A stretch of 64,000 bases of DNA from a virus. Position numbers and translations under genes: made by a program. The DNA is taken from positions 62,001-126,000 of IMG/VR virus record IMGVR_UViG_3300010883_028422; one strand, 5' to 3'. Within the stretch, counting starts at the first letter, position 1, and every line of letters starts with the position of its first letter. This document shows positions 1-64,000 of the stretch, one piece after another. The notes below the pieces were generated by a model. That model was given only the letters and a program-made list of their open reading frames with translations. It did not search any database and was not told where the DNA came from.

Positions 1-2982
1 GTTAGTTCCAGAGCCGGCGTAACGTTTAAAACAGTCGGCACTTTTAATATTAGTTCTTCAGAGAAGAATATGTTTGCTGCAAATGCTAATAGAATGAGAT
101 CTGCGCTTGATTTAGCCGGAATAACTGATTCGTATGCGATAGAAATTCCCGTTCAATCAATGAGGGCTGGGCTGTCTGGAAATATAGGTACTATGCAGAT
201 AGTGGATACGGCATTGCAGGAGAATATGAAGATAACAAACATTTCTGCATTTAGTGGTGGGTCAAACATTGAGGCAGACTCATCGTTTAGGGCTAGAATT
301 TTAGCAATATTTAGTGGATCAAACATAGGCACTTCGTCTGGATATAAAAATGCCGCCTTAGATGTTAGCGGAGTTATTGATGTTTTGGTTGTAGAGCCAG
401 GAAATACGCTGATGCTTAGAGACGGAACAGAGATAATAGAGGTTAACGACGGAACCTCTAGAATATTAAACTCTGGAACCGGCGGGAAAGTTGATATGTA
501 TATATTGGGAAGACTTTTAAATCAAATAACAGAGTCTTTTATATATTCTGATATATCTGGTAGTGGTAACGCCTATGACGATAGGAATGATTATACGTTA
601 GGTGTTCAATCACAAGATATAACAATGACATCTGACGAAAGAAGGCTCTATGCTTTTAAAAGTGGCAACATTCCATTCCAGCCTGTTGATTCAATAGTTC
701 AGGCCTCTGGAACAAAGTCTGGTATATTTGCAGAAAAGTTTGTAGATGCAGATGGTGATGAGAGCGGCAACTATGAGCTTTTAGTAGATGATAATGTTGA
801 TACCGGAGGCTCGCCGTTCGGCCTGGACCGGTTGCATTGGATCTCTAATACGAAAAATGTTATTGGAGAGATATATACAAAGTCCAATATGAATGAGATA
901 TCTACGCTAAGCTTTTCTGATATAGATAGCATAGATCAGGTTTATCGAGATGTATCCATATTTGGAGAAAACTCTGCGCTTAGCATATCTGACAAGACGG
1001 TGATACAGATAAGTCATTATCCTGCTGTAAGAATATCTAGAGTTGTGAACAGAACAACTGGAGAAGTTTACTCTGTTGAAAATTCAAATATTGATTCAGA
1101 CCTTGGCCTAAATACAGATGGCCTTATAAGTATATCCGGAAGAACTCTGCCTACCCAGTCTGATATTTTGTCTGTTGATTATACATGGAGACATATATAT
1201 GATCCTTATATAGATTATGATGGGATGGGCTCCATATCAATTTTCAAAGATGAATCTGTTTCGGACTCAATAGATTGGGGCGCTTCATGTGGAATATTTG
1301 AAGAAGAGGCTTTGTTGACAGTATCAGATGATGGATTACAGTTTTTTGCAGAAGTAGACCATGATATAAGCAGAATTGTTTCGGCTTGTTCAAAAGAAAT
1401 ACTAAGTCTTGAGATAGAGGTGGTTGAGCTTGACGAAAAGACACTATATGGCGTAGTAATCGGGGATGACCATGATGCTGTGGATAATATTATATCAATA
1501 ACTAATTCGCATGGTGTTGAGATATACAACACTTCAGAGGCGAATGGAACGTTCTCATCTAGAACAATATATTTGCCATCAGACTGTGTTTCTGGCCCTG
1601 GAGATGAAGTTACCGTTTATTATAATAAGATTGAATTCTTTGACTTGTCGGGTGGTGATGGTGCATTTTTTGACAAAACGATTACGCTTCCATCTGCTGA
1701 CATATTAAGAACAAATGATGCTTATGATTCAGCAAAATATACTAGTGACTATGCTTTAAATGTTTATGTAAAATATGTTGGAGTAGTATCTGATACGGCC
1801 ACATCAAGTGACTTTTCTTTGCTTCCAATATCTGGTTCGGAGACCAGTCGGTCGCTCTTTGACTCAAACCTAAGCCCTATGGACGGAAGCAATCAGCCTA
1901 TATTCTTTGAATATAATTCTGATGGTACAGAAAATTATATAGCCAGATTTGGTCCATCAAGATTGAGTGTAACAACTTCAAATACCTCTAAAAGTGGAAA
2001 AATCCAGGTGTCAGGAACAACTCTGTCGAGGATAGAGGTTGACCTGGTTGTCGGGAATTATATGTCTGGTCTAAAGATTGATCTCTCTGATGCCATAAGG
2101 GATTATTTTGGCGAAGATGATGTTCCATCAAATGTTGGTATAGCAAAAGTGGATCTTGTTAAATATGATGGAAGTATGTACGATTTATTAGGTTATAATA
2201 TTTTAGAAAACAAATACAACATAGGCGTGGCGGGAGTGGATTCTGAGCTTGAAAGATATAAATTTACTCTGCCATCCACTGTAGATAACTTAAGTATGAA
2301 CCCGTCAAGCGGTGATGTTTTGAGAATTAGCTTTCTAGCTTACAAGACTTCTGATTTTGAAGAGCTATATTTTTTAAAAAACGAATCAAGGGTTACAAAA
2401 AATGTTTTTGGGTATATATCTAAAGTGTCAGTATCTTCTGGGTTTAGAAATTCTATAGGTGAGCTTGTTGGTTCTATTTCAGTAAGCCCGATTAGTCAGC
2501 CTGCGCGTGGTGATAGTTATTATGTTGATTATAATTTTTCTGCCCCAAAAGAGGGCGAGAGAATAACGGTTCAGTATAATATAAATAAGCTAGTTGGAGA
2601 TGCAACAGTCGCTATTGAGTCAGTAAGGCCAATCACAGCAGATGTTCTCGTAAAGGAGGCAGAGGTCCTTCTTGTTGATGTTGCTGGAACATTATTAATA
2701 AATGATGATGCAATAGATAGTGCAGATACTATAGTTCAAGATGTTATAAGTGTTGTTACTAATATGCTAAATACATTAATATTAAGCTCAGTTATTGATT
2801 ATTCCGATATAATATCTGCAGCAGCTGGAGTAACTGGTGTTGACTCTGTTGATATATCATTATTTAATATATCTGGAGAGAGTGGCAGGAAGTCGTTTGT
2901 AAAGAGCCTGGATAATCAAACTATATCACCAGGAAGTGTTCTATTTTCTGCAATAACAAGAGAACAATTTAGAGTATCATAG
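1..2982 (+). CDS. Baseplate J/gp6-like wedge protein, 5' partial
   Basis: The frame is open from base 1, so the real start lies before the window; the first internal ATG is at 70. The N-terminal part reads like Baseplate_J (gpJ of P2/Mu, gp6 of T4): an IPVQSMRAGLSGNIG segment, then FSGGSNIEADSSFRARI and an FSGSNIGTSSGYKNAALDVSG stretch followed by an EPGN turn. The far C-terminus has the family's closing pattern, RPITADVLV then a long helix and GVTGVDSVD. The middle (about 500 residues) is beta-rich and unrecognised, making the protein longer than usual. In the family this protein forms the wedge ring around the tail tube. Only 8 bases separate it from the next gene. The family call is strong; the role of the central insertion is unknown. 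Confidence 0.85.
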   Translation, partial: VSSRAGVTFKTVGTFNISSSEKNMFAANANRMRSALDLAGITDSYAIEIPVQSMRAGLSGNIGTMQIVDTALQENMKITNISAFSGGSNIEADSSFRARILAIFSGSNIGTSSGYKNAALDVSGVIDVLVVEPGNTLMLRDGTEIIEVNDGTSRILNSGTGGKVDMYILGRLLNQITESFIYSDISGSGNAYDDRNDYTLGVQSQDITMTSDERRLYAFKSGNIPFQPVDSIVQASGTKSGIFAEKFVDADGDESGNYELLVDDNVDTGGSPFGLDRLHWISNTKNVIGEIYTKSNMNEISTLSFSDIDSIDQVYRDVSIFGENSALSISDKTVIQISHYPAVRISRVVNRTTGEVYSVENSNIDSDLGLNTDGLISISGRTLPTQSDILSVDYTWRHIYDPYIDYDGMGSISIFKDESVSDSIDWGASCGIFEEEALLTVSDDGLQFFAEVDHDISRIVSACSKEILSLEIEVVELDEKTLYGVVIGDDHDAVDNIISITNSHGVEIYNTSEANGTFSSRTIYLPSDCVSGPGDEVTVYYNKIEFFDLSGGDGAFFDKTITLPSADILRTNDAYDSAKYTSDYALNVYVKYVGVVSDTATSSDFSLLPISGSETSRSLFDSNLSPMDGSNQPIFFEYNSDGTENYIARFGPSRLSVTTSNTSKSGKIQVSGTTLSRIEVDLVVGNYMSGLKIDLSDAIRDYFGEDDVPSNVGIAKVDLVKYDGSMYDLLGYNILENKYNIGVAGVDSELERYKFTLPSTVDNLSMNPSSGDVLRISFLAYKTSDFEELYFLKNESRVTKNVFGYISKVSVSSGFRNSIGELVGSISVSPISQPARGDSYYVDYNFSAPKEGERITVQYNINKLVGDATVAIESVRPITADVLVKEAEVLLVDVAGTLLINDDAIDSADTIVQDVISVVTNMLNTLILSSVIDYSDIISAAAGVTGVDSVDISLFNISGESGRKSFVKSLDNQTISPGSVLFSAITREQFRVS

Positions 2983-2990
2983 GTATAATT

Positions 2991-5900
2991 ATGGCATTTA
3001 GACCAGTATCATTTTCAATACCGTCTACAACAGAGCTTAAAGTAAAATTTTCAGACGAACCATCAGAATCATTAACTGTTGATAATTTTAAGGTAAGCTC
3101 GTTGAGTGGAAACACAGATGATTTAGCTATCATCGGAGTAGAGGTATTTGAAAATCAAGTAGTTATCAAAACAAGGCCTCAGATCCATAGCAACTATTAT
3201 TTGCTTGAGCTTCTTGATACAGAGGGTGTGGTTTTTTCAACAAAAAAGGGCATAAGATTGCTCGATGATGATACGTCGAGAGCTTTATTTTTTGTTGGTA
3301 TAGATAAGCAAAACTCTTTGAGGGACGCCATGTTTAAGCGTGTCCCATCTATTTTCAGTTTAGAAAATACTAAAATAGAAAAGATTTATTCTGCACAAGC
3401 CGATGAGTCATTAAGAGCACTACACTCGATAGGCGAGCTCCTTAGTGATAATTATGTGTCCATTAGCGTTTTTAACGAACTAAGAACCCGTGGAAGTGGC
3501 GCGCATGATAGAATGGCAAATGAGGGCGCATATGAAATATCTAGAGTGTCAAGAGCTATAACGGGAGATGTTCCGCTGAAGGATATCTTAGAATATTCTT
3601 CGGAAAATTCTGAAAACAGAATGGATAAAGCGCCCAATTATCCGGTATCCCTACAGCAGGTGGTGATCCCTGATGAGGAGATAAGCTCATTAACTACTGA
3701 TAATTCATTTAACGGTTATTTGTTAAAATTAAAGAACAGCAGTGTTATTAAGCTTTTATCTGTAAAGCTAATTAGGCCTGGTGACGAAGAAGATTGCTAT
3801 GGTGATATAGGCGTTGATTACGATGTTGAGAGGTATAAGTATGGTATTCTCGAAGATAGGTATGACCCATATTATGCTTTTTCAAGGTATGACTTAAATA
3901 ATAATGAAATATTGTTATCTGAATTTTCTGGTTTTCCAATGCCAGAAGTTGGAGATAAAATAATTGTATCCTATATGCATAGGGATAAAAAGAGGTTTGT
4001 CTTAGAGGATGACACTTCAGTATATAGCGTTGAGAACTCTGCAAATGAGCCAATCCCGTCTAATATATCGAGCTTTTTTCTTTTAAATGCACCAATAGTT
4101 GATTCTTTTCATAATATATATGAAAAGGGCGGTGTTTCTTTTAAAATAAGTGAAAATAATGATTCTACGCCAGATATCTTTTCAAAAGAGCTGGCTTTTA
4201 ACTTCTCAAAACTTCCAGGGTTTCCCGGGGAATTTTCTGTAAATTATAAAACAGGAGAGGTTGTCGTTGTAGGTAGTGACATTGGAGAGGGAACCGGAAG
4301 GAATAATTATTATGCAGATTATACATTTAAAAGAGAATATGAAAGAGACTTAGATTATGTATTACATGATAATGAGTTTGCGTCAAATACATCTAGGCCG
4401 TTAACCGGCAGCGAATGCTTTGTATCCATAAGCTATGATGAAATGTTTGTTGAGGGTGAGCATTATAGGGCATCATCTCATATAGAGGTTATGAATGAAT
4501 ATGTTGAGAATAACCTATCTACATCTTTTTCAATAAAACCCAAGAATACACCGGTTACAAATGTTTTTAGAATTTCAAATCAAACAAGCGGAGAGGTGTA
4601 TAATCCGCTGTATCATACTGATAATGAAATTTTCTTTTCTGGAAATATTTCTCCAAGAATTGATACTATTTATAATGAATTTGCAAATTTTGATAAAATT
4701 TCAAATGAGAAGCTGGCCCCATCTGGTGAATTTATATGTCCTTCGTTTGCAGTTAAGGTAAAATCCAGAGAGTCCAGCAATACTGTATATTTTTCACCGC
4801 CTATACCTGCGGAGCTTGTAGACCAGAATTCTGATGATTACTTTATAAGAGAAGTAGTTAGTGATAGCAATGCGCTTACAGATGAGGATTTGCAGGTAAG
4901 GTTTTGGGGCGACCCAGATGGGGATAATTTAATTAGTTCCGTTAGCGTAAAAACTGGTGTTTCACTTCCATCGGTTGGATCAAAAATATATATTGGAAAT
5001 AGGACATATGTCTTTAGATTAGAGTCCGAAGGATTGCTGAACAATACTGTTGACTCGATAGGGTCATTTTTAAATTCATCGTTAGTATTTGATAGTGATT
5101 TATTTTTAAATGAAAAGTATTACGAACATTATGATTCTTCAATATCTGTAATAACCAGCGAACACTCAAGCCTTTTGATGGCGGTGTCACGGGACAACAA
5201 TGATGCTGGATTTAAAAATCTATCTAGAATGAGGAAGGTTGGTGATTATTTAGTAGATTATAAAAACGGCCTAATATATCTTGCCGTTTCAAAAGACCAA
5301 TCCTATGATAATATCGGAGAGGTTGGTTATTTTTGTTCAAATATTACTACAAAAAATACTAATCTATATCAGGTAACTTCCGCTAAGAAGAAGGCTCTGG
5401 CGTCTAGCGGAGATGAAGATAGTCTTGTAGAATATAATGATATTCATACAAAAATAAACTCAGTAAAGTTATTAGATGTAGAGAACACAATTACAATTTT
5501 TGAGGAAGAGGATTACGCGTTAGATTTAGATGGGAATTATCAACAAACATTAGTGGTTCTTGATGATTATACGTTTGTTACAAAGCATCCAATTAAATCA
5601 ATACATGGGATATGGCAGCTGGGCACTCTTTATGGTGAAAACTTAGACTCTGCAGACCCGAGGATTAGAGTTGAGGATAAATACGGAGAGGAAGCGGTGC
5701 TGAGCGCCGATCTTGGTGGGGGGAACTTATTTTCACAAGATTCGGTTACATTTCAAGAAAATATTGTTGATTTAAAGAAATATGCAACAAAGAGAATGTA
5801 TTTAAATTCTGATGGTGATGCATTACAGTTCAAGGTATTTGATTCAAATATAGCTAGCTTTCGAAGTGCAAAAACTGTAAAAAATGGAAGAATTATATTT

Positions 5901-8900
5901 GATGATGATTTAAATTTTACAAAAGTTAGTGGTGTAAGCATATTGGGAATAAACAGTTATGATGATTCTTCTGCGTCAATAGCGATTTATTCTGCAGATT
6001 TAGCATATGCTAGAATCGATGCCGATGGAGACTTTGTTTTAGACAAATATGGCAATAGGTTTAGGATAACAGATTTTGATGATTTGAGGGCAAATATATC
6101 AATTTTACTTCCAGCGGAAAATAATGCATCATCTGGATTGCCAGATATTGATTTTGACGCATCAGCATCAATAATCGTAAAGGCCGGACTTGAAATTGAT
6201 GGTGATGGTATGACGTTATCTATTCCAAGAGATAGCGGCGTGATGAATGGAGAGGCGATCGAAGTCGAGTACCTTCCGTCATGGGTTCCGGATATAGGTA
6301 CGGCATTATCTATAGATTATAGATATGGAAATATCTATTTAGATTATTTTCATGTATATGATGATATTGTTGTTTACTATGAGTATGGAGATAACTCTCT
6401 TGACTGGTCTATAAGCAATGAGATCGTAGAGGGCGAGAACTACTTTGTTTCATACAAGTTTGGAGCACTTCGTGATGGATTGAGAAAAAACTTTGGAACT
6501 CTTACAAATATAGAGTTTTTTAACAATTTCTCATTAAATACGGATAGGGAGACCTATAGGGATGCGCTTTCGGGCGTTCTTCAGTCATTTCCAAAGGGTC
6601 CGACGATACCATCCTTTGAGCAGCTTGTTAATTCATTTACGCGCATTAATCCAAATATAAAAGAGATGGCGTTTAATAAATGGATTTTAGGAAGAGACTA
6701 TCTAGCGCCCGATGATATTAATTACACCGGAAACTTAGTTTTCTCTGGCGGAAAGTTTGAAGATGGTCTTATTATAGATGGAGATAAGACGGTAGACTTG
6801 CCAGCAATATCTAATTTAAGGCTCGAAGACGGAACTGTTGAGGCGTGGATAAGGCCGGACTGGGCTGGAATAGATAATGATGCTGATTTGACATTTTCTA
6901 TTGATAACATTGGTAAAAAAATATATTATTATATTAAAAATAATGATATATTTAATATTGATAATGGCTTTGATGTATATAATGGTGATTTGTTTGTAGG
7001 CGGAACACAGTCAAGTATATACGGCATCTCAATGCATAATTATGACACAATTTTTAATAGCAGCGGAGAGGAGGAATTCGTGTCTGGAGTTTCTTCGGTA
7101 TCAAAAACCGAGGTTGGCTTTGGCAGAATTAATGCCTCTAGATCTTATGTCGAATTACATGCTGATATGGCAAGCCCCATAATGCATGAATTGCCAATAG
7201 ACCTGTATACCGAACTGGATGTGAATTTAAGCCCGGGGTTCTTTGCAATTTATGATAATAATCGAATCGTATCTGTTAGTTTAAGAATAAATACTATAGA
7301 TTCTTGCGTTTTTGATGTTTATGAGCACAACTTAACATTTGTTGAAATGTCGCCATATGAAACTCCGCATGTAACTAGGAGCTTCGGAAGAAGACAGGGG
7401 CCTGGCCTTGGATATGAAATAGATCCGATGTTGAACTTTAGGCATAATGATGCTCGTGGAACTGAAAATATTATAAAAATATCTTTAGATGCCCCAATAT
7501 ACTTAAACTTTTTAGATGACAACGTAGAGGTTGTATCGGAAGATATTTTTAGCTCAATAGTTCTTGTTGACTCAACATCGCAGATGTTTAGAGTGGTTGA
7601 TTTGCTTGATGACGACGGGGCCTCTCTGAGCGCACCTTTTGGCAAATACATTTATTGTGTTGTGGTGGACAGAATGCCAATAAATGTACCTGAGTTGTCA
7701 CAAATGGGCTCTGACGCTATAAACAATATTGGCCCAATAGGCACGGCGTCTTTGTGTTATCAATCTGTTGTTATAAACACAGAAGATAGCGTTAACTCAG
7801 AGGTTGCGTTTGGATTTAAAAATAGATTATTTTTGACAAATTGGATGTTTGGGCATGCCGGAATCTCTATAAATAGGGACCCGATTAATAATTTAGTTAA
7901 GATAATTATAAATGATGCTGATAAAAACTCAACCGATGAGATGGTGATTTTTTATACAGATTTCCCAAAAATAAATGATTCGGCAAGTGTCTCGCTAGGC
8001 CTTGACTCTATTTTAAGTGCAAATAAAAATATTTCTTTTGGAGCAATAGATAGCACGTGTAAGACGGATCTTTTAATTAGTAAGTTAAATTATGAGTTTG
8101 ATTATAGATATGATGTAGATGATATTTATATTGGAAAAGATTCATTTAATCCAAAAGAGAGTACGTTTACTTTAAATAAGGATGATTATCCGGTGTCCCC
8201 AATGGGGATGCCGAGCAACATTAGTAATGATGAGGGACTATTTATATGGTTTGATGATTTGTGTGAAAATCCACTGTCTGAAGACGCTGGTCAGTGGATA
8301 ATGAGAACCAGGGTTAAGAGGGTGCTGGATGTTCCAAGTGGAGTTATTGCTTATGGAGATGACGATTATGATGTGCTGCATGAACAGTTTACATCTGGAG
8401 ACGGATTCGGGGGCAGAATAACCACGAATGGAGAGTTTTCTTCGGTTGTCAGATCATCTCGTGACGAAGACGATAACGGGTGTTGTACTGATATTTTGTG
8501 CAAGGCGCATTATAGATATTGTGGAGGGGGAACTCTTGAAGATCTTGGGTGGGTTAGAATGCAAGACACTGATTCGCTCGTTATAAATGTTATATTTGAT
8601 GGGCGGGAAACCGGAAGGTCCACCTGGGTAAAATACCCTGATCTTGAAACAACATATTCTGATGGAATATATAGAATGGCTGCTCCTGAGCATGGAACAG
8701 GGGTTGTATATACAGCAATACCATGTTATGGTGGGAATGAAGAATTTGTTGTATCGGCAAAGGTTGTGTCATCATACAGCGCTAGTGATAATTTTGACTT
8801 TTCTGGAGCAATATCAGGATTTTTCTCTGGAATAGCCCCATTAAACATAAATGATTCAAATATAAATTATAAAGTGTCACTTGGCTTTGGAGAGAGGGGC

Positions 8901-11900
8901 GAGCCTCTCGTACTTGTGTTGGATGCAGAAAAGAATTCTATAGAGGACATAATTCTGTTTAACTGGAATGATGGCTCTTTCCATGAGTATAGATTTGTAA
9001 GGCTAAAAGAAGAAGAGTTTGTTGAGCTTTATATAGATCACTCTCTTTATAGCAAGTTATCTGTTAATGACTTTGATACTCCAGATATAGATTCATGCAC
9101 TATATTCAGTGAGCCATATTTGGCGATATATGTTGCAGACTCAATGGATGATGCTGGTAATCTTTCCTTAAACACTTTAGATATTGACTTTATATCATAC
9201 AATGGTGCGGATATACAAGAAAACATAACTCTTGAATCTGATGATATATTCATATCAACCGACCATAAAATAGATTTTTCATTCTCAACTGTTTTGTATG
9301 ACATCGAAGCCACTACAGATGATGAAGCTATTGACGGTTATGACGGTTATGACGGTTATGACGGTTATGACGGTTATGACGGTTATCCTGAGTTGCAAGA
9401 TCTCTATGACGTTGACGAGATTTGCATGAGTTCTGATAAGCTTAGATATATTGTTGACTCTGGACTTGGAGACTCAAGGGGCAGGCTGTCTTTGTTTAAA
9501 GACGGAAAGGGCTTTTTAAACTTTAGAATATTTGATGATTATGAAAAGAATTATGGTGAAACCGGATTTTACAATCTTGCAACAAATATAAAATACTTCA
9601 AACCCGGAGAGCTACATCATGTTGCGGCAAGCTGGAGGTTAAATTCTCTTGAGGAAAAGGACGAGATGCACTTGTTTGTAGACGGAATAGAGGCTCCAAA
9701 CATATTTAAATTTGGTGGTGCAGTTCCGGTTAAAATAAATGATAAATTTTCAGATGTTAGCAAAGAAGTACTGCAAAGTTTTACCGTTGATGATATAGAA
9801 TATTCTGAGTCATATTATGATGGAATTACTTCTGCATCAAGTTCTGTATTTATGTCAGAATCAGCCGGATTCACCTCCGACATGGTAGGCAGAAGTATAA
9901 TAATTGAAAATTCAACTTTGGCGCCAACTTTAATTGGTGGCGAATATATAATAGCATCTGCATCAGGAAGCCAGGCGACATTTGTTCGTGGAGAATCATT
10001 AAGTCCCGTTGTATTTGATGTTTCTACAGCAGATATTCAATTTAAATTTCCACCTACGGCTGGCATATCTAATAATGTTTTAACAGACATAAAGAATGAT
10101 AAGGCTGCAATATTTAAAACAAATTGTGATTTTGAGTCTGAAGAGATTGGTGGAATTTTTTACGAAGTAGTTAATGGTGAAATATCAATAGTTTCTGGCA
10201 GCAATGTTGTCAAGCCAAAGTTTAGAGCAGATGTAGACTCAAGAGTTATTGAGTTTGTAGGAAAAGATGAAAACTGCATGTTTAATAACACTGTTAATTA
10301 CACAGATCTTGATGTTCATATAGAATCGTTTGGATTGATATCCAGAAGAGTAAACTCAATAATAGAGCTATCTTCTTCGTCATATAATTCTCAAACGAGG
10401 CCAGACACAGGTGTTTCGCTATTTGCAGGCGTCTCAAAATCATCTGGGGCGGGTGAAAGTTATATAAAAACAACCGGCCCTCAACCACTATCTCTTGGAG
10501 ACGTAAAAATAAGAAGGATTGTTTTAGAGAAAACCGTAGTGGATATTAGCCCAATACTTGTTGATGGTGAGTTATACAGTCAGTCAAATATTGAATTGGA
10601 TTTTGATGACGGAGAGCATCTTCTTATAACAGAAGAGTTGAATACCTCGAAGACAAATATGGGCAGAAGGTTGTCTGTATTTTTTGATTCAGATAATATC
10701 AGATATTGTGATACGTATGTCGATGAAGCAACAGTGATTCCGTGTGTTGACGGATATGACGGATATGACGGATATGACGGATATGACGGATATTGTGAAG
10801 ATATTGAGGGAATTATATATATTCCAAGAAATATTATAACAGTATATGGAGAAACAATAGGCGGGAATGATAGTGAGGATTTTATTATAGATAAAAATGG
10901 TGAGTTTAATGGAGAAAAATTCTTTACATCAATAAGTAATATTGAAATATCCCTTCTTGTGTCTGATCCTGATTATTTTGAATTAGGCGTAATATCAATA
11001 ATGGAGCTTGATCCTATAACAGTGCAAAATAATAATGGCTCGTATGTATCTATTGATGAATTTTATAATGGAACATTTATGATTTCTGAAGCAGGGTCCG
11101 AGGGGCTATTCCCGTTTGAACTTCCGCCAGGAAAATATCATCTTGATTATGCAGCATATCTGAAGCTGTTTCTCCCCCTAATTGGTGATAGAATTTTTAT
11201 AGGAAGCGATATTCATGGCGAGAACCAATTATGCGGAGTTGTTGATGAATTTAGGATAATTTCAGAAATGTCCGGAGATACTAGGCCGACCGAGATGGCC
11301 ACTAGTTCAACGAGAAGCATAACTAATGATTTTAATAGACCAATACCGTTCTGTCTTGATGAGCAAACGCTATCCCTCATTCATTTTGACAATCCAATTG
11401 AGTGGCAGGCGAGAAGGCTTAGGACTAAAGAGTTTTTAAATACAGATACAAACTTTAAGTTTAAAATACCATTTGATCAGAGAGAGGTCCTTGTTAATTA
11501 TGTAAATGATGAAGAGAGTTTTGTTAAAAAGATGAAATATTTTGAATTTAGCAATGATGATGCAATAAAAACATTTTATGAGGTACATAAAGCAGAAGGC
11601 GGCCCTCTTGTTAATAACGGAACATACTTAGACCAGTATAATGATGTTCCTTTAAGCTCAACAAGCGTAAATGAGTATTTTGGAAAATCTGGAGTATTTG
11701 ATAATGGAAACGCTCTTCTGTACGAGAATGATGGTGGTATATTCAGAAGAGATGAGGGTACGATCGAGTTTTGGATAAGCCCGCTGTTAGATGTGAAGAA
11801 TGATTTGGAGGAAAGGTATTTTGTTGACATATACTCTATTGAGCGGAAAAGAATAAGTTCTGATTCTGCATCAAAGATTGTTCTTCCAGTTGCAGCTAGC

Positions 11901-12878
11901 AAGGTTGTGAGCATTACGCTGCTTAGAAACACGCAAGAATTTTCAGATTTATTTTCAAAATCTGAGATTGACAATATATTATTTGATGAGCTACATATAA
12001 ACAAGGTTACGGGCCGCCTGTCGGGCGGTACGGGCGTTGAAAAGGACTTTGTATACGGAAGCACCCTGTCCCCTGACGGAAGGGAGCTGACGCTGTCTGA
12101 GCCGCTTCCGTCGTTTAACACCGATGTTGTAGTGACGTATGTTCCAAGTGGCTCTAGTGGAGACAGAATATCTGTCTTTAAAGACTCTGAGAATGAATTG
12201 GTATTTAGAATTATTGCAAATGGAGACGAGCATATAGTAAATAGGACTATAGACTGGAGAAGAAATTCTTGGCACAGAGTTACATGCTTGTACAAAACAA
12301 ATTCACCATCAGATACTATGTCAATTATGATTGATGACGAAGAGGGCGGCATGCTTAGATTTGGTGAAGATGGCTCTAAATTTGGAGATGGAATGACTAT
12401 TGGTCAAATTGCGGCAAAAGAAGGCAATGTTGCTGTTAATGATTTTAATATAGATTTATCAGATAATTTTAGGTTAATATCTATTGGCGCGTCTGTTTTG
12501 GGAAATAAATCAGGAAAGTGTAGGATGGATAACGTAAGATTCAGCAGGTTGATTAGATCTCCATATTATGATTCTGCTGGGATGCCAATTGATCCCAATT
12601 ATTCATCAAACTTAAATACTGTATCGCAAGTTGCGTATGATGATGCCACGACAAAAGTTATTAATTTTGATGAGGAGCTTGATATGTCAAATAGGTTTGC
12701 CAGATTAATTGATCCAAAGTATGGCATATTTGACTTTGATTTAGAGGTTGTTGATGACTTAAAGCGTGTTATTGGGGTTAGTGATGGTAGGATTGAAGAT
12801 TTGATAATAGAGCTTGCAAATAGACTTAAACCTGCACATAGCAACGTGCTTGTAAAATTCTTTAATAAACATTGCTAA
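2991..12878 (+). CDS. Giant LamG-containing tail/baseplate protein (3295 aa)
   Basis: A single 9.9-kb ORF directly after the baseplate J gene. The first ~200 residues look like a virion-assembly head, after which the protein is mostly beta structure. LamG/concanavalin-like segments are visible near residues 1250-1300 (VEAWIRPDWAG), 2150-2240 (LHHVAASW, LFVDGIEAP) and 2905-3150 (GTIEFWISP, WHRVTCLY). Such domains usually bind sugars or surface ligands. Two acidic low-complexity tracts of Asp-Gly-Tyr triplets sit at residues 2115-2132 and 2587-2601, beside the LamG segments. The last LamG region is split by a GC-rich insertion. Position suggests a baseplate wedge (gp7-like) or short-fibre/adhesin role; this is inference. 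No transmembrane segment or signal peptide is seen. Confidence 0.75.
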   Translation: MAFRPVSFSIPSTTELKVKFSDEPSESLTVDNFKVSSLSGNTDDLAIIGVEVFENQVVIKTRPQIHSNYYLLELLDTEGVVFSTKKGIRLLDDDTSRALFFVGIDKQNSLRDAMFKRVPSIFSLENTKIEKIYSAQADESLRALHSIGELLSDNYVSISVFNELRTRGSGAHDRMANEGAYEISRVSRAITGDVPLKDILEYSSENSENRMDKAPNYPVSLQQVVIPDEEISSLTTDNSFNGYLLKLKNSSVIKLLSVKLIRPGDEEDCYGDIGVDYDVERYKYGILEDRYDPYYAFSRYDLNNNEILLSEFSGFPMPEVGDKIIVSYMHRDKKRFVLEDDTSVYSVENSANEPIPSNISSFFLLNAPIVDSFHNIYEKGGVSFKISENNDSTPDIFSKELAFNFSKLPGFPGEFSVNYKTGEVVVVGSDIGEGTGRNNYYADYTFKREYERDLDYVLHDNEFASNTSRPLTGSECFVSISYDEMFVEGEHYRASSHIEVMNEYVENNLSTSFSIKPKNTPVTNVFRISNQTSGEVYNPLYHTDNEIFFSGNISPRIDTIYNEFANFDKISNEKLAPSGEFICPSFAVKVKSRESSNTVYFSPPIPAELVDQNSDDYFIREVVSDSNALTDEDLQVRFWGDPDGDNLISSVSVKTGVSLPSVGSKIYIGNRTYVFRLESEGLLNNTVDSIGSFLNSSLVFDSDLFLNEKYYEHYDSSISVITSEHSSLLMAVSRDNNDAGFKNLSRMRKVGDYLVDYKNGLIYLAVSKDQSYDNIGEVGYFCSNITTKNTNLYQVTSAKKKALASSGDEDSLVEYNDIHTKINSVKLLDVENTITIFEEEDYALDLDGNYQQTLVVLDDYTFVTKHPIKSIHGIWQLGTLYGENLDSADPRIRVEDKYGEEAVLSADLGGGNLFSQDSVTFQENIVDLKKYATKRMYLNSDGDALQFKVFDSNIASFRSAKTVKNGRIIFDDDLNFTKVSGVSILGINSYDDSSASIAIYSADLAYARIDADGDFVLDKYGNRFRITDFDDLRANISILLPAENNASSGLPDIDFDASASIIVKAGLEIDGDGMTLSIPRDSGVMNGEAIEVEYLPSWVPDIGTALSIDYRYGNIYLDYFHVYDDIVVYYEYGDNSLDWSISNEIVEGENYFVSYKFGALRDGLRKNFGTLTNIEFFNNFSLNTDRETYRDALSGVLQSFPKGPTIPSFEQLVNSFTRINPNIKEMAFNKWILGRDYLAPDDINYTGNLVFSGGKFEDGLIIDGDKTVDLPAISNLRLEDGTVEAWIRPDWAGIDNDADLTFSIDNIGKKIYYYIKNNDIFNIDNGFDVYNGDLFVGGTQSSIYGISMHNYDTIFNSSGEEEFVSGVSSVSKTEVGFGRINASRSYVELHADMASPIMHELPIDLYTELDVNLSPGFFAIYDNNRIVSVSLRINTIDSCVFDVYEHNLTFVEMSPYETPHVTRSFGRRQGPGLGYEIDPMLNFRHNDARGTENIIKISLDAPIYLNFLDDNVEVVSEDIFSSIVLVDSTSQMFRVVDLLDDDGASLSAPFGKYIYCVVVDRMPINVPELSQMGSDAINNIGPIGTASLCYQSVVINTEDSVNSEVAFGFKNRLFLTNWMFGHAGISINRDPINNLVKIIINDADKNSTDEMVIFYTDFPKINDSASVSLGLDSILSANKNISFGAIDSTCKTDLLISKLNYEFDYRYDVDDIYIGKDSFNPKESTFTLNKDDYPVSPMGMPSNISNDEGLFIWFDDLCENPLSEDAGQWIMRTRVKRVLDVPSGVIAYGDDDYDVLHEQFTSGDGFGGRITTNGEFSSVVRSSRDEDDNGCCTDILCKAHYRYCGGGTLEDLGWVRMQDTDSLVINVIFDGRETGRSTWVKYPDLETTYSDGIYRMAAPEHGTGVVYTAIPCYGGNEEFVVSAKVVSSYSASDNFDFSGAISGFFSGIAPLNINDSNINYKVSLGFGERGEPLVLVLDAEKNSIEDIILFNWNDGSFHEYRFVRLKEEEFVELYIDHSLYSKLSVNDFDTPDIDSCTIFSEPYLAIYVADSMDDAGNLSLNTLDIDFISYNGADIQENITLESDDIFISTDHKIDFSFSTVLYDIEATTDDEAIDGYDGYDGYDGYDGYDGYPELQDLYDVDEICMSSDKLRYIVDSGLGDSRGRLSLFKDGKGFLNFRIFDDYEKNYGETGFYNLATNIKYFKPGELHHVAASWRLNSLEEKDEMHLFVDGIEAPNIFKFGGAVPVKINDKFSDVSKEVLQSFTVDDIEYSESYYDGITSASSSVFMSESAGFTSDMVGRSIIIENSTLAPTLIGGEYIIASASGSQATFVRGESLSPVVFDVSTADIQFKFPPTAGISNNVLTDIKNDKAAIFKTNCDFESEEIGGIFYEVVNGEISIVSGSNVVKPKFRADVDSRVIEFVGKDENCMFNNTVNYTDLDVHIESFGLISRRVNSIIELSSSSYNSQTRPDTGVSLFAGVSKSSGAGESYIKTTGPQPLSLGDVKIRRIVLEKTVVDISPILVDGELYSQSNIELDFDDGEHLLITEELNTSKTNMGRRLSVFFDSDNIRYCDTYVDEATVIPCVDGYDGYDGYDGYDGYCEDIEGIIYIPRNIITVYGETIGGNDSEDFIIDKNGEFNGEKFFTSISNIEISLLVSDPDYFELGVISIMELDPITVQNNNGSYVSIDEFYNGTFMISEAGSEGLFPFELPPGKYHLDYAAYLKLFLPLIGDRIFIGSDIHGENQLCGVVDEFRIISEMSGDTRPTEMATSSTRSITNDFNRPIPFCLDEQTLSLIHFDNPIEWQARRLRTKEFLNTDTNFKFKIPFDQREVLVNYVNDEESFVKKMKYFEFSNDDAIKTFYEVHKAEGGPLVNNGTYLDQYNDVPLSSTSVNEYFGKSGVFDNGNALLYENDGGIFRRDEGTIEFWISPLLDVKNDLEERYFVDIYSIERKRISSDSASKIVLPVAASKVVSITLLRNTQEFSDLFSKSEIDNILFDELHINKVTGRLSGGTGVEKDFVYGSTLSPDGRELTLSEPLPSFNTDVVVTYVPSGSSGDRISVFKDSENELVFRIIANGDEHIVNRTIDWRRNSWHRVTCLYKTNSPSDTMSIMIDDEEGGMLRFGEDGSKFGDGMTIGQIAAKEGNVAVNDFNIDLSDNFRLISIGASVLGNKSGKCRMDNVRFSRLIRSPYYDSAGMPIDPNYSSNLNTVSQVAYDDATTKVINFDEELDMSNRFARLIDPKYGIFDFDLEVVDDLKRVIGVSDGRIEDLIIELANRLKPAHSNVLVKFFNKHC
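9333..9386 (+). repeat. Six tandem 9-bp repeats encoding (DGY)6
   Basis: Six exact copies of GACGGTTAT, in frame with the giant tail protein (residues 2115-2132). Every glycine codon here is GGT. Confidence 0.97.
10749..10793 (+). repeat. Five tandem 9-bp repeats encoding (DGY)5
   Basis: Five exact copies of GACGGATAT in the same gene (residues 2587-2601). Every glycine codon here is GGA, unlike the GGT of the first tract, so the two tracts expanded independently. Confidence 0.97.
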
Positions 12879-12932
12879 ATGCTCTATTAATAATGCTAAA
12901 TATTATCGAAGTTGTATGTATTAGGAGAATTG

Positions 12933-15900
12933 ATGGCCAATAATAATTATAGGGGTCTCATACCAAGGGTTAACTTTTTTGATGGCCAAAAGGTTACAGA
13001 GTCAGATATGGATTCTGAGCAGGTCTATAACAGGACTGTTATTTCTGGAATTGTTAATGATTTTCATGGAAGTGGAATAGTATGGGAAGATCGATTTAAA
13101 GAGCGAACTCTGCTAGATACATCTATGCCGGGAAGCTATTCTGATGGAAATGACAATTTATCAAAAATTGTGATTGAATCTGGAAATTATGATGGAATGG
13201 CAATATCCCTTGATCGCGGCCCCATAGATACGGTTATGGGGAGCAGAGTCGAGGTTGAACTGTCTGACTCGGATGTATCTGGAAATAATTATGCAGTTGT
13301 ATTAATAATAGGATTTGCTTTTGATGGTATAGATGAGGGCGGAAGGCTTGTAAGTGAGTTTATTACGTTTAAAGAGAATAGTGTAAGACTGTCCAATCAC
13401 TATTATCTTAGTATAAATTCTGTATTTTTTAATAACTTTTCTGGTGGGCTAGGAAGAACCCATGTAGAGTCAGAGAAGAAGAGCGTCAATAATGGTGGAC
13501 GAATAGTCATCAGAGAAACAACGCCATTCTCAATATATCCGCAGCCAATTGTATCATCTCAATTTGGAATGCCAAATGTATTTTTTAGAGATTTTATTAC
13601 GTCTAGTCCATCAAAAATAATTGAGGACGAAATAAAAGAGGCGTTTGGCTCAACAATAAATTTTAATGAGTTATATTTTGAAATAGAATCAGAGTCTCAG
13701 CTAGAATTTAGGAAAGACGGGTCAAGCTCTGTAGCGTATGGTCAGAAATTTTTATTTGAATCAAATAATTTGCAAAAAATAAGCATATTGTTATCTGTTG
13801 AAAATGATGAAGATGCGGATATTGGAGAGGAATATAATTTTTCCGGAGACATAGTCCTCTCTATATATGAGCTTGCGACGGATACAAACTGCCCAACTGA
13901 TGTAATCCCGGACAACCTTATAGACTTTGATCCTGAGCTAAATTCAATAATGGAATTATCATATAGTATGCATGATCTTGAGGATCTTGGGTATAGGCTA
14001 AATAATGTATCATCAATTGTTGACTTTAATTTTGCCGGAACATTGATTGCGGACCCGGTTATAGAGCCAAGCCTGGAGTCCGGGAAGTATTATGCGTTTA
14101 TGGTGACGAGAAGGGGTGACAATAGGGTCGGAACAGTCATTATGGAGAAGGGGTTTGACCCTGTTGCGAGAAAAAATGATAATAGCCAAACCTTATCAAA
14201 GTTAGAGCAATTTGGAATGCAGAAGACCAGATTTGTAGAATTTGATCCATCTACAAGCAGATATGTTGATGATTATAGAAAGTCACTGTGGTTTGCGATA
14301 CACTCAGACACCGTAGAGGTTACAAGCGGGCTGGCATATTCTGAAGATGGATTCTTAATAGCTCTTCCAAAGACAGAAGAGTATATCGGAAATTCACAAA
14401 TATCAAGATTTGAAAGAAATATACCGCTTGTAGATGTAGCTGAAGGTGCTAAAAATTATATATTACTATCAAATTCAAGTAAATATCTGGACCCAGACGT
14501 TCACCCAAGAACTGGTAACTTTGTTTATACAAGAATTCTTGATTCTGCAGCAATATCGGTGGTATCGGAAGATGACTTGGATGAGCTATTAGATGATATA
14601 GAGCCGATAATCCTGGCCAAAGTTTCTGATAAGAACGTAAGAGAGTTTAGCGATATAAGTGGTACATTCTCTATAGCAGGCCTCTATGATAGAAACAGCA
14701 TTTATATAATAGATCCGGATAATGACCTTCTTGAGTCAAATTTAGTAAATATGATAATTACTCCAGATTTGGACTGTGAGTGTACAAATAAGTATAGGAT
14801 AACAAGGACTGAGTGTTACTATGCAATGTCTGGTGATTTAGATAGTGATGGTGAGCTTACGCTGCAAGATGTATACACTATGCTTGATTATGTTGGAAGC
14901 ACTATAAACTCAGAAACAACAGAAAGAAAGCTTCTCGGTGGCGAGCTTGATATAGTTAGTTTTATAAAAGCAGATTTAAATGATGATGAAACTATTGATG
15001 GGCTTGATATAGAACTGCTTGAGGATGCGATTGATGGGTATGTTAACTTTTCAATAGAAGAAAGATTTAGGGTATTGAAGATAAGTGTAGAAAATATATT
15101 AAGCGAAGATAACTACCCGGTCTTATTTTTAGATGAAGATTTAACATCATATTCTAGTATAGACGAGTCTACTATTGGATTTATTTCTAGTTCGGAAGAA
15201 ATAGCTCTGGCCATAAGGATTGGCGATATAGTTATAGTCCCGCCCGAGAGTGGTGACGCGGGTTCATATATAATTGATGGCAAAACAATAGGGGATGATG
15301 GAATTTCCGTCCTACTATCTGTTACAGATTTAGATGGAAATAGCGTAGTGTTTTCTGGTAGCTTAGGATTTAATATTGAAATAATAAGCGGAACAAGAAC
15401 AAATATGTTGGCTGATAACAGCCGGCTTCTTTCTGTTCCGTATGAAGATAAGAATTTTTCAATATCATTTATAGATGCTGCATTTGAAGGCAGATTTATA
15501 GATATATGCGATTTGCGCAGGTATGTCGAATCTACATTCATAGAGGAATCAGATTACGGATTATGCAAATGTGAGGAGCCAGAGTGTCAGACTCCAGAGA
15601 TATGTAGCCCTCAATATAAAAATCAGTATATCGTGCCAAATGATTTGTATATACCAAATGGTGAGATATATTCTTCTCCCGGAATACCATATCATGGTGA
15701 CTTTGAATATTCAAAAATACGAATTCCAATGCCTCCGGGCACAATAGAAGATTGTCAGATAAATCTTTATGAGACATTTATAAAATCTAAGGATGAGGAG
15801 TGCCTTACTGCCGCTGGATATCCTGCGATGAAGTATTCTGATGGAACATATGTTGGATGCGAAGATGTTGGTAGCGATACAGACATAAGCAAAGGCCGCG

Positions 15901-18233
15901 TAAAGATTTCAGAGGCAATAGCTAGTTTGTACGTAGATTCGTTTATAGACGGCTACGCTGCAGAGGATGGGTATGAAGAGCACCTAGAGTCAACAAGCTT
16001 TTCTCTTCTGGAGATGATAAATGAGTCATTTGAGGATAAAAGTTATGATTCTTTTGAGACATGGCCTTTAAACGTTTTTAGCGATGCATCTGTAGTTACG
16101 GTGTCTGCTCCGACAGGACCGAATGAGCCAGCGGTATTCTCAATATTTACAACACCAGACGTGCCACCAAAATTTGGAAGAATTGATGTTTCATCGTCTC
16201 CGGACATAGACGCGTCCGGTGATTTTGTATTAGACTTTAATGCTTATAGGTCAGTATGGCCAGGCGAATCTTTGTCAAGTGGAGTGTTAAGCTCTTACAT
16301 GCTTGTTGAAATAGATAATGCTGATGGTACAACATCAGAAATTTCATTTGGATGGCGAGAAGAGGCTGGTCTGGGGACTAAGCTCTTTTACTCCGGGAAG
16401 ATGTATGATTCTAGCGGAGCGCTAACGAGTGTTTTTGATTACGAAGTTGACGCAGAAGACGCGCTTGGCGACGAAGTTATGTTTAGGATTAGAAGGATTG
16501 ATGATGTTTGCACTGCAATGTATTTTAATCCATCAAATATAGATTTGGTAAATAATCCGGACGGACAATATATGAGGGTTGGTGAGAATCCAAGCGCTCA
16601 TCCTGGCGGTGGTGATGCGAGAATTTCTTATAGGCTTGAGCAGGATCGATCGCCACCATCAAGTCTGTCTTTCTCTACAAGCTTGGTCAATGTGTATATT
16701 GAGTCAAGTTATTCTTCAGAAATTGCTTCTGACGAGTATGTTGAGATATCTAAAGATTCATTTGATAATGTAAAGCAAACCACTGTGTCATTTCCGCTTA
16801 ATTTGCCCAAAAAGACAAGCGTAGTTGCTGCGTATATAAGGTTAAATTCATATGGCGCTACATCAACAACTGATTTGTTTAACATTATACCAATAACCTC
16901 AATACATGCAGATAATCTTGGTATATTTTATAATTACGCAAAGACTCAAAATGATTCCATCATAGCATCCTTTAGGCCTGGAATTGCTGCAGACTCTGAA
17001 GAAATATTGGTTGATGTAACATCAACAGTAATAGCGAGCTTGGCCGAGCCTGGGCACCTCCCCGGGTATGTAAAGGCATTTATAATAGAGCCGGATGATT
17101 CTGCAACTACGTCATTCTCATTCTATTCAGACAGCATAGAGCTTGTGGTTGAATATTTAGATATGACAACTGGAGTTATATTTAAAGTCGGGGTGAGCCT
17201 CGATCCCACAACTGGCATTGCTTCGTTTAAAACAAAGAATGTTTTATATGATGTTATGATTGAGGAAAATCGCACGGTTATAGAGTTTGGAGTATTCTTG
17301 AAAAAATCAGGATTTATTAATTCTGATATAAGCATAGGACTTCAAGAGCTTAGTAGGATTGGGATTGGAACATGTACTGACGATGATGAGCTTCTTGCAG
17401 ATGATGAATGCTTCTTTATAGCCGGAAATACTGCTACTGGCACATTTGTAGAGGGCCCATTCCCATGCGCATTCCACCTGCCGCAGTATGCATTGTCATC
17501 CGCCGGTCTTGCAGGTCTTGTGCAGATAAGCACGTCTAGTCATGCCCCCACCTCTGGTCATGCCCCAACTTCTACTTCTAGCTCATCTGCGACTACAAGC
17601 GGCAGTAGCTCTCCGCCACCGTCGCACGGCCCGCCACCTGCTCCTAGTTCAGGTGCGCTTCCCGCAGGCGCTGGGCAATATTTGCATGGCAAGTGGAAGG
17701 TTACAGGGCATGATTCAATTGCGGCGGGACTGCCAGCGCCCCCTGGCGCCGCACCTGGTGTTGGTGTAAACTTTATGCTATCTATTGATGAAAACCTTTG
17801 GACATATTTTGAAGAATTTGATGCAGCGGGAGATGGGGCATTCGTACCATGTAATTATGACGGCTCTATATCGGCAGGGCCACTTACTGTGAATTATACT
17901 TCAACTAGTACACCAGTAATTGAAGGTGACTTTTCACACGCAGGAACCCCCGCAACCTCTGTTTATGGACCTGATGGCCCCCCAAGAGATTGTCATGCTG
18001 ATGATTTTGACCCATGGGCTGGAGGGCTGGCGGCTCTGATCGGTGTGAATAACCTGGGGCACACCGCATCGCCATTCTCACCACTAACATTTGAGATTAA
18101 CACGGGTCATACGCCATGGATTCTAATAATAACAACTCAGCCAGTTGGTGGAGATTTTGCAACAGGCGTGTATAACAGAATAACTCTTGAAAGAGAAAGC
18201 GACACCCCTGACGTTATTGTAGCAACGCCCTAA
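12933..18233 (+). CDS. Large tail-associated protein with dockerin-like EF-hand pair
   Basis: The start is set at the ATG at 12933, which has AGGAG six to seven bases upstream; an in-frame ATG at 12912 has no such site. This gives 1766 residues. The N-terminus (RVNFFDGQKVTESDM, then EQVYNR) resembles the opening of several phage tail structural proteins. Around residues 634-700 two calcium-loop motifs (GDLDSDGELTLQDV and ADLNDDETIDGLDIE) are spaced like a dockerin type I module, preceded by a Cys cluster (CECTNKY). A second Cys cluster follows near residue 880. Residues 1534-1585 form a Ser/Thr/Pro/His linker, before a C-terminal beta domain (GKWKVTGHDS). Likely virion surface. Dockerins normally bind cohesins; no cohesin is evident here, so the module may only bind calcium. 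Confidence 0.7.
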   Translation: MANNNYRGLIPRVNFFDGQKVTESDMDSEQVYNRTVISGIVNDFHGSGIVWEDRFKERTLLDTSMPGSYSDGNDNLSKIVIESGNYDGMAISLDRGPIDTVMGSRVEVELSDSDVSGNNYAVVLIIGFAFDGIDEGGRLVSEFITFKENSVRLSNHYYLSINSVFFNNFSGGLGRTHVESEKKSVNNGGRIVIRETTPFSIYPQPIVSSQFGMPNVFFRDFITSSPSKIIEDEIKEAFGSTINFNELYFEIESESQLEFRKDGSSSVAYGQKFLFESNNLQKISILLSVENDEDADIGEEYNFSGDIVLSIYELATDTNCPTDVIPDNLIDFDPELNSIMELSYSMHDLEDLGYRLNNVSSIVDFNFAGTLIADPVIEPSLESGKYYAFMVTRRGDNRVGTVIMEKGFDPVARKNDNSQTLSKLEQFGMQKTRFVEFDPSTSRYVDDYRKSLWFAIHSDTVEVTSGLAYSEDGFLIALPKTEEYIGNSQISRFERNIPLVDVAEGAKNYILLSNSSKYLDPDVHPRTGNFVYTRILDSAAISVVSEDDLDELLDDIEPIILAKVSDKNVREFSDISGTFSIAGLYDRNSIYIIDPDNDLLESNLVNMIITPDLDCECTNKYRITRTECYYAMSGDLDSDGELTLQDVYTMLDYVGSTINSETTERKLLGGELDIVSFIKADLNDDETIDGLDIELLEDAIDGYVNFSIEERFRVLKISVENILSEDNYPVLFLDEDLTSYSSIDESTIGFISSSEEIALAIRIGDIVIVPPESGDAGSYIIDGKTIGDDGISVLLSVTDLDGNSVVFSGSLGFNIEIISGTRTNMLADNSRLLSVPYEDKNFSISFIDAAFEGRFIDICDLRRYVESTFIEESDYGLCKCEEPECQTPEICSPQYKNQYIVPNDLYIPNGEIYSSPGIPYHGDFEYSKIRIPMPPGTIEDCQINLYETFIKSKDEECLTAAGYPAMKYSDGTYVGCEDVGSDTDISKGRVKISEAIASLYVDSFIDGYAAEDGYEEHLESTSFSLLEMINESFEDKSYDSFETWPLNVFSDASVVTVSAPTGPNEPAVFSIFTTPDVPPKFGRIDVSSSPDIDASGDFVLDFNAYRSVWPGESLSSGVLSSYMLVEIDNADGTTSEISFGWREEAGLGTKLFYSGKMYDSSGALTSVFDYEVDAEDALGDEVMFRIRRIDDVCTAMYFNPSNIDLVNNPDGQYMRVGENPSAHPGGGDARISYRLEQDRSPPSSLSFSTSLVNVYIESSYSSEIASDEYVEISKDSFDNVKQTTVSFPLNLPKKTSVVAAYIRLNSYGATSTTDLFNIIPITSIHADNLGIFYNYAKTQNDSIIASFRPGIAADSEEILVDVTSTVIASLAEPGHLPGYVKAFIIEPDDSATTSFSFYSDSIELVVEYLDMTTGVIFKVGVSLDPTTGIASFKTKNVLYDVMIEENRTVIEFGVFLKKSGFINSDISIGLQELSRIGIGTCTDDDELLADDECFFIAGNTATGTFVEGPFPCAFHLPQYALSSAGLAGLVQISTSSHAPTSGHAPTSTSSSSATTSGSSSPPPSHGPPPAPSSGALPAGAGQYLHGKWKVTGHDSIAAGLPAPPGAAPGVGVNFMLSIDENLWTYFEEFDAAGDGAFVPCNYDGSISAGPLTVNYTSTSTPVIEGDFSHAGTPATSVYGPDGPPRDCHADDFDPWAGGLAALIGVNNLGHTASPFSPLTFEINTGHTPWILIITTQPVGGDFATGVYNRITLERESDTPDVIVATP

Positions 18234-18273
18234 TCTATATTTCTGTTTATTTTAATGGTAAGCAGATTCGCTA

Positions 18274-18284
18274 TAGCGTAATAT
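18274..18284 (+). promoter_or_regulatory. Candidate promoter element TAGCGTAATAT
   Basis: This 11-base string lies in the 65-base gap before the first glycosyltransferase and recurs exactly at 56223-56233, again just before a gene. Both downstream genes lack a visible ribosome binding site. Promoter function is inferred. Confidence 0.3.
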
Positions 18285-18298
18285 TCTTTATATATTGT

Positions 18299-19390
18299 AT
18301 GGAGAATATTTTGTATAACGTAAGAATGCATACTATGCTTGGCACGAATCACAGCTGGGCTGTTGTTATGAGAAATATTGCAAAATCACTTATTTCTCTT
18401 GATAATAATATTTGTATGAAGACAACAAATGGTATGTCAAATATAGATTCATTATTGTATGATTATTTTAATAAATCTAATAAAAATATTGATTTAGACA
18501 TATGCTACACTCTTCCGAGAAATTTTAATAGAAGATTTTTAAAAAATAGTAGGCTAAAGGCGGCTATATATAATTACGAAACAGATGTTATGCCAAAAGA
18601 ATGGGCTGAAAATTCTAAATATATAGACTACGCCTTCCCCTCTAGTTCGTTTTCTAAAGATATATTTTTAAAAAATGGCTGGCCAGAAGAAAAGTGTGTT
18701 GTTATTCCGCATGGAATTAATCTTTGTGATTTTGAAAACAAAGACGCATTTAGCCCCTCAACAAATAAATCATTTAAGTTTTTAAACGTATCAATTCCTC
18801 ATCATAGGAAAAATATAGACTTGCTGATTGACTCATATTATGATGCGTTTACAGATGATGATGACGTATGCCTTATGATAAAAACAAAATTGAAGAAGCC
18901 AAAGTTTTCTTTTGAATCTGATGTTAAAAAAATTATTATTAATGCTCAAAAGAAATTTTTTGGAAAAAATTTACCACAAATAGAGATTTTGACCAAAAGC
19001 TTTGAGAGCATGACTCCTGTTTATAATTGTTCAAATGCATTAGTTAGCGCGTCATCATCAGAGTGCTTCGGCCTGCCGATGCTTGAAGCAATTTCTGCTG
19101 GGAAAATTGTTATTGCTCCAAATGCAACTGGACATTTGGACTTTTTAAATAAAAATAACTCTATATTATATGAGTCGGACCCTATTGCTGCGCCTATATC
19201 ATATCAGTACTGGAGGCCGTCCAAGGGGGCCCTGACATATATGCCGAGAGGGGACGAGCTTTCTCAGTCAATGATTGATGTTTATAAAAATTATGATAAA
19301 TATTTACATAAATTTAAAGATAATATGACAAAAACATCTGAAGATTTTACATGGGAGTCTGCCGTAAAAAAAATATTGGAGCTATTATGA
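18299..19390 (+). CDS. Glycosyltransferase, GT-B fold (GT4-like)
   Basis: 363 residues. The C-terminal nucleotide-sugar half carries the GT4 signature SSSECFGLPMLEAISAGKIVIAP, with the two glutamates seven residues apart; earlier there is FLNVSIPHHRKNIDLLIDSY, the usual start of the second Rossmann domain. It probably transfers a sugar from a nucleotide donor to a growing glycan in the cytoplasm. It is the first gene of the glycan island and ends in a 4-base overlap (ATGA) with the next. No Shine-Dalgarno precedes ATG 18299; a TTG at 18311 after GGAG is an alternative start. Donor and acceptor cannot be read from sequence. Confidence 0.85.
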   Translation: MENILYNVRMHTMLGTNHSWAVVMRNIAKSLISLDNNICMKTTNGMSNIDSLLYDYFNKSNKNIDLDICYTLPRNFNRRFLKNSRLKAAIYNYETDVMPKEWAENSKYIDYAFPSSSFSKDIFLKNGWPEEKCVVIPHGINLCDFENKDAFSPSTNKSFKFLNVSIPHHRKNIDLLIDSYYDAFTDDDDVCLMIKTKLKKPKFSFESDVKKIIINAQKKFFGKNLPQIEILTKSFESMTPVYNCSNALVSASSSECFGLPMLEAISAGKIVIAPNATGHLDFLNKNNSILYESDPIAAPISYQYWRPSKGALTYMPRGDELSQSMIDVYKNYDKYLHKFKDNMTKTSEDFTWESAVKKILELL

Positions 19391-20964
19391 ATATATTTAA
19401 TTCTTCAAATAGCTCAGTATGGTCCGGTAAAGATTTTGAGCTAAAAGATAACGGAGGCTTAGTTTTAAGAAAAAAGGCATTTATAAAGCATAATGTGGGA
19501 AGCTTATCTGGTAGAAATAATTTAAAAATAATTGGTAAAAAAAGAACTGGCCCTGGAGACTTTGTGTTTAATATATTGTCTTCAGGCGGGTTGGTTTTAT
19601 TTTCTAAAAAAATATCTTTTAAAAAAAGAAGTTATTCTGAGATTTCTGTAAATTTTGATATAAATGGAGAATATGATGGTTGCAGCATAATAATTGAAAA
19701 GGACCAGAAATCATTTGGAACTATAGAAGTGTCAAAGATTTCAATTTCAAACATTTCTGGCAAGCCTTTGGGTAGTTCTTCAAAAGATAGCAAGGTTGTT
19801 ATGAAGAATAGCTTAAGGCAAAATATAAAGAAAAAAATGTCATATTTTAATGATATTTCCAAAAGAAAAGTAGCCTTTATAATTCCATATTCCATATATG
19901 GTGGTGCTGAAGTTTATTTAAAAAATATTATCAATAATTTAGATAATAATATTTATAATATAACAATATTATATATGAAAAAAAATATTTTAAGTAACTT
20001 TATAACAAATAAAAATGTAAAGCACGTTGATGCAAAAACACACGATCATTTAAGAAGCCTTCTTATCGCAAATAATTATAATTATTTAATATTTTATAAT
20101 AGTTATAATGTATATAACACAATAAAGCGCGTTGTTGAGCCAGAGCTAGTAGACAGCTTCATATATGAAATATATCATAGTGATTTTGTATGGAGTGATG
20201 CATTATCTGCAAGAAAAAGTCGAGATGGATTTTCTGGGTTAATATCTATATCAGAAAATTTAGGAAATAATATTAAAAATATTAATTCAAGGCATGTTGT
20301 GCCCGTTGGCATTGATTTAGATTTATTTAAAAAATACAATAAAAAGATATTATATAATTCTAAAAAAATAAATGTTGATAGAAGAATTTTGGTTGGAGTG
20401 AAGCCAACAATAGGCGTTGTTTCTAGATTGTCAAAAGAAAAAAATGTTGGGTATATATTAGATTTGGCAAAGATTATGTTAAATTATCAGTTTATAATAG
20501 TTGGCGATGGTCCGGAAAAAAATAATCTTATAAAGAGTTGCGCAGACAGGGGGATTAAAAATGTAATTTTTGCCGGATATGTTAAAAATACACATGATTA
20601 TTATAATATATTTGACGCATTTGTTTTGCCAACAAAATGTTCTGAGGGCACGCCAATTTCCATATTAGAGGCTATGGCGTGCAGTGTTCCTATTTTTACA
20701 ACAAATTATGGAAATATAAAAGACTTTGTTTTTAATAATTCAAATGGATTTATTATATCATTAAATGCAGATGAAGATTCAAGGTTGATAATTGAAAATT
20801 TTAAAAATAAAGATGTTGTTTCTAATGCTAAAAAGTATGTAGTTAAAAATCATGATATAGGCACCACGTGTGAAGAGTTTTCTTCGATACTTTTGTCAAA
20901 CGGAAGTTTCCATAAAAAAGATAGAAATTCGAGTAGTTTGTTGGTAACAGGTTATTATGCGTAA
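19387..20964 (+). CDS. Glycosyltransferase with N-terminal beta domain (GT4-like)
   Basis: The start is the ATG at 19387, overlapping the previous stop as ATGA and preceded by GGAG at good spacing; 525 residues. The first ~130 residues are beta-rich and not part of the transferase fold, perhaps a carbohydrate-binding module (inference). A standard GT-B enzyme follows: PYSIYGGAEVYLKN glycine loop, GVVSRLSKEKNVGYIL, IIVGDGPEKNNL, then CSEGTPISILEAMACSVPIFTTNYG with the EX7E pair. The C-terminal tail overlaps the next gene by 8 bases. The region is very AT-rich. Clear family assignment, unknown substrate. Confidence 0.87.
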   Translation: MNIFNSSNSSVWSGKDFELKDNGGLVLRKKAFIKHNVGSLSGRNNLKIIGKKRTGPGDFVFNILSSGGLVLFSKKISFKKRSYSEISVNFDINGEYDGCSIIIEKDQKSFGTIEVSKISISNISGKPLGSSSKDSKVVMKNSLRQNIKKKMSYFNDISKRKVAFIIPYSIYGGAEVYLKNIINNLDNNIYNITILYMKKNILSNFITNKNVKHVDAKTHDHLRSLLIANNYNYLIFYNSYNVYNTIKRVVEPELVDSFIYEIYHSDFVWSDALSARKSRDGFSGLISISENLGNNIKNINSRHVVPVGIDLDLFKKYNKKILYNSKKINVDRRILVGVKPTIGVVSRLSKEKNVGYILDLAKIMLNYQFIIVGDGPEKNNLIKSCADRGIKNVIFAGYVKNTHDYYNIFDAFVLPTKCSEGTPISILEAMACSVPIFTTNYGNIKDFVFNNSNGFIISLNADEDSRLIIENFKNKDVVSNAKKYVVKNHDIGTTCEEFSSILLSNGSFHKKDRNSSSLLVTGYYA

Positions 20965-22066
20965 AGTTGTAAATTTTCATGGAATTGGCAGGCCCGGAAG
21001 TGGTTATGGTGACGCGTGTATAAATATAGCAAAGGCATTTAGTTTGACCAATATAGATTTAAATTTTAATTTATCAAAGTTTAAAACTATAGCGGAATCA
21101 GCGAAACTTAAGTCTTGCGATGCTGTTGGTGACATAAATTTTTATGTTGGTCCGCCACCATACAAGAATATGTCTGAAGATAAATACAATATAATACATT
21201 TTTACTGGGAGGCGGATCGGCTGCCACCTTACTGGGGGAGGTTCATACTTAAGGCGGATGAAATCTGGGCCCCATGCAAGCTTGTCGAGTCTGCATGCAG
21301 AAGGGCTGGATTTTCTAAAAAAATTAGAATAATTCCAACTCCATATGATAAGTTTGCGAATAGCAAGGGTTATACTTTGGATATACCATCTGAAATTTCT
21401 GATAAATATTTTGTTGGTGATAATGTATTTAAATTTTATTCTATATTCCAATGGCACCATAGAAAGGGGCCAGATGTATTGCTAAATTCTTACTGGAAGA
21501 CGTTTGGTAGACACGATAATGTTATTTTGATATTGAAAGTTAATGCTTTAAATCTACCTGGATATACTATTGATGATATAAAGAGCGATATATCAAGTAT
21601 AAAAATAAAACTAAATTTAAATTACTATTCTCCAGTTTATGTGATTGATTCAATTTTGCCGAAGAAGTATATTGGAGCCTTACATAATTATTCAGATTGC
21701 TATATATCGCCACATAGAGGAGAGGGCTGGGGCATGCCAATAGGTGATGCTATTTCTTATAAAAATCCAGTAATTATAACAAAATATGGTGGAATATCTG
21801 ATTATTTAAATCAAAGTAATTCTGCTATAATAAAGCATAGACTAACACATGTTAAAAATATGTCTTGGTCTCCAAATATTTATAATAAATCACAAAGATG
21901 GGCTGAGCCGAGCGTGAATTCTGCATCTGAATTAATGCGTGATGTTTATGAAAATTTTGATAAATATAAAATAAAGGCAGGCAGGGCTCACTCTATAATT
22001 AGTGGGTTTTCTATAGATAGTGTTTCAAAAATTATTAGTGAGCATATATGTCAAATAAAATTATAA
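20957..22066 (+). CDS. Glycosyltransferase (GT-B, group 1)
   Basis: 369 residues. The N-terminus NFHGIGRPGSGYGDACINIAKAF is a glycine-rich acceptor-domain loop; the C-terminal half has FQWHHRKGPDVLL and HRGEGWGMPIGDAISYKNPVIITKYGG, the donor-binding segment with glutamate before the G-W-G-M-P motif. This form, with EGWG rather than EG.P, is seen in group 1 transferases that also act in protein or surface glycan modification. Overlaps neighbours by 8 and 19 bases, so translation is probably coupled. Confidence 0.85.
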   Translation: MRKVVNFHGIGRPGSGYGDACINIAKAFSLTNIDLNFNLSKFKTIAESAKLKSCDAVGDINFYVGPPPYKNMSEDKYNIIHFYWEADRLPPYWGRFILKADEIWAPCKLVESACRRAGFSKKIRIIPTPYDKFANSKGYTLDIPSEISDKYFVGDNVFKFYSIFQWHHRKGPDVLLNSYWKTFGRHDNVILILKVNALNLPGYTIDDIKSDISSIKIKLNLNYYSPVYVIDSILPKKYIGALHNYSDCYISPHRGEGWGMPIGDAISYKNPVIITKYGGISDYLNQSNSAIIKHRLTHVKNMSWSPNIYNKSQRWAEPSVNSASELMRDVYENFDKYKIKAGRAHSIISGFSIDSVSKIISEHICQIKL

Positions 22067-23004
22067 TTGCCGATTGGCTTGTGCACGGAGGACATCAGTA
22101 TGAGTTTTTCAAAACTGGTCCTAAATTTTTTTGTACAAAATTAGATTCGAAACCTCCAAAGTCAGGTGACTTTGGAAGACCTGTTTTTTCAAATAAAAAA
22201 GTTAATATGGTTGCGGAATATGAAAAAAATTTATTATCTAAAAATTTTGATATAATAATGGTCAGAGCTGGTGTGACTCCAGGTCGCTACAATGCACTTC
22301 AAGATAAAAAAAGAAGAACGCCGGGTATTGCGGTTATACAAACTGTCTCTAAGCATCCCGATTCGAGCTTTCCAATCCCAAGTTGGGCGAGGGTTGTTGT
22401 TTGGAATTCAAAATATGTAATGGATCAAAATTATAAAAATCTTCCGGGCAAAAAACATTTGTATATTCCACATGGATTTGACCCAAGTGAATTTTGCAAT
22501 ATGAATACTATTCGTAATGAAAGGATTCTATCTGTATCTAGTGTTTTTCAAAAAAGAGGGACGATTCTTGGGTTTGATGACTGGAGATTTGTGTCTAATG
22601 AGACCAGATTGTGTGACTTAATTGGACATGGTGATGAAAGGCTTCGTGAGTCTATAGGCACATTTTCATTGAATAAATTAGTTAAAAAATATAACGAGTA
22701 CAGTGTGTTTTTAAATACAACAAAAAGGAGCGCCATGCCGCGTGCGAGAGCTGAGGCTCTTATGTGTGGTACACCAATTGTTACAACTAATAATTATGAT
22801 ATAGGCAGATATCTCAGAGATGGGAAGGATTGTTTGTTTGCGGATAATAAAGAGGATATGATCAAATGCGTGAGAAAAGTTTTGAGATCTAAAAATCTAC
22901 AGAGAGAGCTTAGCAGTCATGGTCGGGCGAGAGCTATAAAATTCTTTGGGATAAAATCCTATAAGAATCGATGGCAAGAGGCCTTTTATGAGTCAACAAA
23001 ATGA
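22048..23004 (+). CDS. Glycosyltransferase (GT4-like)
   Basis: 318 residues. The opening IIADWLVHGGHQYEFFKTG contains a glycine-rich loop, YIPHGFDPSEF marks the interdomain segment, and RARAEALMCGTPIVTTNNYDIGRYL is the donor site with its conserved glutamate. It is shorter than the usual 370-400 residues, and the expected first glutamate of EX7E is replaced (SAMPRARAEAL), so donor binding may differ. It overlaps the next gene by 4 bases and is part of the continuous glycosyltransferase run. Confidence 0.8.
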   Translation: MSNKIIIADWLVHGGHQYEFFKTGPKFFCTKLDSKPPKSGDFGRPVFSNKKVNMVAEYEKNLLSKNFDIIMVRAGVTPGRYNALQDKKRRTPGIAVIQTVSKHPDSSFPIPSWARVVVWNSKYVMDQNYKNLPGKKHLYIPHGFDPSEFCNMNTIRNERILSVSSVFQKRGTILGFDDWRFVSNETRLCDLIGHGDERLRESIGTFSLNKLVKKYNEYSVFLNTTKRSAMPRARAEALMCGTPIVTTNNYDIGRYLRDGKDCLFADNKEDMIKCVRKVLRSKNLQRELSSHGRARAIKFFGIKSYKNRWQEAFYESTK

Positions 23005-23879
23005 GAGTTTTATGCATTGTTGATTCTTACAGGTGGGCCCTATATAATAGAGCTATTAATTTAAAAAAACATTTTCAAAATTATAATTTTGATATTATTC
23101 ATTTTGAAAAAATTGAATCAGTTAATTTTAATAATTATGATGTAATATATATTTTAAATTGGCCAATTTGGCCATTTGTGAAGCATAAGGTTAGTAGAAG
23201 TCGGAGGTATAGGTTGGTGACAACTGTTTGTAGCCATGTTGGTCGTTCCCACGCAAGAGATATGGGGCGTATATTTAATAACTTTGATAAGATAAGCACA
23301 TCTAATGACTTCTTATATGAAGAATTTAAGCCTGTTTATAAGAGCAAGGTAATAAACGCCCCATTCGGAGTGGATGGTGATTTATTTGTTAAAAAAACTA
23401 TGCCTTCGAATTATAATTATATATTTGGATGGGTAGGCAACCCAGATAGATCTGTAAAAAGGTTTAATGATATAAAAGAGGTGTTTGGCAACCTTGGTGA
23501 TAAGTACAGATTAAAGGTAGCAACTAATAAGAGCAGGTTTGGTAGAGCTAAAATGGTTGATTTTTATAATTCTGTAGGTACAGTTATATGCTTTAGTGAT
23601 AGCGAAGGAACTCCGAACCCCATGCTTGAGGCTGCAGCCTGTGGCCGGGCTATAATATCAACTAGAGTTGGTTGTGTCCCGAGTCTTTGTAAGGGGTTGG
23701 GCGTAAATATATTTGTAAAAAATGCTTCAGATCTTAAAAGTAAAATTATTAGTTATAGCGCAAGTCCAAAGGGAATAAACTTGATTGGAAGCTCTTTGGA
23801 TAAAATAGCGCACGATGAGTGGTCTTGGAGAGATAGGGCTGTTGAATTCGATAAGCTATTTAAAGGTGGTCGGACATGA
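23001..23879 (+). CDS. Glycosyltransferase (GT4-like), short
   Basis: 292 residues. MRVLCIVDSYRWALYNRA is the first strand and loop, APFGVDGDLF the interdomain motif, FGWVGNPDRSVKRFND the second Rossmann start, and FSDSEGTPNPMLEAAACGRAIISTRVG a full EX7E donor motif. It is compact compared with typical GT4 enzymes, with a reduced acceptor domain. Starts and stops overlap both neighbours by 4 bases. Substrate unknown. Confidence 0.85.
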   Translation: MRVLCIVDSYRWALYNRAINLKKHFQNYNFDIIHFEKIESVNFNNYDVIYILNWPIWPFVKHKVSRSRRYRLVTTVCSHVGRSHARDMGRIFNNFDKISTSNDFLYEEFKPVYKSKVINAPFGVDGDLFVKKTMPSNYNYIFGWVGNPDRSVKRFNDIKEVFGNLGDKYRLKVATNKSRFGRAKMVDFYNSVGTVICFSDSEGTPNPMLEAAACGRAIISTRVGCVPSLCKGLGVNIFVKNASDLKSKIISYSASPKGINLIGSSLDKIAHDEWSWRDRAVEFDKLFKGGRT

Positions 23880-25003
23880 AAATAGGCCTATTACGCCCAC
23901 CCGCTGGGATTGGCGGGGCAGAAGCTACAATGATAGAGTTATATCAAACGCTCAAGGAGCATGGAGAGGATGCCTGGATAGCTTTTGATTCGAGCAAGAA
24001 GGGCATATTTGCTGATTTTATAAACAAGGATCTGTTTGAGAAAAAATTTGAAAGATTGTCTGGATTGAATATATCAAAAGAACAGTTTTCTGAAGAATAT
24101 GTTTTAAAAAACATTATAGATTCAGATGCGCTTATTCTTTTGCAATATAGAGCTTTTCCCGAAAGAATTCGCACTAAAGTAAAAAGTTCTAAGGCCGATG
24201 TGTACATATATGTTCCTGGGAAAAATACACCCCATGTGACCGTTCCAATGGAGGATGGGCTAAAAGTTAAGGCTTTTTTGTTTAATTCAAAAGAAACTCT
24301 AAAATATCATTTGAATATAAAGTATTCAAAAGACCCTTATGCGGATGGGTTGATAAAGAAGAAGTTTAGGCATGCCCACCCGCCCTTATTTTTGGGGAAT
24401 TATACAGAGGTTAACAAAGTAGACTACAAGACTTATAGGTTTCAGCATTTTAAAATAAAGAAAAGTGAGTTCTCCATTGGAGTCGTGGGGAGAATCCAGC
24501 CGTCAAAGCGCCCATTTGAAGCTTTAGATATATTTAAAAAATTAGAAAAACATTATAATTATGATGCTTTTCCAAGAAAATTATATTTCTATGGGGGAGG
24601 GGCCAAAGAGTATGTAGCTGAGGTTAAGCAATATGCAAAAAAATTAAAAATAGAGCACAAGGTGGTCTTTTGTGGGTTTTCCCCGGATGTACGATTTCGT
24701 ATAAAATCTATGGATTCTATTTTGCATTGTTGTGTAATGGAATCGTTGTCTAGAGGTATACGAGAGGCCATGGTCTTAAAAACACCCGTGGTGGCGTATG
24801 ATGGGTTTGGCAATAGGAGCTTGCTAGGGGGGCAGTCTGGGCGCCTTCTCTATTCTAACGCTGATCAAGCGTCCATAATCTTGTTGAAAATCGGAACAAG
24901 TGGCAAAGTTAAGAGGCAGTTCTCTACTTCAGTTTATAATGATATTATAAATATAGAAAAAAAACTTGGAAGAAATTACTTGGATCTTTTATATGAAAAA
25001 TAA
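23876..25003 (+). CDS. Glycosyltransferase (GT4-like)
   Basis: 375 residues, full length for the family. LLRPPAGIGGAEATMIELYQ is a classic glycine-rich acceptor loop with GGAE; GVVGRIQPSKRPFEALDIF starts the donor domain; CVMESLSRGIREAMVLKTPVVAYD fills the donor-motif position, with the E.LS.G..EA pattern in place of EG.P..LEA. The 3' end overlaps the next gene by 11 bases. GC content around 24.7-24.9 kb is somewhat higher than in neighbouring transferases, which may reflect separate acquisition. Confidence 0.84.
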   Translation: MKIGLLRPPAGIGGAEATMIELYQTLKEHGEDAWIAFDSSKKGIFADFINKDLFEKKFERLSGLNISKEQFSEEYVLKNIIDSDALILLQYRAFPERIRTKVKSSKADVYIYVPGKNTPHVTVPMEDGLKVKAFLFNSKETLKYHLNIKYSKDPYADGLIKKKFRHAHPPLFLGNYTEVNKVDYKTYRFQHFKIKKSEFSIGVVGRIQPSKRPFEALDIFKKLEKHYNYDAFPRKLYFYGGGAKEYVAEVKQYAKKLKIEHKVVFCGFSPDVRFRIKSMDSILHCCVMESLSRGIREAMVLKTPVVAYDGFGNRSLLGGQSGRLLYSNADQASIILLKIGTSGKVKRQFSTSVYNDIINIEKKLGRNYLDLLYEK

Positions 25004-25892
25004 AAAAAGAATATTATTAATCCCTGACGTGAGGGGCTGGGCCTATGACGTTATAGCGCAAAGTATCATGAAGTTTTCAAAAAAATATGATTATGATATA
25101 TTTTATGAAGCAAATATTGGCTCAAAAAAGCTTAGCTTTGAAGGATATGATGCCGTATATTGGTTTTATTGGGGGAATATAGAAAGATATGAAAAGCTAA
25201 TTGCCGGGTTTGATCGTAATAAAATTATAGCTGGAATTCATAGCTATAATTCATGGCAAAAGAGAGGTATGTCATCAGTGGATGTCATTAGACATTGCAA
25301 AAGGTATGCAAAAATCGCAGTTCCTTCATATACTTTGGCAAAAGATTTGAACATTCCGTCCCGCCACGTTGTTCACTCTGGGTATAGATCGAGAATATTT
25401 AAGCCACTTGGAACCAAAGAGGGAGGGCCGTTTATGTGGGTTGGAAATACAAGTTCCGCAAATCATGGAAGAATAAAGGGGTATGACTCTGTAATAAGGC
25501 CTTTATTTGAGAGTCGAAAGGATATTTCACTTATAACTCAAACAAGAGATCGTGCAATCAAAAATTATAAAATGCCAGAATTTTACAAGAGAGGCTCGTA
25601 TTTAATTTGCGCTTCACAAAGTGAGGGTGGCCCACTACCTGTTTTGGAAGCGCTGGCGTGCGGGATCCCAGTTATAACAACAGATGTTGGCTGGTGTAAA
25701 TATTTAATAAAGGACGGAGAGAACGGATATAAGTTTGATGGAACTCCGGCGGATCTTTCGAGAAAAATAGATAAAATTATGAAAAAAAATTACAAAGAAA
25801 TGTCGTTGTCTGCCGCTAAAAGCGTTAGGGGGTATTCGTGGAAAAAGATCATAGGGCAGCACGAAAGAATGTTTGGATTGGTTGCAAAATAA
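24993..25892 (+). CDS. Glycosyltransferase (GT4-like)
   Basis: The start is ATG 24993 (MKNKKRILLIPD), which has GGAT upstream and begins at the first beta strand; an upstream in-frame ATG at 24966 would add nine residues inside the previous gene. 299 residues. FMWVGNTSSANHGRIKGYDS begins the donor domain and ASQSEGGPLPVLEALACGIPVITTDVG is a clear EX7E donor motif. The acceptor domain is short (about 140 residues). The stop overlaps the next small ORF as TAATG. Confidence 0.84.
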   Translation: MKNKKRILLIPDVRGWAYDVIAQSIMKFSKKYDYDIFYEANIGSKKLSFEGYDAVYWFYWGNIERYEKLIAGFDRNKIIAGIHSYNSWQKRGMSSVDVIRHCKRYAKIAVPSYTLAKDLNIPSRHVVHSGYRSRIFKPLGTKEGGPFMWVGNTSSANHGRIKGYDSVIRPLFESRKDISLITQTRDRAIKNYKMPEFYKRGSYLICASQSEGGPLPVLEALACGIPVITTDVGWCKYLIKDGENGYKFDGTPADLSRKIDKIMKKNYKEMSLSAAKSVRGYSWKKIIGQHERMFGLVAK

Positions 25893-26008
25893 TGTTTATT
25901 TTTGTATATAGTTATGAAAAATATGGCTCGTTGCGCTCATATATGGGCTTAGGGCGGGTGGCTTATGCGGCCAGAGAGGTTGATGTGATGGTTCGAGATG
26001 GCGAATAA
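25892..26008 (+). CDS. Small ORF, 38 aa, possible glycosyltransferase remnant
   Basis: An ORF starting in TAATG overlap with the previous stop and ending 11 bases inside the next gene, exactly the tight packing of real genes in this island. The product begins MFIFVYSYEKYGSLRSYMG and continues with GLGRVAYAAREVDVMVRDG. This looks like the first strand, glycine loop and helix of a GT-B transferase with the rest missing. It could be a decayed start left after a deletion, or a translated spacer that couples its neighbours. Function unknown. Confidence 0.45.
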   Translation: MFIFVYSYEKYGSLRSYMGLGRVAYAAREVDVMVRDGE

Positions 26009-26684
26009 GCGTGGCAATGATTTTCAAAAATTATGGACAAGGGAGGATGGAATGTTTGAATTTAGAATAGATGATGAATTCAAGCACTTTGCTGATCTTC
26101 AGATAACGCAACTTGTGGATGACCCAGAATTTTACCTCAAAATGAGCAGGTCAGAGTATAAGGCTATTAGGAAGCATATAGGAAAGCCTAAGAAGATTTT
26201 AGATCTCGGTTGCGGGCTCGGCAGGATGTCTGTGTTTTTAAATTATAAATTAAGCCAAGAACATAGGCGCTCTGCGCATTTTATTTTAGCAGATGTGACT
26301 AAAGAAAGTGATAAAATTGAATATGGCTGGGATCCGGATAACTCATATTATAATAATCTTGATCTTACGGCCAAATTCGCACAACTTCATGGCCTCAGTA
26401 ATTTTAGGACATTTAATCTTTTGACTGAAGACTTAAATATACATCATAATATTGACTTAGTCATGTCATATTTGGCGGTAGGATTTCATTACCCCATAGA
26501 GCAATATATGAAGACTCTTCTTAACATAACATCTTATCATTGTGTTATGATCTTTGGAGTAAGAAAGGGGCAATATAATTTGGATGATTATAAAAAGCAT
26601 TTTTCTAGTGTTTTAATAGAAAAAAATACTATAGACACAAGAGAGGAGATCTTAGTTTTAAAAGGAAAAAGAAATTGTAGTTAA
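25998..26684 (+). CDS. SAM-dependent methyltransferase, class I
   Basis: 228 residues. KILDLGCGLGRMSVFL (from about residue 67) is motif I of the Rossmann methyltransferase fold, followed by ILADVTKES as the post-I acidic strand and a later DLVMSYLAVGFHY segment in the motif IV position. It probably transfers a methyl group from S-adenosylmethionine; the setting favours a sugar, glycan or small precursor as acceptor. It overlaps the 38-aa ORF by 11 bases and is followed after 18 bases by the sulfotransferase-like gene. Confidence 0.8.
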   Translation: MANKRGNDFQKLWTREDGMFEFRIDDEFKHFADLQITQLVDDPEFYLKMSRSEYKAIRKHIGKPKKILDLGCGLGRMSVFLNYKLSQEHRRSAHFILADVTKESDKIEYGWDPDNSYYNNLDLTAKFAQLHGLSNFRTFNLLTEDLNIHHNIDLVMSYLAVGFHYPIEQYMKTLLNITSYHCVMIFGVRKGQYNLDDYKKHFSSVLIEKNTIDTREEILVLKGKRNCS

Positions 26685-26702
26685 TGTTTAAAGTTATAGA
26701 TT

Positions 26703-27671
26703 ATGAGTAAAAAGTCAAAATTATATAAGAAATCAACTTCGCGTAAGAAGCCAATCTCAACTTCGCGTAAGAAGCCAATCTCAATTTCGCGTAAAAAGTC
26801 AACTTCCAGAAGATTAAGGGGAAATCACATAGGTATATTGTGTCCGCCAAGATCTGGGTCAACATTGTTATCTTTGATTTTGGGAGCTCATAGTGATATT
26901 ACAAATTTTGGAGAAAGTCACTGGATTGTTAAAGATGTCATTGGTCGGGATGGATGCATTGATAATGGATGCCGGGTTCATGGGAGAGCTTGTTATGTAA
27001 TAAATAAAATTAAAAAGTCAATGAATTCAAATAATCATTTAAGCTTACTATGTAAACACTCAGATACATCTTTTATATGTACATCAAATAAAAGCTGGAA
27101 GCTTTATGCGGGTATGGATATTGACTTGGTTAATAATAAGTTTATTATCCTGTATAAGCCGCTGGAGGTGTGGGTGGGCTCCTTCATAGGCACAGTGAAA
27201 ATTAAAAAAATGCCAAAAAATAAAATTCGTGCAGTTCAATATTTATTACAAATATATGAGGATTATTATAATGAAATATTTAATTTAATAGAAAGCGGAG
27301 TTATAAAGAATGATCAATATATTGTTGTTAATTACATGTCTTTTGCAAAGTCTCCAAAATTAGTTATGAAGGATATTTGTAATTTTTTAAAAATACCATA
27401 TCAAGGCAATATGTTATTATTTAATGATTATTTTATATCCAAGGATCCGAACCAGCACCCAATAGGTGGTAATTATAACACTTATTGCCCTAAGGCACAG
27501 ATTAATTCTTCGGTTATTACAGATAGATACAAAAAAGATTTTAACAATATATATATGGAGGATAAGCATGTTGGTATCCTTGGAGAGAGTTTGATTAATT
27601 TAATAAAAAAAAATAAAAGATATAAATTTATAATTAATAAATTAATATCATTAAATAGTGTTAGAGGCTAG
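26703..27671 (+). CDS. Sulfotransferase-like protein with basic repeat tail
   Basis: 322 residues. After a very basic N-terminal tail (Lys/Ser/Arg/Thr, residues 1-40) comes GILCPPRSGSTLLSLILGAH, the 5'-phosphosulfate-binding loop of PAPS-dependent sulfotransferases (PRSGSTLL), followed by the expected N.GESHW segment. FIILYKPLEVWVGSF occupies the place of the 3'-phosphate motif, though the usual RDP is YKP. Cysteines at CIDNGCRVHGRAC may form a small metal or disulfide site. It probably sulfates a glycan or protein. The basic tail could bind nucleic acid or acidic partners and is built from tandem repeats. Confidence 0.72.
   Translation: MSKKSKLYKKSTSRKKPISTSRKKPISISRKKSTSRRLRGNHIGILCPPRSGSTLLSLILGAHSDITNFGESHWIVKDVIGRDGCIDNGCRVHGRACYVINKIKKSMNSNNHLSLLCKHSDTSFICTSNKSWKLYAGMDIDLVNNKFIILYKPLEVWVGSFIGTVKIKKMPKNKIRAVQYLLQIYEDYYNEIFNLIESGVIKNDQYIVVNYMSFAKSPKLVMKDICNFLKIPYQGNMLLFNDYFISKDPNQHPIGGNYNTYCPKAQINSSVITDRYKKDFNNIYMEDKHVGILGESLINLIKKNKRYKFIINKLISLNSVRG
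26733..26804 (+). repeat. Three 24-bp repeats encoding basic octapeptide
   Basis: Units 26733-26756 and 26757-26780 are identical (STSRKKPI each); unit 26781-26804 is a diverged copy (SISRKKST). They lie in frame in the N-terminal tail of the sulfotransferase-like gene. Confidence 0.93.
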
Positions 27672-27673
27672 TT

Positions 27674-28324
27674 ATGAATAAAAAAGACAAAGAAAAAATA
27701 GTAACTTTTTGGAATGTTGGCTCGTTAGAAGAGGCGAAATATGATAGGGTTTCCACAAGAAAGGAAGAGAGAAAGGCTGTTAATGCTTTTGATGCTTCAG
27801 TTGTTAACTCTTTGATTACAGATCATATTTTAAAACATAAAAGAAATATTACAAAGAAAGATAGAGTTTTGGACTTTGGGTGCGGTGTAGGAAGAATCCT
27901 CAAGGGATTTCATAAGTTTGAATCACAAGTTTATGGAACAGATATTTCTGAGAACATGTTATCTTTCTGCAAAGAAGAATTGGGCAGTTTTAAAGTTAAT
28001 TTAAAAAAATGCAATGTTGGAAGTGTTCCCTTTGGGGATGATTTTTTTGATATAATTTATTCATTTCATGTTCTTCAGCATATTGCAACAAAAAAGCTTT
28101 TGATAAATACTTTGCGTGAAATTTACAGAACACAAAAGCCGGGCGGAATAGCTGTTTTGCATTTTATAAGAAAAGTTTCAGAAAGCGATAAAGAATTTGG
28201 TGGATTTGCCGGATTTAGACCAAGCAGGGATACTGCGGTGAAAATTTGTAAGAAAATAGGGTACGAGCTGATAGACATTGACGCAGTAGAGGGTGGGGCC
28301 TTTATATTGCATTTGCGAAAGTAA
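27674..28324 (+). CDS. SAM-dependent methyltransferase, class I
   Basis: 216 residues. RVLDFGCGVGRILKGF is motif I, VYGTDISENMLSFCKEE the post-I acidic strand that holds the adenosine ribose, and DIIYSFHVLQHIATKKLL the motif IV/V region, like the UbiE/Methyltransf_11 group. Starts two bases after the preceding stop. The acceptor is unknown; within this island, O- or N-methylation of a sugar is a reasonable guess. Confidence 0.85.
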   Translation: MNKKDKEKIVTFWNVGSLEEAKYDRVSTRKEERKAVNAFDASVVNSLITDHILKHKRNITKKDRVLDFGCGVGRILKGFHKFESQVYGTDISENMLSFCKEELGSFKVNLKKCNVGSVPFGDDFFDIIYSFHVLQHIATKKLLINTLREIYRTQKPGGIAVLHFIRKVSESDKEFGGFAGFRPSRDTAVKICKKIGYELIDIDAVEGGAFILHLRK

Positions 28325-28339
28325 AGCTGTGAGGTGGAT

Positions 28340-28417
28340 GTGAAATTAAATTTAGGTAGTGCCAGGCAAAGATTTGAGGGTCTTAAGGGCATAGACCATA
28401 GGAAGATAGTAAAATAA
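28340..28417 (+). pseudogene. Short remnant of a methyltransferase gene (25 codons)
   Basis: A GTG-initiated 25-codon ORF with GAGGTG upstream and a TAATG overlap with the next gene. Its start, KLNLGSARQRFEGLKGID, matches the typical opening of sugar-cluster methyltransferases (KLNLGSG..R.EGY.N.D), after which the gene stops at once. It is best read as the head of a deleted methyltransferase whose ribosome binding site now leads translation into the next gene. Confidence 0.45.
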
Positions 28418-29142
28418 TGAAGCTAATTTTGGTATTTACGACAGGAAGAAGCGGCACTGCCTTTTTATCACAGGCTTTTGGCGGGGCAAGGTTTCAAAAA
28501 AAGAAGATCCATCAGGCAGTAGGTGCTGATGCCCTAGTCACTCATGAGGGTTGGGGCGGAATTCCGGTTTCGAAGCTTAAGGGCCAAAATGATCTCTCAA
28601 GTCATAGCTCTGCCAAGATAGTTGATAAATATTTAAATAACATGATTATTAAGTCAAAGAGTGAATATCCTATGGCAGAAAAATATTTAGTTACTGACCA
28701 TAGAGTTGGGCGATATTGCATACCGTCAATAGAGAGTACCAATATAGATTATCAGGTTATTAGATTATTTAGAGATCATAAAGATGTCGCAAGCTCTTTT
28801 TTGAGGAGGGTGAGGAAAAGGAGGTCCGAATACACTAAGGCTGAATTTTTAAAGTTTTATAACGAAATTTGGAGTCATAGTTTTTATCAACCAAATGATG
28901 AGTTTGTTATTAATAAAATTTCAAATGATATATGGGATAATATAAGCATGTATGATAAATTTTTATGGTATTCTAAAGAGGTTGATGCACAATGGTCTGA
29001 GGTTAAAAAGATACTTCCTAGAAACAAGTATCTAGAGGTAACTTTTGATGAAATTATTAAGCCAGTTGGGCTTAACAAAGTAATGAGATTTATAGAGATT
29101 CCTTGGTCAAAAAAATGGGCTGAAATAAGGGCAAATGGGTGA
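28417..29142 (+). CDS. Sulfotransferase-like P-loop protein
   Basis: 241 residues. The N-terminus KLILVFTTGRSGTAFLSQAFGG holds the phosphosulfate loop (GRSGTAFL), and VIRLFRDHKDVASSFLRRVRK matches the second PAPS-binding segment (RD....ASSF). The protein is close to the length of small sulfotransferases. It is distinct from the sulfotransferase 1.7 kb upstream; the pair may sulfate different positions of one glycan or a glycan and a protein. Product specificity cannot be told from sequence. Confidence 0.72.
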   Translation: MKLILVFTTGRSGTAFLSQAFGGARFQKKKIHQAVGADALVTHEGWGGIPVSKLKGQNDLSSHSSAKIVDKYLNNMIIKSKSEYPMAEKYLVTDHRVGRYCIPSIESTNIDYQVIRLFRDHKDVASSFLRRVRKRRSEYTKAEFLKFYNEIWSHSFYQPNDEFVINKISNDIWDNISMYDKFLWYSKEVDAQWSEVKKILPRNKYLEVTFDEIIKPVGLNKVMRFIEIPWSKKWAEIRANG

Positions 29143-29169
29143 TGCAGTGTTTTGGATTTGGTGTTTGAT

Positions 29170-29997
29170 ATGATTATAGCGCAGATGGGCAATGGGTTTG
29201 TTGGTAGTGCATTGCATAAGTCTTTTAAGTTAAATGGCATAACTACAATTATTTATGACAAGTTTCAAAAGATAGGATCGGCAAGCTCCGTTTTAGACTC
29301 TGAAATTCTATTCTTGTGCCTCCCCACTCCATTCATTAAAGACAAAGGCTTTGATCTTTCCGCTATAGAGGAGAATCTATTGTTTTTAAAAGAGAATAGG
29401 TATGGTGGACTTTGTGTGATTAAGTCTACAGTGGAGATCGGAACGACAAAAGCACTTGCAGAGAGGTATTCCTTGAATATTGCTCATAATCCAGAATTTT
29501 TAACAGAAAGAACGGCGTTTGAAGATTTTCATAACCAAGACCATATTGTTTTGGGAAAGTCATCAGATTCTGGGCTTTTTGATTCTTTAATTTTATTTTA
29601 TAAAGATCTTTACCCAAATTCTAGAATTTCTGTATGTTCATCCGATGAATCTGAGGCGATGAAGATTTTTAGAAATTGTTTTTATGCACAAAAAGTCATG
29701 ATATTTAACGAATTTTACTTTTTATGCAATAAGCTTGGAATGAATTATGATAGGGTTAGAGATTTGATGCTTTGTGATTGGCTTGGAGAGATGCATACCA
29801 TAGTGCCTGGTCCGGACGGAGGGGTTGGCTACTCTGGGCATTGCTTTCCAAAGGATACGGAGGCTTTGTTGCTTCAGATGAAGAATAATGACTCGGCACA
29901 TAAGGTTTTAGAGGCGGCTATAAATGAGCGAAATGAGATAAGGCCGGAGATGGTAAATATTATAGAGGAGTCAGCGGGGTTTGCAGATGGGGATTGA
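29170..29997 (+). CDS. Short UDP-glucose/GDP-mannose dehydrogenase-like protein
   Basis: Chosen start ATG 29170 puts MIIAQMGNGFVGSAL (NAD-binding GXGXXG strand) at the N-terminus; TTG 29152 in the same frame is possible. 275 residues. Also visible are LCLPTP, VIKSTVEIGTT, the NPEFLTERTA loop and GVGYSGHCFPKD containing the catalytic cysteine. The family oxidises nucleotide sugars to uronates and is normally 390-450 residues; the C-terminal UDP-sugar-binding domain is absent here, the protein ending shortly after the central dimerisation helix. It may work with another subunit or use a different substrate. It overlaps the epimerase by 11 bases. Confidence 0.78.
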   Translation: MIIAQMGNGFVGSALHKSFKLNGITTIIYDKFQKIGSASSVLDSEILFLCLPTPFIKDKGFDLSAIEENLLFLKENRYGGLCVIKSTVEIGTTKALAERYSLNIAHNPEFLTERTAFEDFHNQDHIVLGKSSDSGLFDSLILFYKDLYPNSRISVCSSDESEAMKIFRNCFYAQKVMIFNEFYFLCNKLGMNYDRVRDLMLCDWLGEMHTIVPGPDGGVGYSGHCFPKDTEALLLQMKNNDSAHKVLEAAINERNEIRPEMVNIIEESAGFADGD

Positions 29998-30928
29998 TGC
30001 AAAAACAATTTTAGTTACAGGTTCGGCCGGGTTTATAGGGGGCCACTTGACGGATGAGCTTTTAAGGCTTGGGTGTAGGGTTGTTGGTGTTGATAATATG
30101 AGGTCTGGACTTAGCAGCACGATGAACCTGCATATTTTAAATAAAAATTTTATACCAAGGCATATCGACATAAGAGATGAGTCTGTGGAGGGCATTTTTG
30201 AAGAATTTTCTCCAGATTTAGTCTTTCATTTGGCCGCAATACCCGGGGTTACGCCATCGGTTATTGATCCAATTTTGTCAAATGATGTAAATATAAATGG
30301 AACACTGAATATGTTATATCTGTCTCATAACTATAATGTAAAAAGATTTATTTTTTCATCATCATCATCTGTATATGGTGGTTCTGATATTTTGCCAACG
30401 CCAGAAGAGACTCCGCTAGATCCGAAGTCTCCATACGCATTACAAAAGAAGGTTGGTGAAGAGTATTGCAAGCTTTTTTCAGAGATTTATCAGCTTGATA
30501 CGGTTTGCTTGAGATACTTCAATGTTTTTGGCCCAAGGCAGAGGTCGGACTCTGCGTATGCTGCGGTTATTTCTGCATTTTGTAATAGTGTAAAAAACGA
30601 AAAAAATCCAGTAATATATGGCGATGGAGAGCAGTCTAGGGACTTTTGTTTTGTAGATAATGTTGTTTCTGCGAATATTTTGGCGGCGACTTCTGATTTT
30701 GAATTCTCCGGAGATGCATTCAATGTTGGTTGCGGAGGAAGCATCTCTGTAAACTCAATTTGCAGCTCATTAGAGACAAAAGAGCCTGTTTTTAAGGATA
30801 AGCGCCCAGGTGATGTCATGTGCTCTCAGGCAGATATAACAAAAGCTTGTAAAATGTTAAAGTATAAGCCCTTAGTTTCTTATGAAGAAGGACTAAAGGC
30901 TACATTGGATTGGCATCTAAACAGTTAA
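29987..30928 (+). CDS. NAD-dependent UDP-sugar 4-epimerase (SDR)
   Basis: Start ATG 29987 (MGIDAKTILVTG) is preferred over TTG 29981. 313 residues. An extended SDR enzyme: TGSAGFIGGHL NAD loop, FHLAA, SSSSVYGG, the catalytic YALQK (YXXXK), RYFNVFGPRQ and VIYGDGEQSRDF, a string typical of UDP-GlcNAc/UDP-glucose 4-epimerases of the WbpP/GalE group. It would supply a C4-epimerised sugar nucleotide for the transferases. Exact substrate (Glc, GlcNAc or uronate form) is not resolvable. Confidence 0.87.
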   Translation: MGIDAKTILVTGSAGFIGGHLTDELLRLGCRVVGVDNMRSGLSSTMNLHILNKNFIPRHIDIRDESVEGIFEEFSPDLVFHLAAIPGVTPSVIDPILSNDVNINGTLNMLYLSHNYNVKRFIFSSSSSVYGGSDILPTPEETPLDPKSPYALQKKVGEEYCKLFSEIYQLDTVCLRYFNVFGPRQRSDSAYAAVISAFCNSVKNEKNPVIYGDGEQSRDFCFVDNVVSANILAATSDFEFSGDAFNVGCGGSISVNSICSSLETKEPVFKDKRPGDVMCSQADITKACKMLKYKPLVSYEEGLKATLDWHLNS

Positions 30929-30960
30929 TAATTATAATTAAATATAGAGGGCATTGTGAT

Positions 30961-32790
30961 ATGTGCGGTATATTTGGTTATATAGGTGGCGAAGATTCCC
31001 ATCAGAGGGTTAAGCTGGGCCTTGAGGGGCTTGCCTATAGGGGCTATGACTCGGCCGGAATAGTGTCGGTTGTAAATAATAAATTTGAAGAAAACAAGTG
31101 TGTTGGCCACCCAGAAGAGTTGTTGGATTTAGATATTGAATCTAACCTGTCAATAGGGCATAATAGATGGGCAACGCATGGCGCTCCAAGCGCCTTAAAT
31201 GCTCATCCGCACTTCTCAAATGACGGCAAGATAGCGCTTGTTCACAACGGAATAATAGAAAATTATTATGAGATAAGTGATTTTTTAGAAAAAAATAATT
31301 TTTCTTTTTATTCAGATACTGATACTGAGTTAATCCCCAACCTCATTCAATATTATATGGGTAATTTAAATATTGTTGATGCGACTATAGCCGCAATGAA
31401 TGATATCAGGGGGGCTTATGCGATGGCCTTTATCCACATAAACCACCCAGAGAAGATAATTATAGCGAGATTGGGCTCTCCGGTTTGTGTTGGCAGAGAC
31501 GCGTCTGGTGGCATATACGTATCTTCTGATGCAGGCGCTTTACCGCAGTCTGTAAAGGAGGTTATGGACATAGGTGACGGCAAGCTGGTGGTGGCGGACT
31601 CTTGCGGCAGCGTTGTAGTTAAAAATCTTGAAGGAAATACCTTAGAGCATAAATTTGAAGAGGCTGAGATAAAAGAAAAAAATTATACAATTGGTAGCTT
31701 TAATCATTTTTTAGAAAAAGAGATATTTGAGCAGCCTATTTATCTTAGAAACGCTATTAGCGGCAGGGTAAATATTGATAAAAAAATAATAAAGCTTAGC
31801 GGCATATCAGGCCATATTCAGAGTATATTAGATGCCGAAGAGATAATCTATACTGGATGTGGATCGGCATATTATGCTGCGTGTATTGGCGCACAGTCAA
31901 TGGAGAGTGTTGCGAGAAAGAGAGTTAGGGTTATGCCGGCAGGAGACCTGAAGTATTATAATCCAGTTATAAATGAAAAAACTGTTTTGATAGCGGTATC
32001 TCAATCTGGAGAGACGGCTGATACTATAGGCTGTATAAAGATGGCGAAAAATCATGGCGCAACTACATTGGGAGTTGTAAATGTTGTAAATTCAACTATA
32101 TCAAGAATGGTTGATTCTGGGATATATATTCGCGCAGGAGAAGAGGTTAGCGTTGCATCTACAAAATCTGTTATCAATCAGATGATGGCAATGATATCCT
32201 TGGCGGTGTTGGTTGGATCAAAAAGAGATTTATCAGAATTAGAATATGAGTCTTTGATATCAGAATTGCATTGTTTGCCAAATATGATTGACAAAGTTTT
32301 ATTAGAAAGCGGTATGATTGAAGAGATTGCAAAAAAATATGCAAATTATAGCAATATGCTGTGCATTGGCCGAGGAGCGTTAGAGCATATTGCAAAAGAA
32401 GCTGCTTTAAAGATAAAAGAGATAAGCTATATTCATGCAGAAGGATATTCTGCAGCAGAATTAAAGCACGGACCTCTTGCGCTCATTGATGAGAATATGC
32501 CGACACTAGCAATGGTTGCGAGCGGACCGATGGAGGGGAAGATGCTGAGCAATATAAGGGAGATTAAAAGCAGAGGTGGCGCGGTAATAGGGGTTGTCAG
32601 CTCTGATGTTTCAAAAGAAACCAGGAGGGTTTTAGACGAAATTATAGAGGTCCCTGCATGCTCAAACAAGCTCCTTGAGCCATTATTATTTTTGGTTCCA
32701 TGCCAGCTATTTTCTTATTTTCTAGCAAAAGAAAACGGACGCTGCATAGACCGTCCAAGAAACTTGGCAAAAAGTGTTACGGTTGAGTAA
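30961..32790 (+). CDS. glmS: Glutamine-fructose-6-phosphate aminotransferase (GlmS)
   Basis: Start ATG 30961 gives MCGIFGYIGG; the N-terminal cysteine after Met removal is the glutaminase nucleophile, and GAGG lies upstream. 609 residues, the normal length. Residues 1-230 are the class II glutaminase (YRGYDSAG, GHNRWATHG, HNGIIENY, SDTDTE); then two SIS domains (ATGCGSAYYA, SQSGETADT, EVSVASTKS) and the C-terminal ELKHGPLALI and PRNLAKSVTVE. It makes glucosamine-6-phosphate, the entry step to UDP-GlcNAc and amino sugars, so the phage boosts hexosamine supply. No glmS ribozyme is visible in the 32-base gap upstream. Confidence 0.96.
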   Translation: MCGIFGYIGGEDSHQRVKLGLEGLAYRGYDSAGIVSVVNNKFEENKCVGHPEELLDLDIESNLSIGHNRWATHGAPSALNAHPHFSNDGKIALVHNGIIENYYEISDFLEKNNFSFYSDTDTELIPNLIQYYMGNLNIVDATIAAMNDIRGAYAMAFIHINHPEKIIIARLGSPVCVGRDASGGIYVSSDAGALPQSVKEVMDIGDGKLVVADSCGSVVVKNLEGNTLEHKFEEAEIKEKNYTIGSFNHFLEKEIFEQPIYLRNAISGRVNIDKKIIKLSGISGHIQSILDAEEIIYTGCGSAYYAACIGAQSMESVARKRVRVMPAGDLKYYNPVINEKTVLIAVSQSGETADTIGCIKMAKNHGATTLGVVNVVNSTISRMVDSGIYIRAGEEVSVASTKSVINQMMAMISLAVLVGSKRDLSELEYESLISELHCLPNMIDKVLLESGMIEEIAKKYANYSNMLCIGRGALEHIAKEAALKIKEISYIHAEGYSAAELKHGPLALIDENMPTLAMVASGPMEGKMLSNIREIKSRGGAVIGVVSSDVSKETRRVLDEIIEVPACSNKLLEPLLFLVPCQLFSYFLAKENGRCIDRPRNLAKSVTVE

Positions 32791-32815
32791 AATACAAACT
32801 TAGTGGAGGCGTTAT

Positions 32816-33811
32816 ATGCTTACGGCAGTTATAACTGGAGTTGCAGGCCAAGATGGTAGTTATTTAGCAGAGTTATTGTTGGATAAAGGCTACAAGGTGG
32901 TTGGAATATCTAGGCGAAAAAGTGTTAATGATGGATTGCAGAATTTAGAACACAATGTGTTGGGTAATGATAATTTTACACTTTTGAATGGAGATATAAA
33001 GGATTCAACTTTTATATATAGGTGCGTTGAGGAATACAGGCCAGATGAGTGGTATAACTTAGCTGCACAATCTAATGTTGGACATTCTTTTAAAGAACCA
33101 GTTGAAACATTCGGAACTAACGCATTAGCTGTAGTTATTCAGCTTGAAGCCATAAGATCCCTGTCTCCATCGACAAAGTTTTATCAAGCATCTACCAGCG
33201 AGCTATGGGGAGGGCTCAGCTGCCCCAAAACAGGATATAGCGAGAGCATGAGGTTTTATCCAAGATCTCCATATGGCGTATCCAAGTTATCAGCGTATTG
33301 GTCAGTGGTCAATCATAGAGATGCGTATGGCTTGTTTGCATGTAGCGGTATACTCCATAATCACAGCAGCCCAAGGAGGGGTTTGGACTTCGCAACAAGA
33401 AAAATAACCAGAGGCGTTGCGGAGATTACTCTTGGGCTGAAGGATAAGATAAGAATGGGTGATTTGAGCGCATTTCGTGATGAGGGACATTCCAAGGACT
33501 ATGTTGAGGCTATGCATCTTATGTTGCAAAATGATAGCCCAAAGGATTATGTTATTTCCACGGGAACCGGAGCAACTATAGAGGATATGTTTAGGCATGT
33601 CGCATCTTTTGCAGGTTTAAAATTTGAAGACCTCTATGAGGTAGATGAAAGATTTATGAGGCCGTCTGAAGTGCCGTTTTTGCTTGGTAATTCATCGTTA
33701 GCAAAGAGCGAGCTTGGATGGAGTCCAAAATATACATGGAAAAACCTATTAGAAGAGATGTTCGAGAGTGATTTGTTGGTAATTTCAAATGAAAGATGGA
33801 AAAATAGTTAA
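32816..33811 (+). CDS. gmd: GDP-mannose 4,6-dehydratase-like enzyme
   Basis: 331 residues, preceded by GGAGG. AVITGVAGQDGSYLAELLL is the characteristic NADP loop of GMD; also SRRKS, the YNLAAQSNVGHSF segment, QASTSELWG with the catalytic Ser/Thr-Glu, SPYGVSK with Tyr-Lys, and NHSSPRRGLDFATRKI, the GMD signature around substrate. It converts GDP-mannose to GDP-4-keto-6-deoxymannose, precursor of GDP-fucose, rhamnose or perosamine. No reductase or aminotransferase for the following step is in the window. The 3' end overlaps the next gene by 23 bases. Confidence 0.9.
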   Translation: MLTAVITGVAGQDGSYLAELLLDKGYKVVGISRRKSVNDGLQNLEHNVLGNDNFTLLNGDIKDSTFIYRCVEEYRPDEWYNLAAQSNVGHSFKEPVETFGTNALAVVIQLEAIRSLSPSTKFYQASTSELWGGLSCPKTGYSESMRFYPRSPYGVSKLSAYWSVVNHRDAYGLFACSGILHNHSSPRRGLDFATRKITRGVAEITLGLKDKIRMGDLSAFRDEGHSKDYVEAMHLMLQNDSPKDYVISTGTGATIEDMFRHVASFAGLKFEDLYEVDERFMRPSEVPFLLGNSSLAKSELGWSPKYTWKNLLEEMFESDLLVISNERWKNS

Positions 33812-34751
33812 AAAAATAGTAATAATAGCGTTTAATTTTGGATTTGCAGGAAGATATGTTAACGGTCCAGGGATATGTCTTTATAATTTATATAATATCC
33901 TAAAAAAACACACTTCTGTTGACGTTAAGATATTTACAAAAATGCATGCGCATGGGCAATTTAATTCAGACGATATATTTTCGATAGATGATAAAGAATA
34001 TCTGTCAGAATGCATAAAAAATTGTGATATTCTGCATCATTGGAGTGGCCTTGCAAATATTTATTCTAATATAATAAAATTTGCTAATTTTTGTAATAAA
34101 AAAGTTATAATTGGTCCAAATGTAATTGACACTGTGGACTTTTTAAAAGAAAAGAAGTTTTTGTCAAAAATCAACTATGATAGGATTTTATTGGTAAATA
34201 ATAGGATAAAATACAGAGCTTTAGATTTTTATGGCATAGATAGCGACCTATTAAGCATATTTATGGTCGGACCAGACTTAGACTTGTGGTCGCCAAGTGA
34301 CATATGTAATGAAAAGATTTTGTGGAAAGGCAACTCGGCACAAGGCGTTAAGGGTGTATCTTTTGGGGTCGAGGTGTCTAAAAATTTGCCACAATATGAT
34401 TTCGATTTCGTTGGACGCCCAACCCCATATAATTATTTTAAGCACATAGGGCCCGCAAAGGAGTATAAACTATTCTTTAGCACGTCAATGAGTGAGACGA
34501 TGGGCATGGGGTTGGCAGAACAGTGGGCTGCGGGTATACCATCTATAACACACCCAAAGATTTATCTTCATGGTGAAAATTATATCACGGGCATAATAAC
34601 GGATAGGTCCGTAAGCGCTTATTGTGATGCAATTGTTGAAATAATGGAGAATCCTGTTTTGTATAAAAATTTATCTTTAGGCGCAAGAAAGTATATGGAA
34701 GACAACTTTTCACATGAGTCAATTGCGTCAAAATATCTTTCTTTATTGTAA
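33789..34751 (+). CDS. Glycosyltransferase (GT-B, divergent)
   Basis: 320 residues. The opening FGFAGRYVNGPGICLYNLYNIL has the glycine-rich acceptor loop; FMVGPDLDLWSP is an interdomain turn; MSETMGMGLAEQWAAGIPSITHP replaces the EX7E donor motif (E..GMGLAEQ.AAG.P). It is more divergent than the first seven transferases. It is placed downstream of the sugar-nucleotide genes and upstream of a GT2 enzyme, so it may use the GDP-deoxysugar made by the neighbouring dehydratase (inference). Confidence 0.75.
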   Translation: MKDGKIVKKIVIIAFNFGFAGRYVNGPGICLYNLYNILKKHTSVDVKIFTKMHAHGQFNSDDIFSIDDKEYLSECIKNCDILHHWSGLANIYSNIIKFANFCNKKVIIGPNVIDTVDFLKEKKFLSKINYDRILLVNNRIKYRALDFYGIDSDLLSIFMVGPDLDLWSPSDICNEKILWKGNSAQGVKGVSFGVEVSKNLPQYDFDFVGRPTPYNYFKHIGPAKEYKLFFSTSMSETMGMGLAEQWAAGIPSITHPKIYLHGENYITGIITDRSVSAYCDAIVEIMENPVLYKNLSLGARKYMEDNFSHESIASKYLSLL

Positions 34752-34763
34752 TTGAGCTTAAAT

Positions 34764-35471
34764 ATGTTAGTTGATGTTATAATTCCTGTATATAATCCAG
34801 GTCATTATTTGGATGAGGCCTTAAAAAGCTGTATAAAACAGACATATAGTGATTATAAAATAACTGTAGTTGATGATTGCTCTACTGAAAATATAATGCC
34901 GATCATCTCCAAGTATAGAGGTATTTCTTATATAAGAAACACTGAGAATATGGGGCCGGCTGCCTCCAGAAATGTTGGAATTAAGAATTCTAACGGAAGC
35001 CTTATAAGCCTTTTGGATGCAGATGATGTTTGGGACCCAAATAAGTTATTATATAGCGTTAGAGAGTTTAAGAAGGACGGCGGCATAGGCATGACCTGTG
35101 GTAACTACAGAATAATGACAAGCTCTAGAGTTTTAAAGCCATTTTATAAAAAAAGTATAGCCATAAATCATAGGATGCTGATGAAGAACAATTATGTCGC
35201 ATCAGGCTCTGTTACGGTAAAACGAAGCGTTATTGATGACGTTGGATTGTTCAATAAGGATTATTGGATTGCAGAGGATTATGATTTATGGTTAAGAATA
35301 AGCGAAAAGTATCCTATAAAGTATATACATAAAATTCTATATTATTATAGGATAGTGAAAGGCGGCGGATCACTAACTCAGAGGGACGATGTGCAGGAGG
35401 CGCATGAATTTAATTTATCAAAGATAAAAAAAGAGTCAGCCTGGAGGGTTAGGGAGAGTGAAGACAGCTAG
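34764..35471 (+). CDS. Glycosyltransferase family 2 (GT-A)
   Basis: Start ATG 34764 (MLVDVIIPVYNPG) is taken over a TTG at 34752. 235 residues. VDVIIPVYNPGHYLDEALKS, TVVDDCSTE, NMGPAASRNVGI and ISLLDADDVWDPNKL with the metal-binding DXD (DAD) are the standard GT2 landmarks. The acceptor part WIAEDYDLWLRIS has the ED general base region. It is the only GT-A-fold enzyme of the island. Its 3' end overlaps the DUF2061 gene by 14 bases. Confidence 0.92.
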   Translation: MLVDVIIPVYNPGHYLDEALKSCIKQTYSDYKITVVDDCSTENIMPIISKYRGISYIRNTENMGPAASRNVGIKNSNGSLISLLDADDVWDPNKLLYSVREFKKDGGIGMTCGNYRIMTSSRVLKPFYKKSIAINHRMLMKNNYVASGSVTVKRSVIDDVGLFNKDYWIAEDYDLWLRISEKYPIKYIHKILYYYRIVKGGGSLTQRDDVQEAHEFNLSKIKKESAWRVRESEDS

Positions 35472-35691
35472 CGTAAGCCGCAAAAGACATATTTTAAAAA
35501 CAATAACCTGGAGAGTGATTGGAACTTTAGATACAATGCTTCTTGGATGGATTGTAACCGGGAGTGCACTAATCGGTCTAAAAATCAGTGCTATTGAGTT
35601 AGTCACAAAAATGTTATTGTATTATTTTCATGAAAGATTATGGTATCGTTTTAATTTTGGAATAAAAAATAGGGATAAACTGAATGGTTAA
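35458..35691 (+). CDS. DUF2061 small membrane protein
   Basis: 77 residues from a GTG start preceded by GGAGG nine bases upstream. RKRHILKTITWRVIGTLDTMLLGW is the hallmark opening of DUF2061, followed by a hydrophobic stretch and IELVTKMLLYYFHERLWYRF. The family is usually a two-helix membrane protein and often sits near sulfate activation genes (CysC/CysN/CysD) in bacteria. Here it lies in an island with two sulfotransferase-like genes, so a link to sulfonucleotide supply is tempting but unproven. It overlaps neighbours at both ends. Confidence 0.85.
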   Translation: MKTASVSRKRHILKTITWRVIGTLDTMLLGWIVTGSALIGLKISAIELVTKMLLYYFHERLWYRFNFGIKNRDKLNG

Positions 35692-38179
35692 AAAATTTGA
35701 TATATCTTCTGTAAAAAATAAAAGAATTTTAATAAAAACTTTTATGTTTGAATCAGGACTTTGGTATTTGGCAAAATCACTTGGCGATATATTGTCTAAA
35801 AATAATTATGTACATTATATTCCAAAGGCTAGATATACAGATTCAGGAAGAAGGTTTTCGAGGTCATATCCTGAGCCAAACAATAAGGATGAGTTTGTAG
35901 ATATAAACTTTGATGAATTTTCTGCAGAAAACAGCGTTGAGGGGCAGATATCCAAATGTATAGACAAATATAATATTGACTTGGTTATATCATTCGAAAC
36001 TCTAATGGAGTGTGGCCAGTGGGTTGTCAACTGCAAGATAAAGCATGACGTAGAAATATATGACGTTCCAATGCCAGAGTGGACAACAAAAAGGTTCGTA
36101 GAGTCCGATGCATATAAATCTTTTGATAAAATAATATGCCTGACGGACTCGTGCAGTGATATCTTTAAAGATTATAATAACGTGGTTAGATCTAATTGGC
36201 TTTATATGAAAAAGAAGGAGGTGGAGAAGTCAGATGATGTTGTTAGGTTTTATCACCCAGCATCATTGAATCTAAAATTTTCTACCAAAAATACATCTAA
36301 TGTTATAGACGCCTTCCTGTCATTTTTAAATACAAGTGATTTACAGACACCTGTTGAGCTAATATTGACTGGAGGCATTTCGGATGAACATTCGGACAGA
36401 TGCAATGAGCATGATAATATATTAATAATTAATAATTATATTGATAGACAAGGAGTTTTTGATATATTGGAAAAAACAAATTGCCTTATCTCCCCCTCAA
36501 AAAGAGAGGGGCTTGGACTATCTTTTTTTGAGGCAAAAGCATTTGGATGTAGTATTATAACAACAAATTATCCGCCGATGAGTGATTATGGCGACTATCT
36601 GTGTAAGGTCTCCAGCTTGGTTTCTGATGAAAAAATTATACCACTGGCAGTCGTTAAGTCTGAAGACATCTTGAATCAATTAGAAAAATATTATGAGGAA
36701 TTTATAATGGCAAAAAATAGCAAAACTACTGCAAAAGAAGTAGAGGTTAAACCGAAAAGGAAGACGAAAAAGGCTGTCGAAAAAGAAAATCAGGATTTGC
36801 TTTCTGCGTTTTCAGCGAAAACTTCTTCTGATGACACGCTTGACGCAAGTGAAGATAACACCTCTGCTGAAAGTGTAGACATGGATAATGCCGTATTAGA
36901 AAAGTTAAAAAGCAAAATGGGCAAAAATACAACCGTTAGGAGTGATGCTATGCCGAACCTTATTGATGAAAGAGCTGTAGCCATAAATATGGCTGTTATC
37001 GGAGTTGGTCAGGCCGGCTCGAGGCTTGCAGAGGAATTTTATTTAAATGGATATGATGTTGGAGTAATTAATACATCTGCGCAAGATTTAGAGTTTATAA
37101 ATGTAACGCCAACGCAAAAGCTTCTTATCGAGGGAAGCCTAGGCGGAACCGGTAAGGATTTGGATCTCGGAAGGGATCTTTTTAGTGAAAGTGAGGAGTT
37201 GATCTATAACTTTGTATCTGAAGTTTCGGACGGAAACGACATGGTTTATCTTGCCGTATCTGGCGGCGGTGGAACCGGGTCGTCTTCTGTTGATTTGTTA
37301 GTTCCAATGCTATTTAACCTTGGGCTTCCAGTTGGTGTTATATATGTATTGCCAAAGGCAACTGAGGATGCAAAGTCTAAAAAGAATTCAATTGAAACGT
37401 TATCTAGATTGGCACGAATGACATCTGATAGCTTGGTTTCAAACCTTATAGTTGTAGACAATGCTAGAATTGAGCAAATTTATGCAAATTTGAGTCAATC
37501 TCAATTTTGGAAGTCTGCAAATAAGGCGATTATAGAGCCGCTTCATTTGTTTAATACGCTTACAGCATCAGCATCGGATCACACATCTATGGACCCGAGT
37601 GATTTTGGAAAAATAATATCATGTGGTGATTGCTCAATATACGGCGTTATGGAGGTTGATAATTATATGGAGGAGACCGCGCTTGCAGAGGCCGTTATAG
37701 ACAGCCTTGGAACAAGCATGCTCGCGGAAGGCTTTGATGTTGCTCAAACACGAGTTGGTGGCGTAATCATCACCGGGCCAAGAGAGGCCCTTGATAGGCT
37801 TCCGGCTATAAATATAAATTATTGTTTCCATATGATATCTGAGCAAACCAATGGGGCGTCTATATTCCAGGGCATATACAGCTCTGGAAGCACGTCTGAT
37901 GGGGCTAATGATGCAGTTAAGATATACTCCTGGTTTGCCGGGCTGGGGCTGCCCAAGGACAGGGTTGACAGCTTAAAGAGAGAGAGCGCGATGCAATCAG
38001 AAATTGCTGCAGAAAAAGAGAAAAATCGGGCGTCAGCTATGGTTCTAGATCTCGGTGAGGATAAGGTTAACTCCGTTACGGAAGAGGTTAGCAGAAAGAT
38101 TAAAAAGAAGAAGTCTGGGTTTAACAAGCTCCAGAGAACCTCCAGAAAGTCTATTATAGATAAAAGAAGAAGGCGATAA
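35684..38179 (+). CDS. Glycosyltransferase-tubulin/FtsZ-like GTPase fusion
   Basis: 831 residues in one frame. Residues 1-341 are a GT-B-like transferase (ILIKTFMFESGLWYLAKSL; RFYHPASLNLKFS; SPSKREGLGLSFFEAKAFGCSIITTN). Residues 342-432 are a charged linker starting MAKNSKTTAKEVEVKPKRK. From 433 comes a tubulin-superfamily GTPase: GVGQAGSRL at 440, NTSAQDLEF, the GTP signature GGGGTGS at 527-533, and a T7-type loop DPSDF at 637-641 with both acidic residues needed for polymer-coupled hydrolysis. The last 28 residues are strongly basic, as in TubZ-type tails. Phage tubulins (PhuZ, TubZ) centre or segregate phage DNA. Fusion to a glycosyltransferase is unusual, and the junction carries its own ribosome binding site. 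Confidence 0.82.
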   Translation: MVKKFDISSVKNKRILIKTFMFESGLWYLAKSLGDILSKNNYVHYIPKARYTDSGRRFSRSYPEPNNKDEFVDINFDEFSAENSVEGQISKCIDKYNIDLVISFETLMECGQWVVNCKIKHDVEIYDVPMPEWTTKRFVESDAYKSFDKIICLTDSCSDIFKDYNNVVRSNWLYMKKKEVEKSDDVVRFYHPASLNLKFSTKNTSNVIDAFLSFLNTSDLQTPVELILTGGISDEHSDRCNEHDNILIINNYIDRQGVFDILEKTNCLISPSKREGLGLSFFEAKAFGCSIITTNYPPMSDYGDYLCKVSSLVSDEKIIPLAVVKSEDILNQLEKYYEEFIMAKNSKTTAKEVEVKPKRKTKKAVEKENQDLLSAFSAKTSSDDTLDASEDNTSAESVDMDNAVLEKLKSKMGKNTTVRSDAMPNLIDERAVAINMAVIGVGQAGSRLAEEFYLNGYDVGVINTSAQDLEFINVTPTQKLLIEGSLGGTGKDLDLGRDLFSESEELIYNFVSEVSDGNDMVYLAVSGGGGTGSSSVDLLVPMLFNLGLPVGVIYVLPKATEDAKSKKNSIETLSRLARMTSDSLVSNLIVVDNARIEQIYANLSQSQFWKSANKAIIEPLHLFNTLTASASDHTSMDPSDFGKIISCGDCSIYGVMEVDNYMEETALAEAVIDSLGTSMLAEGFDVAQTRVGGVIITGPREALDRLPAININYCFHMISEQTNGASIFQGIYSSGSTSDGANDAVKIYSWFAGLGLPKDRVDSLKRESAMQSEIAAEKEKNRASAMVLDLGEDKVNSVTEEVSRKIKKKKSGFNKLQRTSRKSIIDKRRRR
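36707..38179 (+). other. Internal start for stand-alone tubulin-like product (490 aa)
   Basis: GAGGAA at 36695-36700 lies six bases before an in-frame ATG at 36707 (residue 342 of the long ORF), exactly where the glycosyltransferase ends and the charged linker begins. This is as good as the sites of true starts here. The tubulin-like GTPase may therefore be made alone, in addition to or instead of the fusion. Confidence 0.65.
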
Positions 38180-38213
38180 ACATTGCCTCTCTTTGAATGG
38201 ATAAGAGATTTTT

Positions 38214-39683
38214 ATGATAACAATTATATTAGGAAATGTTAATTGTAGAATTGTTGGTAATATAGAAGAACACATTAGACTAGAGCTCGACGGCCAGATG
38301 AGTTATCGTATGGCTGGCTATGAGTTTATGATGTATAAAAGCAATAATTTTGGTGGTTGGGACGGAAGGTTTAGGCTTTTCCAAAAAAATAAAACTTTTC
38401 CAATTGGGCTTCTATCTTTAGCAAAATCTATTTTAGATAAGAATTCTATTGATTATGTAGTGCAAGACAATAGAGATAGTGTTTTGTATGGCAGCCCGTT
38501 AGATATGCAGTCAGATGATTTTATCCCAAGGGATTATCAGCTAGATATTTTAGAGAAAGCACTTGAATTTGGCAGCGGAATAGTCAGGTCTGCTACGGGG
38601 TCTGGCAAGACTGCTGTGATAGCAATGTTGTGTGCGAAGTATAATGTATCAACAATTGTTTATGTTATTGGCATAGAACTACTTTATCAAATGAAAGATA
38701 CAATAGAGGAGCTATACGGAATAGAGTGCGGCCTTGTTGGCGGTGGGCATTGTGACCCATCAAAGAAGGTAACTATAATGACAGTTTGGAGCGCAATGTC
38801 AGCGTTCGATAAGAAGTGCAAGGTTATAGATAACGATTCAACTCAAGATTCTGCTAGAAAGAACAAAAAATTAAATAAAAGGTTAATTGTTGAAAAGGTT
38901 AGGGGCGCAGAGCTGATTGTGATTGACGAGTGCCAGTACGCGGCATCAGAAACTGTGCAGTTTTTGCACAAAGAGAGCAGGTCTGCGAGGCATAGATTTT
39001 TGTTTTCTGGAACGCCGTGGCGGGACTCTGGTGATGACATTCTTATTGAGTCAGTTGGTGGGCCAAAATTTTATGATTTAAATGCAACAAAGCTTATAGA
39101 CAGCGGATATTTAGTCCCTCCGGAGATACATTTTATAAACGTTCCGTCGCTAAGAGGCGTTGGTTCCAAATATCATGATGTATATAAAAATTATATTGTT
39201 GAAAATAAAGAACGAAATGATTTGATATGTAATGCTGCGAAAAAATTGGTTAAATCTGGCAAAAAAGTTCTTATTTTGGTAGTAAGGGTTGGTCATGGAA
39301 ATATTCTCGCTGAAGAGCTTGGTGATGAGTTTAGAGTCGAGTTTTTAGACGGTAAAAGGAGCGGGGCTGATCGTATGAGCGCTATAGACTCTATGAAGAG
39401 TGGAGAGCTTGATATACTTGTTGCGTCAAAGATATTTGATCAGGGTGTTGACATACCAGAGTTAGATGCTCTAATTCTGGCTGGCTCTGGGAAGTCTAGC
39501 GGACGAGCGCTTCAGCGGATTGGTAGGGTCATAAGAACTAACCCCGGAAAGAGCAGGGCTATAGTGGTTGAGTTTTTTGATAATTGCAAGTACCTAAGAG
39601 AGCATTCTCTAAAAAGAATAGACATATATAAGAGTGAACCTGGATTTTTAATAAAGCTTCCAGACAATATAAAAATTAAATAA
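38214..39683 (+). CDS. uvsW: UvsW-like superfamily 2 DNA helicase
   Basis: 489 residues. The N-terminal domain (YEFMMYKSNNFGGWDGRFRLF) matches the small DNA-binding domain of T4 UvsW. Helicase motifs follow in order: Q-like FIPRDYQLDIL, Walker A ATGSGKT (127-133), DECQ at 238-241 replacing DEAH, SGTPW, then LVASKIFDQGVDIPELD and QRIGRVIRTNPGK. In T4 this enzyme unwinds R-loops and branched DNA and switches replication to recombination-dependent mode. It stands between the tubulin gene and the replication block. Confidence 0.92.
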   Translation: MITIILGNVNCRIVGNIEEHIRLELDGQMSYRMAGYEFMMYKSNNFGGWDGRFRLFQKNKTFPIGLLSLAKSILDKNSIDYVVQDNRDSVLYGSPLDMQSDDFIPRDYQLDILEKALEFGSGIVRSATGSGKTAVIAMLCAKYNVSTIVYVIGIELLYQMKDTIEELYGIECGLVGGGHCDPSKKVTIMTVWSAMSAFDKKCKVIDNDSTQDSARKNKKLNKRLIVEKVRGAELIVIDECQYAASETVQFLHKESRSARHRFLFSGTPWRDSGDDILIESVGGPKFYDLNATKLIDSGYLVPPEIHFINVPSLRGVGSKYHDVYKNYIVENKERNDLICNAAKKLVKSGKKVLILVVRVGHGNILAEELGDEFRVEFLDGKRSGADRMSAIDSMKSGELDILVASKIFDQGVDIPELDALILAGSGKSSGRALQRIGRVIRTNPGKSRAIVVEFFDNCKYLREHSLKRIDIYKSEPGFLIKLPDNIKIK

Positions 39684-39742
39684 AATTTTATATAAAATAA
39701 TTTTATAAGTTTATAGTTGGCGAATTAATGCAGCAGTACAAT

Positions 39743-39750
39743 ATAGTATA
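39743..39750 (+). promoter_or_regulatory. Candidate phage promoter ATAGTATA
   Basis: In the 91-base gap before the replication operon, 25 bases before the start codon. The same core recurs at 43523, 48138, 52174 and, reversed, at 57184. No TTGACA-like box stands 17 bases upstream. Confidence 0.35.
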
Positions 39751-39774
39751 TTGCTTTGGAGGCGTTTATAACTA

Positions 39775-40371
39775 ATGACTCAAGAAGAATTTTATAAGAA
39801 TATATCTATCTGGATATCTAAGCCAAAATCTGACTGGAATCACATAACTCTTATGGCGTATTTTTGCCATAAGTATGAGGGCAGGAATGGTGTAAGGTTT
39901 AGGCTCGTAAGGTGGAAGAACTCTCCGGGGTTGGGAAAGGAGAGCCGTGATTTCTCAAAACTTATAAAATTATTTTTGCCAGAAGATTATGATGATTTGG
40001 ATGGCGAAGAAAAGAATGCCTTAAGAAAAGATGCTATAGTAAAAGTGTTTAATTATATAAATTGGATGTTTGATTATAAGTTTAGAAGTGGTAATAAATC
40101 TGTAACTGGAACTGGAATATTTATATTGCCATCAATGATAAATGAGTTTGAAAGGATGTATTCTGAGTTTACAAGTAAAAACTTAGTTGCAGATAAAATA
40201 ACTAATTTGATAGCATGGTGTAATAAAAATTGTTCTGGTATTTTTGAATTACATCAGTTAGAAGATATTAATGATTTAAAGATGATTTCTAGCTATTTAG
40301 AAAGAAACAATGGCGAACTACCCATAGAGTCTATGGTTATTGATTATGCTAAAAAAGTGAGTTTAATATGA
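39775..40371 (+). CDS. Unrecognised protein at head of replication operon
   Basis: 198 residues with GGAGG upstream (at a rather long 13-base distance). Mostly helical and charged, with a segment W.NHITLMAYFCHKY..RNGVRFRLVRWK and a helix-rich C-terminus. Aromatic and basic residues in the first half would suit nucleic-acid contact, but no motif is decisive. It precedes the Sm-like protein, the helicase loader and the helicase with overlapping ends, so a replication role (loader partner, or gp59-like) is plausible by position only. Confidence 0.65.
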   Translation: MTQEEFYKNISIWISKPKSDWNHITLMAYFCHKYEGRNGVRFRLVRWKNSPGLGKESRDFSKLIKLFLPEDYDDLDGEEKNALRKDAIVKVFNYINWMFDYKFRSGNKSVTGTGIFILPSMINEFERMYSEFTSKNLVADKITNLIAWCNKNCSGIFELHQLEDINDLKMISSYLERNNGELPIESMVIDYAKKVSLI

Positions 40372-40754
40372 ATAATAAAGAATCCTTAGTTGGACAGACA
40401 GTGGCTCTATATTTAAATGGTGGATGGTCAATATCTGGCGAGGTGATAAGGGCAGATGCAGACAAAATTTTAATTGAAAATAATAGTCTTATTTATATGG
40501 CTTATAGAGACAAGATATCCGCAGTATGCTTAAATTATAAAGATAACTATAAAGATAGTCATAAGCGGCCCAGTGCAGAGTTCGCCAGCAAGCATGGCCC
40601 GGGTGAAGACCCTAAGTATTATGCCGGTGAGGATGGCGGACTGTCATTACCCGCAGGTTTGCTAACAGAAGAGGCACAGGGTGACATTGAAAAAAATGAT
40701 TTTTCAATGTTCTTCTCAAGACCAGAGCTTAAAAGTGATGATTCCAAAAAATAA
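40368..40754 (+). CDS. Small protein with Sm/SH3-like beta segment
   Basis: 128 residues. The first 60 (LVGQTVALYLNGGWSISGEVI then ILIENNSLIYMAYRDKISAVCL) read as a five-strand small barrel similar in layout to Sm/Hfq or SH3-like folds; the rest is polar and probably disordered. The fold call is inference from the strand pattern. It overlaps the previous gene by 4 bases (ATGA) and the loader gene by 17. It may bind RNA/DNA or be a helicase accessory factor. Confidence 0.6.
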   Translation: MNNKESLVGQTVALYLNGGWSISGEVIRADADKILIENNSLIYMAYRDKISAVCLNYKDNYKDSHKRPSAEFASKHGPGEDPKYYAGEDGGLSLPAGLLTEEAQGDIEKNDFSMFFSRPELKSDDSKK

Positions 40755-41421
40755 AATAATTAGATACAAAAAGCTTCTTATTCAAAATTGCGATAGCTGC
40801 AATGGTGAATCATGCGGAAAGTGCACGGCTAGCGTTGCGCGAGCAGATATGTATGCGGAATGCGGTATCCCGCCGACATACTGGCCCCTTGCGTTTAAGG
40901 ATTTTTCTGGTGATAAAAAGTTTAAAGAATTAATATCGAATATTATTAGAGATATTGACTCACTGTATGACTCCGGGGGATCCCTGATCTTTACCGGTGG
41001 GCTTGGGACGGGGAAGACGTATGCTGCATGTTCCATATTAAAAATTTCTTCGATATCGGGCTATTATTCAAAATATACAACTATGGCTACAATAATAAGC
41101 TCAATGTTGTCTGCGAATATGGACAGCCTTCAGTACACAAATACTTTAATTGGATGCGACTTCCTAGTCATAGATGAGTTCGACTCCAGATGGATATTCC
41201 CGTCCGAAAAGGCAGAGCAAATGTTCGGATCATCATTGGAGCATATTCTTAGAATGAGATTTCAAAATGGCACGCCAACAATATTATGCTCAAATACGGC
41301 AGATGTTGACTCAATATTGTGTGGTGACTTCGGAAAGGCATTCAAGTCGCTGAGGAGTAAGCATATGGAAGTTATCTGTGTTGGCGGCAAAGATTACAGA
41401 AGGTCTAATAAAAATGGATGA
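40738..41421 (+). CDS. DnaC-like AAA+ helicase loader with zinc ribbon
   Basis: Start ATG 40738 (MIPKNKIIRYKKLL) is chosen; an upstream GTG frame would extend 19 residues back into the neighbour. 227 residues. A CDSCNGESCGKC cluster near residue 20 can bind zinc, as in DnaI-type loaders. The AAA+ core has Walker A GGLGTGKT (87-94), Walker B FLVIDEFDS, a sensor I region PTILCSNT and FKSLRSK as a likely arginine element. It would load the DnaB-type helicase encoded next door, which its stop overlaps by 8 bases. Confidence 0.85.
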   Translation: MIPKNKIIRYKKLLIQNCDSCNGESCGKCTASVARADMYAECGIPPTYWPLAFKDFSGDKKFKELISNIIRDIDSLYDSGGSLIFTGGLGTGKTYAACSILKISSISGYYSKYTTMATIISSMLSANMDSLQYTNTLIGCDFLVIDEFDSRWIFPSEKAEQMFGSSLEHILRMRFQNGTPTILCSNTADVDSILCGDFGKAFKSLRSKHMEVICVGGKDYRRSNKNG

Positions 41422-42769
41422 GAAGGTATTAAACAGGTTGATGCAAGGATCTGTAGAGGTAAATGATATATACAGAGAAATTGAGTCTAGCATGCTGTAT
41501 AATGCGCTTATGCCGCAATATAAGATTATATTTTCAAATATAAAAGATTATTATTCAAGGCATAAAGTGCCACCGTCTTATGATGTTTTAAAAAATATAT
41601 CTTCAGATAATAATTTATCTTTATTAATTGACAGCATAGAGTGCGAGGATTGTTCTGAAAATGATATAGGGTACTATATAGATTCAATAAAAAGTCGTTA
41701 TAATAAATATTTATTAAATGAAATACCAACTATGCTGTCATCTGATGATTATGTTTTAGATGATGTTAATAGTAGGTTGAAAAATATTGTATCTATAACA
41801 AACCAGCTTGATCGGGGCGGGGTGTTTTCCGAAGGAGAGTTGTCAAGATCCGTTGTTGATAGATTTGACAACTATAGAAACGTTGAGGAGAACCCGGGCG
41901 ATGTAATGGGCATATTATCCGGCTATAATGATCTGGATGAGTGTACGTGGGGCATAAAGAATTCTGAGATGATGGTTATTGCCGGAGGAAGCTCAAGTGG
42001 AAAGAGTCTTTTGATGCTGAATATGGCTGTAAATGCATGGCTTGGTAGTAATGATCCGACATCTGGTTCTGTCACGAGTGATGATGGTAAAAACATAGTA
42101 TTCTTCTCTCTAGAGATGAGCAAGCTTCAGTTAGAGCAGCGTGTTGACGCAAATTTAGCAAACATAAGGCATAGGGCTATAATTAGAGGCAGCCTTAATG
42201 ACGATGAGAAGTCTAGGTGGAAAAAATCACTTGATTTTCAAAGAAAGTATGGAAAATCTTTCTATATAGTTGATATGCCAAGAGGAACAACTATGTCCGA
42301 GATATCAGCAAGATATGAATCAATAACGGGGATGTTCAATCCAGACGCTGTATTTGTTGATTATTTGCAATTAATGTCACCGAATATAAAGCAGACTGGT
42401 AGTGATTGGCAGGACGTTGGTAAGGTTTCTGAAGAGTTGCATGAATTTTGCAGGCGTAACAATATCCCGGTAATTACAGCGGCGCAAAGAAAGGCCCGGC
42501 AGAAACAGAAGGGAACTAAGGAGTTTAAAGACCATATAGACCTTGAAGATATAGGCAGAAGCAAGATGATCGGTGATAACTCCAATATAGTATTATTGAT
42601 CGAATATCGCGAAGATGAGTATCTTCGGGAGGATATGCCGATACATATAGTAAAAAATAGAGATGGTGCAAAGGGGAAGGTTTCTTTGAAGAAAGAATTT
42701 GAGTGCTCAAAGATAGTTAATCTGCCAGATGGTTGGGCCGAGAGTGTTGGCGATGAAAACGAAATTTGA
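41414..42769 (+). CDS. dnaB: Replicative DnaB-type helicase
   Basis: Start ATG 41414 with AGGTC upstream; 451 residues. A short helical N-terminal domain (to ~150) is followed by the RecA-like hexameric helicase core: GILSGYNDLDECTWGIKNSEMMVIAG, Walker A GGSSSGKS (191-198), FFSLEMSK, VFVDYLQLMSP as Walker B, ITAAQRKARQK with the lysine/arginine finger region, then GRSKMIGDNSN and HIVKNRDGAKGKVSL. It unwinds DNA 5' to 3' at the fork. Like many phage helicases it is slightly shorter than bacterial DnaB. Confidence 0.93.
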   Translation: MDEKVLNRLMQGSVEVNDIYREIESSMLYNALMPQYKIIFSNIKDYYSRHKVPPSYDVLKNISSDNNLSLLIDSIECEDCSENDIGYYIDSIKSRYNKYLLNEIPTMLSSDDYVLDDVNSRLKNIVSITNQLDRGGVFSEGELSRSVVDRFDNYRNVEENPGDVMGILSGYNDLDECTWGIKNSEMMVIAGGSSSGKSLLMLNMAVNAWLGSNDPTSGSVTSDDGKNIVFFSLEMSKLQLEQRVDANLANIRHRAIIRGSLNDDEKSRWKKSLDFQRKYGKSFYIVDMPRGTTMSEISARYESITGMFNPDAVFVDYLQLMSPNIKQTGSDWQDVGKVSEELHEFCRRNNIPVITAAQRKARQKQKGTKEFKDHIDLEDIGRSKMIGDNSNIVLLIEYREDEYLREDMPIHIVKNRDGAKGKVSLKKEFECSKIVNLPDGWAESVGDENEI

Positions 42770-43070
42770 TATATCAAAAAACCAACTTGTTGAGTTAGAT
42801 GTATATTTTAATGGAATTATCAAAAGTGCAAAATATTTAACAATATCTATAAAGAGTGGCGAAGGTGGCTACATAAAGCTTTTGCCGCTAAAAGAGTATT
42901 TTAAAAAAAACACAAAATGTGATTTTATAATTCCATGCATAGATATGCCATTCAGCATGATTATTGATTGTAAAAAATTAGATAATTTAAATTTATTATA
43001 TCTTATAGATAGTGGAAATCCACATATATTGGGTGCAATACAGGGAATGCTTGGAGGTAAATATGAATAA
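42753..43070 (+). CDS. Small unrecognised protein (105 aa)
   Basis: Start ATG 42753 (MKTKFDISKNQLVELDVYF) overlaps the helicase end by 17 bases. Beta-alpha pattern with no motif I recognise. Co-transcribed with the replication genes. Confidence 0.6.
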   Translation: MKTKFDISKNQLVELDVYFNGIIKSAKYLTISIKSGEGGYIKLLPLKEYFKKNTKCDFIIPCIDMPFSMIIDCKKLDNLNLLYLIDSGNPHILGAIQGMLGGKYE

Positions 43071-43257
43071 GAAACAAGTTGGGAGAATAAAAAACATAGG
43101 TTATAATTCTGATAGTGGAGAATTAGAGGTAACGATAAAGATTACTGACAGTAAATTTAAAAAAAAATTGTTAAGAGATCTAGACCTTGCTGGTAGTATA
43201 AAGTTTGAAGGTAATAAGCTAATATATTTGGATAATATGAAGGAAGGGGACGTGTAA
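43063..43257 (+). CDS. Small unrecognised protein (64 aa)
   Basis: Start ATG 43063 has a perfect GGAGG upstream, which sets the start. The product (MNKKQVGRIKNIGYNSDSG and LEVTIKITDSKFKKKLLRD) is a short beta-rich, basic protein. It overlaps both neighbours (8 bases and 1 base). Function unknown. Confidence 0.65.
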   Translation: MNKKQVGRIKNIGYNSDSGELEVTIKITDSKFKKKLLRDLDLAGSIKFEGNKLIYLDNMKEGDV

Positions 43258-43529
43258 TGCCTAACTATATTTACAAATGCATTGAATGTAGATTGCAGAA
43301 AAATTTTCTTATGAGTATTTCACAATATAAGTCAACAAATAATGAGATAGTGTGTGACGAATGTGGAGCGAATGGTATGACTAGAGTTTTTGGCGCTAAT
43401 AATGGGATAGTGGAGCTAGGCCCGGATGAAAAATTAAGCCAAATAAGAGAGGATGCGAGAAAGATCGCTAAAAAAATAATTAATGGAGACGGAACTTTAA
43501 TCCGCGATGTTTACGGAGATAAAGTATAA
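43257..43529 (+). CDS. FmdB-type zinc ribbon protein
   Basis: 90 residues. MPNYIYKCIECRL and IVCDECGANGMTRVFGA give two CXXC knuckles about 25 residues apart, the layout of the FmdB/CxxC_CxxC_SSSS putative regulatory family. The tail is a helical, charged segment. Start in TAATG overlap with the previous stop, with AAGGAAGGGG upstream. Possibly a transcription or replication accessory factor; the family has no settled function. Confidence 0.78.
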   Translation: MPNYIYKCIECRLQKNFLMSISQYKSTNNEIVCDECGANGMTRVFGANNGIVELGPDEKLSQIREDARKIAKKIINGDGTLIRDVYGDKV

Positions 43530-43530
43530 T
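43523..43530 (+). promoter_or_regulatory. Candidate phage promoter AGTATAAT before prkA
   Basis: The element overlaps the end of the zinc-ribbon gene and stands 30 bases before the PrkA start, with AAGAAGG between as ribosome binding site. It shares the core with 39743, 48138 and 52174. Confidence 0.35.
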
Positions 43531-43560
43531 GATTATAATTAACTTCAAAGAAGGTTTGAT

Positions 43561-45486
43561 ATGCCAAAGATAAGTAAAGACAAAAAGCTTTATAATATGC
43601 TTGAATCCCACATAAGTAAAGAGTCTGACGTGTGCTGGGAGGGGACTCTTAAGGACTATATTAGATTGATAATTGAGAATCCAAGTGTGCATACAAGTGC
43701 GCACAAAAGAGTTCTTTCGATGATTGAAAGCCATGGCCTGGAAAGGGATGACTCTGGTGATGTTATTAGTTATAATTTCTTTTCAGGTGATCTGTTTGGC
43801 GTTTCAGACTCCATAAGCCAAATTATGGAGTACCTGCGTGCAGCTGCCGCAGGGAGTGAGGTCGGCAGAAGGATTCTTCTATTATATGGACCAACATCTT
43901 CTGGAAAATCTCAACTTGCAATTCTTTTGAAAAAGGGGCTCGAGGCCTACTCCAAAACTGATAACGGAGCCGTATATGCCCTCGCTGATTCGCCAATGCA
44001 TGAGGACCCGCTGGTTGCAATACCGCAGGAGTTGCGGCAATCGCTTCGTGATGATTATGGCATAAACGTCAGTGGGGAGCTGACGCCGCTAATGAATCTT
44101 CTTTTGAAAGAAAAGTATAACGGAGATTTTTTAAAATTGCCGGTAAAAAGAATTGTTATTTCAGAAAGATCAAGAGTCGGGATTGGAACGTTTGTTCCAT
44201 CAGATAAGAAGAGTCAGGACGTATCAGAATTAGTCGGCTCTATTGATTTAAGCACAATTGGTAAATATGGCGCAGAATCAGACCCAAGAGCATATAGGTT
44301 CGATGGAGAGCTAAATATTGCAAATAGAGGAATTATGGAGTTTGTTGAGATGCTAAAAGTTGATCAAAAATTTCTATATGTTCTTTTAACACTTGCGCAA
44401 GAAAAGAATATCAAGACTGCAAGGTTTCCTCTTATTTATGCAGATGAATTTATATTGGCTCATACGAATGAGACGGAATATAATAGGTTTTTGGCAAAAA
44501 ATGAGATGGAGGCATTGCATGATAGAATTATAGTTGTAAAAGTTCCATACAATCTATCTGTTGATGAGGAGGTTAGGATTTATGATAAATTAATAAATCA
44601 ATCAGACTTATCCGGCATTCATATCGCGCCGTATACCCTGTATTGCGCAGCCATGTTTAGCGTGCTGTCTAGACTAATGGACTCCAGCAACCAAAGCCTT
44701 ACTTTGATGAATAAGATGAGGCTCTATAATGGCGAAGAGATAGAGGGATTTACACTCTCAGATGTTCCTGACCTAAAGGACGAGTTTTCTGGCGAAGGAA
44801 TGTCCGGGATATCTCCAAGGTATGTTATAAATAGACTCTCTGCTGTTTTAGCAGAAGATGGAGCAACTGCAATAACGCCAATAGATATTATAAGATCAAT
44901 AAGAAAGGGCTTTAAGTCTAATCCGAAGCTTGATGAAAAGGCGATTGAGGGGTTGGATAATATATTAACAAAAGTTATTGAGGAGTATAGCAAGCTTGCA
45001 AGGAATGAGGTTCAAAAGGCATTTTTTGTTAATTTTAATGATGAAATACAATCTCTTTTGTCAAACTATATGGATCATGTTGGTGCATATTTAGATGGAA
45101 CCAAAGTCGAGGATGAGTGGGGAGATACGCATGATCCAAACGAAAGACTCATGCGGTCTATTGAAGAAAAGATATCAATTACAGAGTCTGGTAAGAAATC
45201 CTTTAGACAAGAAATATACAGAAAGATGCTCAGAAGCATTAGCAGCAATGATGATGGAATGTATAACTATAAGGATCATTCAAGACTAAGAGAGGCTCTT
45301 GAGAAGCAATTGTTTGAAGAAAGGCAGGATATCATAAGACTTACTGTATCGACAAGAAATCCCGATGATGGTGCTTTAAAGAGAATCAATGTTGTTATAG
45401 AAACTTTGTGTGAAAAACATGGTTATACCGAAGAGAGTGCGAACAAGTTATTAAGATATGTGAGCTCTTTGATGGCGAGGAATTAG
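43561..45486 (+). CDS. prkA: PrkA-type AAA+ protein kinase (YeaG family)
   Basis: 641 residues, the full length of the family (E. coli YeaG has 644). The AAA_PrkA domain fills the first ~380 residues: SYNFFSGDLFGVSDSISQIMEYL, Walker A GPTSSGKS (110-117), DSPMHEDPL, ISERSRVGIGTF and FPLIYADEFILAHTNETEY near the Walker B/sensor region. The C-terminal half (from ~390) is the kinase-like PrkA domain, with GISPRYVINRLSAVLAE. In bacteria it belongs with DUF444 and SpoVR proteins in stationary-phase, stress and sporulation control; kinase and protease activities have both been proposed. It is followed after 7 bases by its usual partner. Confidence 0.94.
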   Translation: MPKISKDKKLYNMLESHISKESDVCWEGTLKDYIRLIIENPSVHTSAHKRVLSMIESHGLERDDSGDVISYNFFSGDLFGVSDSISQIMEYLRAAAAGSEVGRRILLLYGPTSSGKSQLAILLKKGLEAYSKTDNGAVYALADSPMHEDPLVAIPQELRQSLRDDYGINVSGELTPLMNLLLKEKYNGDFLKLPVKRIVISERSRVGIGTFVPSDKKSQDVSELVGSIDLSTIGKYGAESDPRAYRFDGELNIANRGIMEFVEMLKVDQKFLYVLLTLAQEKNIKTARFPLIYADEFILAHTNETEYNRFLAKNEMEALHDRIIVVKVPYNLSVDEEVRIYDKLINQSDLSGIHIAPYTLYCAAMFSVLSRLMDSSNQSLTLMNKMRLYNGEEIEGFTLSDVPDLKDEFSGEGMSGISPRYVINRLSAVLAEDGATAITPIDIIRSIRKGFKSNPKLDEKAIEGLDNILTKVIEEYSKLARNEVQKAFFVNFNDEIQSLLSNYMDHVGAYLDGTKVEDEWGDTHDPNERLMRSIEEKISITESGKKSFRQEIYRKMLRSISSNDDGMYNYKDHSRLREALEKQLFEERQDIIRLTVSTRNPDDGALKRINVVIETLCEKHGYTEESANKLLRYVSSLMARN

Positions 45487-45493
45487 TGTTACA

Positions 45494-46678
45494 ATGCCAA
45501 AGAATAGATTAACAGATAATCTATCAGATATATGGAAGTTGAAAAAACGAGGCAAGCGCGATTCTGATAGACATAAAGAGTTGGTTAAGGATGCTATAAA
45601 AAAGCAGGGAAGGGACCTTATAACGGAATATAACATTATAAGGTCTGATGGAAATAAAAAAGTAAAAGTTCCCATCAGATTTCTTGATCAATATAAGATT
45701 AAAAATGGAAGAAACCCTGAAAAGGGTGTCGGACAAGGTATTGATGCAAAGCCTGGAGACAGGTATAGGCTCAGGAATCCAAATAAAGTGCCAGGGTCTG
45801 GTGGGGCCGGAGATGAAGAGAGCGAGGCAACGTTTGAGGCTGAAGTCTCCATTGATGAGCTTGTAGATATACTTCTTGAAGAGCTTAATCTTCCATGGAT
45901 GGAACCGAAAGATTCTTCCGAGATTGAGATAGAGAATGATGAATTTTCATCTATAGAAAAGAAGGGTATAATCCCCAACCTGGACATAAAAAAGACGTTA
46001 ATGGAGAATATAAAGAGAAACGCTGCCGCTGGCGATGCTCATGTTGGTGATTTTAAAAATGAAGATTTGCGTTATAAAGTTTGGGATATAGAAAAAGAAT
46101 ATCAATCAAATGCCGCTATATATATGATGATGGATAGAAGTGGCTCTATGGGTGAGGAAAAGAGGTATATAGCAAAAAGTTTTTATTTTTGGATGGGTCA
46201 ATTTTTAAAGAGAAGGTATAAGAATATAAAGATATACTTTATAGCGCATGATGTTAAGGCTTATTTTGTAAATGAAAATGAATTTTTTGCAATAAATAGT
46301 GGAGGAGGGACGAAATGCAGCAGTGCGTTTAAAGCTGCTTACGAGCATATATCGGCTAATCATAGTGCGCAATATTGGAATAATTATGTTTTTGAATTTT
46401 CTGATGGTGATAATTGGGGTGATGACAACAGGCTGTGCGTTGAATATGTTGAAAAATTATTGCCATTGGTAACAGCAATAGGTTACGGTGAAATAGAGGT
46501 GGGTGGTGCTGGAAGGGCATGGCTTGGTGGTGAAAATTTACTATCAACAATTTTGCATAATGAAATAAGCAGAACAAGATTTGTATCCCTAAAATTAGAA
46601 TCAAAAGATGATGTTTTTGATGCTCTTAGAACATTTTTTAATGTAGACAGGTTTGGATATAGGGCGGAGAAAAAATGA
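45494..46678 (+). CDS. yeaH: DUF444/UPF0229 vWA protein (YeaH family)
   Basis: 394 residues, slightly shorter than E. coli YeaH (427). The N-terminal SDRHKELVKDAIKKQGRDLI and VPIRFLDQYKIKNG segments, then a Gly/Asp-rich stretch, are typical of DUF444. The vWA-like domain starts near 200 with MMMDRSGSMGEEKR (MIDAS at D214-S216-S218), followed by IYFIAHDVKAYFV, SGGGTKCSSAF (the MIDAS threonine) and FEFSDGDNWG. It stands in the order PrkA - YeaH - SpoVR known from bacterial chromosomes. It probably forms a complex with the AAA+ partner, as MoxR-type ATPases do with vWA proteins (inference). Confidence 0.93.
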   Translation: MPKNRLTDNLSDIWKLKKRGKRDSDRHKELVKDAIKKQGRDLITEYNIIRSDGNKKVKVPIRFLDQYKIKNGRNPEKGVGQGIDAKPGDRYRLRNPNKVPGSGGAGDEESEATFEAEVSIDELVDILLEELNLPWMEPKDSSEIEIENDEFSSIEKKGIIPNLDIKKTLMENIKRNAAAGDAHVGDFKNEDLRYKVWDIEKEYQSNAAIYMMMDRSGSMGEEKRYIAKSFYFWMGQFLKRRYKNIKIYFIAHDVKAYFVNENEFFAINSGGGTKCSSAFKAAYEHISANHSAQYWNNYVFEFSDGDNWGDDNRLCVEYVEKLLPLVTAIGYGEIEVGGAGRAWLGGENLLSTILHNEISRTRFVSLKLESKDDVFDALRTFFNVDRFGYRAEKK

Positions 46679-48102
46679 ATATTACATTAGAAGAGGCTAT
46701 AGAGAAGTTGACAGAAGACGCAGAGTCTATAGGGCTGGAGTATTTTCCAGTAAATTTTGAAGTAGTTCCTATAGATGTTATGCTTGAAGTTATGAGTTAT
46801 GGCTTGCCGACGAGGGCTAGGCATTGGTCGTATGGAAAGTCATATGAATATCAAAAAATAAATGGTGAAATGGGATTCTCAAAAGTATATGAGATTGTAT
46901 TAAACAACAACCCTTCTTATGCCTTTTTGCTTGACACAAATCCTCTAATAGCAAATGTTATGGTTGCTGCGCATGTCATAGGTCATGTTCATTTTTTTAC
47001 AAATAATTTTTTATTCAAAGAAACAGATAGAAAGATGGTTTATCAGGCTGCGGCCAGAGCTCAGAGGATCGAGGAGTATATTGAAAAGTATGGAATAGAA
47101 AAGGTTGAGCATTTTATGAACATTGCATTTTCTATGGACAAGCATATAGATTGGCACAAGGGAGTGCATAGGCCCATCTATTCTGGACCTAAAAAAATAT
47201 TTAAGAAGAATGTTAGAAGGGAATTTGATGATTTATTAGATAAAAACAAATCAGGCGTTAAAGAGGTGACTATAAATGAAGGCTTCCCTCCTCATAAAGA
47301 ATGGGATCTGCTTTGGTTGTTTATAAATTATGCGCCACTTGAAGAGTGGCAAAGAGATATTTTTGAGATAATAAGAAAAGAGTCATTTTATTTTTATCCA
47401 CAGTTTTATACAAAAATTATGAACGAAGGTTTTGCGAGTTATATTCATGCAGAATTAATGCACAGGTTTGATGATATTAGCCCAGAAGATCACTTGGAGT
47501 TTTGTAAAATACACGAAAGAGTCGTCCAGCCCGGAACTAACAAGCTTAATATAAATCCGTATTTTTTAGGATTTACAATTTTTAATGATATAAAAAAGAG
47601 ATGGGACAAAAAGCATGAGGACGGAGAGTCTGAGATAACTGGACTACAAAAAATATATAAAGTTGTAGAAACTGAAGATGATATATCGTTCGTCAAAGGT
47701 TATTTGACGCAAGAGCTTGTTGATGAGTTAAAAATGTTTGCTTATAAAAGAGCTTTTGATAAGTCAAGAAATGAATTTATTGAAATAGAAAGTACTGACG
47801 CAGACGACGTTGCAGAAAGTGTTATTTCAAAGCTTTATAACTATATGTCTCCAGAAGTATATATAGAGAATGCATCTTCTGACGGCATAGAGCTTGTCCA
47901 TAGCCCTTCAGAGGGCTCAACCTTGGACGAGAAGCATCTGGAGAAAGTTATGGGATACATATATGAGCTATGGGGCGGTCTTGTTAATATTTCAACGAAA
48001 GATGTTAATGGTGAGGAGGTGAATTATACATATGATGAGCTTGGATTCAGTCATATAACGGAAGATGACTTGACCTCTCCGCTATTTACTGGGATGGACT
48101 AA
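46675..48102 (+). CDS. spoVR: SpoVR-family protein (YcgB)
   Basis: 475 residues (family usually 470-510), overlapping the YeaH gene by 4 bases. EYFPVNFEVVPIDVMLEVMSYGLPTRARHWSYGKSYE is the unmistakable opening of SpoVR, followed by VMVAAHVIGHVHFF, the FYFYPQFYTKIMNEGFASYIHAELM metal-like H/E region and NPYFLGFTIFNDI. The biochemical role is unsettled; in Bacillus it affects the spore cortex, in enteric bacteria it is part of the sigma-S stress response. Its presence next to PrkA and YeaH shows the phage took a complete module. Confidence 0.95.
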   Translation: MNITLEEAIEKLTEDAESIGLEYFPVNFEVVPIDVMLEVMSYGLPTRARHWSYGKSYEYQKINGEMGFSKVYEIVLNNNPSYAFLLDTNPLIANVMVAAHVIGHVHFFTNNFLFKETDRKMVYQAAARAQRIEEYIEKYGIEKVEHFMNIAFSMDKHIDWHKGVHRPIYSGPKKIFKKNVRREFDDLLDKNKSGVKEVTINEGFPPHKEWDLLWLFINYAPLEEWQRDIFEIIRKESFYFYPQFYTKIMNEGFASYIHAELMHRFDDISPEDHLEFCKIHERVVQPGTNKLNINPYFLGFTIFNDIKKRWDKKHEDGESEITGLQKIYKVVETEDDISFVKGYLTQELVDELKMFAYKRAFDKSRNEFIEIESTDADDVAESVISKLYNYMSPEVYIENASSDGIELVHSPSEGSTLDEKHLEKVMGYIYELWGGLVNISTKDVNGEEVNYTYDELGFSHITEDDLTSPLFTGMD

Positions 48103-48137
48103 AAATATAAAAATTAATCCTTTAGGATTGGCCAGCC

Positions 48138-48147
48138 ATAGTATAAT
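48138..48147 (+). promoter_or_regulatory. Candidate phage promoter ATAGTATAAT before DAC gene
   Basis: In the 54-base gap after spoVR. An AATCC-TTTA-GGATT mini-hairpin stands just before it at 48116-48129. A start of transcription about 7 bases downstream would leave ATG 48157 almost leaderless. Confidence 0.38.
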
Positions 48148-48156
48148 CGACTGTAT

Positions 48157-48783
48157 ATGAACAAGGTTGGTGAAAAAATGAAAGAAGATAGTGTAGAGGC
48201 GCAGGGTATTGGTGCACCCATTACGAGCACACCGTGTGTAGATTTTTCATTCCAATTTAATACAGCAAAGGAATATGAAAAGGTTGAAAAGAAGATATTT
48301 GCATATATATGTGAAATAGCCAAAGATTGTGGTGAAAATTCGATAAAAAGAGGAGTTATCTCGGTTGTTGGGTGGTTCGATAGTTCAAAAGACTATCTAA
48401 TACCCGGTATGAGGCAGATTGGAAAAAATCCAGTTCAGAAGTATTTAAGCTACTCTATTGCGTCTCATAAAAAAGAGCTCATATCAATGATGAGTGAAAA
48501 CCTTGATGGTGCTTTTGTGATAAATAGAAATGGGCAACTTTTGGGATCCGGAATATACCTAACTGTTGATAATCCAAGCTTTGAGATCCCGGATGGCTCC
48601 GGAACGCGGCATATTACTGCAGCTTCATTCTCCGCAAGAGAGGATGTGCAGAGTATTATAACATTATCTGAGGAAACAAACACCGTTAGGGTATGGAAGA
48701 ACGGAGCATTCGTTGAGCAGTATGAGCCATTTGATGATGAAGGTCAAGATGGTGAAGAGTTGGTAAAGAAGTCAGATAAGTAG
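48157..48783 (+). CDS. Diadenylate cyclase (DAC/DisA_N) domain protein
   Basis: 208 residues from ATG 48157; ATG 48178 with AAGG upstream is an alternative (201 residues). From about residue 60 it reads as a DAC domain: the nucleotide-binding DGAFVI at 117, the G.GTRH.TAA loop around R151-H152, and IITLSEETNTVRVWKNG, matching the family's VSEETG..SV..NG strand. The known RHR triad is RHI here, so one basic residue is changed. DAC enzymes join two ATP into c-di-AMP when dimerised. No sensor or membrane domain is attached. Placed between the PrkA trio and a sigma factor. Activity is uncertain; the fold call is good. Confidence 0.82.
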   Translation: MNKVGEKMKEDSVEAQGIGAPITSTPCVDFSFQFNTAKEYEKVEKKIFAYICEIAKDCGENSIKRGVISVVGWFDSSKDYLIPGMRQIGKNPVQKYLSYSIASHKKELISMMSENLDGAFVINRNGQLLGSGIYLTVDNPSFEIPDGSGTRHITAASFSAREDVQSIITLSEETNTVRVWKNGAFVEQYEPFDDEGQDGEELVKKSDK

Positions 48784-48794
48784 TGGTATGTGAT

Positions 48795-49340
48795 ATGAAT
48801 TTTTTCTCTACATCTAATCTTGACATCAAAATGATGTATATTTCCAATGAGGGTCGTGGCGATGGCTGGATGTATGATTTGTTTGATCATATAAAATTTT
48901 TTGCTAACCATAGAGCTAAGAAGTATGAGAATTCTCCACATTACGACGATATACGGCAAGAGTCTCAGATCGGATTATGGAGTGCTATAAAAACATTTGA
49001 TTATAATAAGAATTTTGATTTTTACAGATGGGCTCAGTGGAATATCTCGTCAAAAATTCGCAATTTTTTATACGAAAATAAAAGATATAGCGCAGTAGTA
49101 TCACGTTCAACAGATAAGTGTTTGCAAGATTACCAAGAGGAGCATCAGTCCAAAGTTGTATTTTTTAATGAAGTATTAAAGAATAATCTCGTTTTAAACA
49201 AAAGAGAATTAAGCATTGTGTTTGATATTTTTATTCTTGAAAAAACATTATCTGAAGTTGGAGGTGATAATAATTTAACACCAGAAGGTGTTAGGAAAAT
49301 AAAAAACAAGGCTATGCTGAAGTTACAAAGATATATTTAG
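48795..49340 (+). CDS. Sigma-70 family RNA polymerase sigma factor (phage type)
   Basis: 181 residues from ATG 48795; GTG 48783 in frame is possible. HYDDIRQESQIGLWSAIKTFD then FDFYRWAQWNISSKIRNFLYE is sigma region 2 (core binding and -10 recognition). A short region 4 lies at the C-terminus: EKTLSEVGG and LTPEGVRKIKNKAMLKL, a helix-turn-helix. There is no region 1.1 or 3. This size is like phage late or middle sigma factors (functionally T4 gp55). It could read the -35-less AGTATAA elements found in this window (inference). Confidence 0.85.
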   Translation: MNFFSTSNLDIKMMYISNEGRGDGWMYDLFDHIKFFANHRAKKYENSPHYDDIRQESQIGLWSAIKTFDYNKNFDFYRWAQWNISSKIRNFLYENKRYSAVVSRSTDKCLQDYQEEHQSKVVFFNEVLKNNLVLNKRELSIVFDIFILEKTLSEVGGDNNLTPEGVRKIKNKAMLKLQRYI

Positions 49341-49361
49341 ATCGCATGGGAGACGAAAAAT

Positions 49362-51809
49362 ATGTATTCACATGATGAAGTTAGAGAAAAAACATTAGAA
49401 TATTTTAACAATGATGAGCTTGCTACAAATGTGTTTATAACAAAATATTGTTTAAAGGACAAGGATGGCTTATTTCGAGAGCTAACTCCAGATGATATGC
49501 ACAGAAGGCTGTCAAGAGAATTCGCAAGAATAGAAGCAAAGTTTGGAGGCAGCTCTTCAATGGATGAAGATGCTATATATTCTTATTTAAAAGATTTTAA
49601 ATATATTGTTCCGCAAGGCTCGCCAATGATGGGGATTGGAAATGATTTTGCAAACGTTTCCTTGTCAAACTGTGTAGTTGTCGGCTCTCCAGAGGACAAC
49701 ATATCGTCAATTATTGATGCCGGCAGAGACATAGCTAATCTTTTTAAACGAAGATGTGGCGTTGGTCTTGATATATCAAAATTACGACCGGAAGGCTCTT
49801 TTGTAAATAACTCTGCTGGCACAACAACTGGTGCATGGTCATTTTCTGATTTTTATTCATATATATGTAGAATGATTGGTCAAAACGGAAGGCGTGGTGC
49901 ATTGATGCTCACGATGGATATCAGGCATCCAGATATAGAGAAATTTATAAATATGAAAAGAGATCTTTCAAAAGTTACTGGAGCAAATGTTTCAGTAAGA
50001 ATAACGGATGATTTCATGAACGCAGTAAATAATGATGAAAACTACACTTTGCACTTTCCATGTGGTAGTGAGTCTCCTGTGTCAACAAGAGAAATTATAG
50101 CAAAAGATTTATGGAGAAGCATTGTAGAGTCTGCAACCGAAACTGCAGAGCCGGGCCTTTTGATGTGGGACAATATAACAAAGTATCTTCCGGCAAATGA
50201 GTATTCTGAGTATGGATTTGAGACAGTATGCACAAATCCATGTGCGGAAATACCACTATCAGAGTATGATTCGTGTAGACTAATATCTGTTAACCTTAAA
50301 CATTTTGTTATTAATGCATTTGAAGATAATGCGTATTTTGATTTTGATAAGTTTTCGAATGTTGCCAGAGCCGCCATGAGGCTGTCTGATGATTTGGTTG
50401 AGTTAGAAATTGAAAAATTAAACTCCATAATGTTAAGCGCCGACACAGAAGATGAGGTGGCGCTTTGGGGCAAGCTGCTAAAGGCATGCACTGATGGAAG
50501 AAGAACTGGGCTGGGAACTCATGGGCTTGCTGATGTGCTTGCCAGATTAAATATGCCATATGATAGTGATGATGCGATAGAGGCTGTTGAAAAATTATAT
50601 TCAATTTATAAAAATATTAGCTACGACGAAAGCTCAAATCTTGCAAGCGAAAGAGGCTCGTTTGATGTTTTTGACTGGGACATTGAGTGTGATAACTTAT
50701 TTATAAAAAGTCTAGATAAGGGTGTTGTTAAAAAAATATCTAAATTTGGCAGAAGAAATATATCAATACTAACAAATGCTCCTACTGGTTCTGTATCAAT
50801 CATGTCTCAAACAAGCTCTGGGTTAGAACCTGTTTTTAGAAATTCATATGTAAGAAGAAGAAAAATTTCTCATAATGAATCTGATGTAGAGCCAGATTTT
50901 ATCGACAAGCTTGGTGATAGGTGGCTTGAATTTAATGTTTTTCATCATAATGTTGAAGAGTATTTATCTTTAAAATTTAATGATAATATGTATACCAAAG
51001 ATGATATTCCGTCATTTTTTACAGAATCTAACGATATAGACTGGATAAAAAGAATTGAGATGCAGGAGGCTATTCAGAAGAATATAGATCACGCTATATC
51101 ATCTACAATAAATTTGCCAAAAGAAACTTCTAGCGATGTTGTTGCCGAGCTATACATGGAGGGGTGGAAGAGGGGCCTTAAGGGTATCACCGTGTATGTT
51201 GACGGCTCCAGAGATGGTGTTTTGATATCAAAAGAAGATAAAGGCGGCACCGCCTCGCCGTTTCCACAGGTAGCGGCGCCAAAGAGGCCTGAATTTCTTG
51301 ATTGTAATATTCACCATGCGACAATTGGTGGAGAAAAGTGGACAATATTGGTTGGCACGTATGAGGGAAAGCCGTACGAGATTATGGGCGGCTTAGCAAC
51401 ATTTGTTGAGATACCAAAAAAATATAGGGTTGGAAGTATAGTTAAACATCCAAGAAAAAGTATGAATTCGATATATGACTTGCAGTTTGGAGAAAATGGA
51501 AATGAGGTTGTCATAAAAAATATTGTTAAAGTTTTTGATAATCCAAACCAGGGGGCTTTTACAAGAATGATATCACTTGCGCTAAGGCATGGTGCAAGCA
51601 TTAATTATGTTGTTGAGCAGTTAAGAAAAGATAAGGAATCAGATATGTTTAGCTTCTCTAAGTGTATTGCTCGGGTTTTAAAGCAATATATAAAAGATGG
51701 AACGAGGGTGTCTGGGGGCGAGGCATGTTTATCGTGTAATAGAAAGAATTTAATATACCAAGATGGGTGCGTTAACTGCCAAGACTGCGGCTGGGCCGGA
51801 TGTGGATAG
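49362..51809 (+). CDS. nrdJ: Class II (B12-dependent) ribonucleotide reductase
   Basis: 815 residues. Landmarks: VPQGSPMMGIGNDFANVSLSNC with the first redox cysteine, NLFKRRCGVGLDISKLRP, GRRGALMLTMDIRHPDI, TNPCAEIPL (N292, C294, E296, the radical site), the TGSVSIMSQTSSGLEPVF loop and GWKRGLKGITVYVDGSRDG. The C-terminus has a TSCPD-like domain (TIGGEKWTILVG, FVEIPKKYRVGS) and a Cys-rich tail (CLSCNRKNL, CVNCQDCGWAGCG) for reduction. No small radical subunit follows, as expected for class II, so the host must provide cobalamin. It makes dNTPs for replication. Confidence 0.93.
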   Translation: MYSHDEVREKTLEYFNNDELATNVFITKYCLKDKDGLFRELTPDDMHRRLSREFARIEAKFGGSSSMDEDAIYSYLKDFKYIVPQGSPMMGIGNDFANVSLSNCVVVGSPEDNISSIIDAGRDIANLFKRRCGVGLDISKLRPEGSFVNNSAGTTTGAWSFSDFYSYICRMIGQNGRRGALMLTMDIRHPDIEKFINMKRDLSKVTGANVSVRITDDFMNAVNNDENYTLHFPCGSESPVSTREIIAKDLWRSIVESATETAEPGLLMWDNITKYLPANEYSEYGFETVCTNPCAEIPLSEYDSCRLISVNLKHFVINAFEDNAYFDFDKFSNVARAAMRLSDDLVELEIEKLNSIMLSADTEDEVALWGKLLKACTDGRRTGLGTHGLADVLARLNMPYDSDDAIEAVEKLYSIYKNISYDESSNLASERGSFDVFDWDIECDNLFIKSLDKGVVKKISKFGRRNISILTNAPTGSVSIMSQTSSGLEPVFRNSYVRRRKISHNESDVEPDFIDKLGDRWLEFNVFHHNVEEYLSLKFNDNMYTKDDIPSFFTESNDIDWIKRIEMQEAIQKNIDHAISSTINLPKETSSDVVAELYMEGWKRGLKGITVYVDGSRDGVLISKEDKGGTASPFPQVAAPKRPEFLDCNIHHATIGGEKWTILVGTYEGKPYEIMGGLATFVEIPKKYRVGSIVKHPRKSMNSIYDLQFGENGNEVVIKNIVKVFDNPNQGAFTRMISLALRHGASINYVVEQLRKDKESDMFSFSKCIARVLKQYIKDGTRVSGGEACLSCNRKNLIYQDGCVNCQDCGWAGCG

Positions 51810-52142
51810 GTGATAACAAAAATTTTAGCAAATAGAAGCGAATACTTGTCTGCGGTAGATGAGCAGAGGGTTGAGTGGGTATATTTTGTATTAAAATCAT
51901 TAGATTTAGATATGGATATAGTGTTTGGTGAAGATAACGGCGATGCCTTTGACTATTTGGTTATAAACAACATAGAGGTGCTTGATTATCCCGAAATTGG
52001 TGCAGTTAAAATAGAGTACGGCGGAGATGTTGTTGGGGAGTGGGGGGCTGCTGATTATGTTTTAAAAGAAGATGGGGATAGAAAAGAGCTATATTATGAA
52101 ATTTCTATAGAAAATTGGTCTATTTTTGATGATGAATCATGA
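51810..52142 (+). CDS. Unrecognised acidic small protein (110 aa)
   Basis: GTG start immediately after the reductase stop, so coupled to it. The sequence is acidic and alpha/beta (VEWVYFVLKSLDLDMDIVFG, VKIEYGGDVVGEWGAADYVL). No motif recognised; a reductase-linked accessory role is only positional. Confidence 0.6.
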   Translation: MITKILANRSEYLSAVDEQRVEWVYFVLKSLDLDMDIVFGEDNGDAFDYLVINNIEVLDYPEIGAVKIEYGGDVVGEWGAADYVLKEDGDRKELYYEISIENWSIFDDES

Positions 52143-52173
52143 TCATCATGAGTTGATGCTAATATTTTAATAT

Positions 52174-52181
52174 ATAGTATA
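52174..52181 (+). promoter_or_regulatory. Candidate phage promoter ATAGTATA before phoH
   Basis: In the 67-base gap before the PhoH gene; followed by GGAG at 52200 and the TTG start at 52210. Same core as at 39743. Confidence 0.36.
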
Positions 52182-52209
52182 ACCAGACTCAGGGGGCGCG
52201 GAGACAAAC

Positions 52210-53502
52210 TTGTCAGTTAGAAAAAATTTTATTTTAGACACAAGCGTTCTTCTTCATCATGAAGACTCTATCCATGCATTTCCAGGCTCAAACATAATAA
52301 TACCGATAGAAGTTCTTGAAGAAATCGATACTTTTAAGACAAGGCATGACAGTGTGGGTAATGCCGCAAGGTATGTTAATAGATTTTTAGATAAATTAAG
52401 GTCTCAAGGAAATTTGCAGGATGGTGTTTTACTAAAGAATAATCAAGTTATAAGAGTTTCTTCTGATTCTGACCTCTCCCTGCTTCCGGGCGGGTTCGAT
52501 GATAATAAGGATAGCAGAATAATATCTGTAGCAAAAAAATTATCAATTGAACAAGATAATGTATTTTTGGTATCTAGAGATATATCTATGCGAGTCAAAT
52601 GTGACTCTATAGGCATAAACTCTGAGAACTATATAAGAGAAAAGGCTGTAGTAAATAGAGCGGAGGCTTATACCGGGGTGTCTGTTTTAAACGTTTCAAA
52701 AACAGAGATTGATAATTTTTATAAAAGTGGAATGATAGACTTAGATGAAGAGCTATATGTAAATGAATGTGTTGTTTTAAAGAGTGAGGAGAGAACTAGT
52801 GCTCTGGCTATTTCCGATGGAAATGGCGGGCTAAGGAGGCTCTTTACGAATTCAAAAGATAATTTTTCAATTCAAGGTATTTCTCCAAGAAACAAGGAGC
52901 AAAGATTTTCTTTTGAGCTTTTATTGAACCCAAAGGTTAATATGGTCACCCTAACCGGCATGGCTGGTAGTGGGAAGACCCTCATATCTATTGCATCTGC
53001 AATGGAGCAACTGTTGGGTGGCGTTTATGATAAGATAATAATCTCAAGACCCGTACAAAGTATGAGCGGCGACATAGGGTTTCTTCCGGGAACAAAGGAG
53101 GAGAAGATGAGGCCGTGGATACAGCCTATATTTGATAATTTAGAATATATATACAATGGCAAGCATGGATATATAGACTTAATGGTTCAAAAGGGTAAGA
53201 TTGAAATTGAGGCCTTGACTCATATAAGGGGGAGGAGTATCCCAAATACATTTTTTATATTAGATGAAGCTCAAAATATAACTATTCATGAGGCAAAGGC
53301 ACTGCTAACAAGGATGGGTGAGGGATCGAAAATTGCTTTGCTTGGTGATCTTGAGCAGATAGATAGCCCGCATCTTGATACATCAACATCCGGGTTGTCA
53401 ACAATTGTTGAGTTGTTTAAAGATTTTGAGCTGTCTGGACACATAACACTGCTAAAGGGCGAGAGAAGCGAGCTTGCAACATATGCTGCAAAAATTATGT
53501 GA
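52210..53502 (+). CDS. phoH: PIN-PhoH protein (PhoH2 type)
   Basis: 430 residues from a TTG start with GGAG six bases upstream; no other start fits the PIN domain opening. Residues 1-140: PIN nuclease-like domain (FILDTSVLLHHED, VLEEIDTFK, DSRIISVAKKL, VFLVSRDISMRVK) retaining the acidic residues for metal binding. Residues ~225-430: PhoH ATPase with Walker A GMAGSGKT (250-257), ISRPVQSMSGDIGFLPGT, FFILDEAQNIT and LLGDLEQID. The two-domain form acts as an RNA helicase/RNase in bacteria; phoH genes are very common in aquatic phages, with unclear purpose. Confidence 0.93.
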   Translation: MSVRKNFILDTSVLLHHEDSIHAFPGSNIIIPIEVLEEIDTFKTRHDSVGNAARYVNRFLDKLRSQGNLQDGVLLKNNQVIRVSSDSDLSLLPGGFDDNKDSRIISVAKKLSIEQDNVFLVSRDISMRVKCDSIGINSENYIREKAVVNRAEAYTGVSVLNVSKTEIDNFYKSGMIDLDEELYVNECVVLKSEERTSALAISDGNGGLRRLFTNSKDNFSIQGISPRNKEQRFSFELLLNPKVNMVTLTGMAGSGKTLISIASAMEQLLGGVYDKIIISRPVQSMSGDIGFLPGTKEEKMRPWIQPIFDNLEYIYNGKHGYIDLMVQKGKIEIEALTHIRGRSIPNTFFILDEAQNITIHEAKALLTRMGEGSKIALLGDLEQIDSPHLDTSTSGLSTIVELFKDFELSGHITLLKGERSELATYAAKIM

Positions 53503-53513
53503 AGGGGCGTATT

Positions 53514-53777
53514 ATGCATCCAGCTATTTTAAACAAAGAGTCTGAGAGAAAAAAGAAAAGAGAGAGTGAGCGCCTTCCATTGCGCCTTCCATTGCGCCTT
53601 CCATTGATGCCCGAATCACATGATGTTGAAAATCATAAAAAAAAGAAGAAGAAATCTGGTAATGATTACGTAATAAATGTAAATGATGAGTTTATAGTTG
53701 ATTTAGATATCAATGAAGATAAGGGTAATGTTATCAGGGAAGAGATATGGAATATAGTGATAGAATACAGGCTTTAG
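53514..53777 (+). CDS. Small charged protein with RLPL repeats
   Basis: 87 residues from ATG 53514, which has AAGGGG six bases upstream. A basic head (ESERKKKRESE), three RLPL repeats, a KKKKKK run and an acidic C-terminal third (NDEFIVDLDINED). Its strongly bipolar charge suggests disorder or a scaffold/binding peptide. The 3' end overlaps the wall hydrolase by 31 bases. No family recognised. Confidence 0.6.
   Translation: MHPAILNKESERKKKRESERLPLRLPLRLPLMPESHDVENHKKKKKKSGNDYVINVNDEFIVDLDINEDKGNVIREEIWNIVIEYRL
53571..53606 (+). repeat. Three tandem 12-bp repeats encoding (RLPL)3
   Basis: Three exact copies of CGCCTTCCATTG in frame in the small charged protein. Confidence 0.96.
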
Positions 53778-54529
53778 CTAGTTTTTTATTAAAAAATAGC
53801 CTATATGATGAATACAACTATCTGTGCAAGTTTGCATCAGACGAGCCAACAGACGATGATATTGTTGCAGCAACACTTGTCAAAGAAGCGAGTGTTGATG
53901 GCGAAGAGGGCATGAAGGCAGTACATCAAGTTATAATGAATAGGGCGGGGAATGCGTCTATGACTAAAAAAGCTGTTGTTTTAGAAAAGGGCGATGATGG
54001 TGTATACCAATTTTCATGTTGGAACGGTATTGGCGAAAAAGCCAGAAAGGCCGTTGTGGATAAAGAGAGGGCCACTGTAAGCTATGTTGAAAACAAAAAA
54101 AAGGTTAAAAAGTTTGATATTGCATTAAGAATAGTGGAAGGTAAAGAGGGGAATTCTGACGTTGGGGCCTCAACTCATTATTATACAGATGATGTGCCAG
54201 ATTGGGCGACTGATCCGGAAGATTGTGTTTATAATACTCAGGGCGATATGACCACAAAAAGGGAGCTCTCTAAATTCCCCGAATCAGCAAAAATCAACAT
54301 CAAAACTCCCGATGGCAGTGTTGTTAGCAAGAATATTCTTGGATACTGCAGGAAGGGCAATCCTTGCTGGAAGTTCATAGCAAATGTTGGCTCGCATACA
54401 TTCGGAATTGATTACTCAAGTTCTAAATATTTGCGAGATGGGGTAGATCAGTGCTATAAAGATCGTCACAATGAAGCAGAGAGGGGGTACGGCATATACC
54501 GCTGGCCGAGATATAGAAATGAAGATTAA
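53747..54529 (+). CDS. SleB-type cell wall hydrolase (endolysin candidate)
   Basis: 260 residues. DDIVAATLVKEASVDGEEGMKAVHQVIMNRA matches the Hydrolase_2/SleB core with the catalytic glutamate at E47, then YQFSCWNG and VGASTHYYT as the later conserved segments. The family cleaves peptidoglycan glycan strands (lytic transglycosylase/muramidase). The hydrolase fold starts near residue 35 with only a short helical lead and no signal peptide, so release would need a holin or tail delivery. A long insertion (MTTKRELSKF and GYCRKGNPCW) sits between the last two core segments. No holin is evident next to it. Confidence 0.82.
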   Translation: MEYSDRIQALASFLLKNSLYDEYNYLCKFASDEPTDDDIVAATLVKEASVDGEEGMKAVHQVIMNRAGNASMTKKAVVLEKGDDGVYQFSCWNGIGEKARKAVVDKERATVSYVENKKKVKKFDIALRIVEGKEGNSDVGASTHYYTDDVPDWATDPEDCVYNTQGDMTTKRELSKFPESAKINIKTPDGSVVSKNILGYCRKGNPCWKFIANVGSHTFGIDYSSSKYLRDGVDQCYKDRHNEAERGYGIYRWPRYRNED

Positions 54530-54707
54530 TATAGACAAAGATAATTACATTGATTTAAAAAAAGTAGATGGCGAAGATTTCGCAAGTCTGTCTATAAAGG
54601 TCAAAAAAGATGATAACAGTTATTTGCTAATATCGTTGTCCTTGGATGACGACTCTCTTGATAAAATGATATCTGAAATGGTGTCAATAAGAGCTAGGGT
54701 GAGCTAA
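54519..54707 (+). CDS. Small unrecognised protein (62 aa)
   Basis: Start ATG 54519 (MKINIDKDNYIDLKKVDG) overlaps the hydrolase end by 11 bases. Acidic, beta-rich (ISLSLDDDSLDKM). No motif recognised; one base separates its stop from the next start. Confidence 0.55.
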   Translation: MKINIDKDNYIDLKKVDGEDFASLSIKVKKDDNSYLLISLSLDDDSLDKMISEMVSIRARVS

Positions 54708-54708
54708 G

Positions 54709-56214
54709 ATGTCAAAGGATAGATACAGCGATGACTACGCAATTGAGCTTTTTGGGGTGGATAAGGTTTATACCATAGATTCTCCCAACATAATACTTGA
54801 TGCTCCTCCGGCTTCGGTGACGACTGCATTTTCATCGGCGGATGCTTCTCTTTTGGGCGGCATGTTCGGAGGGTCAATTCATGCCAATGGATCATGTTTA
54901 TTTAATGATTATGTCGGAATAAACGGACAACTTCGGGTAGAGGGAAATTCAGTGTTGGCGTCTGAGTACATATATGTCGGAAACTCATCCAATAGTGTGT
55001 CCAACATCATATTTTATCCTGAAGGCGCCGAGGGCGGCACACCAGTTACAATAAATGGTGATCTTAGCGTAACCGGGTCTATAGCATCTGCCAGCATTGG
55101 CTCCACAGAGCTTGTTTGGCCCGGGACGGTCGAAAGTGATTCTAATATGACTATGACTTCAGATGGTGGGTCTATAACGCTAGAGTCAAAGACTGATGAC
55201 TTGATTTTAGATGCCGCCGGATACGTCTCTATTAGGAGTAACTATGTTGATGGCGCCGCTGAAGGCTCCAACAATTGTCGAGTAACTTTAAATGAAAGCG
55301 GCAGATTCCAGGTCACCACAAATGATGTTGTGAACGGAACTTCTCGTTATAGGCAAAACGCTTCTGGCTATGCCATGTTTAATTTTGAATGTGATTACAA
55401 TGATGATGATTATCCGGAGAAATATGCAATGAATGTTTCAAATACGGATACAGCAGGCGGAAAGCATAGGCTTGTGCGATGGAGCTTGAGTGAAAATTCT
55501 GGTGCCAGTCCTGGAACCGAGCTCTCGACCAGTGCAGATGGTGCAGATTTTTTCTTAAGGTGTATAGATTTAATTGATAACGCCAACGACAGTGGTGGTG
55601 GTGTACAGTTCTGGATAGATGGCGAAGGCATGCTTGGAATATCATTTACCGGCCAGCATTGGGTTATTTATGAGGCTAATGGCGATGAAGACAGGCTTAG
55701 CAACTCTCTTTGCGGAATGATTGTTTCTTCTAGTGGGGAAATTTTTAATAAGCCAAAACTTTATGAGGCTCTGCCTATTGTAAAGATGTGCAATAGTAGC
55801 AAAGACCCCAAAGTTTATGGTGTATTGACGTATACCAGCCAATCTGTTTATGATATGAGGCAGTTTAGGGAGTTTGACGGAATATATCATGAAGATAGCA
55901 GGGGAGAGCTTTCGCCGGAGATAGATGTGTCCAGCTACTCTAGTGATAGTTTGTATTATAAATCACGCGTAAATTCGGTCGGAGAGGGCCAGGTTTTGGT
56001 TACAAATTATAATGGCGAAGTAACAAATGGCGACTATATAACTTCATCAGAAATTGTCGGCTATGGCATGAAGCAAGATGATGACATTCTACATAGTTAC
56101 ACGGTTGCGAAGTGTGTCGAAGAAATTGACTGGGCCTCTGTAACTGATGTGGTTGAGTATGATGGTGTAGAGCATAAAATGTATCTATCAGCATGCACTT
56201 ATCATTGTGGCTAA
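54709..56214 (+). CDS. Tail fibre/spike protein with chaperone-like C-terminus
   Basis: 501 residues. The middle repeats GDLSVTG, SDSNMTMTSDGGSITLESKTDDLILDA style strands, the beta-helix pattern of fibre shafts. The last ~130 residues (ALPIVKMCNSSKDPKVYGVLTY, RVNSVGEGQVLVTNYNGE, DYITSSEIVGYGMKQDD) resemble the peptidase G2/intramolecular chaperone region that trims fibres after trimerisation; this is inference. The N-terminus is a short hydrophilic attachment segment. Likely a receptor-binding or decoration fibre of the virion. Confidence 0.75.
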   Translation: MSKDRYSDDYAIELFGVDKVYTIDSPNIILDAPPASVTTAFSSADASLLGGMFGGSIHANGSCLFNDYVGINGQLRVEGNSVLASEYIYVGNSSNSVSNIIFYPEGAEGGTPVTINGDLSVTGSIASASIGSTELVWPGTVESDSNMTMTSDGGSITLESKTDDLILDAAGYVSIRSNYVDGAAEGSNNCRVTLNESGRFQVTTNDVVNGTSRYRQNASGYAMFNFECDYNDDDYPEKYAMNVSNTDTAGGKHRLVRWSLSENSGASPGTELSTSADGADFFLRCIDLIDNANDSGGGVQFWIDGEGMLGISFTGQHWVIYEANGDEDRLSNSLCGMIVSSSGEIFNKPKLYEALPIVKMCNSSKDPKVYGVLTYTSQSVYDMRQFREFDGIYHEDSRGELSPEIDVSSYSSDSLYYKSRVNSVGEGQVLVTNYNGEVTNGDYITSSEIVGYGMKQDDDILHSYTVAKCVEEIDWASVTDVVEYDGVEHKMYLSACTYHCG

Positions 56215-56222
56215 TATATCGT

Positions 56223-56233
56223 TAGCGTAATAT
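56223..56233 (+). promoter_or_regulatory. Candidate promoter element TAGCGTAATAT
   Basis: Identical over 11 bases to 18274-18284. The downstream ATG at 56240 has no ribosome binding site and lies where transcription would be expected to begin. Confidence 0.3.
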
Positions 56234-56239
56234 GTCTAT

Positions 56240-56881
56240 ATGATAAAAAATTATAAAGAAATAGATTGCACAAAAACATGCAGAATGACCACTCAGCTTA
56301 GAGAAAGTAAATTTTGTACAAAAACTGCAAGAGTCTACGACGACAAAATTGTTTTTGGTTGCGTTAAAATTTTAAAAAACGTTCCTGCAGAGATTACAAA
56401 CCATTATTCATGTAATTATTGGAATATGGAGATGTATGATGCGTGCAACACGTGTAGCTTGTCTTGCATGAAGAATGATAATCTTAATTTAAAAAAGATT
56501 CAAGAGCAAAGAGACCGTTTGAAAAAACTTATGGAAAATGCGGCGCCAGCTATGGCTGGGTTCGGAATGACTTCCCAGAAGGCGGTGGACATATCAAAAA
56601 GCTTTAATCAAATTGAAAATGACAAAAGTGGCAAGGTGTATAGTGAGACTGCAATTAAGGCAGCAGAGTTTGCAAATCATATTTTAAACTCTGCATTAGA
56701 CGGAAAGGCTGTGGACTTGGCATACTTTCAAGAGTGCACTAATCATATGATAGAGAAAATTGGAAAAGAATCTGGCGAAAAAATAGACAAAATAGATTTT
56801 TCAAAAAGAAAGAAGATGGGCTTAAGCTCTCTTACAGATGATTTTCAAAAATTACTTAATAAGAATAAGAATACAAAATAG
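56240..56881 (+). CDS. Unrecognised protein with cysteine-rich N-terminus
   Basis: 213 residues. Eight cysteines in the first 75 residues (CTKTCRM, FCTK, GCVKI, SCNYW, ACNTCSLSC), fit for a metal site or disulfides, followed by a helical C-terminal region (QEQRDRLKKLMENAAPAM; FANHILNSALDGKAVDL). No Shine-Dalgarno before the ATG. The 3' end overlaps the convergent minus-strand gene by 37 bases. Function unknown. Confidence 0.6.
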   Translation: MIKNYKEIDCTKTCRMTTQLRESKFCTKTARVYDDKIVFGCVKILKNVPAEITNHYSCNYWNMEMYDACNTCSLSCMKNDNLNLKKIQEQRDRLKKLMENAAPAMAGFGMTSQKAVDISKSFNQIENDKSGKVYSETAIKAAEFANHILNSALDGKAVDLAYFQECTNHMIEKIGKESGEKIDKIDFSKRKKMGLSSLTDDFQKLLNKNKNTK

Positions 56882-57174
56882 TGTAATATTGTTACAATAG
56901 AATAAGTTGTTAAAACAACGCCTATTCCTATTTGGCTTATTTTTTTAGAAATATATTTAGATAATACATGTATTGTAAAAAAAGATATTGATAATTTTGC
57001 TATAACAAATGATACAAGCGAAACCTCCAGAATAGAGTCCATTATGGGATTCCACTCTTTTACATTCGAAAAAGAATACCACATCATGGTTGCCACTATG
57101 TCTAGAAGGATAAGTAGTGTTATTACCTTAAGATGTTTTTTATCAAAATTTAGTTGGAAATGCTTCTTCCACAT
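56845..57174 (-). CDS. DUF5658-like small membrane protein
   Basis: 109 residues with three to four hydrophobic helices (VITLLILLDIVATMMWY; LEVSLVSFVIAKLSISFF; IGIGVVLTTYSIVTIL). The D..AT at the end of helix 1 and EWNPIMDSILE in the following loop recall DUF5658, an inner-membrane family of unknown role. It is the last gene of the minus-strand islet, 45 bases after the lipoprotein gene. No ribosome binding site; a reversed AGTATAA element stands about 10 bases before the ATG. Confidence 0.62.
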   Translation of the reverse strand: MWKKHFQLNFDKKHLKVITLLILLDIVATMMWYSFSNVKEWNPIMDSILEVSLVSFVIAKLSISFFTIHVLSKYISKKISQIGIGVVLTTYSIVTILHYFVFLFLLSNF

Positions 57175-57183
57175 GTTTAAAAT

Positions 57184-57190
57184 TTATACT
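57184..57190 (-). promoter_or_regulatory. Candidate phage promoter AGTATAA on the minus strand
   Basis: Minus-strand reading gives TTTAGTATAAAT just before the membrane protein start, matching the plus-strand elements. A transcript from here would be nearly leaderless. Confidence 0.3.
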
Positions 57191-57219
57191 AAATTTTAAA
57201 AACAAAATATATTGTTTTA

Positions 57220-58821
57220 TTAGTTACAGCCATATATTGCATATTCTATATCAATCATACTGCCATCTTCAGGTATATCTGATAAAAAGATTATAGAGTT
57301 TGTTGATGAGTCATATGACCATGTTGATGACACAGTCCCATCGACACTCACAACTATCGAGCCCTCTATTGGCTCATGACTTAAGGCGAATAGATTGCTA
57401 GCTATAGAGTCTCTGGCTAGCTCTTCCAGCTGGGTACCCCAATCGGTACTACACATCGATACAAACGTTCCACCGAGGTCCGAAACTACATCGTAATATC
57501 CGTCACCAAACGTTGCATATGTTCCTCCGCCAGAGCATCCGGACGGGTAGTCTCCCGCTACTGCATGCGCCGATACTAATGCCGAAGAGCCCTTCAGACT
57601 AAGGAGGTGTGCGGAATAATCTGATGTTCCGAATGTTGAATATGATGATGAATGATCTGGTTCATCAGATATATATATTACAACAAATTTTGCACCAGTT
57701 CGCATAAAAGTTCCCGCAGTGTCCGCCGGTCCACCAACTGTTGTCGCCACATATGATTCATACAGCCCCCTCTCCATTGCGCTTCCGTGTGTGCCTATTG
57801 AGGTAATAATGCTATTTACTTCGGCAATCGGGTCTGCACTAGAATTTGTTATTATTGTTCCATCCACAAATTCATCGCCATTATCTGTCGTTATAAATCC
57901 AATTTTATAATCAACTCCTGATGCTGAAAATATGTTAATGAATGAGTCAAAGTTGTTTGCGAGGCTAGTTTGGTTTCTATACATTGATCCGGAATTATCT
58001 ATTACGAATAATATGTCTGACTCTAATAACCCATCTTGTTCGTGCGTATCTGTTATTATATCATAATAAGTTCCTTGGCCCTCTTGGGATGAATATGACA
58101 TTGGATTTAGCGGATCATTAGATGATATTTCTATATACGAATTATCATCAAGGATGTCTAGCGGCACATACCATACGTCCGCCTCTATGTTTGTTCCAGG
58201 TGATATGGTTATCGGCAGTATGGTATTTATATAGCTTTGGTCATATAATTCAAAGTCAACAGGTACTGATGAGAAAAACTCTACATCATCAATTGTAAGA
58301 TCAACATCTCCTAGGTTTGATATTTTGACTAAAATATAATTTTCACAACCTATATCTATTTCTCCAAAATCATGTTCCTCTGGAGTTACCTCTATAACTG
58401 GTGCGGAGCCTATTCCCATTATTGTAACTATGGATTCTGGCTCATCTTCATCATTTGAAAATATACTAATTGAATTTGGATTTGACTCATATGTTATTGG
58501 ATCATATGTTATTGTTACTATAGATTCTTCTTGAGGGTCCAATTCGCCATCTGATATGTTAGATATAGAATATACAGATATTTGATTATTTAAAATAATA
58601 TTATTTAGATATAGGATATCATTTCCTATATTTTTTACTAAAATATCTAGTGACTTTACATCATTTGTTGCATTTAATATTCCAAAATCTAAATGCTCTG
58701 GAGAGACCTCTATTTCTGGAAATAACTCAACACTTTGATCTTCTGATATATTTGATAAATTATAATCAGAGCAGCTAATTAGCGATAAAAATATAGTTGC
58801 AAAAATTAGTTCTTTTGACAT
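57220..58821 (-). CDS. Secreted lipoprotein with vWA domain
   Basis: Start ATG 58821 (MSKELIF), set by AGGGG five bases upstream; a GTG two codons earlier is possible. 533 residues. Signal peptide with lipobox L-I-S-C, Cys17 being the lipid site. Two beta domains of the choice-of-anchor D/ASH type follow (EIEVSPEHLDFG and VIEVTPEEHDFGEI repeat openings). Then a vWA domain: DILFVIDNSGSM with intact MIDAS, IGFITTDNG and VVIYISDEPDH. Such lipoproteins are typical of predatory or social former Deltaproteobacteria. As a phage gene it would act on the host surface, perhaps in adhesion or superinfection exclusion. Confidence 0.85.
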   Translation of the reverse strand: MSKELIFATIFLSLISCSDYNLSNISEDQSVELFPEIEVSPEHLDFGILNATNDVKSLDILVKNIGNDILYLNNIILNNQISVYSISNISDGELDPQEESIVTITYDPITYESNPNSISIFSNDEDEPESIVTIMGIGSAPVIEVTPEEHDFGEIDIGCENYILVKISNLGDVDLTIDDVEFFSSVPVDFELYDQSYINTILPITISPGTNIEADVWYVPLDILDDNSYIEISSNDPLNPMSYSSQEGQGTYYDIITDTHEQDGLLESDILFVIDNSGSMYRNQTSLANNFDSFINIFSASGVDYKIGFITTDNGDEFVDGTIITNSSADPIAEVNSIITSIGTHGSAMERGLYESYVATTVGGPADTAGTFMRTGAKFVVIYISDEPDHSSSYSTFGTSDYSAHLLSLKGSSALVSAHAVAGDYPSGCSGGGTYATFGDGYYDVVSDLGGTFVSMCSTDWGTQLEELARDSIASNLFALSHEPIEGSIVVSVDGTVSSTWSYDSSTNSIIFLSDIPEDGSMIDIEYAIYGCN

Positions 58822-58832
58822 AAGCACCCCTG

Positions 58833-59654
58833 TTATTCCTCTATAAAATTATATATATCATTTATTGATATTGCTAAAGCGCCATATGACGGAACTGTTG
58901 CAAATACCAGCCCTATCATTTCATTATTTTTATTATAAACAGGACTTCCGCTATGCCCTGGAAGAATTATTCCTGATATAAATATAAAATCATCTCCATT
59001 GTGTGACAAGTTTTGCAAAGAAACTTGGTCTCTGCCAAGATGTCCGGAAACAAATGTTTCTAATATGGTTGGGAATATTCCGGTTGGCCCACCTATTATA
59101 TATATTTTATCAAATTGATCAATTATTACCTCATCACTTGCTAACGTAGTGGGCTTTATGTATCCAGTCATTCCAAGCAAGCATAAGTCGAGCCCACCGC
59201 TTGTTTTTAAAATGCTTGCTATTTTGGCATCTTTTAATGGTGTGCTTATCCTTGGCGAGCTAGAGTCTTCAAGTATTATAGCCATTAGTTGGCTCAGGAG
59301 TGCATCTTCACAAAAATGATTATTTGTTAATATATAAGATAAATTTTTATCCTTATCATATCCAATGCTGACTCCGGTTGCGCTACCAATAACCTCCCAG
59401 TTGGGCGAAGGTATGCCGCTTACTCTTGAATCAAGATTAATCATTGATAGCTTAACTACTGGCTTTAACATATCTCTTTTTTTACTAGCGGAGCTATGCT
59501 CTGGCTCCACTTTTAAAAGAGCGCTTATGTCGTTTTTTATAATATCAGAATTTTTATTAATTTTTGCCTGCATCAATAGTAATATTAATGGTATTGCTAA
59601 AGCTAAAGCAAATAATATTCTTTTTGTATAAACTTTGCATACTTTATTATTCAC
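58833..59654 (-). CDS. Membrane-anchored trypsin-like serine protease
   Basis: 273 residues from GTG 59654 (no ribosome binding site; start uncertain). One signal anchor (residues 13-30: LFALALAIPLILLLMQA), then an extracytoplasmic S1-type protease with a full catalytic triad: H113 in LTNNHF, D156 in GGLDLCLLG, S235 in GHSGSPVYN, and a final GLVFATVPSYGALAI strand. No PDZ domain, unlike DegS/HtrA. First gene of the minus-strand islet; the lipoprotein starts 11 bases on. It may process surface proteins or entering competitors (inference). Confidence 0.85.
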   Translation of the reverse strand: MNNKVCKVYTKRILFALALAIPLILLLMQAKINKNSDIIKNDISALLKVEPEHSSASKKRDMLKPVVKLSMINLDSRVSGIPSPNWEVIGSATGVSIGYDKDKNLSYILTNNHFCEDALLSQLMAIILEDSSSPRISTPLKDAKIASILKTSGGLDLCLLGMTGYIKPTTLASDEVIIDQFDKIYIIGGPTGIFPTILETFVSGHLGRDQVSLQNLSHNGDDFIFISGIILPGHSGSPVYNKNNEMIGLVFATVPSYGALAISINDIYNFIEE

Positions 59655-59729
59655 ATTATAATGATATGTAATTAATATAATGGCATACAGAACTATTAAT
59701 TTTTATTTAATTATCATAAGGAGAGCGCT
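59655..59729. promoter_or_regulatory. Divergent intergenic promoter region
   Basis: 75 bases separate the minus-strand islet from the plus-strand small basic gene. The palindrome CATTATAATG at 59654-59663 gives a TATAAT on both strands, and AATATAAT occurs at 59675-59682. Promoters must face both ways here, but which hexamers are used cannot be fixed. Confidence 0.4.
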
Positions 59730-59906
59730 ATGGGTTGTGGTTGTGGTTCTAAGAAGCCAGTAAGTTCTTACAAGAGGTCATCTGCAAAGAAAACTTCTTC
59801 TATTTCTAAAAAAACTTATACTAAAAGTAAGTCGAAAATTGACAGAGCTGGTAAGCTAACCAAGCTCGTTAGGGCTTCAAAAAGTGCAAGAAAAACAAGA
59901 AAATAA
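59730..59906 (+). CDS. Small highly basic protein MGCGCGSKK (58 aa)
   Basis: AAGGAG stands six bases before ATG 59730, an ideal site. The product begins MGCGCGSKKPVSSYKRS and is then almost entirely Lys, Ser, Thr, Arg and Ala, ending SARKTRK. It has about 19 basic and one acidic residue, resembling histone H1-tail or protamine-like phage proteins that could pack DNA. The two cysteines at the N-terminus could bind metal or form crosslinks. Too short for routine calling, but the ribosome binding site and independent position support a real gene. Confidence 0.75.
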   Translation: MGCGCGSKKPVSSYKRSSAKKTSSISKKTYTKSKSKIDRAGKLTKLVRASKSARKTRK

Positions 59907-59987
59907 TATAATATAATAATATAAACTATATATGTTGGTAAAGATTATTTATTTAAAGTTGTTAGTTAATTACACAGGAGGTCCGAT

Positions 59988-60506
59988 ATGCCAATAGATG
60001 ACGAGAGCCCAGACTTGGTAATACCAGAGGGGCGCGAATATGACGATCCGCTGTTAGAGAAGCAGCCTGGGCCATCTAGTATATTTCCAGACGCAATTGA
60101 TGGGTTTGGCCAGATACCTCTTGCTGTAAATAAAGTAACAGCATTGCGTGCAGAATTAGTCAACAGCTATAGGTCTGCGATTATAAATATAGAGTTAACT
60201 CTTGGTTCAAAAGTACAAGGTAAGTATAATAATGTAAGAGAAAGACTGGAGGCTCTTGAGGCAGCCGGCCTTGGCGGCCTTATAGAGTGCTGTGATTTAC
60301 AGGGAACAACTGATGCTGGAAATATAACAACAAATGGCGTTATTATAGGCAGAGTCGCATCTGCTGCGGTACTATCAAACATACAGCTGACCACAGAAGA
60401 CCTTACTTTGCTTGATAACTATAATGGCGTTGTTGTTGGTCCGTTTGCAATAGGTGATAATACAGAGTTCACAATCCCCGGTGGAAGTACGCTTGTCGTA
60501 ATGTAG
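59988..60506 (+). CDS. Putative structural protein, 172 aa
   Basis: A very strong AGGAGGT site precedes the ATG, suggesting high expression, as for virion parts. The N-terminus is acidic and Pro-rich (DDESPDLVIPEGREYDD), then a helical segment (NKVTALRAELVNSYRSAI; YNNVRERLEALEAAG) that could form a coiled coil, and a beta-rich Gly end (GPFAIGDNTEFTIPGGSTL). Such N-coil-beta order suits a short trimeric fibre or hinge protein. Only 7 bases separate it from the next gene. Confidence 0.6.
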   Translation: MPIDDESPDLVIPEGREYDDPLLEKQPGPSSIFPDAIDGFGQIPLAVNKVTALRAELVNSYRSAIINIELTLGSKVQGKYNNVRERLEALEAAGLGGLIECCDLQGTTDAGNITTNGVIIGRVASAAVLSNIQLTTEDLTLLDNYNGVVVGPFAIGDNTEFTIPGGSTLVVM

Positions 60507-60513
60507 GAACATA

Positions 60514-63300
60514 ATGAGTAAACTAAAAACAAATTCTATAGGCCCAGTAACTGAAAAAGATGTTACTGTAAAGGGACTTAGGAGTAGCACATCTCAGTCG
60601 TCAAGAGACGGCGTTATAAAGTATGAAGATGAAAAATTCCAATTTAGACAAGATGGCGAATGGATAACTTTTGATGATATACTTGGCTTAATACACGGAC
60701 ATCTTACTGGTGATGATTGGAATTGGAAGATGGAGGAGCATCTTTGGGTTCCGCCTAAGGATTTGACTTTAGATGTGATAGGCCTGGGGGAGGGCCTCAG
60801 TCTTGGTGATTTTGATGCAGATGGTGCAGATGGTGCAGATGCAGATGGTGACGGAGAAGATGACACTGCAATGATATTAACACTCGCTTCATCTATAATA
60901 AATAACTTAACGCTAACACTGCCTCTTCCCAGTAGAGATGAGACAAAGACTGAGGGGTGGGTTACGGAGTTGGGAGGATTAGGCCTGCCGCTTGTTACGA
61001 CTTTATGTAGATATAAGCTTCCGGCCGGAACAACTGCTCAGTTTAAAAAGTCGGTAACGCATCCAGGCGCCGGCGCAGATGGTGAAGACCTAATGGTTGA
61101 GTTAGATTATTTTTACAGTATAGGTTATGAGTTAACAAAATTTTATGTGCATTATGCGGTTATTGGGGAGGGCATGTCCGCAATAGAGCCCGTAATTTAT
61201 GACTCTGACTCTATAAGCAGCCGGTACGCAGAGGTAAGCGTGTTTGGAGGGGAGTCTGTGACTCTTGAGCAGGATAAGCCGTCCTTTATTTCGCTCGAAG
61301 ACTTAGAGGCGCTCATGGATGATATGGACCCGGGACTTGGCGGTGAATCGGGAGATTTTACAGAAATTATAATGGAAAAGTTTGGTGTACAGAAGATTAC
61401 ACATAATTCCGCAAACTTTGTCACATCATTTGGCTCCGTAATGGGCCTTGGAGGGTCTCCGCTGCCGGTTGAGATGGAGGACCTTCAAAATTTAATACCT
61501 GATAGCCTGCATAATACTCCAGAAAAAAGAGTTGCATCAGGTGTTCATGTCGCAGAGTATGTTTTAAGTGAACCATTAACTATGAATGGAAGGCAAACTT
61601 TTGGAATTTTTGCATCTGGACACGAAGTTGCCGCATCCGAGGAGTTTGATGGTGACGCATCTATGTCTGGACTTACCGCCATTCTTGGTGTAAAATTTAT
61701 ATTTGATAAAAAGCATTATAATGTTAGACACGGCGATGAGGAACTTCCACTCCCGCCTGGAGATGCCGGGTTTGGCATGCTAGGTTCCGAAGGAGAGCAT
61801 ATGGGTCATGCTTTAGATTCAGATGATGATGGATGGTCTGATATATCAGAAATTATGGCAGGCACAGACCCGGCAGATTCTGCATCTCACCCCGCAATGA
61901 TTATGGGGTCAACTCTTGATTCAGATGGCGATGGTTGGACTGACGAGGCAGAGCTTGCAATGGGAACAGATCCAGAGGACTCTGCATCTCATCCGGTGGT
62001 TTTTGCGCACGCCGTAGAGTTTGCATTTACCGCAACAGGCGTGTATGAACCAACGATACATCACTTTGCGCTAATTGGTGTACATTATTCGGGGCCAACA
62101 GTATCAGCTCCACTTTCAATGTGGACGGACATCCGTGAGCTAGACGGGCTAGCCATAGCCATGGAGGTTCCTCCAGATAGCAGCTTTGTATTAGTCGCGC
62201 CATATTCAGATGAGTATTCCGCAGTAACATATGGCTCTGTTATAATGTCGCTATCTGCAACGTACGTAGGTTCGTCAGCAGGGTATGAGCCGGACGCACT
62301 TATGACATCATTTTACCCCGGGTATGATGGTCCGGCACCTTTTGCGGCACTAGTGCCATATTCAGACGAGTATGAGGGATATCCGATAGTATCTACAGCT
62401 GCATTGCATGACCACCTGGAGTCCACTGGCTCATTATCCTCAAGTACATTTTTGCTAAAGGCAGGTAAGTATGTGCCATTTTCGATTACAGAGCCATTCG
62501 TACATGGCACATACTCTATAGCGCCCGCTCCATCAGCACATGATCTTTCTTCCGGTCATTATTATATGTATGTATTTATTGATGGTGCTATAAAAGATAC
62601 TTATTACGAACCAAGTGATGGAACATATTACTATTATGAAATAACAACCCCAGTTGGTGACCTCAAACCATCTTCGGTCAAGGTGTCTGTTCCGGCTATA
62701 TACGTATACTTTGTACCAGTAGGAGCGTCCGGACCCGCCATGCCTCCCGAAGACCTTGATGGTGACGGACTCTTTGACAAGGTTGAGGCTGTGATTGGGA
62801 CAGACCCGTTGTCAGCAGATGTTGGCACGATTATGCTTGATGCGTCAGGAGATAAGCTTGGAGATGATTTGATTAAGCCACACACAATTGTGCATGGCAG
62901 TTTTGTTGACGGCAAGTGGGTTGTTAGCGGGGTCAGTGAATCTTACCTGATAGATTCTGATGGAGATATGCTTTCAGATGCAACAGAAGTTGCACTAGGT
63001 ACGAATCCACAGAATCCAGACTCAGACCAAGATGGGATTTCTGATGGGCATGAAATGCTTTTAAGAGATATGCTTGATGGCGAAATTGATGGTTTATTAG
63101 CAGAGGCCTTGGCCATCCTAGAGTCTAGCGCTTATGATGCAGAAGGTGCTGCTGGTAGTGGCGAAGATATATTTATAAGCTCAAGTGATAAGGCGGATAT
63201 AATCATTGAAGCGTTCTCGGGAGATGGCAAGCCGTTTGGCCCACAGGATAAGGCTAGGCTGCATGAGTTAATTGTTAATTTATTTAGTAATATAGAATAG
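60514..63300 (+). CDS. Large virion protein with TSP3 calcium repeats
   Basis: 928 residues, preceded by AGGAAC. Residues 1-55 form a module (SKLKTNSIGP, DGVIKYEDEKFQFRQDGEW) repeated at the start of the next gene. Residues ~98-115 are an Asp/Gly tract. Thrombospondin type 3-like repeats occur at ~432-490 (LDSDDDGWSDISEIMAGTDP twice), ~746-770 (DLDGDGLFDKVEA) and ~810-850 (DSDGDMLSDATEVALGT; DSDQDGISDGHE), each with Asp-rich calcium loops. The regions between are beta-rich. Likely a long, calcium-stiffened fibre or adhesin. Confidence 0.75.
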   Translation: MSKLKTNSIGPVTEKDVTVKGLRSSTSQSSRDGVIKYEDEKFQFRQDGEWITFDDILGLIHGHLTGDDWNWKMEEHLWVPPKDLTLDVIGLGEGLSLGDFDADGADGADADGDGEDDTAMILTLASSIINNLTLTLPLPSRDETKTEGWVTELGGLGLPLVTTLCRYKLPAGTTAQFKKSVTHPGAGADGEDLMVELDYFYSIGYELTKFYVHYAVIGEGMSAIEPVIYDSDSISSRYAEVSVFGGESVTLEQDKPSFISLEDLEALMDDMDPGLGGESGDFTEIIMEKFGVQKITHNSANFVTSFGSVMGLGGSPLPVEMEDLQNLIPDSLHNTPEKRVASGVHVAEYVLSEPLTMNGRQTFGIFASGHEVAASEEFDGDASMSGLTAILGVKFIFDKKHYNVRHGDEELPLPPGDAGFGMLGSEGEHMGHALDSDDDGWSDISEIMAGTDPADSASHPAMIMGSTLDSDGDGWTDEAELAMGTDPEDSASHPVVFAHAVEFAFTATGVYEPTIHHFALIGVHYSGPTVSAPLSMWTDIRELDGLAIAMEVPPDSSFVLVAPYSDEYSAVTYGSVIMSLSATYVGSSAGYEPDALMTSFYPGYDGPAPFAALVPYSDEYEGYPIVSTAALHDHLESTGSLSSSTFLLKAGKYVPFSITEPFVHGTYSIAPAPSAHDLSSGHYYMYVFIDGAIKDTYYEPSDGTYYYYEITTPVGDLKPSSVKVSVPAIYVYFVPVGASGPAMPPEDLDGDGLFDKVEAVIGTDPLSADVGTIMLDASGDKLGDDLIKPHTIVHGSFVDGKWVVSGVSESYLIDSDGDMLSDATEVALGTNPQNPDSDQDGISDGHEMLLRDMLDGEIDGLLAEALAILESSAYDAEGAAGSGEDIFISSSDKADIIIEAFSGDGKPFGPQDKARLHELIVNLFSNIE
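60817..60849 (+). repeat. Short imperfect GCAGATGGT repeats (Asp/Gly/Ala tract)
   Basis: GCAGATGGT occurs twice, then GCAGAT, then GCAGATGGT, in frame, coding alternating Ala-Asp-Gly in the large virion protein. Confidence 0.85.
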
Positions 63301-63317
63301 GAACGAGTGGTATAATA

Positions 63318-64000
63318 ATGAGCAAATTAGAGACAAATTCAATCGGACCTTGGTCGAAACCAGATGTTGAGGTGTCTGGCCTAAGGTGCGCTAACACCAG
63401 CTCTCATAGAGATGGAGTTATAAGATACAGAGATGATCAGTTCCAATTCAGAGAGGATGGGGTATGGAAAACCTTGTCCGATCCGGCAGCTGCAAGCGAA
63501 GAGCAACAATCTCCATTGCGCCTGGTTTATGCGCCAAATGCAGCATTTCCTGGGCCAAGACTTGGAAATATATTTAAAAGCTTTGCTGATTTGTATGCAT
63601 TTTCTTCTAATTATTCGGGTGATAAAGAAATTTTGTTTGATAACAAATCTTTGCCAAATAAATTAGATATTAGTGTTATTGGTATTGACGGGTTATCATG
63701 GCCAGATGAGTCTAATTCATGTGTAATTCCATCCGGAAATTATGATTTTAGACGAACATCACTAATGTCACTATCGGCTGATAATTCCGGTGATTGTGAA
63801 CATGTGGTACCAATGTTCGGCTTTGCCTCTGACGGTCTGACCCAGCTTACGCAAGTTCCGGTTTTAGTTAAGAATGGTGCCAAAATCAAAAATCTTAGCT
63901 TTGCAAAGGGATTATTTTTCATTGGCGAGAAAGAAGGCTATGATACTCCTCCAATAACATATTCAAAGCTTTCTGATATATTTACACTAACACCAGATAT
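63318..64000 (+). CDS. Virion protein sharing an N-terminal module, 3' partial
   Basis: Open from ATG 63318 to the window end with no stop (227 codons visible). The first 50 residues (SKLETNSIGP, V.VSGLR, RDGVIRYRDDQFQFREDG) match the start of the preceding 928-residue protein at most positions, so both probably dock to the same virion site. Beyond that the proteins differ: here follows APNAAFPGPRLGNIF and a segment like a beta-helix spike head (FDNKSLPNKLDISVIGIDG). A tail fibre or spike is likely. Confidence 0.75.
   Translation, partial: MSKLETNSIGPWSKPDVEVSGLRCANTSSHRDGVIRYRDDQFQFREDGVWKTLSDPAAASEEQQSPLRLVYAPNAAFPGPRLGNIFKSFADLYAFSSNYSGDKEILFDNKSLPNKLDISVIGIDGLSWPDESNSCVIPSGNYDFRRTSLMSLSADNSGDCEHVVPMFGFASDGLTQLTQVPVLVKNGAKIKNLSFAKGLFFIGEKEGYDTPPITYSKLSDIFTLTPD

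Follow-up and report, generated by a model that had tools for sequence, protein, structure and literature searches.

The window, i.e., the whole stretch of 64,000 nucleotides analysed here, comes from a virus record of 135,425 bases (IMG/VR, IMGVR_UViG_3300010883_028422), probably incomplete, of which it covers bases 62001-126000. An open reading frame on its plus strand is confirmed at 48157-48783, and the product carries a diadenylate cyclase (DAC) domain. The ATG at 48178 is probably a better start than the one at 48157, because it is preceded by an AAGG and because the relatives start near the same methionine, so that the product would be of about 201 amino acids. The features of the locus are collected in Table 1.

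Table 1. Genes and motifs at the DAC locus (coordinates in the window).
Feature	Position	Strand	Basis and remarks
PrkA-family AAA/kinase	43561..45486	+	Pfam AAA_PrkA 6.2e-117, PrkA 6.4e-70
YhbH/YeaH (DUF444) protein	45494..46678	+	Pfam 7.2e-83; NCBIfam spore_yhbH 2.1e-109
SpoVR-family protein	46675..48102	+	Pfam 1.5e-104; directly upstream of DAC in 17/17 contigs
Phage DAC (diadenylate cyclase domain) protein	48178..48783	+	Pfam DAC; probable true start; longer ORF from 48157
DAC domain (residues 27-195), modelled part	48235..48741	+	AlphaFold pLDDT 83.6, pTM 0.81; Foldseek
DGA motif (D117-A119)	48505..48513	+	D, G in 12/12 phage sequences; A in 11/12 (Ser in L066)
GTRH-I loop (G149-I153)	48601..48615	+	Invariant, 12/12 phage sequences
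SEET strand (S171-T174)	48667..48678	+	S171, E172 in 12/12; E173 = Gln once
Sigma-70-like factor	48783..49340	+	Pfam Sigma70_r2 8.5e-8; GTG overlaps DAC stop by one base (TAGTG)
Ribonucleotide reductase large subunit (conserved block)	49362..51809	+	Pfam 2.1e-94; synteny
PIN-PhoH protein, end of conserved block	52210..53502	+	Pfam PhoH 2.7e-48, PIN_4 1e-25; synteny

A conserved neighbourhood in large tailed phages

The initial annotation, made from the sequence of the window, had placed the gene next to a PrkA trio and a sigma factor, and the Pfam matches confirm these neighbours. They belong to a conserved block that runs in the order DnaB, Zn-ribbon protein, PrkA, YhbH, SpoVR, DAC, sigma factor, ribonucleotide reductase (RNR), a small ORF and PhoH; the sigma factor and the RNR are detected in some members of the block only, and certain contigs stop inside it. 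Together with its flanks, the window also encodes a baseplate wedge protein, helicases other than DnaB, an endolysin, a topoisomerase and a dUTPase, and it gives a weak match to a tail sheath. Between the tail genes and the replication block (18299-38179), we also noticed at least five matches of the phrog_2170 glycosyltransferase type, together with a glutamine-amidotransferase-like protein.

Single-sequence scans of viral and genome contigs with the DAC of the window gave no matches, and the family was reached through a scan with PrkA and then through a family alignment. The PrkA scan brought seven IMG/VR contigs with a PrkA identity of 67-73%, all seven of which carry the DAC, while the DAC is absent from the 29 other PrkA-bearing IMG/VR contigs tested and from six GenBank phage records with a more distant PrkA, three of them from Thermus phages. 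With the family alignment as query, the scan found 16 contigs, the largest of 395 kb, which makes, with the window, 17 contigs and 12 distinct sequences. This DAC is carried by one family of large tailed phages, represented here by environmental sequence alone. A broad DAC scan of viral contigs, in which a narrow pattern was used, found no second viral DAC family. On the cellular side, we found neither a close relative of the phage DAC nor any PrkA, YhbH or SpoVR neighbours at DacZ-like loci.

Thermus phages (such as phiYS40 and Lalka8) and huge phages likewise carry a PrkA-family kinase, and YS40_Isch has an annotated SpoVR; these PrkA-YhbH-SpoVR cassettes, however, show only about 30-35% PrkA identity and come without a DAC in the records tested. 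Two faecal contigs from GenBank labelled "Bacteriophage sp." (L053 and L054; MT836427.1 and MT835774.1) were considered as relatives and rejected: their DACs are of the CdaA type (148-150 bits) with an ordinary RHR, and they are probably bacterial sequence labelled as phage.

Within the block itself, the SpoVR genes of several relatives (L003 14660-17287, L005 18971-21643, L009 12228-14708, L071 5295-7916 and L077 5425-7998) form frames of 827-891 amino acids, with in-frame insertions of about 350-400 amino acids that bear endonuclease motifs of the GDGH/GDGY type and are probable inteins. The RNR of L066 and that of L077 also appear to hold inteins, while the SpoVR (475 aa) and RNR (815 aa) of the window look intein-free.

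A genuine DAC domain under purifying selection

The product is a genuine DAC-domain protein, as the initial annotation had proposed from its motifs, and the proposal is borne out by profile, family-wide alignment and fold alike. The Pfam DAC profile (PF02457, formerly DisA_N) matches residues 106-184 with an E-value of 3e-13 and 49.9 bits, for a curated cut-off of 27 bits, and this cut-off is exceeded by each of the 12 distinct phage sequences. The match goes beyond the motifs and takes in the whole domain, since in the relatives the alignment starts at profile position 4-10 and extends to position 118 of 119. Among NCBIfam models, the best for the window protein is DacZ (NF041371) at 45.3 bits, far from the equivalog cut-off of 430 of a model that covers haloarchaeal full-length proteins; the same model matches seven of seven phage family members, with a best E-value of 6e-17. 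No PHROGs family matches the phage DAC. Among solved chains, those of CdaA come nearest in sequence, with an E-value of about 1e-3 for the single sequence and 1.2e-4 for the family profile.

The DGA, GTRH and SEET motifs reported at first sight are all in the protein, at residues 117-119, 149-152 and 171-174. Of the 169 domain positions, 42 show no variation between the 12 distinct phage sequences; they include D117, G118, Y134, L135, G149, T150, R151, H152, I153, S171 and E172. The nucleotide contacts can be read from the DacA of Staphylococcus aureus, in which D176, G177 and T207 (the last just ahead of RHR) are nucleotide contacts, with Y192 stacking on the base (PMC6368335): the first three align with phage D117, G118 and T150, all invariant, and phage Y134, which aligns with a CdaA tyrosine, is taken as the equivalent of Y192. 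Other invariants near the motifs, such as F158 and W180, are specific to the phage proteins and absent from DacZ and CdaA, and compared with both, the phage proteins have one extra residue ahead of the SE strand. Purifying selection on the gene is strong, with a pN of 0.07-0.27 against a saturated pS of 0.76-0.84 across the 12 distinct sequences. The match is far beyond chance, because 12 divergent sequences have kept the catalytic residues despite saturated synonymous sites.

The structure prediction leads to the same family. AlphaFold was given a 25-row alignment made of the 12 phage rows and of bacterial DACs, known DACs included, and the resulting model recovers the DAC fold: in Foldseek, all 50 of the listed PDB matches are DACs (CdaA, DacA, CdaM and DisA), the best with an E-value of 1.8e-7 and a probability of 1.00. 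The model built from the phage rows alone is poor (pLDDT 55.7), so the added homologues account for some of the confidence.

Placement among DAC classes and the third residue of the RHR triad

In a maximum-likelihood tree of 75 DAC domains, the phage proteins form a clade (support 100/99) that groups with DacZ, apart from CdaA (100/97), at the end of a very long stem of 2.33 changes per column. The phage protein thus looks DacZ-like in its catalytic domain, yet it is no full DacZ. The DacZ/CdaZ proteins (also DacY; Euryarchaeota and some bacteria; NF041371, PF19294 plus PF02457) provide the best profile match and the same DAC domain; they are also of the soluble rather than the membrane type, and a residue other than Arg is common at the third position of their RHR triad. 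What differs is their N-terminal alpha/beta domain, pyruvate-kinase-C-like, which is missing in the phage; bacterial members are only about 27-31% identical. DacZ and CdaZ proteins have been assigned a common N-terminal fold (PMC6741144), and the dacZ of Haladaptatus carries PF19294 (DACZ_N), whereas about 35-45 residues precede the DAC domain of the phage protein and no Pfam match to a DACZ_N or PK-C-like domain is found in it. With CdaA/DacA, which give the best PDB matches in sequence and fold, the phage protein shares the DAC fold and the DGA, GTRH and SEET motifs, but it has Ile instead of Arg at the third RHR residue and falls in a separate clade; inspection of the sequence showed no hydrophobic N-terminal segment comparable to the CdaA transmembrane helices. 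DisA has the DAC domain in common with it, but the profile match is weaker and the phage protein has neither the DNA-scanning linker nor the HhH.

A stand-alone DacZ-like DAC of 202 amino acids with a GARHI loop also lies on a Myxococcota chromosome (L112 in G198, and L192). It is likewise DAC-only, but it is distant in sequence, sits on a long branch and lies near an IS110 transposase and a VWA gene instead of PrkA.

The third residue of the RHR triad deserves particular attention, since the initial annotation had read its Ile as a possible sign of an altered product or of lost synthesis. The residue is Ile153 in all 12 phage DACs. We surveyed this position in named loci and in the cellular DACs of Planctomycetota and Myxococcota genomes. 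Arg is present in 27 of 28 sequences of the CdaA type, while the bacterial DacZ type (n = 33) has Arg in 11, Trp in eight, Ala in four, Gln and Lys in three each, and Ile, Leu, Tyr and Asn in one each, i.e., 22 of 33 without Arg; both annotated dacZ of the archaeon Haladaptatus have His. The third Arg therefore does not define the DAC domain, and the position is free in the DacZ class, the nearest to the phage proteins. In the published RHR mutants the three residues were replaced together (PMC3328451; PMC13022847), so the third one was not probed by them. As a mark of an altered enzyme, Ile153 is rejected in view of the class survey, being ordinary DacZ-class variation.

Proposed function and alternative readings

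The reading we favor, with a probability of roughly 0.6, is that of a DacZ-type diadenylate cyclase that is soluble, stands alone and is predicted to make c-di-AMP, the level of which would be raised during host reprogramming. Two DAC domains would most likely form a head-to-head dimer, in which two ATP would be condensed to c-di-AMP in the course of infection. The gene would be expressed alongside those of PrkA, YhbH, SpoVR, the sigma factor and the ribonucleotide reductase, phage takeover genes, and the rise in c-di-AMP would for this reason be part of the reprogramming of the host. The phages that carry the DAC would thereby probably adjust the internal signalling of their host. Among the targets of c-di-AMP, osmotic and K+ control is the best established (PMC6741144; PMC8646023), and host K+/osmotic and stress physiology would be the most likely target here. 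The DacZ of Haloferax volcanii produces c-di-AMP in vitro; when overexpressed it is lethal, while the D194A mutant is not (PMC6741144). Since the active enzyme has this effect, strong effects on host physiology would be expected from a phage that raises c-di-AMP. Counting against the cyclase reading are the missing N-terminal DacZ domain, the DGS found instead of DGA in L066, the lack of a TrkA_C-type c-di-AMP receptor in the seven phage records tested and the presence of known DACs in the alignment behind the structure model. Moreover, the long stem and the one-residue insertion before the SE strand mean that activity or product could have drifted.

Another reading, with a modest chance of being correct, is that the domain has little or no catalytic activity and is retained as a subunit that binds nucleotides or has a regulatory role: it could sense ATP or c-di-AMP on the PrkA-YhbH-SpoVR module, or serve as a sponge for host cyclic dinucleotides. 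The long stem branch, the loss of the N-terminal domain, the insertion near the SE strand and the fixed place beside SpoVR would all fit it. However, Asp117 and the T-R-H loop are invariant over 12 divergent sequences, and a pure binder is not expected to retain an Asp that is essential for catalysis, as shown by the D194A mutant of DacZ (PMC6741144); adjacency to SpoVR is by itself weak evidence, considering that the entire block is syntenic. A more intimate connection, in which PrkA, YhbH, SpoVR and the DAC would form one phage signalling module where the c-di-AMP of the phage cyclase regulates the PrkA kinase system or is itself regulated by it, is an unlikely but attractive proposal: if true, the little understood PrkA-YhbH-SpoVR trio would gain a second-messenger input. 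In the literature searched, the titles that bring PrkA and c-di-AMP together suggest only incidental co-mentions.

It is quite improbable that the protein is an active cyclase with another or a relaxed product, a cyclic or linear dinucleotide whose part in cyclic-nucleotide immunity would be that of a counter-signal or a decoy, in line with the initial annotation. Host defences that use c-di-AMP isomers do exist, Panoptes making 2',3'-c-di-AMP (PMC12657218), and the phage-specific F158 and W180 near the motifs could be related to such a change. But the argument from Ile is lost with the class survey, PADLOC gives no match to the DAC, YhbH or SpoVR and only a marginal DolB match to PrkA, and no DAC-fold enzyme with a different product was found in the literature examined. 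As for a host fragment or a metagenome mis-assembly, the contig is indeed an IMG/VR record without an isolate, but the chance of this is practically negligible and the idea is already refuted by synteny: the same gene occupies the same place in 16 other contigs, the window and its flanks hold the baseplate wedge, DnaB, RNR, PhoH and endolysin genes besides the weak tail-sheath match, and the search for a close cellular relative was negative.

Many bacteria and archaea either depend on c-di-AMP or keep it under tight control. A virus-borne c-di-AMP synthase would give the virus a direct hold on the ion and stress physiology of its host, and it would act in the direction opposite to that of the known phage proteins that destroy or absorb cyclic nucleotides. 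None of the open-access papers found in our searches describes a DAC encoded by a phage, and DisA, PrkA and SpoVR are all absent from the text of a survey of jumbo phages. The phage protein is a predicted DAC-only cyclase of viral origin, fixed beside the PrkA trio.

Probable host, possible degradation arm and search for a receptor

The host is probably a myxococcotal bacterium, because a full-length lipoprotein encoded at 57220-58827 on the minus strand matches that phylum and hardly Planctomycetota: matches are found in 168 of 237 Myxococcota genomes (best E-value 3e-91, 38% identity), against weak and local ones in 16 of 246 genomes of Planctomycetota, the single control phylum. DACs do occur in Myxococcota genomes. 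The lipoprotein is VWA-like and belongs to a family widespread in Myxococcota, and beside it lies a probable trypsin-like protease, recognised by eye (58833-59654, minus strand); both genes lie on the minus strand of an otherwise plus-strand phage, in a stretch of lower G+C (about 32%), and are probable host-derived cargo.

Some DHH enzymes degrade c-di-AMP or pApA. A DHH phosphoesterase is found in four of seven large DAC-phage records and is absent from the record of the window, which is probably incomplete; that of L188 is weak against the Pfam model and strong against PHROG 4771 (3.5e-81). Its role as a degradation arm for c-di-AMP is only suggestive, PHROG 4771 not being known as specific to the DAC phages. 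No c-di-AMP receptor domain of the TrkA_C type was found in seven phage records tested. In both loci read (L188 and L189), the DHH phosphoesterase adjoins an adenylosuccinate synthetase. The latter enzyme is found in all six DAC-phage contigs of at least 220 kb that were tested (G003, G006, G042, G045, G046 and G047), four of which have the DHH gene; the synthetases of L188 and L189 belong to PHROG 1211 and retain the Asp of the GDE.KGK motif that is typical of PurA.
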